Source: Homalodisca vitripennis (taxonomy: Eukaryota; Arthropoda; Insecta; Hemiptera; Cicadellidae). Taken from it: a stretch of 64,000 nucleotides of DNA. Position numbers and translations under genes: made by a program. The notes under the pieces are model-generated. The model saw only the letters and a program-made list of their open reading frames with translations, had not been told where the DNA came from and made no database searches. The stretch covers positions 1-64,000 of the forward strand of contig NW_025776236.1 of the NCBI RefSeq assembly GCF_021130785.1. Reading direction: 5' to 3'. Shown one piece after another: positions 1 to 64,000 of the stretch; positions within the stretch are counted from its first letter, which is position 1; each line of letters begins with the position of its first letter.

Positions 1-1460
1 TTAATTTAGCACTATTTTTGTTTACAATTTTCAGCTTTAACATGTTTCTATACGATATAAAATACTATGTATTACTCGTGTAACTTATTGGTACAATTAT
101 TAGTTAACTATTTACTGACCTATTTATACGAAACAGTTGTCACTTCACAAGAATAAGTTACTATAAAACCAACGGGTAGACAAAAAGGGGTGTTAAAACT
201 GCGGGTAACAGTTATTCTGTTACGTAACATCGACGAGTACATTAAACATGTTAGAAACTACCTCAGACCATTCCAAATTATTGGCAGTCATTATGATAAT
301 TGTTGATCTTTTTGAAATGTATAAAAAATTATAATAATATATTCTCAGTTTTGGCGTACGTAGGATTATTTAGAATTTTAAAAAAAAAAGGATAGTCGAC
401 TTGTGATCATTATTTTTTTTAGTTTCATTAAATATTAATCTGTATATGTGCGCGCCCTAAGGTGTAATTTATGAAATATCAGCATTTTTCAGAGCTGAAG
501 AGAATGTTATATCCATGGTGAGAGGGTCTGCCGGTATACCTTTGCATCATGAAAACAATTTTAATAACGTTCTGTATACAAACAATTTAAATCCGTTGTT
601 AGGAACACGCTGGGTGAACACAGGTCGACTCATTGTTACCTAGTCTTCACATTTCAATTGGATAAGAATAATACACAGACACTAGCATTAACAGTAAACT
701 AATATTAAACCTAGGGGATTTATAGCCCTTATGGAATTAGGCATATATTCTTGTTGTTTTGGCTTTTAAGGGAACTCATTTTGTAATACATCATGAAAAC
801 CAAATTTAAAGTAAGCAGGACACGTAGTTAGAAGGCATTGGAAATTTAAGATGTTTGTTCGAAAGCTTTTAGATGGAACCGAAATAATGGAGGAAAGCGT
901 AAATGCATTTTAGACGATAAGATTTGTAACGTTTTTAAAATGTTATAGCGTATTTACAAATAAAACGGAGAGAGCGTCATGTTTGTCGGGTTATAAAACG
1001 AGAAATTAGTTATTTAGGCAGCAACCGGTACATTTTAATTTAGTTTTTCGTAATCATTAATTATTTTAAATAATAGGTATATATGTTACAAATAATTGTG
1101 TTATGGACAGCCTCCTCCAATGCAGAAAAAGGATACCAATGTTTAGGACAGTAAATTTGAAAAGTTTACAGACATAGTGACAAATCAACAGATATATATG
1201 AAAATGAGTAATAACTCTGAGAAAATGCCATGAACGTATGCAAAATTTGAATGTTCTTAATACACTAAGACGTATCTATGATTTGTTGATGTTAACTAAA
1301 AATACTAATATGCCATTTGACTTGATAAACACAGTAACGAACTAGTTAATTTCATGTGATATTACTCTAAAGCTAACTGTAGTAATAACTGAAACAATGT
1401 TATAAAACAAGTTTATTGATAATAAAAACACTCTAAAAATGCTACACCTTTACAATATGC
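1..1460. other. AT-rich host DNA, no gene seen
   Basis: No long open frame, splice-bounded exon set or recognisable transposon protein is visible on either strand. Sequence is AT-rich with scattered stops in all frames, typical of arthropod intergenic or intronic DNA. Confidence 0.6.
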
Positions 1461-4228
<2,768 letters not shown>

Positions 4229-4272
<44 letters not shown>

Positions 4273-4290
4273 ATTATTATTTATATATAA
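4229..4290. repeat. (TA)n microsatellite
   Basis: A run of TA dinucleotides with short interruptions after 4260. Confidence 0.95.
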
Positions 4291-6344
4291 TTTTATATAG
4301 ACTAGGTTTGATCATTTTATGACATGTATCAAAGTAATATTATTTAAGAAAAGATGCTATGTATTTTCCAAGAGTGTAAATAAATAATTGATTTGATAAG
4401 TACGTTTAAAATTACATTTTACATTAACTTTACAACATAAAAGTACCAATCGCAAGTTTATTGGGCTGTTACAGAATAGACCTATATATGAGTGTGCAAA
4501 GTTGTACAAACCACTTGTACAAGTATCAATGTGAGGAGCGTCATTCTAAACTGTAATGGTAATTACACTTATTAAATCTGAACCTTAACGTAAATCTAAA
4601 CACGTAACACTAAAGATGTCTCAGTACAAAGTTATGCACTTTACTATTAACATAATATTTTGATTTGGAGACGAGATTTAAAAGTATAGCGAAGACCCTA
4701 CGGCTCGTGTTTTACCGCACTATTATTTCTGATCATCACACTCACGCCGAGTACAGTCCGTAGTCTGCTGTACTTCAACTTATATAATCTTCAGTCCTGT
4801 TAGTATTGTACTACCATTTCGGTTATTTTAAAGTTTCAGAATAAAAATAATAAATCTGTATTGTCCATAGTACGTTTACAACTTTAGACATAAGTACAAT
4901 TTAAATAATAAGAATAATAATATGTATATGATTATGAGTTATTTCTTTGAGGTTTGTTTTTTACGATAGAATGATTGCGAAGGAAACAGGATTTTTTCCG
5001 AACATTTACCACCATTCAGTATAAAAATTCAATAACACGACGTTTCCATATCTGCAATCCAACCTTTTCCAACCTTACAAACTAGGTAAAAAAAAACAAA
5101 CCGTACCAGTGCGTTTTGACAAGAATAAGTCATGCATGAATCATAAACATCATGATGTGTGTCAACTTCATTAACTGGGAAAAATTAACCTTATAAAAAA
5201 AACACTACAGTAAGTATTACAACTGAACTACAGAATACATGTCAAGAAAGTGTGGATTTTCTAAACACACTTAAAGTGGAGTCTTAAGAAGTGGAATAAT
5301 GAAAAGATATATATGCCTGATTGGATACTGATGTGGTCGAACTGGAGAATTATGCAAGTATTTGAGCGTATACAAGCATATAAATTAAATAAACACATAC
5401 GGTAAAGTTAAAAACGTTCTCTGTGAAACACATTTACAACATTTTTTCTGTGATGTTTATCATTTACAAGTTCATGTGAGTCATATTCTTTTGATGAGAT
5501 AGTGTATTTTTTACAATTATTGTTTTTACTCTAACAATCTTTCACGTTAAGTATTTAAATATTACCGTTATTAAGTTTTTGGACATCTTATTTGTTTTTG
5601 TTGGCAGTGACGTACTATACTTCAGCCATGTTGTTTGTAAAGCTATGTAACACACATTAGTTTTGTAAAAATTGGTTTGTACCGTGCAATAAATAAACAA
5701 CTCCCCACAGCTTTCTCCGTATCCTAATCCATATATCATCCACCCAGCTTTCTTCTGCAGTTCAAAATCACTTACTGTGTTGCCACCTGACACTGATTCT
5801 CAGAATAAAGTTCGTACAACAACAAAGATAAAGAAATCGTATGATTTTATTTATAGACCTCATGAACAGGATGATTGTTAGGCTACGTATTTCTGTAGCA
5901 TCAAATCCAACAATGAACTTGTATTATTTTAATTAAAATATTAAGACCTATAACACTTTATAAAGCAAGTAATTCACTCGGCAGAAAAAATTAAATGGAT
6001 TTTTGTAAAGAATACAAACGTTTTTAGGATTTTTTTAAATTTATGAATCGGAAAAACACAATGTAGTATATTATGGTTATATGAGGGACATGTCCCGCAT
6101 CTCAAAATATGACATGTGTCAATTACCTGTTGTCATATATAATATAGGTATTAGTCAGTATAAAAAAGTCAAAAATTATGTTTTGCTTTTAATATACCTG
6201 GCCACATAGCTAAACATTGTTAGAATAGATTAAAAGTGTATATTTTAATGTAAAAATAAATTATTATTATCCACTATGAAGGCTAATATTTATTAATTAG
6301 TTTACACCTCCTTTACTTCGGTATAGCTATTAATAATAGAAGGA
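4291..6344. other. AT-rich host DNA, no gene seen
   Basis: No open frame longer than about 80 codons and no recognisable domain. This is the left flank of the integrated Polinton. Confidence 0.6.
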
Positions 6345-6350
6345 CCTATG
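6345..6350. repeat. Target site duplication, left copy (CCTATG)
   Basis: CCTATG directly abuts the left terminal inverted repeat and is repeated exactly at 36560-36565 beyond the right repeat. A 6-bp duplication is the known signature of Polinton/Maverick integration. Confidence 0.95.
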
Positions 6351-6742
6351 AGTAGACCTTGCGCCCCTTGCGGACAGGGCTCTGATTGGTCGAGAGGGGG
6401 TCACGTGATCCAAGATGGCGGCTAAGCTCCGCCCCCTGCGGGAGAAATTCCCACATGTGCGGGAGAAATTCCCTCATGCGCGGGAGAAATTCCCTCCTCA
6501 CACTCTTATCCTAGTGTTTTGGGGTGATTTTGGGTGTCAAAATCGTTGTTTTTCGGTTAAAATCGGTGATTTTGGGTGTCAAAATTGTTGTTTTTCGGTA
6601 AAATCGGTGATTTGTTGGGTCCGGTGAGGGAGAAGAAACGAGGGACGGAGGGAATTCCAACATGGCTGCGCCCATGTATCACGTGATCAAAAAAAAAAAA
6701 AAAACCATTATGGCCGCGCCCACGTAAACATAACCTCACTTT
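6351..6742 (+). repeat. Polinton left terminal inverted repeat
   Basis: The reverse complement matches 36173-36559 almost base for base, with small indels. It starts AGTAG, GC-rich in an AT-rich neighbourhood. Internal repetition is visible: three tandem copies of a ~20-bp unit containing CGGGAGAAATTCC (about 6439-6500) and two copies of a ~45-bp unit containing GATTTTGGGTGTCAAAAT (about 6524-6612). Confidence 0.96.
6385..6436 (+). promoter_or_regulatory. Promoter-like factor-site cluster in the TIR
   Basis: Within 52 bp the repeat holds an inverted CCAAT box (ATTGG, 6385-6389), an E-box in GTCACGTGATC (CACGTG 6402-6407), a YY1-type site CAAGATGGCGGC (6411-6422) and a GC box CTCCGCCCCC (6427-6436). 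A second E-box, TATCACGTGATC, lies at about 6677-6688. All are mirrored in the right TIR. Motif identities come from animal factor consensus sequences; promoter activity is inferred. Confidence 0.5.
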
Positions 6743-6866
6743 CTTAGATGGCGGTGCCCGTGGCGCGCGCTGGCGGGAAAAATTCCCTAGGATTCCCCTC
6801 ACACTACAAAATAATTATTTATATATAATAATAATATAGATAAAAATTAAGTAAGACGTTATCTGA
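6743..6866. other. Subterminal spacer
   Basis: Sequence between the left TIR and the folded element. It is GC-rich at first (about 6743-6790), then AT-rich. No gene is visible. Confidence 0.5.
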
Positions 6867-6994
6867 GTGTGGTTGCGGAACACTCGTACTGTGTGTGAAA
6901 CACAGTACCCAGGTTAAGCATTACCGAGGTATAGGAGTCTGTCCAGTCTGAAACTGGTTGTCACTCCACGACCCGATAATGCCCCGTCCCTTGG
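6867..6994 (-). ncRNA. Conserved folded element, copy A (3' of the RING gene)
   Basis: Shares spaced blocks with 30252-30379 in the same orientation. In plus-strand terms the blocks are GTGTGGTT, GGAACAC, a hairpin, CCCAGGTTAA, a second helix enclosing CCAG/CTGGTTGTC, then CCCGTCCCTTG. Here the first hairpin is GTACTGTGT/ACACAGTAC and the long-range helix is GCATTA/TAATGC. Both copies begin a short way downstream of a minus-strand stop codon (7072 here), so a 3'-UTR role is likely. I could not match it to a known RNA family; whether it acts as RNA or DNA is inference. Confidence 0.5.
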
Positions 6995-7059
6995 AAAGTG
7001 AATTTTTGAAACCAATTGAAGAATTTAAAATGGAAAGTGAATTTTGAAACCAATTGAAG
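6992..7059. repeat. Tandem duplication of ~34 bp
   Basis: The segment beginning TGGAAAGTGAATTTT and running to CCAATTGAAG occurs twice in direct tandem between the folded element and the RING gene stop codon. Confidence 0.85.
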
Positions 7060-7071
7060 TTAGAGCTGGAG

Positions 7072-9343
7072 TTACCTCGGGAGGTATATGTTGAACCTCC
7101 CCACGATTAACGCTCGGCACGTGGGACATGTGTGTACTCTGTCGGCACAGGCCCGACAGAGAGTATGACCGCACAGCCGAAGAGCAACCGTGGGAAGATT
7201 CACCATACACACAGGACACTCAACTTTACGCGGCTGTGACAGAGGGGTCTCCTCGGCGTCCGGGGGTGGAGGAGTGGTGTTATTACGCCTGGCATCCTCC
7301 ATTCTTTCCCCAACGGATCGTAGGAAATTCTCCAAGTCCTCACGAAGCTCCCGCCAAGTTTGCGGGGCGAGTCTGATCTGTCGCCTATGGTCGGTATCTA
7401 GAAGGATGCGACTGGCCGTCCATTGCAGCTCCCGCATCAGTACTCGGATACTGTGGAGGGCCGCAATACATTCCCGCGCCCCCCAATCACTGACCCTGGG
7501 CTAAAACAGAAGAAGAAGAAGAAAGATTACATCACTTGTAAACAAGTCATAATGTACAATTCGAGTAATTCAATACCGCGTACCGTAGGCTGAATTTGTG
7601 GGAGCTCCGGTGACGGAGGTATTGAGGGGGCGTACTCTGACGACGATAGGAGCGTAGAGCCAGACTCCGTTGACGATCCGCCGGCCGGTGAGAGGCCTGA
7701 GAGGCCATCATGGAATGGTACCGGGGAGGGCGGGCGAGTCGGAGGAGTGCGTGACGGTGCGACAGAGGGATTCGCCACTTCCACGACCCTGGACTAAAAC
7801 AGAAGAAGAAGAAAGATTACATCACTTGTAAACAAGTCATAATGTACAATTCGAGTAATTCAATACCGCGTACCGTAGGCTGAATTTGTGGGAGCTCCGG
7901 TGACGGAGGTATTGAGGGGGCGTACTCTGGCGACGATAGGAACGTAGAGGCGGACTCCGTTGACGATCCGCCGGTCGGTGAGAGGTCATCACGGAGTGGT
8001 ACCGGGGAGGGCGGGCGAGTTGGAGGAGTGGGTGACGGTGCGACAGAGGCGTCTACGGAACGGCGCCTCTGAGAGGTGTCATAGCTGTTATCGTCACTGC
8101 CCGCAGGCAGTGACCATCCCCAAACGCCTGTCCTCTGAACAGCTGCAGACTGTGATTGAGACAGCAATGCAGGCTGCAGTGAGCTGATCTGTACATATAC
8201 ATACACCCTCAGATATGCTATTTATCACACATCCGTAAATTGTACTTTCAATTGATGGAACTAACCCTTTGATCCAGACTAGTTTCATCCCAGACCTCCT
8301 GCGGCTCGTTCAGGCGATCCAACAGTTCCGTGATCTCCCTATCGTGCTCTTGACTCTCCGCCCGGTCAAGAGCCTCGACAAGGTCGGACTCTGCAAACAT
8401 CTGTAAAACACGAGGAGAATCATCAGTGTACGCCGCTAACCGTTCAATATCGGTACATAGATGAGAGAATGGTTATTACCTGCCCAAGATCCTCGTCACA
8501 GAACTCCATGTAGTCCTCCACACGTCTCTTTTACAAACAAACAAACCCGTTAGTCATAAATTCCTTAAGGTAGTACATACGTAAAGTGTAACACGTAAAA
8601 TATCACAGTAAAACTCACAATAGGCCTGAAACGGTGAGGAGCCAACGAAAAGACATCCTCTATCACGCAGATAGGTCGCGCCGTCTGCAAATAATACAGA
8701 GGATATAAAAATTGAAAAAACCTGTCATATGACGAAAAAAAAACAACATTAGTACTATTTTACGTACCGTAGTGGGAATGGGTACCGGCTCACTGCGGGG
8801 TCTGGCGGGGTCCTAAAACAATATTTATAAGTTATGCGATACATGTGCTAGACAACAACAACAACAACAACAACAGAAAACAAACACGAAACAAACACTC
8901 ACTTCCTGACCTCTGCGAGACCACCCGCTCACCGACCAACCTCCACGCGATGTCGATGGTCGAGCCTGCAAATAATTCTGTATCAGTAATAGATTTCATT
9001 AAAGTGTAGGCTTAACGGTGTTGAATATAAACGTACCAAGTCTATGGCTCCATCATCGTTCCCTGTCCAACCGTTTGTAGACGCCGTCGAGGGTTGTTCC
9101 TAAACATTAATCGAACATTACTAAATAGATCAGTAAAACAGTATAACATTTACATGAAATTATTGCATGACTTACGTCTTCACTGCCGGCTGATACCACA
9201 CTCAGGAGTGCGAGAATCAACAGCAATACTGTAGTGTTCCCGATCCTGGCTCTAGGGGCACAACACAGTACTCCCAGCATGACCACGAACATGGTGGTGG
9301 CCATGAGGAAGCAGACTATGGCTAAACGTTCACAGTCGGACAT
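7072..9343 (-). CDS. Ten-exon membrane-anchored RING-finger protein (IAP-type RING)
   Basis: The predicted protein is 513 aa. Exons, in order: 9343-9176, 9099-9037, 8965-8903, 8812-8768, 8684-8619, 8527-8480, 8400-8266, 8188-7874, 7793-7584 and 7500-7072. Every intron is GT-AG with good donors (GTAAGT, GTACGT, GTGAGT), and every exon length is a multiple of three with phase-0 ends. Exon 1 (ATG at 9343) encodes two hydrophobic segments, so a membrane anchor is likely. The middle is Pro/Ser-rich. The last exon ends in a C3HC4 RING with CPVC, CGH, CRAC and CPTC, resembling the C-terminal RING of IAP proteins, so an E3 ubiquitin ligase role is inferred. No BIR domain is seen. Exons 8 and 9 are partial duplicates. 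The gene is convergent with the left TIR and has its own TATA box. Splicing is predicted, not proven. Confidence 0.75.
7501..8071 (-). repeat. Tandem exon-plus-intron duplication in the RING gene
   Basis: About 285 bp, covering the end of an intron and most of an exon, occurs twice at an offset of 290 bp (281 bp after a 9-bp deletion), for example GATTACATCACTTG at 7525 and 7815. The exon parts encode near-identical Pro/Ser-rich segments ending LPQIQPT. Both copies keep donor and acceptor sites. Confidence 0.9.
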
Positions 9344-9376
9344 GATAGGAAAGTGCAGGATACACACGCGTCCTCT

Positions 9377-9386
9377 GCTTATATGC
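9377..9386 (-). promoter_or_regulatory. TATA box of the RING gene
   Basis: On the minus strand GCATATAAGC lies 34-43 bp upstream of the ATG at 9343, implying a very short 5' leader. Confidence 0.5.
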
Positions 9387-9513
9387 AGCCGGACCGCATC
9401 CTGTCACATGTGCTGGTACAAGGTGACCTTCGTTCCACACCACCCATGAGGTCAGGTCTTAGGCGCGTTCTTTTTGTTAACCGAGAGCATCCCCAGTAGG
9501 CCTAACCTCTCGG

Positions 9514-9541
9514 GTGATGAGCCCCAACCATCGCTCATCAC
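9514..9541. other. 9-bp perfect stem-loop
   Basis: GTGATGAGC and GCTCATCAC flank a 10-nt loop; flanking ACCT/AGGT could extend the stem past a bulge. It lies in the ~600-bp spacer between the RING gene promoter and the next minus-strand gene. Function unknown. Confidence 0.6.
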
Positions 9542-9557
9542 AGGTGGTAGCCATTCC

Positions 9558-9845
9558 ATGACAAATTTGCTACCTCCCAACATATTTTTTTTGTACCTCA
9601 CCAATGACAGGACTTCTCAACTCAATGCCGAAACCCTGTCTCTCGGTGAGATACGTTTTATTTTATACTTTATTTTTTATTTTTTTATCCTCGCGAGTGT
9701 AACAAGTAACTTTACTCGGAGAAGCCTTTCAATGTAACTCGTAAAACACTCGCAAAGACTTTTTTTATTTTTTATTTTTATTTATTTTACAGCATCTAGA
9801 GCGAGGTACATACCCCTGGACTTACGGAGTTTAGGCCTGCCATAG
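9558..9845 (+). CDS. Possible two-exon small protein (46 aa), tentative
   Basis: An ATG at 9558 opens 29 codons to a strong donor (CTCG|GTGAGA, exon end 9645). A T-rich tract ending TTTTACAG gives an acceptor before 9793, and the joined phase-1 frame runs 16 further codons to a TAG at 9843-9845. The second exon enters the repeated hairpin family, as does the last exon of the plus-strand gene at 31025-31569, but in a different reading frame. The similarity may therefore be at the DNA or RNA level, and the protein may not be real. Confidence 0.28.
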
Positions 9846-9952
9846 AGGTATCTGTCACACACATACACACACACAACTGCTCCCGGTCTTACGGAGTTTA
9901 GGCCTGCCGTAAGAGCAGTTGAAAGCCCCAGGACTTACAGAGTTTAGGCCTG
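9809..9952. repeat. Hairpin-family repeats, left cluster (3 copies)
   Basis: Three copies of a core with GAGTTTAGGCCTGCC preceded by CTTACRG. Each is bounded by a different short inverted repeat: ATACC/GGTAT (copy 1), CAACTGCTC/GAGCAGTTG (copy 2, plus an inner CTTACGG/CCGTAAG) and AAGC/GCTT (copy 3). Related copies lie at about 31431-31625. A short CA-rich tract separates copies 1 and 2. Confidence 0.7.
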
Positions 9953-9962
9953 CCTTAGGAGC

Positions 9963-10436
9963 TTACCACTCACTCACCCCACCCCGCTCTAGAGCTTTTT
10001 TCAAAGCACAAGCATAAGTGAAGCCACTATTATGTTGAGGCAGAATACAGTGAGTATCGGAAACGATTGCTTCCTGACTTTCAACTACATTTCTATCAAC
10101 TACGTTATTATGAAAGCTGGACAGAAAGTTGACCTTTTCAAGTCCTTTAGTATATACAGTAGCAAAGGGTTTACAAAGAGCGCGTATCAGCTCCTCATCG
10201 TACTCTATACCACCCTCCTCCCACTTGATGTTGTGAAAGTGGCGCTCCAGCCACCGAACGGTTCTGGCCATTTTAGAATTTAACTCCGCTTTATCGTATG
10301 GAGGCTTGAATACGATGTGTGCACGAAAGAGATGACTGATTATTACAAACTCTTTTACAATAAATCGATTGTCATTATCTTTAAAAGCGTGAAACTCAAC
10401 TATCGCCTCCATTTGGCCACCGTTTGAAAAGTTCAA
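9963..10436 (-). CDS. Putative RNase H-fold nuclease-like protein of insect Polintons (157 aa)
   Basis: Start ATG at 10436. The N-terminal strand pattern (IVEFHAFKDNDNRFIVKE), a central conserved block around TVYTKGLEKVNFL and a C-terminal Cys/His part (THCILPQHN) resemble, from memory of family patterns, a widespread short protein of insect mobile DNA thought to have a DnaQ/RNase H-like fold. The expected acidic residues are not clear enough to claim activity. It overlaps the upstream gene by 41 bp in another frame, in the compact style of this element. Confidence 0.45.
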   Translation of the reverse strand: MNFSNGGQMEAIVEFHAFKDNDNRFIVKEFVIISHLFRAHIVFKPPYDKAELNSKMARTVRWLERHFHNIKWEEGGIEYDEELIRALCKPFATVYTKGLEKVNFLSSFHNNVVDRNVVESQEAIVSDTHCILPQHNSGFTYACALKKALERGGVSEW

Positions 10437-10971
10437 TTTCGAGAGACAGCCTGTGAGCTATGTGACTAGGGAGGAGGTCACTGTCACTGTTTTCAATTGC
10501 GGTTTTAACAGGCTCCTCAATCAAGAACAGATCTCTCAATACGATATGCATCAGTGGGATGTTGGCAGTGAACTGATTCCACTCGTGTTTGTTAAGCGTT
10601 AATGAATGTTCACCGTCGTAGATGAACACACATTGCTTACCAAATACGTTGATGACCTTGATATCCTCCCCACCATCCGCCTTTACGTAAAACCTATGTG
10701 AGGTCTCCAAGGCTAGACTAATGCTATTGAAGTGTTGTGAAAACTCGTTAAACACATCGAATGACCAATAAACGCAACCCTTTTTACCCTTAAACAGTAT
10801 TCCGAGAGAGTCACCCCGGTTTTTAACAAAACCCACAATCACACACTTTGAAAGATCACAATCAATAAAGTAAACAGACTTAAGAAAAATTCCCGTTAAC
10901 GAGTTTATAGGCTCCTTGCGTCTTGGGATCCTCGTAGGCTCCAGGTCCATAGCCGTTGATGGGTCCTCCAT
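10396..10971 (-). CDS. Unknown Polinton protein, possible PC4-like ssDNA-binding fold (191 aa)
   Basis: ATG at 10971 has a TATA box (TATATAAGG) about 45-55 bp upstream. Two similar segments are visible, one around YWSFDVFNEFSQHFNSI and one around SLTLNKHEWNQFTANI. Each looks like the strand-turn-helix of PC4-type single-stranded DNA-binding proteins. That assignment is weak. The gene overlaps the next one downstream by 41 bp. No transmembrane segment or signal peptide is seen. Confidence 0.5.
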   Translation of the reverse strand: MEDPSTAMDLEPTRIPRRKEPINSLTGIFLKSVYFIDCDLSKCVIVGFVKNRGDSLGILFKGKKGCVYWSFDVFNEFSQHFNSISLALETSHRFYVKADGGEDIKVINVFGKQCVFIYDGEHSLTLNKHEWNQFTANIPLMHIVLRDLFLIEEPVKTAIENSDSDLLPSHIAHRLSLEIELFKRWPNGGDS

Positions 10972-11014
10972 GGTCTCGGTCTCGGTCTTGTATGACCGTA
11001 CCTTCCACAGTACC

Positions 11015-11075
11015 CCTTATATACTTTAATCCTCCGAATTTAGACCAATCAGAGACGCGCTTATTTTGACCAATG
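11015..11075 (-). promoter_or_regulatory. TATA box and duplicated CCAAT module
   Basis: On the minus strand AGTATATAAGGGG (about 11014-11026) lies upstream of the ATG at 10971. Further upstream, 11041-11075 holds two inverted CCAAT boxes flanking GCGCG. This ~35-bp module recurs almost unchanged at about 35990-36024, upstream of the DNA polymerase gene. Confidence 0.55.
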
Positions 11076-11674
11076 AGATTTTTTAGCAGGTGGTGCTTCC
11101 CCCTCCTCCTCCTCCCGTTCGTATGTGAGAGGATCTATCAAAAAAGAGACATAAATTGTGTCACAATCCCTCACATCCCAGACGTCGCCATGGGATGTTA
11201 AATTAGCACAGTCAATGGATCTAAACCCTTTAAATTTTCTGTCCTTGAACAAGCTAGCGTATACTCCGGCTTTTATACCCTTTTTATACCCATTCAGCTT
11301 CACATCATCCTCTCTGCAAAATCTAACCCTAATTCTGTCAAAACCCGTCACATCATACAACGCGCTATTAGGTGTGAAATTAGCACAGTCGAGGTATTTA
11401 CATGTTTTCATCTTGCCGTGCTTCCACAAGGAAGTGTACACTCCGGCTTTTATACCCTGCCTATACCTATTTAGAGCCTGTTTAATAGGACTATTCTCAT
11501 CATCCGTGTCGTAGGCCTCGGGCTCATCGTTTACCTCAAAACGAAGTTCAATTTTGGTAAAGTCCTTAACATCGTAAAAGTCGGTATAGGATGTAAAATT
11601 AGTACAGTCGAGGTGTGTCCCAATATTTTCCTCTCTTCTTCTTCCTTATAACCGCGAATGTATAACCGCGCCAT
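11061..11674 (-). CDS. Triple cysteine-repeat protein, frameshifted
   Basis: Three repeats of about 45-55 residues share a D-C-(T/A)-N-F/L-T core, an F/Y-D-V stretch and a hydrophobic strand, linked by G-I-K-A-G-V-Y. The first repeat is preceded in a different frame by an ATG at 11674 with a Lys/Glu run. A one-base indel in the GAA-rich run near 11645-11657 separates the frames. The C-terminus is acidic then basic. The spacing of strands loosely recalls beta/gamma-crystallin repeats, but this is only a suggestion; function unknown. Confidence 0.5.
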
Positions 11675-11745
11675 CGTTGCGAGAGTGTTCAACACTGGAT
11701 AGGTAATGTACATCGGCGTAGGAGTCGCTCAATTTATACCTAACG

Positions 11746-11779
11746 ATCCCCACCACCAACACCACCACCACCACCACCA
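11746..11779. repeat. (CAC)n trinucleotide repeat
   Basis: Short CAC repeat just downstream of the capsid stop codon on the minus strand. Confidence 0.9.
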
Positions 11780-11782
11780 CTA

Positions 11783-12866
11783 TTACATCATACGTTTTAC
11801 GTTACCGGTAAGCAGGGTGTACGCCATGTGGGAGTCATGCAAGAGGAGACAGTATGCCGTCGTGTTTGCCGGAAAATTATTTTTCGCCTCAAATTCCAAT
11901 CTCACGTCTACTGGTCCCGACTTGAGCGAATCGTTCTGTTTAGAACAATCAATCACATAGAGTGGTGCGTGGGACTTGAATTTTTCAAAATCAACGGTAG
12001 GCGCTCCCGGTTTCTGATAGTACGAGCTTTGGAATCTTGTAAACATCTCGTAAAAAATGCACAAGTCACCGTGGACATTGTCGTAAGGATAATATTGCGA
12101 ATTCAAATACAGTCTTACATTTGTCAGGTCGCAACGGTCAAAAGAAGACGCATCCTTTTTCAGATCATTTTTTCTTCCTGTCTGAAATGCCAAAACAACG
12201 TAGCGGGGTTTCTCAATTTGAGAACTCGTTTTTATCGTCCAACTCTGACGAGTCGTTTGTGGTAAAGAGGGGTATTCGTGGATTTCCCAGGACCGAAACG
12301 GCAGGTGAATCAGAGTATCTTTCTCAATAACACGAAATAATTTCAATTTGTAACTGTCGGATACAGTAATGTGTGGAACACGCCAGTAGAGCGAGGTTAT
12401 TTCAAAGTCGAGGTTAACCGCATCCGTGCTTTTGACCGCGTTAATGTCGGTAGCCGACCTCAAGATAATCAGTTCCTGTCTGACATTGACCACGATCTTT
12501 TTATAATCCTCAGCAAAACCCAGCAACAGTTTTAAAGGCACTGAATATGTAAATTCACTGGCCTGACCGGTTTCACCCGGACCTAGCCAACATGCATTCA
12601 AGAGACCAGCCTCCTCCTCTTTCCTGATGGAAATCAGTCCTTTTATTGTACTTGTAATACCTACATTTTTCACCCTGTCAACCTCTATACCGCCGATCTC
12701 GTACCTTATATCGTCGAATAAAAATGCAATAGCGTTGTTTATTAATGTAACACTGGCCGCGGCCCCATCCGCCTTCTTGGCACGCACTTTTCCGCTGATG
12801 TGTAAACTGCTTTCGAACGGTGCTGTAATTATATCCTGTTGACTGATTGGAATCCTGATTTCGTCG
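11783..12866 (-). pseudogene. Major capsid protein (double jelly roll), main part, split by Gypsy insertion
   Basis: About 361 codons from the insertion point to the TAA at 11783. Recognised as the Polinton double-jelly-roll major capsid protein by blocks such as RSWEIHEYPSLP, EKPRYVVLAFQT and APLYVIDCSKQN. Virions of this lineage use such proteins as pseudo-hexameric capsomers. The N-terminal ~35 codons lie beyond the retrotransposon at 21896-21999. The two parts plus one copy of the 4-bp duplication sum to 1188 bp, exactly 396 codons including stop, so the gene was open before insertion. An ATG inside the LTR (12925) reads into this frame but is not the native start. Confidence 0.85.
12863..12866. 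repeat. Retrotransposon target duplication, left copy (GTCG)
   Basis: GTCG abuts the LTR at 12867 and is repeated at 21892-21895, a 4-bp duplication as expected for Ty3/Gypsy integrases. Confidence 0.9.
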
Positions 12867-14709
12867 TGAAACCTGACATCGCCGCCCGCACACCCACAGC
12901 AAACATCAGGGAAGCGCGCGCCCATGGCGGCGAACGGGATGCCGGATCAAAAAAACTAGGTAAAAAAAGAACACCGTGGTCAGCATACTCAGGTTCATTT
13001 ACTTCGAAAACACAGGCCTATCCTGTCAATATAATTATGTATAAATATATATACTATAAATTAAAAAAAATAAAAGTGCCTGCAGTAATATATCTCAAAC
13101 AATCTCCGTCAGGTGCACCTGCATACAAAAATTAGAAATGCCATAATTTGAAACAAGAAATGCCAATTCCACCCGGTATCCTTCGGCTAAGGGCGGGCTC
13201 CTAATGAAATCCAAGAAATAACTAAATAATATCTAAAACTAACTTAAAACTAAATAACAAAATATAAACTATATAAATGGCAACAATAACAATATCACAG
13301 GGTATCACAGGTGTTGAATAGTAGGTATGTCCATCATGGTGGCCGTCCTTCAGCAGCTAGCGCAAAGGCGAAGTTTCTCTGCGACCACGCATGATGGAGA
13401 GATGACAGGATAAAACAATTCATCCCTTGGACCCTGAAACCAGGTTTCAACCTAGTACCCTTTTAAAGTTAATAATAATTAATAAATAGTTGCCAAACAA
13501 TATAGAATTTAATATAAGTACAGTTGCCAAAAGTTATATATCAAGAATTTTAATTAAGTTAAATTACCAAAATTTCAAATATCACAGACCAATCAATTAC
13601 TGATAAAAATTAAAATAAACCTTAATATAGAAGCTGGTAACATTAGAAAACAATAAATAAACAAGATATTCCATTTGAAAGACTAAAACAATAAGTAATA
13701 AAGGAATTTATTTGAGGTATACGCAGTAGCCTACCATACGTAACAATTTGGTTCAAACATTTTTAAAACAGGCATTTATTGACAGAATAGGCTCAAAATT
13801 GGTGAAAAGCAGGGGAAGGGCATTCTGCACTTAAAATAAAATTCCCCACTCAAAACAACAACCCCAAGGAAAGTTAGAATGAAAATCCCCTCTGTCACAG
13901 AACAAAAATTAAGCGTATTACTCTTGGTGAAAAAAAAATAAAATGATTAGGAAAAAACTGATGGCCAAAAGTAGCAGCCTATTAACAGGAAACTAAAATT
14001 TAAAATTTGATGGCAGAAGGCCTTAAATTAACCAAGTAGGCTAAAAAGGGGAGTTGTGGGCTAAAGACCCGAAGAACGTTACATCTCTCAGAAGGCTTAA
14101 AAATTTAGTAAAATGAACCTTCAGCAGTCTCTCTGGGTTTGTTTACAAAAACTACATAACAAGTGACACATTACAAACAATATTGGCTGCAGAATAAAAG
14201 GAACTGTAACATAAGCCTAGGACTGGTCCTCACTGAGAGACAGAAAATTAATATAAGCTGAAGAGAAAGGGTGAAAACTAACAAAAGTGTAAGAGAAATA
14301 ATTTGAAAGCCAATTTAAAATTTAGTTAACAGCCAGAAGTACTAAAAGTTAATAAAAAGCAAAACTACAATTTGGAAAACCATGTGCTCTTAACCTTCAC
14401 AGTTTGAAAAATGAAAATAATCACTAAAATTTAAAAGAAAGCAAAACTTACTCATCAGTGAGGGGCCGTCAACTTAGCTGCACATGTTAGAAGGAGAAAT
14501 GCTCAGCAAAACTAACAAACACTTAAATTTAACAAAATAAATTAAACTGGAGCTGCTCCTAACTAGTACAGCACGGCTCGGAGTCTTTGCCACTCTGCCG
14601 GAAAGGCCAAACGCCTTCAAATGGTCAGTCGCCTCTGCAGCCAATAAACCACACACACACTATATAAAACACACATGAGCCGGGGAGATATAGGTATAGA
14701 ACCGGCTCA
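12867..14709 (-). repeat. 3' LTR of the Gypsy element
   Basis: 1,843 bp, nearly identical to 20048-21891. On the minus strand it starts TGAGCCGG and ends GGTTTCA. It carries no convincing gene; short frames repeated in both LTRs are treated as chance. Confidence 0.95.
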
Positions 14710-14727
14710 GACTCCCCCCCCAAAAGG
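14710..14727 (-). other. Polypurine tract
   Basis: On the minus strand, CCTTTTGGGGGGGGAGTC immediately precedes the 3' LTR. The G-run is the expected plus-strand primer of the retrotransposon. Confidence 0.75.
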
Positions 14728-14981
14728 AGGAACTCCCCTCTGTTAATTTCTTCAAAATGAAGAACCAAACGAAATGCCTCTCCCCCCAATGGTTGAAGAA
14801 AAATAAACCGGAAACCCTTAAGTCTGCAGAAGGGAAAACCAAGAAAATCCAGTTGGAGGCAAGAAAAACCCTCCAAGAGTAGTGTGGGTACAAAGAAGAA
14901 CACAGGACCTTGATCAGGAAGAAGTAGCAGAGGTGATCAGGCCTCTGGACCTAAAACCCTCCCGCACAGACTAAAGAGAAA
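14728..14981. other. Retrotransposon 3' untranslated region
   Basis: Sequence between the pol stop codon and the polypurine tract. No separate gene (no env) is visible. Confidence 0.6.
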
Positions 14982-17900
14982 TCACGGATGACTCCGGCAA
15001 GGCTTCAGATGGGATATGTGCGCCTTCCTGAAAATCTTCCCGGACTGAGGATCTCCCAGTCGGGCAGTCACCGGAGTCAGAAACTTCAAGATGCGGTGGG
15101 GACCAGTCCACCTGTAGCAAAGTTTAGCAGCTCTATTGTCCACAGCCGAACTGACTGGGTGAGCCTTGCAGTAAACTAGATCCCCCACCTGGAAGGGATT
15201 GGCAATACGACCTCGGTTGTACTTCCTCCTTACTAACTCCCTAGCCCGAATGAGATTCCGCCTGGCTGCCTCCCAAGTGGCTTTCACATCGGGAGTACCA
15301 GGAGGTGGCAGAAGATCGCTAATTTTCCAAAGGTTCGCCAAAGGGTTGTTTGGCGGAAAGCCAAATAATAACTCGAAAGGTACCGCCTTGTGACTTTCAT
15401 GCTGGGCCGTATTAAAGGCAAATTGGATCCAAGGTAGTTGTTGATCCCAGGTGGTCTGATTTTTCGCATGAAAGGCAATGAGAGCAGATCGAAGATTGCG
15501 ATTAAACCGTTCGGCGTGAGAAGGCTGAGGATAGAAAGGGGACGTAGTCACATGGCGGATTCCGTGCCCAAAGCACATTCTTTTAAAGATATTGGAGACA
15601 AACTGTGAACCATTATCGGAAACTAAGGTGGCAGGGATTCCAAAGTGTTGAAAGAAATGGTTACGAAGTGCTTGCACCGTGAGCTGCGCGGTAGCACTCC
15701 GCAATGGGAACAACCAAACAAACTTGGAGAAGGCATCCACACAAACAAGTAGGAACTTATTTCCGGACCTGCTACGCGGGAGAGGCCCAACATAGTCAAT
15801 GAAAACCTTCTCCAAAGGTTTTTCCGCCACCTCAGATGACAAAAGACCCAACTTGGTATTTTGAGCGGGTTTGCTTAGCGAGCACAGTTCACAAGAACGT
15901 ACTCGAGCTGCAATATCCCGGTCCATACCTTTCCAGATGAACTGATCCCTAATCTTCGCGATGGTCTTATGAATTCCTAGATGTCCGCCCACAGGAGAAG
16001 AATGAAAATACTGAAAGACCATCGGTACAAGAAAGCTTGGCAGCACTAACTTAGGTTTTCTCCGCTGCTTGTCACGGCAGCATAGAGCACCTCGGTACAG
16101 AAAATAAGGAGGGTGGGCACCTCCGTTTTTAAGCTCATTGATGATAGCAGTCAGCTCGGGATCCTTAAGTTGGTGTGGAACAATGTCCGAAAATGCCAGA
16201 GGAAAGTCTAGGAGCACGCCACAACAGGGCGGCTCTGATAAATCCTGGTGGTCGTTGGGTAAGTGATACATCCGTGACAGAGTGTCCGCTATGATATTTT
16301 GGGTGCCTCGCACGTGCTGCACTGTGAACTTAAGGGCAGAAATTTGGACTACCCAGCGACCAATCTTCCCGAGCTGACGGGGGTGGGCAAGGAGCCAAGA
16401 AAGTGCCTGGTTGTCGGTTTCCAACAAAAATTCTTTATGTTCTAGGTAACGCCTGAACTTGTTAATTCCAAACACGACAGCCAAACATTCCAGCTCATAA
16501 ACAGAACAACTCTTCTTCTCACAAGGGGTTAACGTGCGTGAAGCATAAGCTATGGGCTGCCGGATACCATCTACTTCTTGCGATAAAACAGCAGCAACGG
16601 CTAAGGAGGAAGCATCAGTTTGCAAGACGAACTTACGACTGAAATCAGGCATAGCCAAGACTGGAGGCTGCATCACTGCCTCTTTCAGCTGCTCAAAAGC
16701 AGCCTGTTGCGCTTCACCCCACTCAAACTTGGCACCCTTTTTCCTAAGAGAGTTCAGAGGGGCCGCCACTTCAGCAACATTGGGGATGAAACGACGATAA
16801 AAATTTATCATTCCCACAAAACGGGCAATCCCCTTGGCATCCTTAGGAGGAGGAAACTCCCTGATTGCCTGGGTTCTCTCTGGATCAATACAAACACCTC
16901 GAGAAGAGACAAGATGACCCAGAAGAAACGATATTTCAGGCTGAGCAAAACTCACCTTTTCAGGATTGACGGTAAGGCCAGACTCTCGCAGCCTAGTTAG
17001 AACTTCCTCCAGATGAGTCAAGTGCTCCTCATAACTCTCACTGTACACAAGCAGGTCATCCAGATAGTTGAACACGAACTTAAATTTGACATCATGAAAG
17101 ATAGAATCCAGGAGTCTGGTGAGTGTTTGGGCCCCCACAGCCAAGCCCATTGGCACTCGGGTGAACTGGTACAAATTCCAAGGCACACAAAAAGCAGTGA
17201 GAGGTCGAGACTCGTGTTTTAGTGGAATCTGATGGTATGCCTGGTTAAGATCAAAAATGGAGAAATACTTGGCCTTACCAAACCAGTCGAAAGCAGAATG
17301 CAAATCGGGGAGAGGCACGGAGTCAATTTCTATCTGAGCATTGAGCTTTCGATAATCCAGGACCAATCTGGACTTCCCATTAGGTTTCGGCACTAGAAAC
17401 GCTGGACTGGAAAAATTTGAGCAAGACGGCTCGATAACCCCACTCTTAAGTAAATCATCAATCATATTTCTCAGAATCTCCATCTTGGGCGGAGCAAGCT
17501 TATATGGATGGGAACGTACAGGACGGGTGTCTGTAAGACGAATCTCGTATTCCAAGAGATTGGTCGTACCCAGTTTGTCAGTAAGGACTTCAGGAAAACT
17601 GGAACAAATCTGCCTTATGTCCTCAGCCTCTTTCGGCGTAAGATGTCCTAGTTGGTCAGGAGGAGTCAAGCTCTTATCTTCCATCTCTAAGGCAGCAGTC
17701 CCACGAGACTCGACATCAGAAAAGGGAACGAGCACCCGCCTGGCGAAAGCAAAGAAAACATGACTGGAGGCCAAATCCAAAATCATGCCAGTTTTTCCGA
17801 TAAAATCTGCTCCCAAGATGAAAGGAAAAGTCAGGTCCTTAGCCACCAAAAAGCTCCAATCCCAAGAGAAATAATTAATTTTGATGTGAATCTGGGCACT

Positions 17901-18299
17901 ACAGATAATAGGTAAAGGTGTGCGTGAAGCAGTCCAGCAGATAAGTGAACTAGGCTCAACCTGCCGTATTAGCCCAGAGGATTTTAGATCTTCAAAAAAC
18001 GACAAAGAAATCAGGCTGCGGGCTGACCCAGAATCAACCAGGGCCTTCTGCACCACATTCCCCACAAGCACATCCAGTTGTGGGCAGGTTGAGCGGGCAG
18101 CCCTTACTCCCTGCGCAGCCAGAGCAGCAACCTCCCCTCTCGGCCAACGATGATAACTGTCCCCAAGTCTATTTCTTTCTGTTTTCTTTCTGTTCTGTAT
18201 TAAACCAGCTACCCTTTTACCATCAAAATTAGGTACATATTTGCCCTCAAAATTACCTTTACGGCACGAGTCGGGCTTACTCGTCCGCAAGCTTACTAG
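14982..18299 (-). CDS. pol: Gypsy Pol polyprotein (PR-RT-RNH-IN), expressed by -1 frameshift
   Basis: About 1,100 aa. In order: aspartic protease with VDSGSARS (about residue 86 of the open frame); reverse transcriptase with VLDYRKLN, FDLNQAYHQI and the YLDD catalytic box; RNase H with LQTDAS; integrase zinc finger (GGHLGIHKT ... CELC); integrase core with FIDYVG, VSDNGSQF and HAERFNR giving the DDE triad. The frame has no ATG at its 5' end: it opens just upstream of the gag stop and is entered at the A_AAA_AAC site (18305-18299). It makes the enzymes for reverse transcription in virus-like particles and for integration. No internal stop, so it is probably functional. Confidence 0.93.
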   Translation of the reverse strand, partial: LVSLRTSKPDSCRKGNFEGKYVPNFDGKRVAGLIQNRKKTERNRLGDSYHRWPRGEVAALAAQGVRAARSTCPQLDVLVGNVVQKALVDSGSARSLISLSFFEDLKSSGLIRQVEPSSLICWTASRTPLPIICSAQIHIKINYFSWDWSFLVAKDLTFPFILGADFIGKTGMILDLASSHVFFAFARRVLVPFSDVESRGTAALEMEDKSLTPPDQLGHLTPKEAEDIRQICSSFPEVLTDKLGTTNLLEYEIRLTDTRPVRSHPYKLAPPKMEILRNMIDDLLKSGVIEPSCSNFSSPAFLVPKPNGKSRLVLDYRKLNAQIEIDSVPLPDLHSAFDWFGKAKYFSIFDLNQAYHQIPLKHESRPLTAFCVPWNLYQFTRVPMGLAVGAQTLTRLLDSIFHDVKFKFVFNYLDDLLVYSESYEEHLTHLEEVLTRLRESGLTVNPEKVSFAQPEISFLLGHLVSSRGVCIDPERTQAIREFPPPKDAKGIARFVGMINFYRRFIPNVAEVAAPLNSLRKKGAKFEWGEAQQAAFEQLKEAVMQPPVLAMPDFSRKFVLQTDASSLAVAAVLSQEVDGIRQPIAYASRTLTPCEKKSCSVYELECLAVVFGINKFRRYLEHKEFLLETDNQALSWLLAHPRQLGKIGRWVVQISALKFTVQHVRGTQNIIADTLSRMYHLPNDHQDLSEPPCCGVLLDFPLAFSDIVPHQLKDPELTAIINELKNGGAHPPYFLYRGALCCRDKQRRKPKLVLPSFLVPMVFQYFHSSPVGGHLGIHKTIAKIRDQFIWKGMDRDIAARVRSCELCSLSKPAQNTKLGLLSSEVAEKPLEKVFIDYVGPLPRSRSGNKFLLVCVDAFSKFVWLFPLRSATAQLTVQALRNHFFQHFGIPATLVSDNGSQFVSNIFKRMCFGHGIRHVTTSPFYPQPSHAERFNRNLRSALIAFHAKNQTTWDQQLPWIQFAFNTAQHESHKAVPFELLFGFPPNNPLANLWKISDLLPPPGTPDVKATWEAARRNLIRARELVRRKYNRGRIANPFQVGDLVYCKAHPVSSAVDNRAAKLCYRWTGPHRILKFLTPVTARLGDPQSGKIFRKAHISHLKPCRSHP

Positions 18300-18305
18300 T
18301 TTTTT
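18262..18305 (-). promoter_or_regulatory. -1 ribosomal frameshift signal between gag and pol
   Basis: The heptamer A_AAA_AAC (18305-18299, in the gag frame) is followed at once by the gag TAG. Slipping by -1 leads directly into the pol frame. About 11 nt downstream, CGGACGAGT can pair with ACTCGTgCCG (one bulged base) around a 7-nt loop, a plausible stimulatory stem. Confidence 0.8.
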
Positions 18306-19573
18306 TTATTAAGTGGACAAAACGGTCTAATATGTCCCACTTGCTTGCAGCCATAACAGGTAGGAGGCTGCCTACGGGAAGGAGCAGCTGCTGGCTCAGA
18401 CTGCACCGGAGCATGGACCGGCCCCGGAGGCAAGTGAGGAAGATGCCTCGACATGGCCTCCCTTTGATCATCCGCATCCTGAACCCCTCTAGAGATGATG
18501 GAGAGGCGGTCCAAATCCGCAAAAGATGCGGGACGGCTACAAAAAATCAAACGGGAGCGTTCTTCAGGTTTAATGCCCTCCAAAATAAGGCTCACCAACT
18601 CCGTTTCGCTCAAGCTCAAGCGCAACACCCGGGCTACATCCCGTATCTCCCCGACAAAATGGCTCAACGTCTCGTCTGGTGCCTGAGGACGGTAAACGCG
18701 TTCCACCCGCAAGCGCTCCCTAACCCGAGCAGGTACAAAGAACTCCAAGATCTCGGCGTGGAACTGGTCAAAGGTGGCACCTCTCTTAAGGCAGTCTACA
18801 AGGCGATCAAAAAGGGGCCTTAAGGAAAACTGCGCTAAAATCTGCATAAGCATGGCATCTGTCATACCAGGAAATTCTCTCAGCTTAAAAACTTCCAGAA
18901 GAAAATGGATAAGTAAATTAGTGTCAAGTCCATCAACTCTGGGGAAGTGTTGTAACACACTCCCCAAAGGATGAGGCAGTTTGCCAAAGCTAGAAAAGGA
19001 AGGCACAACTATAGATGAAGCCTCACCAGCCGCTTCAGGAGGGCCACTACCCATCGGAGACATAGTAACTCTGGGAGGCTCGAAAGAAAGAGCCGGTGGA
19101 TGGTTAGCAAAAGTAATGGTAGTGGGAACCTCCGTTGGAGTGACAGCGGTAAATAGTACCCCCTTCTCCTTCACCGAGCGCACCTCACTCAAACCATCTA
19201 GGGCTTGTTTTAATTTATTACTGGCCGAAAAAGCCCAACTTTTAATATCAGAGTCTAAACTAGGAGCCGACATAAGTAAAACTATTCTGTCACGCCAATG
19301 TAAAAGCTGAGATGCCAATCTAGCCTTTGCTGACCCGGACATGGGAAGTGACTCAAAATTAATATCGTCTTCCAATTCCTCCATTCGGGTTTTACAAAAC
19401 TCAAATTCTGTGTTAGTTTGGAACTCTGCATTCCAGCTGCGGTCCAACGCTATACAAGCCCGTAATTGAGCTCTTAATGCCCTCACATCTGCCTCGGGCT
19501 TCTGTCCTCTCGCCAGGACCTCAAAAACCAACTCGGGCTTGCGTAGATGTTCAGGCACCAGAGAAAAAGCCAT
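18296..19573 (-). CDS. gag: Gypsy Gag with CCHC zinc knuckle
   Basis: 425 aa from ATG at 19573 to TAG at 18296. The C-terminus holds a zinc knuckle, CYGCKQVGHIRPFC (C-x2-C-x4-H-x4-C), which binds genomic RNA. The upstream half is a typical retrotransposon capsid region (FVGEIRDVARVLRLSLSE). It builds the particle that contains reverse transcription. The frame ends in Lys-Lys-Asn codons that form the slippery site for pol. Confidence 0.9.
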   Translation of the reverse strand: MAFSLVPEHLRKPELVFEVLARGQKPEADVRALRAQLRACIALDRSWNAEFQTNTEFEFCKTRMEELEDDINFESLPMSGSAKARLASQLLHWRDRIVLLMSAPSLDSDIKSWAFSASNKLKQALDGLSEVRSVKEKGVLFTAVTPTEVPTTITFANHPPALSFEPPRVTMSPMGSGPPEAAGEASSIVVPSFSSFGKLPHPLGSVLQHFPRVDGLDTNLLIHFLLEVFKLREFPGMTDAMLMQILAQFSLRPLFDRLVDCLKRGATFDQFHAEILEFFVPARVRERLRVERVYRPQAPDETLSHFVGEIRDVARVLRLSLSETELVSLILEGIKPEERSRLIFCSRPASFADLDRLSIISRGVQDADDQREAMSRHLPHLPPGPVHAPVQSEPAAAPSRRQPPTCYGCKQVGHIRPFCPLNKKN

Positions 19574-20034
19574 ACCAAACAATTAAGACAAATAAATAAA
19601 CAATAAACAACAAAGCGTACGCAAAAAAATACTTAGTAACCTAAGTGGACTCAACTCACAAAAGGCTTACACTGACGAGGTCCAAGTGAAGAACTCAATA
19701 CCTGCCACCTAATAGAAGGATACCCTGCAAATATACACTAACCACAACCTACAAACACAGAAGCAATAAATATAACAAAACAACACATTGATAGGGGAGA
19801 AGTAGAGTACAGTTAGATAAATTTAGCGGTTAAGCAATTTAGAGTCCCTTGCTCCCTGCAAAGGGTAAGTCTGCAGGAAGCAAGACACTAAACCAATTCC
19901 ACCCGGTATCCTGTGCTAGGGCGAGCTCCTAATGAAAAAAAAAATTGTGTACTCTAACCTCCCCCTACCTAACACTAACCTACACCAACAAACAAAACCA
20001 GAACTGAGAGACAGCTGAGAGAGCAGCTAACCAC
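19574..20034 (-). other. Retrotransposon leader with an LTR-like fragment
   Basis: Untranslated leader between primer site and gag. Positions about 19892-19935 (AATTCCACCCGGTATCCT...) repeat, with changes, a segment found in each LTR at about 13163-13206 and 20345-20388. Confidence 0.7.
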
Positions 20035-20046
20035 GCTCTGCTACCA
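20035..20046 (-). other. Primer binding site, initiator tRNA-Met type
   Basis: On the minus strand TGGTAGCAGAGC begins one base after the 5' LTR. It complements a tRNA 3' end ...CTCTGCTACCA, as in metazoan initiator tRNA-Met. Confidence 0.7.
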
Positions 20047-20047
20047 T

Positions 20048-21891
20048 TGAAACCTGACATCGCCGCCCGCACACCCACAGCAAACATCAGGGAAGCGCGC
20101 GCCCATGGCGGCGAACGGGATGCCGGATCAAAAAAAACTAGGTAAAAAAAGAACACCGTGGTCAGCATACTCAGGTTCATTTACTTCGAAAACACAGGCC
20201 TATCCTGTCAATATAATTATGTATAAATATATATACTATAAATTAAAAAAAATAAAAGTGCCTGCAGTAATATATCTCAAACAATCTCCGTCAGGTGCAC
20301 CTGCATACAAAAATTAGAAATGCCATAATTTGAAACAAGAAATGCCAATTCCACCCGGTATCCTTCGGCTAAGGGCGGGCTCCTAATGAAATCCAAGAAA
20401 TAACTAAATAATATCTAAAACTAACTTAAAACTAAATAACAAAATATAAACTATATAAATGGCAACAATAACAATATCACAGGGTATCACAGGTGTTGAA
20501 TAGTAGGTATGTCCATCATGGTGGCCGTCCTTCAGCAGCTAGCGCAAAGGCGAAGTTTCTCTGCGACCACGCATGATGGAGAGATGACAGGATAAAACAA
20601 TTCATCCCTTGGACCCTGAAACCAGGTTTCAACCTAGTACCCTTTTAAAGTTAATAATAATTAATAAATAGTTGCCAAACAATATAGAATTTAATAAAAG
20701 TACAGTTGCCAAAAGTTATATATCAAGAATTTTAATTAAGTTAAATTACCAAAATTTCAAATATCACAGACCAATCAATTACTGATAAAAATTAAAATAA
20801 ACCTTAATATAGAAGCTGGTAACATTAGAAAACAATAAATAAACAAGATATTCCATTTGAAAGACTAAAACAATAAGTAATAAAGGAATTTATTTGAGGT
20901 ATACGCAGTAGCCTACCATACGTAACAATTTGGTTCAAACATTTTTAAAACAGGCATTTATTGACAGAATAGGCTCAAAATTGGTGAAAAGCAGGGGAAG
21001 GGCATTCTGCACTTAAAATAAAATTCCCCACTCAAAACAACAACCCCAAGGAAAGTTAGAATGAAAATCCCCTCTGTCACAGAACAAAAATTAAGCGTAT
21101 TACTCTTGGTGAAAAAAAAATAAAATGATTAGGAAAAAACTGATGGCCAAAAGTAGCAGCCTATTAACAGGAAACTAAAATTTAAAATTTGATGGCAGAA
21201 GGCCTTAAATTAACCAAGTAGGCTAAAAAGGGGAGTTGTGGGCTAAAGACCCGAAGAACGTTACATCTCTCAGAAGGCTTAAAAATTTAGTAAAATGAAC
21301 CTTCAGCAGTCTCTCTGGGTTTGTTTACAAAAACTACATAACAAGTGACACATTACAAACAATATTGGCTGCAGAATAAAAGGAACTGTAACATAAGCCT
21401 AGGACTGGTCCTCACTGAGAGACAGAAAATTAATATAAGCTGAAGAGAAAGGGTGAAAACTAACAAAAGTGTAAGAGAAATAATTTGAAAGCCAATTTAA
21501 AATTTAGTTAACAGCCAGAAGTACTAAAAGTTAATAAAAAGCAAAACTACAATTTGGAAAACCATGTGCTCTTAACCTTCACAGTTTGAAAAATGAAAAT
21601 AATCACTAAAATTTAAAAGAAAGCAAAACTTACTCATCAGTGAGGGGCCGTCAACTTAGCTGCACATGTTAGAAGGAGAAATGCTCAGCAAAACTAACAA
21701 ACACTTAAATTTAACAAAATAAATTAAACTGGAGCTGCTCCTAACTAGTACAGCACGGCTCGGAGTCTTTGCCACTCTGCCGGAAAGGCCAAACGCCTTC
21801 AAATGGTCAGTCGCCTCTGCAGCCAATAAACCACACACACACTATATAAAACACACATGAGCCGGGGAGATATAGGTATAGAACCGGCTCA
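20048..21891 (-). repeat. 5' LTR of the Gypsy element
   Basis: 1,844 bp, nearly identical to 12867-14709. It should contain the promoter and polyadenylation signal for minus-strand transcription; I did not locate a clear TATA box. Confidence 0.95.
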
Positions 21892-21895
21892 GTCG
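21892..21895. repeat. Retrotransposon target duplication, right copy (GTCG)
   Basis: Matches 12863-12866. Confidence 0.9.
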
Positions 21896-21999
21896 TTATT
21901 CTTTAGAGTTGACGAGGCGTACGGTTTGTGAGAGTGAAACTCCCAACCGGTTATCGCCTCATCGTACTCGACGGCCGATTCTATCGATAGCAGAGCCAT
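21896..21999 (-). pseudogene. Major capsid protein, N-terminal fragment
   Basis: ATG at 21999 opens about 35 codons that continue, across the retrotransposon, in frame with 11783-12866. In this copy the frame now runs into LTR sequence. See the main capsid entry. Confidence 0.8.
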
Positions 22000-22111
22000 A
22001 CTTAAAACCCAGCGATCTAATAAACTTGATGTTCTTAGGTGTTAACACCGCGGTCTTTTGTGATCGAATGAGGGGAACGGTGTACGGCACTTCTCTAAAT
22101 ACTAGGCCCAT
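21959..22111 (-). CDS. Small basic protein between penton and capsid genes (50 aa)
   Basis: ATG at 22111, TGA at 21959-21961. The product has a hydrophobic N-terminal part and a basic C-terminal part, around LTPKNIKFIRSLG and ending RIGRRVR. It overlaps the penton gene stop by 10 bp and the capsid gene start by 41 bp, which fits the overlapping layout of this element and argues that it is real. It could be a small virion or core protein; function not known. Confidence 0.5.
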   Translation of the reverse strand: MGLVFREVPYTVPLIRSQKTAVLTPKNIKFIRSLGFKYGSAIDRIGRRVR

Positions 22112-22782
22112 TGCCGTTTCCTTATGTGTATACGTAACGATAACGGTTCGTTTCTAAAGTTTATCAATTCACCGGTCTGGTCTTTGAGAGAGACAGCTAT
22201 ATTGTTCACCCTACGGACGTTCACAGGTAAATAGATGACTGTGCTCGGTTTCTCGACTATTTTATACCCTGGAGCGACTTCAGGGTAAAACTCATGCAGC
22301 ACATGTCCTTCTACACCGTTTTGAAAGGATCCTCGGGCGATATTACACTCAACACGTATCGTGTTTACCGTCATAATACTGACGGGGAGGTCGGACATGT
22401 GGACTCTATTAGGCTCGAGCATTTTCGCGGTGAAACCTAGTACAGGAGCTAGGGATCCCGATATTTCGAAATGTATCGCTTCACTGCACGATACTTCGGA
22501 CCTTAGAGTGTTATTGTTTGCCTTAAGACTGAACTTCACGCCTCCGTCAATGTGCGACTTGATATATTCTTCGATGTTTTCAATTTCGTACGACCCTTCA
22601 TCTATTACTATCTCTTTACCGTTTCCGTAGTGAAACTTGTCATTTACACCCTTTTCAATGTTCGGAATTGTATAGTACGTGGACAGGTCAATTAGGCCGA
22701 TTTCGTACTCCCCATCGCTCAAATCCATTGGTGGAAAGACCTCACAAGATACGTGCGGGGCCACACCGCTAAGTGAAAACAT
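22102..22782 (-). CDS. Minor capsid (penton-like, single jelly roll) protein
   Basis: 226 aa. It is rich in predicted beta strands, with the block EYEIGLIDLSTYYTIPNI near the N-terminus and NNIAVSLKDQTGELINFR near the C-terminus, typical of the Polinton penton homologue that closes capsid vertices. It lies next to the protease and capsid genes as in other Polintons and overlaps the protease stop by 14 bp. The frame is intact. Confidence 0.75.
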   Translation of the reverse strand: MFSLSGVAPHVSCEVFPPMDLSDGEYEIGLIDLSTYYTIPNIEKGVNDKFHYGNGKEIVIDEGSYEIENIEEYIKSHIDGGVKFSLKANNNTLRSEVSCSEAIHFEISGSLAPVLGFTAKMLEPNRVHMSDLPVSIMTVNTIRVECNIARGSFQNGVEGHVLHEFYPEVAPGYKIVEKPSTVIYLPVNVRRVNNIAVSLKDQTGELINFRNEPLSLRIHIRKRQWA

Positions 22783-23178
22783 TATTTGCTAGAAACTTCA
22801 AACACAAGTGTCCGCAGACTACTGAGTCATCAGACTGTTTACGCTCATAGTTATACTGTACACTGACACCGGACCCAAAGTAAGATACGAGTTCTACCGG
22901 CGGTCTCAGATTACCAAAACTGTCAAAGTAGTACACTCTATTTCCTAGTTTCTTATAACAGACCCAGTGCGTTCCTTCACCTCGTGAACTGTCCAGATTT
23001 ACTATGGCCGACTCGTACAGCCGCGGGGTCTTGGGCAGTGTGTCCCTCATGTATACACCTCGAAAGTTCGGAATATCGAGTAACCTCGCGTAACGGATCA
23101 ATTCGTGGTTTGTTAGAGGTTTTATCGGTATCGAGATTGTTGTTTTTTTTTTTACAACACCTCTTCCTTTTCCTCACC
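22769..23178 (-). CDS. Adenain-type cysteine protease
   Basis: The recognisable protease runs from about 23125 to the stop at 22769. It contains the catalytic His in THWVCYKK, the acidic residue in YYFDSFG and the Cys in CGHLCLKFL, the order of adenovirus-type maturation proteases. These process capsid precursors. The frame is open back to about 23178, but there is no ATG before the conserved N-terminal block (LTNHELIRYARLLDIPNFRG). Initiation may be non-AUG, or the protease may be fused to the upstream PLA2 protein through the A11 run at 23143-23153. Confidence 0.8.
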
Positions 23179-23697
23179 CCACCACCACCTCCCCTCTTTG
23201 GGTAAGGTTTCAGGTAGAGACCTCGCCCTTTTGACTTACCCCTCCCTCGCTTTGTCTTTGTTTTTTTCTTTCTCCCACCCCCAAACGCTGTTTTAGCTTT
23301 CATGGCCGCAGTCACTGCTAAGGCCGCAGCCTTTTCTCCTACACTAGCGTCTCCTGATTTCACCCTTTGCCAAGCTCTTCTGGCCAATTCTTTGTCGGCC
23401 TCTCGCCGGTGTTCCAAATCCGTATATTTCGAGTACGCTATATCGTGGAATTCTACAGAATTCGTCCAACTTATTAATACCCTTATCGCCACGTGCAAGT
23501 CTCTCAGACAGCCTGGTGCCTGGCCCACAGTACCGAAAACCGCCGGGGAGGTGTAATTCAACTGGTAAAGCGTCAACAGCACGATTTATTATGGTGCCTA
23601 CAGCGGGCAGTGCGTTTCTCAGCGCGCTGGTCACTATACCTCTGCCCCGCTTGACAGCTCGTTTCACTCTGTTTGATTTACGCTTGTGATTCGCCAT
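22977..23697 (-). CDS. PLA2-domain virion protein with basic tail, frameshifted
   Basis: ATG at 23697 gives a basic N-terminus, then the PLA2 calcium-loop motif YCGPG and the GINKLDEFC stretch. The catalytic His-Asp block (HDIAYSKYTDLEHR) is in a second frame starting after a single-base indel near 23447. A glycine/lysine/arginine-rich tail follows (KKKTKTKRGRGKSKGRG), like a DNA-binding core protein. Parvovirus-type PLA2 domains help particles leave endosomes; such domains are known in adintovirus-like elements. The gene overlaps the metalloproteinase stop by 20 bp and runs into the protease frame at its 3' end. The true C-terminus is uncertain. Confidence 0.75.
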
Positions 23698-25234
23698 TTA
23701 TATACCGTATCACTTTATACAACTGTTTGAGTAGCGATTCACGCACACAAGTAATCTGCAGTACGTCGAAGATGTCCGCCTCGGATTTCGTGACAGTACC
23801 GGTAAACTCGTCAAACTCCAGCACGTAACTGTCTGTTATAAAGTAAATACGACCGTTTATATACCTGAATCCACCCTTTATAGATCCTGGAACACCTGGG
23901 AGTACGCTTGAGGTCATCCCTAACATGGTGCCTGTGAGGGTGCATTCGTTCAACTCTACGACAAACTTGTCATCGACAAAGAAGTAGGTCTTACCCATAT
24001 TACTGTTTAACGCTGCATTGACTTTCTTAATTCTGTTATGTACGATTCTGCTAATGGGTCTTTGATTGGACAGTCTAAGTGACGGGTAATCTATAACGTA
24101 TAAAGTCCTGTCCACAATCATGACTACGTCTCCGTCCGGTCTCTGGTACACGGCTGAGACATTATTAAAGTTCGACGGTAAGAACGTCAACCACTCTGTA
24201 ATTATCAGAGGATTGGTAAACTCTTCACGCGTTCTATGGGCTTCGTTCAGGCTGAGTATCCAAACGTATTTACCGTAAAACGCGTACAGTCTGTTTCTCA
24301 CTACTAAGAACGTGTTGAGTTTGTGCCGTAAATTACAAATGTCCAATTCTGTAGGTGTAGGCGTGGTAGGCCTAGTGGTAGTTGATGTTGTTGTTGTCGT
24401 AGTAGTAGTGGATGTTGTAGTGGATGTTGTAGTGGACGTGGAGGAGGAGGAGGAGGAGGGGACAGGCGGTCCGTACAAAACCTGAATTGCAAGCTGATCG
24501 TCTCTGTCCAAATCAAATTCGTACAAGTTGTTGATACCCGATGGCTGGTAATAGGACGGAAACATTACGGATCGTAACACAGACGAATGCTGAAGACCGA
24601 GAGCATGGCCTATTTCGTGGACCATCACTGTAAAGAACGAAGTCTTCTCCGGTGCGGGTATATTCATTGTAAAGTCCCAGTCCTCTTCGAAATCAAGGTG
24701 TATATCCGATTGGTTCAGCCACGGTCGAGGGAGAAAAGCGTGGCCGAGAACACCGCCCGGACCGTCAAAATCGTAACTGCAAGTGCTTTTAAGGTAGTAC
24801 GCCACGTGTTTCTTAGGGGAAATCACTACCATTATAGTGGGATTACTGTAACTTCTACGGAATTCGAGAGCAGAGTGCTTGGAGTACAAGGAAAACGCTC
24901 TCTCAACGATGTTGGCATACTGGATGCCAGAGCCAATCATGTTCCACGTGAACCGAGTTGAGTTCCATTTAACTAATGGGTTCACGGAAAACGGGGCTAT
25001 GCCTTCGTCCGAGTTACCGCATCTGGGTGTGTCCATCAGCTTCAGCGTCTCCTCGTTTTCATATCCGGTCACCTGTAGGCCGAACGTCTCCTGAAACCTC
25101 GTAATGGCGTCCTTAATATTGTTAGTCAGCGATGTTTCGTTGCTGTTGAGATAGCCGTATTTCTCCAAGTACAACAAAGTTTTATTAGCAGCTATCAGAG
25201 GAGCTACACACAGAATTAATACCGAGAACCGCAT
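23678..25234 (-). CDS. Secreted matrix metalloproteinase with hemopexin domain
   Basis: 518 aa, intronless. Signal peptide at 1-16; peptidoglycan-binding-like prodomain ending in the cysteine switch PRCGNSD (70-76); catalytic domain with HEIGHALGLQHS (206-217) and Met-turn SVMFPSYY; Ser/Thr-rich hinge (about 257-297); hemopexin-like domain from Cys300 to the end with the matching Cys near 499. These are the parts of a complete animal MMP, which cleaves extracellular matrix such as basement membrane. No furin site is evident. It sits between the fibre and PLA2 genes on the same strand and overlaps the latter, so it is part of the viral gene block and not a chance host fragment. Origin from a host mRNA or another virus is inferred. 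Confidence 0.92.
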   Translation of the reverse strand: MRFSVLILCVAPLIAANKTLLYLEKYGYLNSNETSLTNNIKDAITRFQETFGLQVTGYENEETLKLMDTPRCGNSDEGIAPFSVNPLVKWNSTRFTWNMIGSGIQYANIVERAFSLYSKHSALEFRRSYSNPTIMVVISPKKHVAYYLKSTCSYDFDGPGGVLGHAFLPRPWLNQSDIHLDFEEDWDFTMNIPAPEKTSFFTVMVHEIGHALGLQHSSVLRSVMFPSYYQPSGINNLYEFDLDRDDQLAIQVLYGPPVPSSSSSSTSTTTSTTTSTTTTTTTTSTTTRPTTPTPTELDICNLRHKLNTFLVVRNRLYAFYGKYVWILSLNEAHRTREEFTNPLIITEWLTFLPSNFNNVSAVYQRPDGDVVMIVDRTLYVIDYPSLRLSNQRPISRIVHNRIKKVNAALNSNMGKTYFFVDDKFVVELNECTLTGTMLGMTSSVLPGVPGSIKGGFRYINGRIYFITDSYVLEFDEFTGTVTKSEADIFDVLQITCVRESLLKQLYKVIRYINGESQA

Positions 25235-25278
25235 CTCGCCAGGTTCTAAAGTAAACTGACGGTAAAAATGTCAACAAC

Positions 25279-26199
25279 CTACTTATATCTCGATCTCACC
25301 ACCCTGCTCACCGGGTCTCTAAAGTATGGGTTGACAATGTTGAACCTGATCCACTCGTCTTTATCGGTTAAGTGTATAGCGTCCAGCGTCGGAGCCAGTA
25401 GTTTGTACATACCGTAATAGACTTCGCTCAGTACTCTCACTAGGTAATTCACGGTCACCGCGTCACTCATGTCGGTAGGATCTCTCAGATTAGTGATTTT
25501 ACCGGTTTGCGCGTTCCAATCTTGCACCGCTCTGGTCATGGCGTGTTTTTGAAAGTATTTGAGATTAACAGCTTCACCCTCGTATAGAGGCTCTTCAATC
25601 TCGCTCAGACGCTTATGTCCAAAACTCCAATGCCCGTCTTTGCCCAATTGGGGTATACGACTATCTACATACCGTTTAGTCGTAGCGTCCTTAGGCTCGA
25701 CTGGCCATCCAACGCTGCAGAGTCTGAAATTATTGAAAGTAACGGTAGAATCTCTAATACTCTTCATAGGTGTAAGAGTATGTAGTTGTGACAGAGTGAC
25801 AGCGTCGTTTAATCCTTCACCATCGCTCAGGTTGATTATTCTTCTCTTTTTAGCGTCTATTATCTTAGTATCGAACGTTAATGTTCTTTTATTTAGCGTT
25901 CGCAAATTGACGGCATCCGCTTCGTTCGTAGGGTTAGCTACGTTAGGTATTCTGTTATTTCTGGCATCGAGTTTGAGTGTCTTGAGCATAGACCGGGTCA
26001 TATCTGTTTTAGTGCCATTTAATTTCTTGTCCAAGGTCTGCAGGTTTATAGCGTCTAGACTCTGCTGGGTGTCGGCCACGTTACATAACCGCTTGCCCTT
26101 GATATCGTAATCACCGTCTACCGTTATGCGAAACCCGACCCCAGGAGGGCCTCTTTTACCGGTCTCGCCACCGGTGCGACCAAACTTGTCCACGCTCAT
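25279..26199 (-). CDS. Fibre/tail-spike-like protein with six repeats
   Basis: 306 aa. A short collagen-like start (GETGKRGPPGVG) is followed by six ~40-residue repeats with the pattern [KR]-[RIL]-x-N-[VIL]-x-x-P-x-x-x-x-D-A-[VIT]-[NT]-x-x-[TY]-[LV]. Examples are RIPNVANPTNEADAVNLRTL and KITNLRDPTDMSDAVTVNYL. This repeat is well known in phage tail fibres, which are trimeric receptor-binding proteins. A role as a vertex fibre is inferred. The C-terminal ~60 residues do not repeat and could be the tip. Confidence 0.7.
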   Translation of the reverse strand: MSVDKFGRTGGETGKRGPPGVGFRITVDGDYDIKGKRLCNVADTQQSLDAINLQTLDKKLNGTKTDMTRSMLKTLKLDARNNRIPNVANPTNEADAVNLRTLNKRTLTFDTKIIDAKKRRIINLSDGEGLNDAVTLSQLHTLTPMKSIRDSTVTFNNFRLCSVGWPVEPKDATTKRYVDSRIPQLGKDGHWSFGHKRLSEIEEPLYEGEAVNLKYFQKHAMTRAVQDWNAQTGKITNLRDPTDMSDAVTVNYLVRVLSEVYYGMYKLLAPTLDAIHLTDKDEWIRFNIVNPYFRDPVSRVVRSRYK

Positions 26200-26235
26200 T
26201 TTGAAACTGTAATCTAAGAGAACATCCTTTACTTT

Positions 26236-27225
26236 TTATACCAATGCTCTATACCTGGAATTTCCTCTACCACGGATGAGTTTCAACTCCCTCAACTCTT
26301 CCACGATGTTTATAATTTCGTTTTTATGACCCGTATTACCCGCCTCAGCTGAACCTATTAAAACCTTTAATCTCTCACACAATTCATTCGGATCGTCGTA
26401 ATACACGGGATCAGGGTTTGACATGTCCTTGAAGCCTTTGCCCGAGTAAGCTTTGGGAAATAGTTTTGAAATGACAAGTTCGTATTTTGTCGATTTGTTA
26501 CGGTTTATGGTACTTTTATAATTGTAACCTCTTTTGTGAGCGTGTGTCCTGTTCAATATATCCTTGTAAGTGACCAAATCAGTTTCATCGTAATGTAACG
26601 GTGCGCGTTTAAAGACCAATTCGTACAGACCTTTCGTAGGTTTGTAGTACACATCATCTATGACTATACTGCCGTTACTATCGAAATTTAACACTTTGTT
26701 TCCAATCATTAGTGTGCCGTTATCATAGCGTGGTCCGTATATGGAATCAATCTTTCTTTGACTGGGAATGTCCTTCATCAGTGACTTCATGTACTTGACT
26801 GTAAGTGCATTTTGGAATGTGTTTTCCACCCATTGTGAAGCCTCTAGTTGTCCTTTAGCGGTGGAAAGGATATCGCTTGCTTCGGGTAAAGGTGGATCAC
26901 TAGTCTCCAGCACTTCGTCGTCCTGTAAGTAAGCGGGTACTCTCGGAGATGATGTTACAGCGGGAGAGAAGAGTTCCTCTTTTATCTCCTGCTGCTCTTC
27001 CTCAGGTTCGATTTTTATATTTTCGGAATTCTTGGTTTTCTTTCGCAGTTCAGACAGGAGTGGTTTGTACTGGTTTTCCAGACGTATCTCGGTAGACAGA
27101 GTCCCTTGTTTAAACTCCTTATACTTTCGCCTGATGGCCGTTCTCAACTTTGATATCTCGGCTGTAAGCTGTTTCTCGTTCCGCTCCATTTTTATCAATG
27201 ATGTCACCATCTGTCCGTTTAACAT
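26236..27225 (-). CDS. DUF8207-like protein with coiled coil (329 aa)
   Basis: The N-terminal third is a basic coiled coil (KLRTAIRRKYKEFKQG). An acidic linker follows (about residues 75-105), then a domain around YGPRYDNGTLMIGNKVL, IDDVYYKPTKGLYELVF and TYKDILNRTHAHKRGYNY. This matches, from memory, the DUF8207 family common in insect Maverick-like loci. The C-terminus is basic (RGRGNSRYRALV). TATATAA lies right before the first ATG, so a later ATG (27189) may be used. Role unknown; possibly virion-associated. Confidence 0.6.
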   Translation of the reverse strand: MLNGQMVTSLIKMERNEKQLTAEISKLRTAIRRKYKEFKQGTLSTEIRLENQYKPLLSELRKKTKNSENIKIEPEEEQQEIKEELFSPAVTSSPRVPAYLQDDEVLETSDPPLPEASDILSTAKGQLEASQWVENTFQNALTVKYMKSLMKDIPSQRKIDSIYGPRYDNGTLMIGNKVLNFDSNGSIVIDDVYYKPTKGLYELVFKRAPLHYDETDLVTYKDILNRTHAHKRGYNYKSTINRNKSTKYELVISKLFPKAYSGKGFKDMSNPDPVYYDDPNELCERLKVLIGSAEAGNTGHKNEIINIVEELRELKLIRGRGNSRYRALV

Positions 27226-27352
27226 TTATATACGCTTTCCTCATTTGCTCAAAAACATGTGATACATCAATACCTCTGCACTCATCGTATCTTGGAACGA
27301 AATGAACCTTCACTCTGTCGTCAAATCTTACCTTCTTCTTGTTTGGCTCCAT
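27119..27352 (-). CDS. Small protein with a PP1-docking-like motif (77 aa)
   Basis: ATG at 27352 lies 41 bp after the preceding stop codon, and the frame overlaps the next gene by 107 bp. The product starts with KKKVRF; KVRF fits the RVxF protein phosphatase 1 docking pattern. No other domain is recognised. Position and spacing support it as a real gene, but overlap with the downstream start means it could be chance. Confidence 0.42.
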   Translation of the reverse strand: MEPNKKKVRFDDRVKVHFVPRYDECRGIDVSHVFEQMRKAYINVKRTDGDIIDKNGAERETAYSRDIKVENGHQAKV

Positions 27353-27393
27353 ATTGCACACTGACCGTGTCCGTGTTGAGTTGACACTTTTAA

Positions 27394-28530
27394 CTACGGT
27401 AGTTCGACTTGTCTGAAAAACATTGCGCGTTTCTTGTGTTTTCTAAGGTAGTGTATAATGTCACCAAGTGACGCTACCGTACCCAGTTTCCTGAAGTAGA
27501 CTGATCTCGGTATTTGCACTTGCGCTCGTGATCTAAATACAAACGTTCTCTTCCATCCGTCTCTCCACTGCGGGATCTCAGCCACCGTGTACTTGTCATT
27601 CTCTACTGTCTTATCCATGTACTCTTTTAACCGAGCGATAGGGTTCCTCACCCTACCGTGTATATGGATCAGGTATGAGTTGAGTAGCCAGAACTCACAA
27701 GGATTGGCTCCTGTAAATCTCCTCCACGCCTCAAACTGATCACGGTTTGTAATACTATACACTCCGTCCATCAGACTTATTCCGAACATTTCACAGTACA
27801 TAGGGACAGTTGGTAAGGCCACCTTTAGAAATTCTGAAGTAAAAAGGCTCTGGCACAGATTATTTACAGCCGCAAACTCTTTGTTTCTCTCGCCTCTCGG
27901 TAGTCCACGTGGGACCGGCCCGTACGCCACGTTATAGCTGATGTCGCTGTAGCATTTCGAGGCCAGTGCTTGTCTGTAGATTGTAACGGGTTTCCTAATA
28001 GGTATAGTTCGCTCCGTGAGAATGATGCAACGTGAGGTGTGTGGGACTTTACAAGCGTACTCCAACATCTTTATACAGACTTGGGCAAAGTATATACCGC
28101 CGTGTGCGTTTCTCAACGGTACAAGCTTACCGAATTGGTCTGGAAACGGTCTGAATCGGGACAAGAGGTTCTGCGATTCCCGCACAGTACACTTTAACAT
28201 GTCTTCGTGGTATACAACGAGTTCAAACGGTACACCTTTCTCCTGGCTCTTTTTCAAAAATTCTATCCAGATATCGCGGTTATAAAACCGTTCGCTGGAC
28301 GAAATCATTAACAGAATTACAGGAGGAATGGTTGCACTGTACTGTCCTTGGCGTTTGTGTCTCCAACACCTTCTATTGAAAAGGAAACCGTGTGGTGGTC
28401 GTCTGCTACAGTAATTACCGCAAAATTTTTTCTTGTCCGGGTAGTACCACGTACACAGATTTGAGTTGACTTTGTGGAGTCTCTGGTCCGAGAACCCTCT
28501 GATGTCGTTATAAGTGTAGATCCTCACCAT
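27394..28530 (-). CDS. Putative GT14-like (core-2/I-branching type) glycosyltransferase
   Basis: 378 aa. An N-terminal Cys/His cluster (CGNYCSRR ... CWRHKRQG) may bind zinc. The centre reads HGGIYFAQVCIKMLEYACK followed by SRCIILTERTIPI. This recalls the core-2/I-branching acetylglucosaminyltransferase pattern in which a helix is followed by a strand and an 'L-S/T-E-x-x-I-P-[IL]' motif, as in some large DNA viruses. No signal anchor is seen. Its ATG overlaps the ATPase stop as TAATG, suggesting coupled translation. Function is inferred from two motifs only. Confidence 0.45.
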   Translation of the reverse strand: MVRIYTYNDIRGFSDQRLHKVNSNLCTWYYPDKKKFCGNYCSRRPPHGFLFNRRCWRHKRQGQYSATIPPVILLMISSSERFYNRDIWIEFLKKSQEKGVPFELVVYHEDMLKCTVRESQNLLSRFRPFPDQFGKLVPLRNAHGGIYFAQVCIKMLEYACKVPHTSRCIILTERTIPIRKPVTIYRQALASKCYSDISYNVAYGPVPRGLPRGERNKEFAAVNNLCQSLFTSEFLKVALPTVPMYCEMFGISLMDGVYSITNRDQFEAWRRFTGANPCEFWLLNSYLIHIHGRVRNPIARLKEYMDKTVENDKYTVAEIPQWRDGWKRTFVFRSRAQVQIPRSVYFRKLGTVASLGDIIHYLRKHKKRAMFFRQVELP

Positions 28531-29252
28531 TATAGATCTTGAACAAAACTGTCTATACCTACTCGGTACCTCCCTTTATCAATGTCATCGTCCTTGCTAA
28601 TGACGATAAAACCGTGTTTGTCCTTCCACGCCATACTGCACAACTGTTTGAATTTTTCAAATCTCATATCGGTATTGACGTGATCACTGTAAGCGTGGTG
28701 TAGATTCATATCATCCTGTTTGAAGAGTATTATGAAATTTGCATTGTCTCTGACCAGCTGTTTCGGTACGTGACTGTAGGTTTGACCGAGATAGAATGTA
28801 TCTACGTTCTTGTGCCTCCCCATAGCAAAGTAACTGCGGATATTGCCGTGCTTTTCGCAAGCTATATCGTCAAAAATCATCAAAGAGTTTTCCTTAGCCT
28901 CGTCCGGTTTAATGACCAGGGAGCTATCGTCGTACGCGAAATACCCTACTTCCTTCGGTATCATTTTAGCCAGTAATTGATACTTTGGTTGGTACAATGA
29001 CTTTGAAAATACGTACACATTCTCGAATCGTAATCCGTTCGGATCGGTGATCAGATTGAATAACACGTTTGTTTTACCACAGTTTGAAGGACCTACAATT
29101 AAACCTCTTATCGAGTCTGGTAAAAGCGGACCGTTTTTGTTTTTGCGACTTAAACCGCTACCTATATACTCGTCCATGTTGTGGACGTTAAACGTCGTGG
29201 CTTGCTTTACGAGCTTCATTTTGGTAATGACGGTTCCACGGTATTGCATCAT
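28530..29252 (-). CDS. Genome-packaging ATPase (A32/FtsK-like)
   Basis: 240 aa. Walker A GPSNCGKTN near residue 54 and Walker B LMIFDDIA near 122 fit the FtsK/HerA-type ATPases that pump DNA into virions of Polintons and related viruses. The frame is intact. It starts 3 nt after the integrase stop and ends in a TAATG overlap with the next gene. Confidence 0.88.
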   Translation of the reverse strand: MMQYRGTVITKMKLVKQATTFNVHNMDEYIGSGLSRKNKNGPLLPDSIRGLIVGPSNCGKTNVLFNLITDPNGLRFENVYVFSKSLYQPKYQLLAKMIPKEVGYFAYDDSSLVIKPDEAKENSLMIFDDIACEKHGNIRSYFAMGRHKNVDTFYLGQTYSHVPKQLVRDNANFIILFKQDDMNLHHAYSDHVNTDMRFEKFKQLCSMAWKDKHGFIVISKDDDIDKGRYRVGIDSFVQDL

Positions 29253-29255
29253 GTT

Positions 29256-30197
29256 TTATAATTTACTTTCTTTTTTTTTAGGTTTAATAATATCTTTGGA
29301 GTTTACCCAGCTATTGTGAGTATCGTCAAAACCACGCCACCGCACCAAGACCTTGGAGCCTTTCCGCCGGAGTACTTTATCAACGAGATAGGCATTTCCT
29401 GTTGCGGTTCTTATCAGTTCCTGTTCATAGAAACCGCCTTGCAAAATGTCACCTCTTATGTCTTGTAATATATACGTTACAGGTTTTGTAGGTTTTATCG
29501 CAAATATTGTAAATATTTCATTTGACCAGTTGGGTAGATATCCTTTTTTAAATACACCTTTGTATTTGCTAATTCTAACCTGATCGCTTACACGGAATTT
29601 GGGATTTTTTGTTTTAACCACTTTATTATGTTTATTTATGCGGGCGAGAATCTGTTTTACGTGTTTTCGTCTAACATCTTTTGGTTTCATACCGATTGTC
29701 CTGTGCACACTACTGTTGTACTCCTTGACTATGTATGGTAAAATACTTAACCACTCGTAGCTACCGTGTGCCGTAAATCTCTCGTACATTTTTTCTTTCA
29801 GGGTTCTGTTTAGACGTTCCACAATAGAACTTTTCAAATGTGATTGGGTAGAGTAATGGTTAATGCTGTGTTTGTTTAAAAGTTTTTTAACGTGACTGTT
29901 GTACCATTCTTTACCGTGGTCCGTTTGAAAGTTTTTCATCTTGTGTTTAGACAGTATAGATTCTAGTGCATGCGCGACTTCAGCGCCGGTCTTGTTCTTT
30001 ATAGGAACGGCAAACGCAAATTTTGAGAAACAGTTTAGCATCGTCAGTATATACTTGTAACCTCTGTTTACTCTCGAGTAAGGTATCATCTCTACAAGGT
30101 CGGCTTGATACAGGTCATTAATTCCTTTCAGCGTAACCCTGCGTCTGGGGTAATTACGCCTAGCCGGTTTGTGCAGTTCTTTCGCTATCGCGTCCAT
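29256..30197 (-). CDS. Retroviral-type integrase with chromodomain
   Basis: 313 aa from ATG at 30197. Core triad: Asp in QADLVE (~33), Asp in QTDHGKEW (~93) and Glu in VERLNRTL (~127). A C-terminal chromodomain is visible (VLRRKGSKVLVRWRGF ... SWVNSKDI), which may guide integration to marked chromatin. It catalyses integration of the linear genome and makes the 6-bp duplication. No clear N-terminal HHCC zinc finger is present in this frame. Confidence 0.93.
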   Translation of the reverse strand: MDAIAKELHKPARRNYPRRRVTLKGINDLYQADLVEMIPYSRVNRGYKYILTMLNCFSKFAFAVPIKNKTGAEVAHALESILSKHKMKNFQTDHGKEWYNSHVKKLLNKHSINHYSTQSHLKSSIVERLNRTLKEKMYERFTAHGSYEWLSILPYIVKEYNSSVHRTIGMKPKDVRRKHVKQILARINKHNKVVKTKNPKFRVSDQVRISKYKGVFKKGYLPNWSNEIFTIFAIKPTKPVTYILQDIRGDILQGGFYEQELIRTATGNAYLVDKVLRRKGSKVLVRWRGFDDTHNSWVNSKDIIKPKKKESKL

Positions 30198-30229
30198 TTT
30201 GTAAATGAAGAAAAGATAATCTGTATACC

Positions 30230-30241
30230 GGTATTTATATT
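30230..30241 (-). promoter_or_regulatory. TATA box of the integrase gene
   Basis: On the minus strand AATATAAATACC lies about 33-45 bp upstream of the integrase ATG. Confidence 0.5.
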
Positions 30242-30251
30242 CGTCTAAGTG

Positions 30252-30379
30252 GTGTGGTTTGGAACACCCACATCGAACACTCGCATGCTCGATGCCCAGG
30301 TTAAACAGTATTTGATTTTGAGGGCCAATCCAGAAGTAACTGGTTGTCGCCCTGTGATCAAATACTGTCCCATCCCTTG
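30252..30379 (-). ncRNA. Conserved folded element, copy B (3' of the 172-aa gene)
   Basis: Same block order as 6867-6994. In plus-strand terms: GTGTGGTT, GGAACAC, hairpin CATCGA/TCGATG, CCCAGGTTAA, then a 12-bp perfect helix ACAGTATTTGAT/ATCAAATACTGT enclosing AGGGC/GCCCT and CCAG/CTGG, then CCCATCCCTTG. Helix sequences differ from copy A while base pairing is kept, which is covariation. It begins about 13 bp after the stop codon at 30393 and ends just upstream of the integrase TATA box, so it could act in 3' end formation or translation control. Confidence 0.55.
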
Positions 30380-30392
30380 TTGCTTAGACGGT

Positions 30393-30912
30393 TTAGCGGA
30401 GGCAGTTGCATTTACCTCTCCACGCATTTTTTAGCAGAGACCTTCTGCAAGTCCTACAGCGTAATGTCCTGTCTAGATGTTCAATATCATCGCTAGATAG
30501 CGAAAAGTAATATACATGTTCCGTATGGATCAAAACTTCCGGCTCTAGCGCAAGGTTTCTTTCCGTACCGAGAAGGTAACTGTTGGGGGTCATACGGTAT
30601 CTTATCAAATGGATAATGGAGGCGTTGGGGCGTAGACTTTCAAAATACATCCGGAAGTAAGGTTCTAAAGCCAGACCTGTGATGGCACACGTTAGGTCGC
30701 AGTAAGAGTGTGAACCTCCAAGTGGTGTGTACAGTACACACTCAGCACTGAGGCAGTCATATTTACCGTGCTCCTCCATGAGAGCGTCCATGACCGTTCG
30801 TGGTACCTCTAAATTCATAAGGGCACGGAAGTCATTACGGAACTGCTTGACCACGGTTTTTTTTAGCGAGGTCAAACAGGGAGTGTGGCTGGAATGGTCT
30901 AGACTCGGCCAT
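30393..30912 (-). CDS. Unknown protein with C-terminal Cys cluster, frameshifted (~172 aa)
   Basis: An ATG at 30912 opens 20-odd codons that pass into the main frame only if the A8 run near 30852-30862 is one base shorter. The main frame (to 30393) has no ATG of its own at its start. The C-terminus has CRTCRR ... CNC, a possible zinc ribbon. The middle is hydrophobic and aromatic. I do not recognise the family. It is divergently arranged with the plus-strand gene at 31025. Confidence 0.5.
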
Positions 30913-30960
30913 GGTTTGAGTTAGAATGAAACACTCGCACCTCCCCGGCGACATTGACTT

Positions 30961-30990
30961 GAGGTCATGTGACCTCTCCCTTCCATAAAG
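30961..30990. promoter_or_regulatory. Bidirectional promoter with palindromic hormone-receptor-like site
   Basis: A perfect palindrome GAGGTCATGTGACCTC (30961-30976) contains AGGTCA and TGACCT half-sites separated by 2 bp, like an inverted-repeat nuclear receptor element. CCATAAAG (30983-30990) is a TATA-like site for the plus-strand gene, followed by TCAGTCAGTTA initiator-like sequence before the ATG at 31025. Confidence 0.4.
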
Positions 30991-31024
30991 CTCTCGCGTT
31001 CTGTAACGCAGTCAGTCAGTTACA

Positions 31025-31569
31025 ATGTTGGCAACGGTGCTGGTGGTATTGTGGCAGTACCTCGCCAAGGAGCTACCGCCTCCACCGCCACCGCCTCCTC
31101 CGCCACCGCCTCCACCGCCACCGCCTCCTCCGCCACCGCCTCCATCGCCGACCGCTAAAGGTACGTAATACTTGTTTCAAAAGTTTACTAATGATTTTCA
31201 ATCAGATAGATACTCAGAGTATCGGATTTTTTTCAGCATCAGGGTCTCGTGTCCCTTTCGAGGGACCTATAGAAGACTACGACGTCGGGTGGTACTCCGA
31301 CGAAGAGGAGGACAATGCAATGTTCTTGAAATACTTGGAGGCTGTAGGTAAGTCCTTAAGATAGTCTCTCTCTAGGTCAGGCCGTGCCAGTGGGGTACCT
31401 CCAGGGGTTCTGTCGTACGCACAACATTCAGGTCCCAGGGCTTACAGAGTTTAGGCCTGCCTTAGAGACCTTCATTCGTGACCCCAGGGCTTACGGGTTT
31501 TACGCCGGCCTTAGAGGTCTCATTCACACACAACATTCAGGTTTACGGGCTGTTAGGCCGCGCCAGTGA
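31025..31569 (+). CDS. Three-exon polyproline protein on the opposite strand
   Basis: Exons 31025-31160, 31237-31347 and 31376-31569, joined in phase 1, give 146 aa. Donors are GTACGT and GTAAGT; acceptors are TTTCAG and TCTAG. Exon 1 encodes a hydrophobic start (MLATVLVVLWQYLAKEL) and an unbroken run of 23 prolines made by a 15/30-bp repeat. Exon 2 is acidic (DYDVGWYSDEEEDN). Exon 3 overlaps the hairpin family and encodes related blocks (VPGLTEFRPALETF). A membrane or secretion signal and an SH3/profilin-type ligand are possible. Family unknown; splicing is predicted. Confidence 0.6.
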
Positions 31570-31625
31570 CCTTCATTCGTGACCCCAGGGCTTACAGGTT
31601 TTACGCCGGCCTTAGAGGTCTCATT
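31431..31625. repeat. Hairpin-family repeats, right cluster (4 copies)
   Basis: Four copies spaced about 45-55 bp apart: a core with CTTAC-G-GTTT(T)A-GCC-GCC-TTAGA bounded by AGGTC/GACCT, GACC/GGTC, AGGT/ACCT and GACC/GGTC. The first three fall inside exon 3 of the plus-strand gene and the last lies after its stop codon. Confidence 0.7.
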
Positions 31626-31799
31626 CACTCGCGCTTCCAGAACCTCTGAAGCTGTCCGGGGCATAGCCTTGTCATGTGCAAGTCTTTAAAAAATCAATAT
31701 ATGGAACAGGACTCACGCTTGCGATTGGTGACGGTGATAGTGGGGAGTATGAGGCTCGTGCGTCTTTATAAGTCAGTCAGTTAGTTAGTTAGTGTCAGC
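31626..31799 (+). promoter_or_regulatory. Plus-strand promoter: CCAAT, TATA and initiator repeat
   Basis: An inverted CCAAT box (GATTGG, about 31715-31720), TTTATAAG (about 31765-31772) and TCAGTCAGTTAGTTAG (initiator-like, 31773 onward) precede an ATG at 31800. The TCAGTCAGTTA stretch is shared with the promoter of the gene at 31025. Confidence 0.45.
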
Positions 31800-31871
31800 A
31801 TGTCAGATGAACAAAGAGTTATTACCTTGACTTTGAAAAAGTTCACTGATATGTGGAAGGCGGGTCTGTGA
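31800..31871 (+). CDS. Very small ORF or first exon (23 aa)
   Basis: ATG at 31800 follows a good TATA/initiator. The frame (RVITLTLKKFTDMWKAGL) ends at TGA 31869-31871, with possible donor sites (GTCTGT/GTGAAC) just before the stop, so it could be exon 1 of a spliced gene ending before the polymerase stop codon on the other strand. The segment LTLKKFTDMW recalls the strand-helix of PC4-like proteins, as in the gene at 10396. Low certainty. Confidence 0.3.
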   Translation: MSDEQRVITLTLKKFTDMWKAGL

Positions 31872-31949
31872 ACTTACGGAGGATCGGAGGAGTGTACTTA
31901 GAATAGCAGAGGAGATGCGAGCGAATCGACTAATGGGATCAGAGTGTAG

Positions 31950-34900
31950 TTACTTGTAAGTTTTTAGCCTTTTACTGTAACCGAATGGTAGAGTTTCATA
32001 CTTACCTTCGTGTTTGCGTTTTGGTCCAGTCACTTTAAACATTTTAGTCTCTTCTACGGTAATTATGTTTCTGTCTTTAGTACGCCTAATGCGGTTCTCA
32101 GTGATCTCTAATGATTGCTTGCTTTCAGAAAGTACCATTTCTTTTAATTTTGAAAAATTTAGTTTTTCACTAGTTTTTAAATTTAGAGTAAGGCCTTTTA
32201 TTTTACAAACTTCAACTAGTGCGTTTTTATTAGTGGACCAAACAAGATAGGCATAAGTCTTGGGGCCTCCGGAAACAAATTCTACTATGTATGAGTCTGG
32301 ACCATAGTCGGCCAACTCGTCGGTCATTTCGCCCAAGTAGTCCCCTGTGGGGACACTGTACGAACCTTCCTTACGTATGTACAATACACTATCGGTATCA
32401 TAGTAAAGTACTTGTTTGCCTATTCGATCTAAGTAACTGTACAGCTTAAGTCTAGCGTGTGCGGTGGTGAAGGCCGCGAGCACAACATTTACGGTTCGCA
32501 GGGATTCACCGACTTCGTCTATGTTCTGCCAGTTAACAAGGAGGACCTCTTCGTTAATTTCTTGAATGACGTTTACTTGTGTCCCGGGACTTGTTAGTAA
32601 TTTAAAAAACTCGTCGGGTTCTCTAATGATGGAAGTTTTAGTTTGGTTCTCCCTCTGTCCGAATTTTCCCCAAAACGAATTTAGCATCAATTTTGCGAGA
32701 GAGCGAAGACCCCCGTTTTTTTCAATTTTGGAAGGGTCGAGTCTGACACCTTCGTGTTTATAATAATTTTGAATATACACGGCTTTATCCTCTTCTGTGA
32801 GGCACCAGGAGGGGTAGCCCGATGCCTCCTGTTTAATTTTTAGAAACTTATTTACAAAATCGGTAAAAAGGCCACCGTCTTCGTAAGTAATGATTTTATA
32901 ATCCCAAAGCTCGTACATTTCTAAGATGGTATACCCCTTCTCTACAGCCTTTCTCATTTCCTGCATCGTCCATGTCCCTGTCAATGCTCTTTCTTCGGTG
33001 TTATGATTACAGTCTGTGTTTAGCATTTCTAGACCACATGTACGGCATAAGACAAACATTAATTTATTGTTCATACGTGTAGGGAGGACGGGGTGGTACA
33101 AATTTAGCGGAGGCGATACTTTACATTTTAGGAGTCCTTCGGCCTCCATGCCTCTTTCTCTACACTCCTTGTCACCTACAAAGATTTTTGGATGGGATAA
33201 AACATAAGGCAAAAACTTATTGACAAACGGGTACAAGGAGCAAACGTCTACATACTGAATTGTTTCCCCGTCCTCGCACTTGTGGAAGGTTTTAGCATTA
33301 CCTGTCCTTCCCCCGAAGAAGGCATCTCTGGGATTGAGTGGGAGTGTGTTTAGAATGGGGAGAGAATTTAGATAATCCAAATTTTGTTCTTTCTTTATTT
33401 TATTGAATTCACACTCCCACATTTCAATAACTTCGTATCCGGAATTTTGGAGTTTATCTATTTTGGATTTGGTTCTCTCGAACCTTAAGTGCAGGGAGTC
33501 TGAGGGATCATCGGGCAAGGATGCTTCCCTATCGTATCTGAAACATTTTGGGCACCCATGGAAATAACAGCCCTGAAATTCGTATACGCGCTCCCCGTCA
33601 AAACCGTCTACTTTCATACCGTCAATTTTTACTTCTCTTTCCCGTCCTGCGTGTTGGATCCTAATACCGCGTTGGTCTTCCTCCCAAGTAAGCCATTGTA
33701 AAGCAATAGGCGATTGGTTATCAACCATACGGTATCCGTTCTTTGGGACTAGACCAATAGTGTTGGCTTTGAGAAAATTCCGTCTAAAAACCAAATTACA
33801 GGCGCTGGCTATGGTGACGGCTTCCATGAACGGGTCTACGTTACATTCTTTCAAAAACATGTTTCTAAACTTAATACACGCTTGCGCCAGTATCTCCACA
33901 TCGGAGATACAGTACTCGACCAACTCTTTTTGAAAGTCAAAAACTACATTTTGTTTAAGTTGATCGTTGTGCCAATTTTCAAAATCTTTGTAAGACTTCT
34001 CAAACATTGATTCAGGGCAATAGTACTCCTTGGGTGGTATGGGGCCTACATAATTTTGGTTTGCCAAAGTGTTGAAAAGATGAGGGAAGTAACCCTTCTT
34101 CTTCTCCGGGGGGAGATCAAAGGCTTTGGGTAGTGCAGAGAGGGCCATGGGGAAATAATTTAGCGAATCGATAAATCTGACGTTATCTAATTCCATAAGA
34201 ATGACTTTAGTGCCACGCATAATTAGCTCTGGAGTGAATTTTGATTGTTCGAGAACGTACTTTAACAGAAATTGAAAGTCGAAACCCTGACCGTTATGAG
34301 CCATTACACATACGTTTTTGAATTTTTTTCTCTCCTCCATTACGTAATCCATGAATCTTACTACAGGGTCTTGTCTAAACACACGAGTGCGGGAGGTACA
34401 ATTTTGGCAATTTTCCCCACCAATGCATTTCCAACAAAATTGTTGAGAAACACAAAGGTTAACTTTATGAACTCTAGATTCTTCCGTTAAAATTTCATCT
34501 TGACGGGTCTCTAAATCAAAGAAAATGAAAAGAAAGTCTTTGGTTTTGGGTTTTCCTGTGTCGACCCGCATGTAGCACTGGTGGTTTGGGGCCATGAACT
34601 CGTTACAGATTTTACAAAACACTTCCCCGCACACGTGTTTTGACTTACGATTGTTCAAAAACACAAGTCTTTGGCACTGTAAGCATTTTTTTACCGACTT
34701 ACAACGTTCACTCTTGTGGGCCGCGAAACAAATCTGATTTTTCATGGTCATGTTACAGTCAGGGCACAAAATTCCCCCATGCTCCTCTTTACAAGGCGGA
34801 GAGAAACGGATTGACATGCAGGACAGATATTTGAACACCTATGTACACCTTTGTGGTCGTAAGGGACATGGCATGCTTCACAATAGAAATGGCACGCAAA

Positions 34901-35743
34901 AGCTGCAGTTAGGCTAGTTATTACATTATAATGGTTTTCGTGATACAACAAGTTAATTTTGTACAAAGCACTTTCATTATTACCATTAAAATACACTTCT
35001 CGGCCTTTACTGTTGTAGTTATAAACTGTAATATTATATTTTTTGAGGTGGTCTTGGAATTTATTAAGTTCGGGGACCCCCGCTCCCTCTTTCGGTATTT
35101 GGACCCCGGCTTTCGCCATCAATTTTTTCGCCTTTGTTGTTTGTCTCTGACATCTGTCTTTTTTTATCGATTCATACTCGGGATCTTTTTTAGCATTGGC
35201 CTTTGCTACCACTATAGCTCGGGGCAGACACAGACTATCGCTATTCTTAATGACTACGATACCTCTACGTGCTTTACATTCTTCTTTAAAGTTATTATAA
35301 AAACCTGGTCTTACTCTAGCACTACCTACAGGAAGATTAATTCTAGTACACTCTACTCTAAACGTATCAGCTGACTTTACGGAATCGGCATTACTTTGAA
35401 TTATGCCACCAAAAATTTCGAATAAAACATCACTTTTGACTTGATGAGCCGGCCGAAACGCTACATAACCTGGCTCTTTGGTTTTCAAATTTAAACTGTG
35501 AAGTGTAAATCCCAGGTAGTCTGAATCTGAACAGTTTGATTTCATTTCATCGACTAATTTGGAAAATCCGGTTTTTATCCAGTCTATTTCACTTACGTTA
35601 TCTGGTACTGTATTAAATTTGAAGGTGGTCTTGGTACCGTAAACTCTGTATCTTTTTACATACGTCTCGTATTTTCCTAGTACTTTTACAGGATCCAGTT
35701 CCATACGAGACTCTGGACCCACTTCAATAGGTTGAGATTCCAT
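31950..35743 (-). CDS. polB: Protein-primed family B DNA polymerase, one frameshift
   Basis: The N-terminal frame runs from ATG 35743 to about 34800; the C-terminal frame (962 codons open, stop 31950) overlaps it. One single-base shift near 34800-34830, within a Cys-rich zinc-binding stretch, separates them. Exonuclease motifs: FFDLETR, AHNGQGFDF and YCISDVEIL. Polymerase motifs: A YVDVCSLYP, B KLMLNSFWGKFG and C YYDTDSVLY. It copies the linear genome from a protein primer. The N-terminal part has SDSLCLPRA and HYNVITSL, an OTU-protease-like Cys/His arrangement. All catalytic motifs are intact; the shift may be decay or a sequencing error. Confidence 0.93.
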
Positions 35744-36172
35744 TGCAACAGTAATATATTAAAAAATAATATCTGGGTAACTAGGTAGGTAAGCACTGTC
35801 TTATTTATTTTATATTAGTAATTAGCGAGGTTTACTTGTCTTGATAATTTTACACAATGTTGTGCAATATCAAGGAACAGAGCGACATAGGTCTTACCTC
35901 TTTGACGTCCACCTCCAGACTGGCGAGACAGGGAAATCTCTGCCGCCTGTGTAGAACACCGACCAATCAGAGTGCTTGGCGGCTATTTTAGACCAATCAG
36001 AGACGCGCTTATTTTGACCAATAGGAAGTTTGCGGTTGCAGTCGTTACATGTCTGGTTTTTTTTTTACAGGTAACCGCAAAGGACCCGGAGGCTGACCAC
36101 GGTGACCACTGATTATGTAGCAATAAATAGCTTATCTTTACTGAGTCGTTTTATTTGAAATCCCCGCCGAGA
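35744..36172 (-). promoter_or_regulatory. Polymerase upstream region with repeated CCAAT boxes
   Basis: Three inverted CCAAT boxes on the minus strand (about 35972-35976, 35993-35997 and 36020-36024). The last two form the ~35-bp module also found at 11041-11075. A GAG|GTAAGA donor (exon end 35898) suggests a 5'-UTR intron in the polymerase transcript. On the plus strand an AATAAA lies at about 36121-36127 and a TTTTTTACAG acceptor-like tract at 36059-36070. No gene longer than 44 codons is seen. Confidence 0.4.
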
Positions 36173-36559
36173 AAAGTGAGGTTATGTTTACGTGGGCGCG
36201 GCCATAATGGTTTTTTTTTTTTTTTGATCACGTGATACATAGGCGCAGCCATGTTGGAATTCCCTCCGTCCCTCGTTTCTCCCTCACCGGACCCAACAAA
36301 TCACCGATTTTACCGAAAAACAACAATTTTGACACCCAAAATCACCGATTTTACCGAAAAACAACGATTTTGACACCCAAAATCACCCCAAAACACTAGG
36401 ATAAGAGTGTGAGGAGGGAATTTCTCCCGCGCATGAGGGAATTTCTCCCGCACATGTGGGAATTTCTCCCGCAGGGGGCGGAGCTTAGCCGCCATCTTGG
36501 ATCACGTGACCCCCTCTCGACCAATCAGAGCCCTGTCCGCAAGGGGCGCAAGGTCTACT
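36173..36559 (-). repeat. Polinton right terminal inverted repeat
   Basis: Reverse complement of 6351-6742 with small indels, ending ...CTACT at the 6-bp target duplication. It carries the same E-boxes, YY1-type site, GC box and internal repeats. Confidence 0.96.
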
Positions 36560-36565
36560 CCTATG
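36560..36565. repeat. Target site duplication, right copy (CCTATG)
   Basis: Exact copy of 6345-6350. Confidence 0.95.
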
Positions 36566-38810
36566 CACCGCTTCCGGATTACTCCATTTTACCGTGTTAT
36601 CTCGAAAGTTTTTGGTTTTTGACGGGCCAGGTGTTAAACATCCATTGGTGTGCCCATATTTACATAGCACGTCAGTCGGTGTATCCTGTACCCAGTGTAC
36701 ATTCTACTATCAGTAATACACCAGCCATAAGTTTACTTTCCTGGAGAGACGGACAATTAATTATAGTCCATGAAGACACCAGTATCATAGTTACACTTTA
36801 TCGCTTGAAATTTCCTAACAATATTTGAGTCCAGAGTAACTGAATCACAAAACAAAGGCAGGAATTCCTATTGAATTTAACTTACATTTTTAATAATATA
36901 TTGTTATATATTGTATTAAAGGAGAAATCTTTAGACTACAATGGGCACAAGCGTTTAATCCGTGTTTGTTTTTTATTTAGTAAAAAAATATATGCGTGAC
37001 TCTAAAGGTTTTGGGCTTGTTTATACAGAAGTGCTGAAAAGTGTTGAAACATTCTACTATATTCTGAACTCGTAAACGTATATTTATACGTTTTATATTT
37101 CTCAAAATTTTCACAGTGACAAAAAGCATAACATTTAACTTTTTGATGCAATCAGTAGCTTGTCACCACGTCAGAGGGATGACACGTAAGGAGTCGGTAG
37201 AACATTGTAAATGTAAGCATAGGTTGATGTGCATACAATTTTTCAACAAGGTCTTAATTACATCATGCTATAAATTTCATCTCAAAAGGGTTATATATCT
37301 TATGTGCAAGTTCAAGAATAGCTTAATAGTAATTTAACCATATCAGATGAAGCTTCACACATGATTACTGTACACATAAATCTATTTTAAGGCGTATTCA
37401 GTGTCATTTTATTCTTTGATAGAAACGGTACACGTGGGGTCAGTAGAAGATTAGAAAGTAAGTAAAGTCAGTCAGTTAAATAAGTATGCTGAAAACCGCA
37501 CTTAAAAAGCTTTATCCGTTTAAGAGTGATAAGTAAAGAAAGCGGTTCAAAATGTGATAAGTAAACTTTAAGTTTAGCACAAAATTCAAGAATTTGCTTT
37601 TATTAGTTTAAGTTCACATTAACAATTTTGATTTCCTATTGTTACTAACCAGTAACAATGTATTATTTTTGTCTTGTAAAATGATATACCTTATTTTCAG
37701 ACTGAACTAATAAACCTAATAATAATGAATTATCTTCTGAAAGTGACGGTCCGTAAAAATAGATGGACATCTTAAATGTAACTAAGGCAAACTTAATTGT
37801 CAGTATATGAGTAAAAACTATGATATGGAAACATATTAATGTTAAACAGTCGTTAAAAAATTTTTGTCATACCGAGTTTGTATGGAGACTATTATATATC
37901 GCATAGTATTTTAAACACTAGGTTTATTAATCAATGAGGTTCATAATTTATGCAAGAATAATTCAACTTCTTAGTTTTCGTAACTCCCGCTGTTAAGAGG
38001 GCCTTAAGAAAAATGTCAATGCTTTACGATACCTACTTATGAGTGTAAAATTTTACTAAATACAAAGGTTCATAAAGATATAGTTTTTACAGGTTTGTTC
38101 AAATTTAAGGTTGTGTATATACTTCTTACCAATTTCAAGTGATCCAATCCAATAATTAGTTATCTTAGTTACTAAATATTTACATTTAATACTGTTACGA
38201 TCTAATCAGGAGGTGAATAAGTACCAATTACATAAAATGTTTATTATTAACCCCTACCTTTTACGTAAAGCATCGGTTTTATAAATAATTGAGTAGAACA
38301 GTTACGAAGCTATTGCAGTATTTTGACACTATCAAGTACACCTTTGTTTACCAGTCAGTATTTAAGATTAAGGTTTCAAATTTTTGACATAATTATTTTT
38401 CTTTTTATTGCGCTCGATGACCTGCACTGTGGTGATGTCACTAACATTGCTGTTTTTTCTTGGGTGATCAACATTGACCTGCCTATTTTCCATCAGCATT
38501 TAACGTCAGCATAACTTAAACAATCATCTTGTAACATGGTCAAAATAGCTAATTAACACTTTCAAAAATTAAAGAAAATCACCCGTTTAAGAAATATAGT
38601 ATTTAATTGTAAAAATGTCACTTTTAGATAATATAATATTTTTATACAAGAGCAACGTGACATAACAATAGAATGTGTGCTTTAGATATTGTTAAACAAT
38701 GATATTTATAATATCCAGAGTATTTCCATACATGTCGACATTGAAAGCTACTAACAACAACTCTTCAAAATGTTTGTGGGACACGACTGAGATTTTATTA
38801 TCTGAATCAG
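36566..38810. other. AT-rich host DNA, no gene seen
   Basis: Right flank of the Polinton. Open frames are all under 75 codons with no recognised motif. Confidence 0.55.
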
Positions 38811-39143
38811 TAATGTATTTAGAAAATCGCTTCAATTGTTTTCCTCAACTAGAAGGAAGGTGAACCTGAGTCATGCTATTAATCTGTATTCCAGGAAAGG
38901 AGACTTTTAGCGTTGAATGACATGCACCGGTAATAATAATAATAATCTTTATTGCGTCAACAATTATTACAATTTCATGCATGCGTCAAGTACATTCATA
39001 ATAATATACAGTTCCATTGTAATGTATTTAGAAAATCGCTTCAATTGTTCTCGTCAACTAGAAGTAAGGTGAACCTGAGTCATGCTATTAATCTGTATTC
39101 CAGGAAAGGAGAGTTTTAGCGTTGAATGACATGCTCCGGTAAT
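38811..39143. repeat. Direct repeat of ~124 bp, period 209 bp
   Basis: 38811-38934 and 39020-39143 are about 95% identical (starting TAATGTATTTAGAAAATCGC). They are separated by 85 bp beginning with (AAT)n and CTTTATTGCGTCAAC, which resembles the 3' end of a retroposed element. It lies about 100 bp upstream of the secreted-peptide gene start. Confidence 0.8.
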
Positions 39144-39240
39144 TATTAAAAGAACAATGGAAGTACTGACTCAGTGTTATCGATAGCCTTGTAACAAGTC
39201 ACACTCGCCATTGTATTGGAAGTTGTGATAGAGTCAAGTT

Positions 39241-42200
39241 ATGGCAGTCAGCACTGTGTTCGTTGTGTTCGCTTTTCTTGCTATCGTCTGTGTGTTGACG
39301 GCACCAGCCAACGTTAAAGATATCCTTAACACAGCGGCTGTTGAGTCCGCCAAACATCATGGTGGTGGAATGTGTGCCTGGGTTGATGGTTATTTGTAAG
39401 TAAAACTATATTACACAAAACATAACAAACCATATGTAATCTATTTTTGAACATTTTCTTATCACTCTTCAAATCTCTCTTACCATTTCGATGTATAAGT
39501 AATACAATTGCGTGAGTTTTGGTTATTATCTAAGTAACCATTCTTCGCGAATGCTATTTGGAATTATAATAATATTTGTAATATTTTAGTTTCGTTAATA
39601 TATTTTAGCAACGAAATAATAAACGACTCAAGTATTTTATTAATAATGACTCAGGTATTTTTTATCAAACCCTTAGTAATCTTTGTTAACTTAATCTTTA
39701 GGATTACATTGATTCCCACTTCTCTAAATATTCTTGTGCTAAATATTTCTATTAGAAAATAAAATTGCAAATATTTATGTTTCATTTTTGGTCAGTTATA
39801 AACTTAATTTACAAATATGATACAGTTAAATTTATGTTTAAAAATATGATATATAACCAGGAGACTTTCCTTAAGATAAAACTAGAAATATTTGGATAAC
39901 TATTATATACTTTTAATACAAATAATTTAAAACAATATTCTTCTTGTGGTATCTCAATGAACATAATCTATACATATTAAAGCTTTTAAATATTCGGTGA
40001 CTTGCCTTTTTATTTTTATTTTGTTATTTTCTGAACACTAATAATAAATAAATTTGGTCTGAATAATAATTTACATAAATTAATTGGTTTGGATAAGCAA
40101 GGTAAAACAAGTTCAATGTATATTTTTTGACGTTTAACGCAATTTTAAAATCATTATTCTAAATTAAATGTATACTTCTAACCTGGTTCGTAATTCCCAA
40201 CAGTTAAATAATTCGAAATTGGCGTTAAATTAGAAGTGTACCTGTGGCACTTGCAGCCAACTAGTTTACCTTGTAGTTTTAATGATAATTAAAGTAATTT
40301 GAGAAAATTGCAAAGATTCATCATAACAGTACAAATGTAATTGTATAATCCCTGCCTTAAGAATAAATGTCACATATACTATACGATAAGAACATACTGT
40401 TTAAGGGACATAATATAACACAATTAGTTGGAGCACACAATTTTTGGGTTTTATGGAAGAATTTAAACTTTTAGAAATTAGATATGTCTCTCATGGGTTC
40501 GATAATTATAAAAGGTTTCATATTTTAGAAGATTTATTGACAGAAATTATCATAAATATAGAAATAATTATTAATTTTAGTAAGACAAACAATAGAAACA
40601 TTTTTGAGAATTATATTCAATGATTCATTGTAAAATACTAATAAAATATGAAATGTCGCTAACATACTCAACGGTCACGTTTTTAAGGTTTTATTCCTGA
40701 CAGGACAAATGAGATAAATTACTTGAATTCGCATGTGTCAGATGTACTCACATAAGTCCATACAAATTTGTGTTTAAGACTATAAGAGTTGCAGTTGAAG
40801 GGGGAGAAACTTTATATTTGATGTTATGTATTTTCATTATTCAGTTTTATTTTCAGAAAAAAACTTCTTTTTATTTCTAGGTGAAAAATTTAGCAAAGCA
40901 CCTCCTTCTAGGTGCTGATGAAATAGATCCGTTTTCTCTATGTCTGTAGGCACGATACATACACTGCCAATCTAGTTGATCTAGATTGTTGAAATTCAGT
41001 ATGAATCAATATTTTATCCCTACCAATTCTACTTTTTATTTTTACACGTAGTAAAAGTGTCCCTTACTCGTATATCTATGGACTTATTTCTACTTCACAA
41101 AAAATTTAGTAATCGAAATTCCTAATAGGTTTATTGTTTTAATTTTTTTTAATTATAAAACTGTAATGTACTCGATAAATCTTTAGCTAAAGGTCTCCCT
41201 CATTTCAATATTACTTTCTTAACATTCTTAAAAGTAGAAAGTTACATAGGAGTACATGTTTAAAATATTTGTGAATCCATATCTTCTTCTGAAATAAATG
41301 TATACATCCAATCTAATGTAATTTAGAGTTGTTTTTCTTGGTTTGTTTGTTTAAAGTTTAAATTTTTCTTGCAGGTATTTAAGAATAATTTTTGTTTTCT
41401 ATTTTATATGATTAAAATATTATATATTATTACCACAAATACAGATTAAAACATAAAGGTTCTCAATGTGATTGCTCTTACGAGACATACCTATTGCAGG
41501 AAGATATTCATATTGATTTACATATTTAAAGTAACTATATTAATTAATGTAATAACTGAAATATCACTACAAAATATAAAATTACGGTATTTTGTGATCC
41601 AGCGAAATTAGAGCTGACCGATTCTAGTAGTATGGGAAGGTCAAAGGACCTGTCACCAAATAAAATTGAAGAATTGCAGAAAAGCAAATGTTTTAATCTC
41701 GCCATTGATGCATCCATTCACATTACATCTACTTCTAAATTGTTATTGTTTTTCAAATATTTGTCTAAAAATTGTGGCTTAAAATATAATCTTTTATGAA
41801 TCGGTTGGAATCCAATAAGTTGGAAAACACGTCGTAGCTAAATTTTTAATAATCACAGCATTGACATCAAGAAAATATCTTCTCTTTTGACGGATAGTTT
41901 CCTATCAATGACAGGCCAAAATATAGAAATGATACAGTTTTCCCTGCATCAAGAAAGTCTTGCCTATAAGTTCGGCGAACAGTTTTATTAACTGTGAAAT
42001 CATAATTATTGTTACCATAAATTATAAATATAATTTTATTTTTGTTAGAATTATAAATTTTATCATGTTAAAGGAATTAATCCACGTAACGGTTAAAGAG
42101 ATTTTAAGCGAATTTATATCACAATATGGAGATGTGCCTTACCATACAGAGGTGAGATGGTTAAGTAGAGGTAGAGTTTTAGAACGGTTTTTCAGACTTC

Positions 42201-43260
42201 GTCATTTGATAATCCTTTTTTTGTTTGAAATCAATAAGACTATCCTACAGTTCATGAGTTTTGTTTGCGGCTGAAAGTAGCATTTATTACGGAATGGGGT
42301 TTGTTAACGAAACAATAAATAGTCAGCTAAATTATGTGTATTATCTTTTCTTTGGAGAAAATGATTTTTATTTACATTGCAGAATGATTGCTACAGTATT
42401 CCAATCCTCTTTCAGGTTTGGTGATATCATACAATATCAGGATTCATTTCGTTTGGTTGAAAATCCGGGTGCAATACAAACCAGTGATTTGCTTCACCTG
42501 TCCGTGTTTGGGTATCAAGTTAGAGACTTGAAAGTAGAATATAGGAAAATAGTATAAAACTGTAAGTTTTCTATCTTAACAGCATGTGCGGAAACGATTC
42601 TGTGCACGTTTTCATCCTCTTATGTCTGCGGGTTAACTTTGAATAAATTAAAGTATCTAAAAATAAGGAAAGAACCAGACTTACAAATGAAAATGTTGAA
42701 ACAATGTTAAGATTAACCGTCACTTTACAGCCTCCTAATATTGACGCAATACTCTAAGAATGCAACATATTCATAACTTCAACGTTAAAAATATATGAAT
42801 ATGTAAAGAGCTACATTGTAACTCTTTTACTAACATTCACGTACAAATATATATTATGTTAATAAATGCATTATATGTTACATTTAAATTTCCCTATAGT
42901 ACTTGTTAACTAGATACAACATTAAATGTAAAATAAGTTTTCTTTTATTTTTAACTATTTGAAATAAGTAAAGTTTGCCAAAAAATATTTCGCTTATTTG
43001 TTATGTACTAGATTTTTACTGATATTTGTGTATCTTAGATAAAACTTAACACTTTGCTGCTTTAAAGCCAAACTGTTTATCATAACTTATGAAACTCTGC
43101 TACTTTAAAAGGTCTTTTTGAAGCTTTAATAAATTACGTGATGCTTGTGTACTAGTCATATAACTAACGTGACCACTTCTGTTTCAGCATGTGTTCAGTA
43201 ACGAGTGATGCGGGAGAAAACACTTCTTCATTGAATCCAAGTATCCACGCCGATATGTAG
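39241..43260 (+). CDS. Two-exon small secreted peptide gene (75 aa), likely host
   Basis: Exon 1 39241-39395, donor GTAAGT; exon 2 coding part 43188-43260, acceptor TTTCAG; the phase-2 junction is in frame, and the intron is 3.8 kb. The product starts with a clear signal peptide ([20 protein letters not shown]) and has a short mature part with two cysteines, CAWVDGYF then MC, that could form one disulfide, ending in a polar tail. Splice signals and frame agree well, and the GC content of both exons is above that of the flanks. No family is recognised; it could be a salivary, antimicrobial or signalling peptide. Confidence 0.55.
39396..41589. other. Intron DNA, nothing else seen
   Basis: AT-rich interior of the predicted 3.8-kb intron without recognisable features. 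Confidence 0.5.
41590..42760 (+). mobile_element. Decayed hAT-type transposase remnant
   Basis: A stretch reading [21 protein letters not shown] (42126-42195) is the hallmark of hAT transposases of the ZBED/FAM200/GTF2IRD2 type ('[10 protein letters not shown]'). Upstream fragments (41640-41720, [10 protein letters not shown]) and downstream ones ([14 protein letters not shown]) fit the same protein in shifting frames with stops. Terminal repeats were not found. It lies inside the intron of the peptide gene and is not functional. Confidence 0.55.
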
Positions 43261-45811
43261 ACATACACTATGTTATCGCCCGTCCGGAGTTCAACACAAG
43301 TGTAAAAAGTTATTTTATGTCACTTTTTATATGCTAAACTAAAAAAGTAGGATTAACATTGATATGACACTTGATATTTGATATCAACACTGTTGTTTCA
43401 ATGTTAACGTCTTAAGTAGTATGATTGTATTTAAACATATTGTACTTGCATTTATTACGTAGAATATATTCTATGTAAACCAGTGTGTTTGCCCCAGTAA
43501 AATAACTTTTTTATTATTTCAATATGTACCATATTTTTCAAGTGCTATTTTTGAGTGTTTGTTCAGATCTCATGACTGCTCAGAAAAATCTTAACCCTGT
43601 ATTAAAGTACAATCTCACATTATACAGTCATATCAGACATATATTGGCCGAAAGTTTAAAATAATTTACATTTACGTAAACATTTAATCTTATAAGCTTT
43701 CATCCTAAATTGCCATGCATTTCGATGCTGCAAAATATTTACGCAAGAATACTGTTCCACTACCAGATATTCCAAATTTTTCAACTGTTTGAATATTAAA
43801 CATACTTTGTATAAGATTATAAAATAGTATAATTGTAATATCCTCTTCAAATATTATAAGATTACCAGAGGATGGTTTTGATGGGTGTCAAAATAACTGC
43901 ACTGTCCAAAATGGATGAGTGACAGCTCAACCATTTTTATTAGGGCTTTGCATTGGATGGTTACTCAAAATGAACATGTGTACAGATAAAACTAAAGACA
44001 CAAAACAACTAAACTCTGACCACAATGTCTACAATACCATCTGAATAAATATAATACACTTTAACTGTACGTTATATTGGATGGAGTCAATATAGGGATC
44101 GAAAATTTTTACTCTTTAATTTTCAATATTTATTTCTTTAGAACTTTAAATTGCGTGATTTAAAGGTTTTAACCACTTGGTAGCCACATTTCGTGAGACA
44201 GGAAAAATATTTACCATTGTGTAACAAATAACTCTATAGATTAAAAAATGATAAAGGTGAAAATTAAAGTACACGTATACCTTTTTTAATATACTCATTT
44301 TAAATAGAGTAGTGTTATAATGAATATCCTAGTGTCGTTAGTTTAACCCGCGAACACCGTTAATTTTAGATATCAACTTATCGATCATTCTATTTAAAAT
44401 GGGAGAATTTCTCCCAACTGTCTAAACTCATAAAGAGTAAGATAAGCTTGTATATCCATCAAAATCATCCTCATGTGATCTATATCAATAAGATTTTTGA
44501 AATTCTCTACCATTAAAAAGTATAGCTTGAGACTTTTTGTCATACCCAGTATTTAGCTACCTATCTTCGATGATAGGTCACTTTATTTGCTATTATTTTT
44601 AATTAACTGATTTCTTTCAATAGATACTAATTTTTATCTCTACATGAAAATGCATCTCTATGTGAGAATGCAAGTCTTATCCAGAATATTAACCTTGAAA
44701 TATTTATTCTGGATTTGAGATAATTTGATTGAATCTAAATTGTTTTCTAATAGTCATATTATATTTAAAGACTGCATTTTCTTCAAAGATGTCCTTCCTT
44801 AAAATGTTGTAATATTAGTAGTGATAGAAAACATAAATGTAGCAATTTCATTGAAATAAACTATCATCTAATATTGGACATTTTCGATAAATTTATTATC
44901 TATCCTCACGTATACGTTAGATACAAGCGTATTACGTTTAGGTTAGCAATATTGCTATAGTTAAGTTTAATATTCTTACAACTTGGTAAAAGGAAACCGA
45001 AAGAAGTCAAACTAAAACCTTCTAGAAAATGAGTAAACATTATGGACCGTTATTAACTGCATAGATACCTTAGAACGCTCGTTGAGTTGATTATGTATAT
45101 ATACATACACACGTTATGTTATGAAATTCGATTCATCTGACTTAATTTGTTAATAATAAATTACATTTAAATATTTCGTTATATACCGTAGTATACCATG
45201 TTTGGATATTTGTAATCTTGCTAAATGCATAAACGGAAGATAGTTAAATAATATATACATATTCTATTTGTTGGAAAACACACTTTGATATGTAAATGTG
45301 TACAACTCTTGACAATGTAGTAAAGTTTATATGTTACTTGTCTTGTTAACCAACTACAAGTTCTGAGATTTACAGTATCAGAACAAAAACCACCAGTAAG
45401 CTAAGAAAATCCGAAAAGTATATTCTGGGACTTGGTTCTACCAAAATACACAAACTGAGCCTCAGGCATAGTATAGAAACTACGTTACCGAGTTAAAAAC
45501 TGCATGTTTTATCAGATGGGATATGTATCATAGGTATCGATCATTTAAAAATGGCGTTCTGTTGGGGCAGATTGTGGATCTGACTTCTAGCTTACTGACA
45601 TCTATCCGAGGCACTTTCGGTTCTCAAGAAATCCAAGGGAATAACACTGCATTCCTTTTTGAGGAAAAAATAAATGGGGTAGTAAACCTGAAGGTTCCTT
45701 AGGGTGGAAATTGTTTAAAGTTCCACTCTTCGAAAGATAATGTAAAAAAACCTCACTTCAAACAAGAAATAAATTAGCTGTACTGAAATGGGTAACCTAT
45801 GACCTACCAAA
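43261..45811. other. 3' UTR and AT-rich DNA, no further gene seen
   Basis: The first few hundred bases probably include the 3' UTR of the peptide gene; ATTAAA near 43600 could serve as a polyadenylation signal. No other feature is supported. Confidence 0.4.
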
Positions 45812-46840
45812 TTGACTTTCTCGGTCTCTTGGAAACTAAAAATAAATGTTACGTTCAATGTATTGTGGAAGCAGGTATTTGTAAATCAATATTTATCATT
45901 TGGTTGTGCGTGTGTTTTCGACTGCAACCGCCAAGAAGGGCAAAGTTCATTGCAAATCAGTTATAGAAGTAAGGGAGGGCAAAGTTGTTATTGTATATGG
46001 TAATCAGTTGTGTTACTTGGCAGAGGAGCAGGACTTTGAGGTCTCTGCATTGGTTCTTGGTAGCATAAATGTAGTCATCGTAACCTTCTACAGCACACCA
46101 GTTACTAAGGTTAGTTTACTTTTAAATAAGTGGTAAGAACTATCATTATTGCATAGTTTATTATTAAATATTATTATCCCTAGAGATTCCAATATTGATT
46201 TCGTATTGGTGAATGCCTCGAACAATTTAACAGGCAGTTTTGGTTTTTTCATTTCCATAATAAATTTAGGTTAGGAAATCTAATAACACAAAAGTGTATA
46301 GTGTATAGCTAATGTATTGATCTCAAGATTACTATGAGGCTTCTTATTACTGTACTCTCTTCCTTACGGCTACGATTGAAACCTATTTCAACAACATCGT
46401 TGACTTTAACTAGTGGTTACTCCTTTGTATATTTTGGAAACTTTAACAGATAAACTGGTGAATTGTATATGGAATAAAAAATTGTATTGATAGTACGTTT
46501 TCTGTGTTTTTGTAACAATCCATTTGGGCTCTAATTTGTTCGGAATATCTTATTAGTTGATGTGTAGTATGAAGCACCTTATACAACACGGTATCATGCA
46601 GGCATAATAAAGACGAAAGAGGATTTTGATATTCTACATTACACTCTGAAATATAGTCCTATTGCAGAGCATGATTTAACTAAGAATAGGTTTATGGCAC
46701 ATAACAGGAAGTATAGATTAGAGGCCATAAAAGCTGATTTTAGTTGTAATAACTGCTTTATTAAACAATCACCTTATACAGTAAATGAAGCCTGGAGTAA
46801 AATAAATCAAAATATTGTGTATATTTTATGCTAGTACTGT
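45812..46840 (+). mobile_element. Decayed non-LTR retrotransposon fragment
   Basis: Short frames read like a LINE endonuclease domain (FEVSALVLGSINVVIVTFYSTP, split by stops) followed by linker-like coding. They resemble the remnant at 56.9-61.3 kb but are shorter and more degraded. No reverse transcriptase motif is seen before the satellite begins. Confidence 0.45.
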
Positions 46841-46847
46841 AACCGAA

Positions 46848-46979
46848 AACCTAAGTGGTAATAGTTTTAATAAATATTTTTTAATTTTATAAATAATATT
46901 TATGATGATATGAAACCTAAGTGGTAATAGTTTTAATAAATATTTTTTAATTTTTATAAATAATATTTATGATGATATA
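46848..46979. repeat. Tandem duplication of ~65 bp
   Basis: AACCTAAGTGGTAATAG...GATGATAT occurs twice head to tail with one base length change. Confidence 0.9.
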
Positions 46980-47186
46980 GCTCTCAGCTCTGTATTATCG
47001 ATTATTTTATCGCTAATCCAAATCAGAGAGTATGTCTGATAAAAGTATTACAATTAGAGAGCTTAATGTGAAAGAAGCGTATTCTGACGTTAATTACTAG
47101 AAATTAACTGTTTAGATATCTTTAGTTTGAGCGCAGTAATATTAAAACTTGGCTCCAAGGCATTGGTTGGGATGTCAATACGAGGT

Positions 47187-50152
47187 ATTAACATACCTAT
47201 TTGGTAAAGGGACATTGTATGAACAAAATATTTTGGATCATACGAAGATTTACATTAACATAGCTATTTGGTGAAGGGACATTGTATGAACAAAATATTT
47301 TGGATCATACGAAGATTTACATTAACATACCTATTTGGTGAAGGGACATTGTATGAAGGAAATATTTTGTATCATACGAAGATTTACATAACATACCTAT
47401 TTGGTGAAGGGTATGAAAGAAATATTTTGTATCATACGAAGATTTACATTAACATACCTATTTGGTGAAGGGACATTGTATGAAGAAAATATTTTGGATC
47501 ATACGAAGATTTACATTAACATACCTATTTGGTGAAGGGACATTGTATGAAGGAAATATTTTGTATCATACGAAGATTTACATTAACATACCTATTTGGT
47601 GAAGGGATATTGTATGATGGAAATAATTTGTAGCCTATCATACGAAGATTTACATAACATACCTATTTGGTGAAGGGTATGAAGGAAATATTTTATAGCC
47701 TATCATACGAAGATTTACATAACATAACTATTTGGTGAAGGGTATGAAGGAAATATTTTGTATCATAAGAAGATTTACATTAACATACCTATTTGGTGAA
47801 GGGTATGAAGAAAATATTTTGTATCATACGAAGATTTACATTAACATACCTATTTGGTGAAGGGACATTGTATGAAGGAAATATTTTGTATCATACGAAG
47901 ATTTACATTAACATACCTATTTGGTGAAGGGATATTGTGTGAAGGAAATAATTTGTAGCCTATCATACGAAGATTTACATAACATACCTATTTGGTGAAG
48001 GGTATGAAGGAAATATTTTGTATCATAAGAAGATTTACATTAATATACCTATTTGGTGAAGGGTATTAAGGAAATATTTTGTATCATACGAAGATTTACA
48101 TTAACATACCTATTTGGTGAAGGGATATTGTATGAAGGAAATAATTTGTAGCCTATCATACGAAGATTTACATAACATACCTATTTGGTGAAGGGTATGA
48201 AGGAAATATTTTGTATCATAAGAAGATTTACATTAATATACCTATTTGGTGAAGGGTATTAAGGAAATATTTTGTATCATACGAAGATTTACATTAACAT
48301 ACCTATTTGGTGAAGGGATATTGTATGAAGGAAATAATTTGTAGCCTATCATACGAAGATTTACATAACATACCTATTTGGTGAAGGGTATGAAAGAAAT
48401 ATTTTGTATCATAAGAAGATTTACATTAATATACCTATTTGGTGAAGGGTATTAAGGAAATATTTTGTATCAAACGAAGATTTACATTAACATACCTATT
48501 TGGTGAAGGGACATTGTATGAAGAAAATATTTTGGATCATACGAAGATTTACATTAACATACCTATTTGGTGAAGGGATATTGTATGAAGGAAATAATTT
48601 GTAGCCTATCATACGAAGATTTACATAACATACCTATTTGGTGAAGGGTATGAAAGAAATATTTTGTATCATAAGAAGATTTACATTAATATACCTATTT
48701 GGTGAAGGGTATTAAGGAAATATTTTGTATCAAACGAAGATTTACATTAACATACCTATTTGGTGAAGGGACATTGTATGAAGAAAATATTTTGGATCAT
48801 ACGAAGATTTACATTAGCATACCTATTTGGTGAAGGGACATTGTATGAAGGAAATATTTTGTGTCATACGAAGATTTACGTTAACATACCTATTTGGTAA
48901 AGGGATATTGTATGAAGGAAATAATTTGTAGCCTATCATACGAAGATTTACATAACATACCTATTTGGTGAAGGGACATTTTATGAAGGAAATATTTTGG
49001 ATCATACGAAGATTTAAATTAACATAATTACAGTATTTGGTGAAGGGACATTGTATGAAGGAAATATTTTGTATCATACGAAGATTTACATTAACATACC
49101 TATTTGGTGAAGGGACATTGTACGAAGGAAATATTTTGTATCATACGAAGATTTACATTAACATACCTATTTGGTGAAGGGACATTGTACGAAGGAAATA
49201 TTTTGTATCATACGAAGATTTACATTAACATACCTATTTGGTGAAGGGATATTGTATGAAGGAAATAATTTGTAGCCTATCATACGAAGATTTACATAAC
49301 ATACCTATTTGGTGAAGGGTATGAAGGAAATATTTTGTATCATAAGAAGATTTACATTAACATACCTATTTGGTGAAGGGTATGAAGAAAATATTTTGTA
49401 TCATACGAAGATTTACATTAACATACCTATTTGGTGAAGGGACATTGTATGAAGGAAATATTTTGTATCATACGAAGATTTACATTAACATACCTATTTG
49501 GTGAAGGGATATTGTATGAAGGAAATAATTTGTAGCCTATCATACGAAGATTTACATAACATACCTATTTGGTGAAGGGTATGAAGGAAATATTTTGTAT
49601 CATAAGAAGATTTACATTAATATACCTATTTGGTGAAGGGTATTAAGGAAATATTTTGTATCATACGAAGATTTACATTAACATACCTATTTGGTGAAGG
49701 GACATTGTATGAAGAAAATATTTTGGATCATACGAAGATTTACATTAGCATACCTATTTGGTGAAGGGACATTGTATGAAGGAAATATTTTGTGTCATAC
49801 GAAGATTTACGTTAACATACCTATTTGGTAAAGGGATATTGTATGAAGGAAATAATTTGTAGCCTATCATACGAAGATTTACATAACATACCTATTTGGT
49901 GAAGGGACATTTTATGAAGGAAATATTTTGGATCATACGAAGATTTAAATTAACATAATTACAGTATTTGGTGAAGGGACATTGTATGAAGGAAATATTT
50001 TGTATCATACGAAGATTTACATTAACATACCTATTTGGTGAAGGGACATTGTACGAAGGAAATATTTTGTATCATACGAAGATTTACATTAACATACCTA
50101 TTTGGTGAAGGGATATTGTATGAAGGAAATAATTTGTAACATATGAAGATTT
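47187..50152. repeat. Satellite array, ~67-bp unit, about 45 copies
   Basis: Units share CGAAGATTTACATTAACATA, CCTATTTGGTGAAGGG and GAAATATTTTGTATCATA. Variants of about 58, 67 and 71 bp alternate, differing by loss of ACATTGT or gain of GCC in GTAGCCTATCATA. Blocks of several variants recur in the same order (for example about 47880-48300 and again 48300-48720), showing higher-order repeat structure. No coding potential is credited; the frame across the first units is repeat-derived. Confidence 0.97.
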
Positions 50153-50178
50153 ACAACATTATACACACAAAAGCACAT

Positions 50179-50214
<36 letters not shown>

Positions 50215-50321
50215 ACAAAATACCGAAATACCGTATGTGTGTGTTTTGGTGTGTACGTGCTTTTGTGTGTATAATTTTGTAAATCTTCATATCTTACAAA
50301 TTATTTCCTTCATACAATATC
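50112..50321. repeat. Foldback inverted repeat at the satellite edge
   Basis: GATATTGTATGAAGGAAATA and what follows (50112-50190) is repeated in reverse complement at about 50235-50321, nearly perfectly. A (CA)n tract and CCGAAATACCG lie in the centre. The last satellite unit is part of the left arm. Confidence 0.85.
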
Positions 50322-53300
50322 TAATATAATATAAGTCGCTGGATCATGTATATAACGTGATCTGAGTTACATTTACTACGCTAAGAGTAATATTATTTAT
50401 AATTGTTTGCATAACAGCTGGATTTTACATTCCACAATATTAATTTACGACTAGTAGTATTTGATTTTAATAACTGTCCAAAAAAATTGAAATATATAAA
50501 GAAATAAAAATAGAAAATACACACATCCTGATAGATTGTTACCTTTTAATGTCTTAATGGAGATATACTGTTTGGATTGAGAACGTAGTTTATAATACAT
50601 CTGTTGTCAATATTATTGGACATCTTTATCGGATAAAAAGCATAAATTAGTTTAAATATTTTTAGAATAGCAATTTAACACCTTTATGTTTGTAAATGCA
50701 ATAAATACATATGGAGTTTATTTCAGAGAAGATGTTAGTGTTACATCACTATTTTACAAATCGATGTAATTAGATTACTATAGATAAATTATAATTACAT
50801 TTCTAGTGTTACTGAAGATTTTAGTAAAACTTTTTAAATATAAAAATATAAAAGACCCGATAATTCATTGAATAAAAAATCTTCCAAAATGTATATAAAT
50901 AAATCAATAATTAGTAACTAAAGCTCCTTCGTAGTTTGTCATTTTGTCTGTCTGATACATTTAACGCAACTTCGACATTATTTAAGCTCCTGCTTGACCT
51001 AGAATCGTTGTCCAAGTTTTATAACATTTCTTGAAAATATAAATTTGAATGAACCAACATTTTAATAACAAAACTATAGGCAATTAGAAAATGTTATACT
51101 CAGCTGAAGGGAAGATTGTGAAACAAATTGGTTTTTATATAAATCTCTATCTCTCTTTTATATAAATATATATCATACATTTAATTACAAAACAACCGTT
51201 AATGTAGGAAAATAAATTTTAAAATTTACAAACAGCATACAAATTAATGTTTAAACTGCATTACATAAACATCTTTTAGGAATAAATATATAGGTGTACA
51301 ATGCGCACGACATATAAAGTCGGTTGAAATTTCAAAACCAAAATGAGATAGATTGTGAGGAGTAAAGCTTAAATTTTTTCGCTGCATTAACGATACAAAT
51401 ATTCAAGTAAATTTTAAAACTAAATTATTCATAAGCATTTCAATAATTACTGAAACCCTTAAAGGTGAAGTATTACGACAAATATTTTTCATTTTTCGGA
51501 TGAAGAATTGTGCTGCTAAAATTTAATTTTTTAAAATAAGGAGTATTATTTTGAGTTACTTTAGTTATTTATAGTTAATATTCAGTAATTTTACGGTTCA
51601 TTTTAATTATTCATCAGTCGTCGACGATCTTCCGTAATTAGTAGTTTGTTGCGTTAGGTAGCCTACTCGGAGCAGTGCAATTTTCGTCCTTTGTGTTAAA
51701 ACAGAGAACGGATCTCAGGCACTGGAAGAAACAATTCTTCCTTACTTTACTATAAAATTAAAACTATGGTTCTTACTTTATCTTTAAGGGATTTAAAGAA
51801 ATATCAGAAGTTGGTTAGTTATTAAAAAAACATTAACACTGTTAGTAGGTAATAAATTTATATCATAACCTTCTATTTGCTTCTAGTGTAATATTATTTG
51901 AATTGGATTATTAGCTAGGTTAAAGAAAACTACTCGCTAGGGGGCATTCCTTTCCAAAAAGGGTTATCATACCTCACCAATATCTAAATCATCCCTATTG
52001 CATCAATCCATATACTTGAATTTGTATACAGCTTTAGTATTTATTTGTATGAATTACAATTATATTCAAACTGACTAGTGAAAACACAATTATAATTATA
52101 GAAATATAAGAATGTGTCATATAAAAGGTTTGTGTTGTGAAAGATTTCCATCATCACTCCTTGTACAAAATAATGTCCGTTAATATGTTATTGTACTCAT
52201 ATTTTACAACATATGTATATTCCCTAAGCAATGTTTAAACCAATTTCTGTTATATCGCTCAGTATTTAGGAGTGAGTAGTTTTATAAGCAAGTATTCTCA
52301 CTTAATTGTGTGAAAACCTATTTACATCCCATCACTCCATGTACAAACGTGACTTTATGTCCGGAGTAATTTCCGAAAATACGGAGAATGTATATCTGTA
52401 TAAACAAGAGTTAATTTCACACAGACCAATGTAAAAAGTGATTCCTATTGTATCACTCCGTGTACAAACGTGAGATCGTTTCATACAATGGGTTTGTGGT
52501 GTTCTACATTTAGACGTGGCTATAAAACCTCATATGGTACGTTTATTGGATATTGGATGCTGTCTGCTTCCGTATTATATTCTTGATTAAAGTAACAATG
52601 TACAATCAAATATGGTTAACCATACTATATAAATTGTGTTATACTATAACGTTATAGCTTTACCTGTGTATAGAGAGACATCGATCTTCTTTCTTTTACA
52701 TATCTGGCGTTTTATATATTAGATAGGTACGAGTGTGCTGTTTTTAAAAATTGTATCTTTTACTTCTATCAACAAGACTTGTTACAGAACTTCAGTTTGA
52801 GATTTTTTACTCAAATAATATGTCATCTACTGATAAGTAGACTTAAGGCATTCAGTGAAAACAAACAGGTAGCCCTAAAACATCCGTCAATCTTTGTTTT
52901 CCGACCAATAGATCCGGTAACCGATTGTAGAAATATAGATTAGGCTTGATTGATCTTACCTCTATGTACCCTAAGTGGTTGTGTGACGTATCTTTAGCCT
53001 ATTACACTATAGACAATAATTCAGGATCGGTAATGGATAAAGCCATGGATATATCCAAAAAGCATTCACGAAACTGTTGCCAGTATTGTATTTAATTATC
53101 GTCATGAAATTATGGCTTCCACCTATTAGCTTTTAAGATTAAACTTGTTAAACACCAATCTCACAAATGCACTGGGTTTTAGACTTATGTTGTGCTTGTG
53201 AAAAATTTGGCACTAACACAAAGACGTTTTTAATTTATCTCATTTCAAACCACTCTTTACTCATATTATTCACAGTCCAACATTTGAAATTATTCAAAAT

Positions 53301-54270
53301 ATAATGGAATTTCTTATGCTTTTCGGCCATATTATATCTCTATATTAAAAATTCTTAGGGCTTCTTACTGGTCTTACATTTACACTTGTATATCTGGATA
53401 GTTTGATGGAGATACTGAAATTCCAGCGTAATAACATAGAGGTATATCATTAAAATCTGTGAGTGACAAAGAAAGTTAAATAGGATTACAGTTCACGAGT
53501 ATCAGCCAGGATGGATAGATAACATATTCTGAGCCGCTTACCTGGGCACAGGAAATCACATTGCTGTTGAATGGCAAACTGGTTTTTGCTGACCTTTACA
53601 CCCGAATGCAGTTTTCATCTTCCTTTTACTTTGGTGATCATTTTCGTCCAAAATTATATTTTCATATAAATGTTATAGGTATGCGGCAAGCCACAGTGAT
53701 TGGATTTATAAAATATTTTATAGTATTTACAAAAAATACAAATTCATAAAACAATAACTGGCTGCAGTCCCACAGACCTGTAGTAAAAATCTGCCTGAAA
53801 TATAAATGATACAGTACAGACTATTGAAACTAATACATTTGATTTCCTGCCATATCATATGTGCCTTTAAAACATTATAATATAACACATACAAGTAGAT
53901 AAATATTACCAAGCAATAAAAATACTTTATTTACGTTATAAAAGATTTATTATTTATAAAGCATCGTACATTGTCATCAGTACAAATTTATTGTGAGAGA
54001 TCTTTGAGACATTCTAGCTCCTGGTGAAAATCATCGCCCAACACTGTTTTTCTTTAATTGGAACGTGTATCGTTGTAAAGGATAGTTTGTGTGTGGTTCA
54101 CCTAATAATGGTACTCATACCTTTTCGAACAGATTTTTCATGCAGAAGTGGACCTTATAAGAATCTATGTTTAGTTAAATTTTTTACTTTATTATTTTAA
54201 CAACTTTTTTAATACCGTCATCCATTTCAACATCAGCCCTTGAGAAGTGAACAGCTCAGGAGCAGCAACT
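50322..54270. other. AT-rich host DNA, no gene seen
   Basis: No open frame above 66 codons and no recognisable element. A few related ~15-bp phrases (ATCACTCC-TGTACAAA) recur at about 52150, 52330 and 52455. Confidence 0.5.
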
Positions 54271-54275
54271 TCTAG

Positions 54276-54606
54276 ATGACCCACATGTTCAAGAAAATCG
54301 GAGAGCGAGCCTTTAGAGGTGCTGCGAAAGACAGGGAAAAGGCCCAGATCTCTAGCTGTCGAAACGACGACGAAGAAGATTGCATCCACTGTAGAAGGCC
54401 TTTATGAAGGCCACGAAGATACATCTTCAGCTTTGGACCCTGATCCGGAATTCACTCCCAGGATTAAAGCACTGTTCTTGGACAACGTCCCGGACTGGGC
54501 CACCCACGCCAAGAAGATGAAGGACTTGGCGTTGTATGAGCTAGTCGCGGTTTTCTGCCATGTTTGCTATGGATTAAAAGTGACCACTATGCCAACTTAC
54601 ATGTAG
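54276..54606 (+). CDS. Orphan GC-rich open frames, possible exon or captured coding fragment
   Basis: Two overlapping frames are open here: one from ATG 54276 (ends about 54407) and a longer one from ATG 54319 to TAG 54604 (95 aa, with FTPRIKALFLDNVPDWATHA). The sequence is much richer in GC than its surroundings and codon use looks like real coding sequence. No family is recognised. It may be an exon, a retrocopy fragment or part of a mobile element. A tandem repeat follows directly. Confidence 0.35.
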
Positions 54607-54607
54607 G

Positions 54608-55020
54608 CCAGAAGTCCCAAATAGAAACTAAGGACACACGGACTTTAGACCCTGTCAAACCGATCGTGTATTCTATTTCTATAGATATTCTAGTAAAGGC
54701 GTGAAAAGACAGACAGGTACTAACCATTGGGTTGCAGTGTTGCCGATACCCCACACGAAAAGGCAGAGGTCTCAAATGGAAACTAAGGACACACGGACTT
54801 TAGAACATGTCAAACCGATCGTGTATTCTATCGCTATAGATATTCTAGTAAAAGCGTTATAAGACAGACATGTACTAACCATTGGGTTACAGTGTTGCCG
54901 ATACCGATCCCACACGAAAAGACAAATGTATCAAATGGAAACTAAGGACACGCGGATTTTAGACTCTGTATACCAGTCGTGTATCCTATCTCTATAGATA
55001 TTCCTTAGTAAAGGCGTGCA
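54608..55020. repeat. Tandem repeat of ~157 bp, 2.6 copies
   Basis: AAACTAAGGACACACGGA starts at about 54625, 54780 and 54939. Copies share CCATTGGGTT(G/A)CAGTGTTGCC and CTATAGATATTC. Divergence between copies is moderate. Confidence 0.9.
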
Positions 55021-56880
55021 TGGTATTTAGTTTATTCCGAAACATGTATCAGTATTTCCGTAAAATAGAACAGTTTATCATCAGATTCCAAAATAATTAT
55101 AAAATCACTAATACCATCACACATAATAATAATACCATAATGTGTTTAAACTGGAATAAAGATGAGAGTAATCGTGCCGTATCTTAAACTTCGGTGCAGT
55201 TATGTAAAGTAATTTATCCATCTCCTTGTTTTAAACTTTTCTTGTAATTAAATTTAATGTAGCATTTAATGTATTGAGTATTTGATACCACGTGTCATTA
55301 ACAAGCTTGTAAAACATATTTATTACATATCTATATACTTTAATAAATGCACATTTTATCTATTCGTTCCTATTTGGACCTTGGTATTAAGTTACATAAA
55401 TATTATATATAATGTCTGTAACTCCCTGTAAGGTTTCGATAAATACTTTTCTACTATGTGTCTGCAGAAAAGTTGTAAGATTGTATTTTCTTATTAAATG
55501 AACCAAAGACCGATTGGACCTCGGTTGCACAAGATGTCATGAGGCAAGAGTGGCGTAAACTCGTGTTTGACCAATGTCTAACAAGTCTGATAAGTTTAAT
55601 TATTTATCGAGTGTTACAAGTCGCCCGAGACTTATTGACACGTATTTTAATTTTATCTACTTATTAGGAATTTAGTGTAGTAACACAGAAATCTGTATAT
55701 TCTCTGGTTCACAAAATGAATATATTGCTATAATGTGGCGCTCTGGATTATCATATACTCGTATTAAAGCGATTTATATTAATATCCAAGTTATTATTTA
55801 AGTATTTACAGTAAAAAAACACTAATCAGCTTGAATGTTTTGAATGTTTTGACCACAAAACACACACAAGTTTTTATATCTTGAAATCCCTTTCAAACAT
55901 AAGGTTTAGCTGAATCGTTGAATACATTTTGCCAAACAAACAAAACCAATATACTAATCAGATACTGCAGACCACTTGGTCTAAACATGCTTAATTTAAC
56001 ATGGTTAAAAGCAATTTACTTAATTACTATCCAACTCTCTGCAATCCTACATTGTAGGAAGTGTTGTGTACCACTCCGGTTTTATTTTGCCTGTTATAGC
56101 ATATGCAATACCAGTGATAGTAAACAACAGCTGAAACGTTTAAATCTTTTTAACAAAAAATTTCAGTAAATTTTTCAAAATACACGTAAACATTAAAATC
56201 ACATAAAAAAACAATAATAGAAATAATAGTATGTAAATTAATCACATACCTAATTGAGTGACAAATGTAATGATGTATTCTATATTAATTTTTATTGAAA
56301 TGAAGGGAATTTCTTAGCTTATTGAGACCAACTTGGTTGCTAGTAATAAAAAATGTAGCAAACTTTCGATATATCGAAATATATATATTTTTGAGTTTTC
56401 TTAAAAATCTAGAAACAGTTAAACGAAATAAAAACATATGGTGGTTTTATAAATTGTATTTGATTTTTTGATTGTTAACTCTATGTCTATATTCTTGTAA
56501 TGTTACTCATCTGCAAGCACTGACAGCAGCTGCCCTTCGGCGGTGCACGTACATGAATATATAAAATACGATCCCCAAGCAAAATATTACTGCATAACAT
56601 AACTCGTTGACTAGGATTCCTACGATTTCATGCAAATCTAACTTACATGTTTTGGTGTTTGGGTATTTCCGTAGTACAGACCAGCTTTCGCCCTCGACAT
56701 GCATGTTCAAATTCTTAAACCTAAACATTGAATTCGAGAATTTCAATACAAATCCTATTGATAAGATCATGATATTTCTTAATTTTTGTTCAATGTATCC
56801 AATGTTTTCGAGTATAGATAGATTGTCTATAGTAATACATAAAGGTTTATTGCTCAGCATTTTGGGCGGAAGTGTAATAG
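55021..56880. other. AT-rich host DNA, no gene seen
   Basis: No recognisable features; frames up to 117 codons have no motif and are treated as chance. Confidence 0.45.
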
Positions 56881-56929
56881 ATGCTCAGTATCGGATCAGC
56901 AGATTATTTTACATAAGGAAAATAAAAAT

Positions 56930-57382
56930 GAAAAGAGTTATAAAGAGCAGGAAATTGAAGAAGCAGCACTACATGACACAGACAACATCAATGAAGATTT
57001 ATTGCAGCTGAATCAGGAGCTAAGGAATGAACTAGAAAGTGTAAATTTAATAGTGACTGACATGGGTAAGCAGTTGGAGGTATCAAGATGTGCAGAAAAG
57101 AATCTCCGCAAACAGATAACCAGCTTAGAAACCCTACTTATAGAAAGAGAAGAATTTATAATTAAATTACAAAACGATAAAAAACAAAAAGAAAGTATTA
57201 ATGTAAATAATGTAAGTGAGCTTTACTCCACTATTGTAAAAGTACAAACTAAAAATAAAGATGTCCGCAGAAGTTTGCCATTACTAAAGCCAGAACAACC
57301 TACAATGTGTAAAAACGAATTTCAAGCTTTAAGCGAGTCGGAAGTGGAGGAGAGTACTTCTAAGATAAATGATCACAGGTAA
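56930..57382 (+). pseudogene. LINE ORF1, coiled-coil part
   Basis: Heptad-rich, charged sequence (ELRNELESVNLIVTDMGKQL ... LETLLIEREEFIIKLQNDKK) typical of ORF1 oligomerisation domains. The frame closes at 57382, after which the next part is in other frames. Confidence 0.55.
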
Positions 57383-57410
57383 CAATGACAGGAATACTGG
57401 AAAAATGTAA

Positions 57411-58046
57411 CCAGCCAACAAACTCGAGGTCAACAAAATCCAAGAAGCCCAGATTGCTGTTTGTGGCAGATAGTCATGGGAAGCATATGTCACCACTTCT
57501 GGAAGAAGAACTGGGGAAAGTTTCACTGTGGAAGTTATCACAAATCCAGGAGCAAATTTTAACTATATTGCTCAAAATTTGGTGGAGATGACGTCTAATT
57601 TTACAGCTGAAGACCATGCAATATTTCTCTGTGGAAGCAATGCCTGTGATCGAGTCAAGGATCATGAATTACTTACTAATAGTTTTAAGTTAGTTATAAT
57701 AGTAAATGTAGCATCTAAAACAAATCTACATATTCTAAGCTTTCCATTCCGTTTTGATAGGCCTAAAGAAAACTTTGCTATTCACTGTGTAAATGCAAAA
57801 CCACATAAATGTATGTCAACATCTAATATCAGAGGTTTTATAGATTTGTCAACCATTCAGACTAACTACTATACAAATCATGGCTTTCATTTTAATAGAA
57901 GAGGTAAGGCTTTACTAGCTAAGTTGATAAGACAAAATGTGAACAAAGATCATTGCAGTGCTCAGAGTAACACAAACACACAAGACAATTCAACCACACA
58001 AAGAATTTCTAATATCCAGAACAACAGCAACTCCATGAGCAATTAA
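57411..58046 (+). pseudogene. LINE ORF1, SGNH hydrolase/esterase-like part
   Basis: KPRLLFVADSHGKHMSP provides the nucleophile block, and after a frameshift near 57530 the frame continues to NHGFHFNRRGKALL, the His-containing C-terminal block. SGNH domains are known in ORF1 of CR1-related elements. Confidence 0.6.
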
Positions 58047-58349
58047 AACACATGTAGTTAATTGTCAAAACAACCTTCGTTAATGTCACCACTGTCACCT
58101 TTTTAGCAAATCAATTGCAGAAGAGCCCAGTAAAATAGAGCAGAAAAAAATAATGGAGCAGAGAAAAATAATATCAAAGGTTCAGTTTTACAAAAATAAC
58201 AATACAACAAATACAAATAACATTATCAATGTTCATGAGATCATGCAGCACCTGCCCTCATCAATTGAAAGTTTACACGATTTTGCTCAAGATAGTAGGC
58301 ATACTAAAGCAAGGAGCTGTCAATTATTATCTGTTTTCTTTTTTTCATC

Positions 58350-58957
58350 AAAATGTTCAAAATTTTTCGTTCCACTTAAATATTTTAAATATAAATTTTG
58401 AGGAAATACAACCAGATATCTTAGCACTAACTGAACATAAATTGACAGCAGCAGAATTGGTTGGGTTACACATTCCTCAGTACATCATTTGCTCGTCTTT
58501 GTGAGATCTCATTCATCTGGAGGTGGAGTGCTAATATTTGCTAAAGAGCGTATACATTTCAGATGTATTAAATTACCAGCAGTTGAAGCTCTCTTAGGAG
58601 AAAAGGAATTTGAGTGCTGCCTGTCTGAAATAACTGTAGATCAACTTTCTTTTGTATTGGCAGTTTTATATAGATCACCCCAACACTGTCTAGTAAGATA
58701 CATTTTTAAATAACTTAGATATTTTGTGTAATATAGTATGTCAAAAATTCAAAAATGTGATTTTGGCTGGAGATATAAACATAAATGTATTAAAAAAAGA
58801 TATAATTTACACTAAATTTAGTAATATATTAAAGGTGTATAATATGAAATATTTGGTGCACTTCCAAACTAGAGTTACAGCTGATTCTCAGACAGCCATA
58901 GATAACATTATGACGAATATAAATTGTACAAAATTAAATATATCAGGTAGTTCATGA
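58350..58957 (+). pseudogene. LINE endonuclease domain remnant
   Basis: Fragments in three frames: ILALTEHKLTAAEL, SSGGGVLIFAKERIHF, FVLAVLYRSP, VILAGDININVL and VTADSQTAIDNI follow the order of AP-type endonuclease motifs. Confidence 0.65.
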
Positions 58958-59536
58958 TGGTCTACTTCTAGAATTTTTAGAATTAAATTGTGTTGATTCG
59001 AGTAAAATTTATATAAAAAAAAAACTATGCAGAAGATTTACTTTTAATAAAACTGAAACATTTTTGCGAGATATATCAAAGGAGACATGGATAGCAGTTT
59101 ATAAATCACCGGTAGATATGAAATATCAACTATTTCAAAGCACTTTTAGTTATATTTTCGAAATAAATTTTCCTAAAATTAGTCAAACTGTTAAAAAACA
59201 TTTCTTAAGACAAAAATGGATTACAGATGATATACAAATTAAAAAGAATGAATTAGTTGAACTTTAAAAAAAATTTAGAATTTCCAAAAACACAAGTTTG
59301 AAAGTAGTCATAAAAGAAAAGAAAAATGTACTGAAAGAGTGGATGAATAGGTAATAAACAAAAATACTTCGATGATAAAATTCTATACTCTGACAACAAT
59401 CCAAAAACAACTTGGAAAATAATTAAATATGAGGTAAACAAACAATCCAATGTAAAATCATAATAAAAGTATTATTGCAAACGGAAAATTAATAACTAAT
59501 CCTGTTACTGTAGGAAACACTTTTAATGAATTTTTT

Positions 59537-60426
59537 GTGACAGCCGTTGACTTGCCAGTATTGCCTAAAATACCTCAACTCAACTCCATTTATAACAATA
59601 GTGAGCATCTGACTTGTGCTCAGCCATGTTTCAGATTTCAACAGGTGTCTGAGTATCAGTTAAAAACAATTGTTTTGTCATTTATATCTAAGTTTTCTGT
59701 GGGGCACGATGATATACCAATTGATATTGTTAAAAAATATGTTAACTTTATTTTAAAACCTCTTGCCCATGTAATCAATTCTTCTTTAATTTCAGGAATA
59801 TTTCCTGATATTTCAAAAGTTGCCAAAGTGATTCCTCTCTTTAAAAAGGTAATGTGACTGATGCAACATGCTATAGGCCAGTGTAATTGCTCCCAATTTT
59901 TTCTAAAATATTCGAAAAAGTGGTTCATGATTAGCTTTTAAAACACCTAGAGTCTAATGAACTGTTGGACAAACAACAACATGGCTTTCGTCGTGGAAAA
60001 TCAACAATAACGGCCGGTATAGAATTTATCCATTCCATTATTGATTCAGTTGATAAAAGAGAAAAAGTAATTGGGATATTTTTAGATCTTACCAGAGCAT
60101 TTGATAGTGTCAGTAATGTAAAGTTAATAAGGGAATTAAACAGCTTCGTTATAATATATGGAAAGGAGCAAACATGGTTTGATTCCTATTTAACAAATAG
60201 AAAACAATATGTAGAAATAGAAGAAACAATTTTTCACAGTAAAAATCATTATGTGAGGGCTCATAGATCACAGCTGCAGACACCGCGGCATGGTGTGCCC
60301 CAGGGGTCTATCCTGGGACCTCTATTGTTTTTATGTTATATAGGAGGTTTGCCAGGGGTGATGGAGGGGTTGGATGGTGCCGTATGTCTGTACGCTGATG
60401 ATTCAAATGTTTTGTTTTCTGGTTAG
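59537..60426 (+). pseudogene. LINE reverse transcriptase remnant
   Basis: HGFRRGKSTITAGIEFIHSI, FLDLTRAFDSVS (motif A), HGVPQGSILGPLLFL (motif B) and LYADDSNVL (motif C with YADD) are clear. The frame is broken near 59857-59965 and closes at 60426; later fragments to about 61270 fit the thumb region. Confidence 0.8.
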
Positions 60427-61360
60427 AAGCTTGAGAATATTGAAATTTCATCATATATTGATCTAAGTAGGATTAAGGATTTTTTTTGAGAAATATAATC
60501 TTTTATTAAATTCAGATAAATCTAATTATATTAATTTTTCTACAAAGCAATCCACATCAAATTTAAACTGTGACATTTTTCTAGACAATGACAGATTTAA
60601 ACAAGTAGACTACACAAAGTTTTTGGTCTTATAATATATAAAAATTTAGCTTGGGATAAACATGTAGATCATGTTACTACGAAGATGTCTACTGGTCTAT
60701 ATGCATTGCGACTAAAATTAATATATTTCTCTTTGATCCATTCACATTTAGCTTACGGAAGAAGCATTTATGGAGCAACAACATTAAGTAATTTAGATAG
60801 GCTTTTGTTCCTACAAAAACAATCTTTGAGAATAATGAAAATTTAAAGATATACAGATTCTGTTAAACATATTTTTTCTGAACTTGGAATTCTGACAGTC
60901 TATGGTTTACACATATTTGAATCAATAATTTATGTAAAACATTTTTTTGATCCGATACTAAAAAAAATAAACAAACATATAATACTCGTTTTAATAGACA
61001 TTTCGATCAACACAATCTCGAATTTTACATAAAGAAAACATATTAAAAGAGGTGTTAGATATTTACATAATTTACCAACAAAATTTATAATGGAAACAGA
61101 TATGTTAAAATTTAAAAAAGAAGTCAAATTTTATTTAACTAGTTTGTCTTTATATTCTTTTGAGGAATATTACAATAGAAAACCAATTAATTCATTTAAA
61201 GAAGAATTGAAGATAAATTGTCAAGATGTTACGATTTTATTTTTTTACTTATATTTTAAAATTAATATTAGTATTTAGTTTCATTATAGTGACGCTATTC
61301 TTTATACCTTGTACATATCACAGAATGAAGTAGTTCGACCATTGACTATTGACTATAGCA

Positions 61361-62804
61361 AACGCTTATCGTCCTATCGGTTTTGTAGTATAATTTTTTT
61401 CCCAGTTTGATTTTATATATAGGAGGTTATACGTCTACGTGGTGCAATAATGTAATATTTTGGAGCTTCATGTTATAAAGCTTTGTGCAATCATTAATTA
61501 GTATTAAAAGTAAAATAGAATTGCCTACCGGCAGTGGTAACTGAATTCAACTAAGCACTGCAAAAGTACCGAAAACTGCTTCAAATATTGATCATGACTG
61601 CTTCAGTTCATTTTACTTGAAATACATGAATAAAGACACTCGAATAAGGTATTGAATCATAAATTTCATTTCTTAACTTCTATCATTGACAAAATATGTG
61701 TAGATGTTCCATCGACTTGTTGAAGAACAGTTTCCAGCAGAAACTGGTTATGGTCTGTCCCTAGTCTCAACATATCATCACGAAGTTAATTACTGATTAT
61801 AGAAAATTTTATAATATTTATCTATATTATTCAATATATGTAAACTTCACAATACTGAAATCCCCCAATTGCCGCCTATTTAATATATGCTGCTAAATGT
61901 AATACAACAAAAACCATTTCTCTTATGAATTTTTGATTGAAGTAAATATGGTTTATTAATAAAAAATACAGAGTATTGTAAGAGTGTTTTGAGGTTCAAT
62001 TGCTTTCCCGAGCGTAAAATATAATTTGTTATAAAACCTTGCTTTTTCCAATACACTGTAGAAAGAAAATGTTGTGCTCTTATTCTTGAATATTACGTGC
62101 GTTCTCCATAATAATCTTTAAATAACGAACGTTTTCTTTTTATGTTTCAAATATAATAAAACTTCTGGTAAATATACCATATAAAATCTGATAAATGTAA
62201 TATAATACATAATACATGACTAGGTTCATTGGATCGAGTATGAAATTAAGTAAGTCTGTCCTGGGAAGTCTTGGACACCAGTTTTATAGAAGTGGTGCCT
62301 TTAGTGTGCTCTATGTTTGATTTGAATTAAGTTTGATGAATGGCTTGAGCATTGCTGCTTGTTATTCCAGAATAATTAATGCCCATGATACAGCATAGAT
62401 GCATAAAGCTTAAAAAGTAGATTTGGAATGAATGTTTATATATACATAGATCTATGTTACATAAGAAACACGAAAGAAAACACATCAGTAACTAAAACCA
62501 ATTAATTTCAAACAATTTATAAATGAAGAAGCTAAAAAGTTTTAAAATTTTGATAATTCAATGCATGTGATATTTTTATACTAATAATAAGTACAAGAAA
62601 CACCAAATAGCCAATGTTCAACATTGTATGCGTAATCATGTAGTTAAAAAATTAAATAGGTGACCTTAGTAATGGAAAACATATTGAGTGCATTCTTGTC
62701 TACAATGTGCATTTTTGCAAATTAATTTATTATGATGTGTTAAATAATTGCAAATGTGAAAGTTAATTTTGGTAAGTATACAATAAACTTATATAAACAA
62801 TTTT
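61361..62804. other. AT-rich host DNA, no gene seen
   Basis: No recognisable feature. Confidence 0.45.
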
Positions 62805-63135
62805 TTTCGGTGTGTTAGAGATAGTTGAGGTTAACATCATGTTTATGATTTTGTACCTTGTACTTTTATCAGTACTGTCGCGCTTCTGATATACTGACTG
62901 GCCCTTATTGTCTTGGGTAATATATTAAAAAAGTGACCGGTAAGAACGAAAAAAAAAATGATGACGAAAGAGGTACAGTCTCTCCTTCCCATAAATAAAA
63001 AAATTAATGCCAGTGTATTTCATTAGCCGACCCAAACATAAACATTTGGTTAGTAGCTTATAACCTCCAGAGCAGTAATCCCCAAAGCGAGGACGAAGAT
63101 TCTCCATGTCGTAATTATATTAAAAATGTTCAAAG
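62805..63135. repeat. Direct repeat, copy 1 (~330 bp)
   Basis: Begins CGGTGTGTTAGAGATAG; about 95% identical to 63670-64000 at an offset of 865 bp. Could be two copies of a dispersed element or a tandem duplication. Confidence 0.85.
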
Positions 63136-63669
63136 ACGGTGTGAGCAGACAGCATGAGACTGAATCGTAATTACTGATACGTAAATATACAATAAACTTA
63201 TACAAATGTGTTTATATACCTACTCTTTGCAAGTTTTAAATTTGAGATTAAACATATTACTTCCACCATAATTATTTATTCTCCATATACATAAAACTAA
63301 TCAAACTCAATTCTGTTCCATGGACATTTACAACTGCAGTTACTGAGCCAGCCTTAACCCGCCCAAATATGAATTATTCATGTATAGACTACTCAGTATT
63401 ATAGAGTAGTGTTTACAGCTGACTGTAATTTAGTTTACTGACAGTAATCAGCGAGGACAGCTTATGTCAGCTTACTGACAAGTTTATTAGCTCAGGGAAC
63501 ACTGGACCCAAAGCCGTACGGGATTACAGTGGAGTAAATATTTAATCCTGTTCCATAAAAAATTGTTCGCAATGACGGTGCAAGGCTTATCCCATCCAGA
63601 CACTAAATAATATCTAATTTGTGTTATACGTTTAGATGTGATATTCATAAATATGCAAAAAACAATTGT

Positions 63670-64000
63670 TTTCGGTGTGTTAGAGATAGTCGAGGTTAAC
63701 ATCATGTTTATGATTTTGTACCTTGTACTTGTATCAGTACTGTCGCGCTTCTGATATACTGACTGGCCCTTATTGTCTTGGGTAATATATTAAAAAAGTG
63801 ACCGGTAAGAGCGAAAAAAAATGATGACGAAAGAGGTACAGTCTCTCCTTCCCATAAATAAAAAAATTAATGGCAGTGTATTTCATTAGCCGAACCAAAC
63901 ATAAACATTTAATTAGAAGCTTATAACCTCCAGAGCAGTACTCCCCAAAGTGAGGACGAAGATTCTCCATGTCGTAATTATATTAAAAATGTTCAAAAAC
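63670..64000. repeat. Direct repeat, copy 2 (runs off the window)
   Basis: Matches 62805-63135. The copy is cut by the window end, so its full length is unknown. Confidence 0.85.

Follow-up and report, generated by a model that had tools for sequence, protein, structure and literature searches.

The ten-exon gene carried by a Polinton/Maverick element of the leafhopper Homalodisca vitripennis is best explained, with a probability that we put at roughly 60%, as an element-borne candidate for a membrane-targeted RING ligase, which would be spliced in the normal way and whose symmetric exons would permit the gain and loss of exons. According to this reading, the RING gene would be true cargo of a family of leafhopper Polintons and would undergo splicing. 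Its product would carry one or two hydrophobic N-terminal segments that route it into the secretory or membrane system, then an extended middle region rich in Pro, Ser and Thr, and at the C-terminus a C3HC4 RING that is probably dimeric and likely acts as an E3 ubiquitin ligase. Most transcripts would probably be present in the full spliced form, and internal exons could be lost, duplicated or occasionally skipped without damage to the frame, since every intron is in phase 0. Copies of the gene would differ mainly via exon turnover at the DNA level.

The element comprises positions 6351-36559 (30.2 kb) of the window, i.e. the stretch of 64,000 nucleotides that was analysed, and is bounded by long TIRs and by a 6-bp TSD on both sides (Table 1). 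Pfam matches identify the Polinton core set, consisting of the type B DNA polymerase (PolB), the integrase, the packaging ATPase and a jelly-roll capsid-type gene. In line with the preliminary description, which had assigned the RING gene to a Polinton, the gene is located inside the TIRs beside these four genes. In addition, the ORF 22769-23173 yielded a weak match to the Peptidase_C5 family of adenovirus-like cysteine proteases, which at 16.5 bits stays below the cut-off of 21.3. Scans for viral-contig relatives of exon 10, the jelly-roll protein, PolB and the integrase confirmed none, and phage records contained four distant polymerase matches. Blastn detected no further pieces of the element in the flanks within the window.

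Apart from these genes, a Gypsy-type LTR retrotransposon (about 12867-20430, pol ORF 14982-18305) is nested in the Polinton and reaches into the jelly-roll ORF at its 5′ end. Its two LTRs are identical over a 300-nt part, which makes a very recent insertion probable. A matrix metalloproteinase is encoded in a single frame by the ORF 23678-25270, where peptidoglycan-binding-like, M10 and hemopexin domains were matched; it is likely another host-derived cargo gene on the same Polinton. The fibre-like ORF 25279-26235 shows matches to the T7 tail-fibre N-terminal domain and to the YadA stalk. Closer to the RING gene, the overlapping ORFs 9963-10457 and 10396-11016 correspond to one continuous stretch in the related model P0013, and the ORF 11061-11645 contains internal repeats of about 59 residues (two found by computation, a third by eye), without a Pfam match. 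Moreover, a recurrent, partly palindromic motif around TTTAGGCCTGCC with four exact matches occurs in gene-poor stretches of the Polinton (9830-9954 and 31450-31461). Outside the element, the right host flank displays a strong GC skew at 46001-50000 (0.20 and 0.34 in two 2-kb windows).

Table 1. Features of the Polinton/Maverick element and of its RING gene; positions refer to the window.
Feature	Position	Strand	Basis or remark
Left TSD CCTATG	6345..6350		Sequence comparison
Left TIR, about 392 nt	6351..6742		386 of 387 aligned bases identical to right TIR, 5 gap positions
Exon 10, 429 nt with stop	7072..7500	-	Helical-modelled segment (low confidence), then C3HC4 RING and C-terminal tail
Exon 9, 210 nt	7584..7793	-	Tandem duplicate of the 3′ part of exon 8 plus its intron
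Exon 8, 315 nt, Pro/Ser/Thr-rich	7874..8188	-	Gene model
Exon 7, 135 nt, acidic	8266..8400	-	First codon ATG, start of models P0023 and P0028
Exon 6, 48 nt	8480..8527	-	Missing from models P0017 and P0018
Exon 5, 66 nt	8619..8684	-	Missing from model P0016
Exon 4, 45 nt	8768..8812	-	Missing from model P0012
Exon 3, 63 nt	8903..8965	-	Gene model
Exon 2, 63 nt	9037..9099	-	Gene model
Exon 1, 168 nt	9176..9343	-	Start codon, two hydrophobic segments, basic loop, signal-peptidase-like VSA/G end
CATATAA, TATA-like, possible promoter	9379..9385	-	About 40 nt upstream of start codon
Neighbouring ORFs 9963-10457 and 10396-11016, overlapping, different frames	9963..11016	-	Parts joined to RING gene in models of other loci
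Double jelly-roll protein ORF	11783..12946	-	PF21738
Packaging ATPase, Pox_A32 family	28530..29255	-	PF04665
Integrase (rve) with chromodomain	29256..30383	-	PF00665
Type B DNA polymerase	31950..34838	-	PF03175
Right TIR, 387 nt	36173..36559		Aligned with left TIR
Right TSD CCTATG	36560..36565		Sequence comparison

The RING gene is read on the minus strand from position 9343 to 7072 and comprises ten exons and nine introns, with a CDS of 1542 nt encoding 513 amino acids plus stop. The exon-intron design that had been proposed holds base by base: the lengths of all ten exons are divisible by three, all nine introns start with GT, end with AG and are in phase 0, and the five middle exons 2-6 measure only 45-66 bp. 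The introns are 71-91 nt in length, and read-through in frame 0 encounters a stop in eight of them, the exception being intron 4 (83 nt). With eight single-ORF genes of the Polinton as training set, the codon score sums up to +36.5 in the predicted frame versus -68.5 and -90.5 in the other frames; taken individually, exons 3 and 9 show no preference for the predicted frame.

Among the matches listed we found at least 36 protein homologues, 34 of which are named, all from H. vitripennis. The two unnamed ones, P0035 and P0036, match weakly, via a RING or a Sina-like domain. Among the matches listed, none is named from a species other than H. vitripennis; as two of the three underlying searches scored the roughly 8000 candidates sharing most words, absence from other species is not proven. 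J6590 tags are attached to 33 of the 34 named models, the exception being P0001, a piece of 121 amino acids inside exon 10. According to the accessible text of PMC8496328, which names BioProject PRJNA717315 for the public RNA-seq of the species, the J6590 annotation was generated by Funannotate trained on leg RNA-seq. The database models are predictions using the same kind of splice signals and are consequently only partly independent of our gene model; moreover, some of the H. vitripennis models may be alleles or lie on a shared contig.

For the exon-wise comparison we employed 28 models (P0001 to P0028, the eight models found later being left out) and counted an exon as present if more than half of it was aligned and more than 40% identical. 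By this measure, exon 1 is found in 15 models, exon 2 in 15, exon 3 in 14, exon 4 in 11, exon 5 in 13, exon 6 in 12 and exon 7 in 18, while nine of the 28 (P0001 to P0009) cover the last exon or little more. Conservation of the short exons in relatives, on which the preliminary description had made its proposal depend, is thus seen at the level of predicted proteins, eight of the 28 models retaining all five. All ten exons pass the threshold in P0011, P0013, P0014, P0015 and P0019, with the qualification that P0015 is partly in another frame in exon 9 and P0019 in exon 10, and that P0014 reads the end of exon 5 differently. The diverged model P0026, which is 78% identical to P0011, shares with the window 50/56, 16/21, 19/21 and 13/15 residues in exons 1-4 and 20/22, 15/16 and 43/45 residues in exons 5-7, respectively; its RING frame is lost and it yields no Pfam match. 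Parts in another frame or from elsewhere are present in P0014, P0015, P0017, P0018, P0021 and P0025, and the models P0010, P0019, P0020, P0026, P0032, P0033 and P0034 do not contain a complete RING. A second H. vitripennis RING subfamily (P0006-P0009, P0029-P0031 and P0034) has another N-terminal sequence; where its last exon can be aligned, identity amounts to about 57-62%, except for P0034 with 45% over a third of it.

Neighbouring Polinton ORFs (9963-11645) are included in 11 of the 36 homologous models, in agreement with the position of the RING gene between the TIRs as part of a mobile unit. In nine of these 11, the ORF 9963-10457 runs into the RING gene via the stretch just upstream of the start codon. 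The CATATAA sequence in front of the ATG suggests that the RING gene may have its own promoter and that the fused models may be annotation products. From the neighbouring ORFs we infer that the loci of other models may likewise be Polintons, as indicated in these 11 of the 36 models only.

The homologous models and the gene itself display traces of exon turnover. Exon 9 together with intron 9 repeats in tandem the 3′ portion of exon 8 along with intron 8, which reduces the number of independent phase-0 introns to eight. Introns 8 and 9 are identical at 80/80 compared bases apart from a 3-nt repeat difference, whereas the stretches common to exons 8 and 9 show differences at 16 of 186 compared positions, of which 12 are non-synonymous and 4 synonymous (pN 0.092, pS 0.073; Fisher p 0.004 for exon versus intron). 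Without the first four codons, the homology of which is doubtful, 10 of 174 bases differ (p 0.03). Positive selection on the duplicated exon is not claimed, since a 116-nt identical run extends from the intron into the exon and renders gene conversion an equally good reading. In place of exons 8 and 9, a single exon is present in P0021, P0022, P0024 and P0026, among others. Moreover, P0024 joins exon 1 directly to exon 4, P0012, P0016, P0017 and P0018 each lack one short exon (Table 1), exon 4 is in another frame in P0017 and P0018, and P0021 reads exons 3 and 4 differently. These absences are consistent with symmetric exons tolerating loss; with one model per locus, skipping and copy-specific exon loss are not distinguishable from the models.

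Alternatively, by analogy with micro-exon genes, the short phase-0 exons could represent alternatively spliced cassettes, from which numerous versions of a membrane ligase directed at the host would result. Every internal exon is symmetric, and eight of them would allow for up to 256 combinations. In addition, in-frame alternative splice sites exist, as the longest phase-0 chain in the real sequence (ten exons, 1566 nt) differs from the model and exceeds it by 24 nt. Correspondingly, exon 8 starts further in in P0013, P0014 and P0028, and exon 3 starts further out in P0017, P0018 and P0022, which carry an NYLQ extension as from an in-frame upstream acceptor; the lack of a single short exon in P0012 and P0016 would fit as well. 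However, these models stem from different loci and may reflect changed splice sites or the choice of the predictor, and most donor sites of the gene are near consensus, which favours constant inclusion. On balance we regard this alternative as unlikely, and its specific form, in which regulated skipping of the eight internal exons would turn one Polinton copy into a generator of many ligase forms toward host targets, as slightly less likely.

We return to the reading of a normally spliced gene for a membrane-targeted ligase, and to its protein. Exon 10 matches PF13920 with 36.5 bits (cut-off 27), and this domain is above the cut-off in five of the six long models scanned, without any other Pfam domain. 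The zinc ligands follow the pattern C-x2-C-x11-C-x-H-x2-C-x2-C-x6-C-x2-C, i.e. the C3HC4 order. In an alignment of 11 sequences all eight ligands are invariant, and the tail pattern GRFxIxLP as well as the Arg directly after the last Cys, which we take to be the linchpin position, are nearly so. By what is established for IAP and MIB RINGs, a C-terminal tail of this kind is compatible with dimerisation, and an Arg in this position with an active ligase. By analogy, the RING of this gene is probably dimeric and likely an E3 ubiquitin ligase. Among solved structures the closest sequence match is RING3 of MIB1, followed by the RINGs of cIAP1/2, BIRC7, TRAF6, BRE1 and XIAP, with RNF4 also listed. 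The assignment of an IAP-type RING to the C-terminus is hence supported by sequence, with MIB1 RING3 best and the IAP RINGs next, and a BIR domain was found by the Pfam scan neither in exon 10 nor in the six long homologous models. The structure prediction for exon 10 reached a pLDDT of 58, too weak for use.

With ligases of the MIB1/IAP kind the Polinton gene shares the C3HC4 RING at the extreme C-terminus and the hydrophobic tail; it differs from them by the N-terminal hydrophobic segments and by the lack of other Pfam domains in the models scanned. Viral membrane RING ligases (MARCH-like K3/K5) combine membrane segments with an N-terminal RING-CH. The likeness consists in a virus-type element encoding membrane segments plus a RING, whereas the Polinton gene has a C3HC4 RING at the C-terminus and nine introns.

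The proposed N-terminal membrane anchor corresponds to two hydrophobic stretches encoded by exon 1, with a basic loop between them and an acidic stretch thereafter, the charges being -1 at the N-end, +2 in the loop and -5 on the C-side. The second segment terminates in a signal-peptidase-like end, VSA/G or ASA/G, in the models holding that stretch (VSAD in P0017), so that a cytosolic RING is not assured. Together, the charge pattern and this end argue for a lumenal or secreted C-terminus, or for cleavage. A C-terminus outside the cytosol conflicts with the function of a ubiquitin ligase, since a lumenal RING would be unable to ubiquitinate, and this conflict is the main difficulty of our reading. 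Alternatively, translation may start at the later Met, where the models P0010 and P0033 begin, and the second segment would be a cleaved signal peptide; the protein would be secreted, its RING being either a remnant or active only after delivery into another cell. The VSAG/ASAG ends and the negative charge following the second segment are in accordance with such a protein. However, the invariance of all eight RING ligands in the 11 aligned sequences suggests that selection maintains a functional RING within a reducing compartment, and we consider a secreted product rather improbable.

The nine introns distinguish the RING gene from what is reported for vertebrate elements. In intact vertebrate Mavericks the genes are described as intronless in the accessible text of PMC8097293, which cites Kapitonov and Jurka 2006 as agreeing; for these elements, the premise that Polinton core genes lack introns is supported. 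Nematode Mavericks are reported to capture cargo, e.g. wosp proteases and krma kinases (PMC10680173, accessible part). Like these, the RING gene is an accessory gene of an element that also encodes polymerase, integrase, ATPase and a capsid-type protein; it belongs to another gene family and has nine introns. Both reports would fit a host gene that was captured at the DNA level together with its introns and remained unadapted to, and without function for, the element. This view is at variance with the lack of a relative named from other species among the matches listed, with the uniformly short introns, and with the 11 of 36 models that keep the gene beside the same neighbours, and we deem it very improbable.

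The likeness to schistosome micro-exon genes (MEG) and aphid bicycle genes, to which the preliminary description had pointed, holds for the design with short symmetric exons and not for membership in either group. With MEG the gene shares many short exons, mostly multiples of three, and a hydrophobic N-terminus; the RING domain and the location in a mobile element belong to the Polinton gene. According to the accessible text of PMC10526429, MEG exons measure 6-81 bp, mostly 15, and their introns 0.1-5 kb, compared with exons of 45-429 nt and introns of 71-91 nt here, and we therefore rejected this assignment. Bicycle genes are likewise hemipteran and contain several small internal exons of one phase. 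Their internal exons are almost all in phase 2 (PMC9168663, accessible part) and all are in phase 0 here, which excludes membership; the RING in a Polinton gene is a further difference. The giant planarian Gypsy-like element Burro1 is reported to contain ubiquitin- and apoptosis-related motifs, including AIR1 (RING Zn-finger) and BIR (PMC6431247, accessible part). When compared by motifs, it is similar as a mobile element with such motifs, and it is an LTR retroelement, not a Polinton. Among the matches listed from open-licence PMC papers we found no report of an animal Polinton gene that encodes a RING or is rich in introns, and no work on H. vitripennis Polintons, and the accessible text of PMC4028283 does not mention intron, RING or ubiquitin. 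By its architecture the gene is akin to symmetric-exon genes without belonging to the MEG or the bicycle genes, and it represents a new form of Polinton cargo.

Finally, the gene could be a prediction artefact or a decayed pseudogene, since the RING frame is lost in some models and, with exons 1 and 10 fixed and the middle shuffled such that dinucleotides were preserved and the GC mosaic was not retained, a chain of any phase arose in 8 of 300 shuffles, three of which equalled or exceeded the observed chain in length; this is hardly credible given that a phase-0 chain reached the end in 0 of 300, that exons are individually conserved in other models, and that GC content alternates between exons (0.584) and introns (0.319).

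Taken together, the recurrence of a nine-intron gene in related models would mean that at least one product of the Polinton requires nuclear splicing, and its symmetric exons would be the material on which exon turnover acts in a virus-like element. The RING protein is added to the known cargo of Polintons, may have a role in the life cycle of the element and offers an entry point to the ways in which such elements may interact with host cells. Moreover, the nine junctions make the expression of such insect Polintons testable in RNA.
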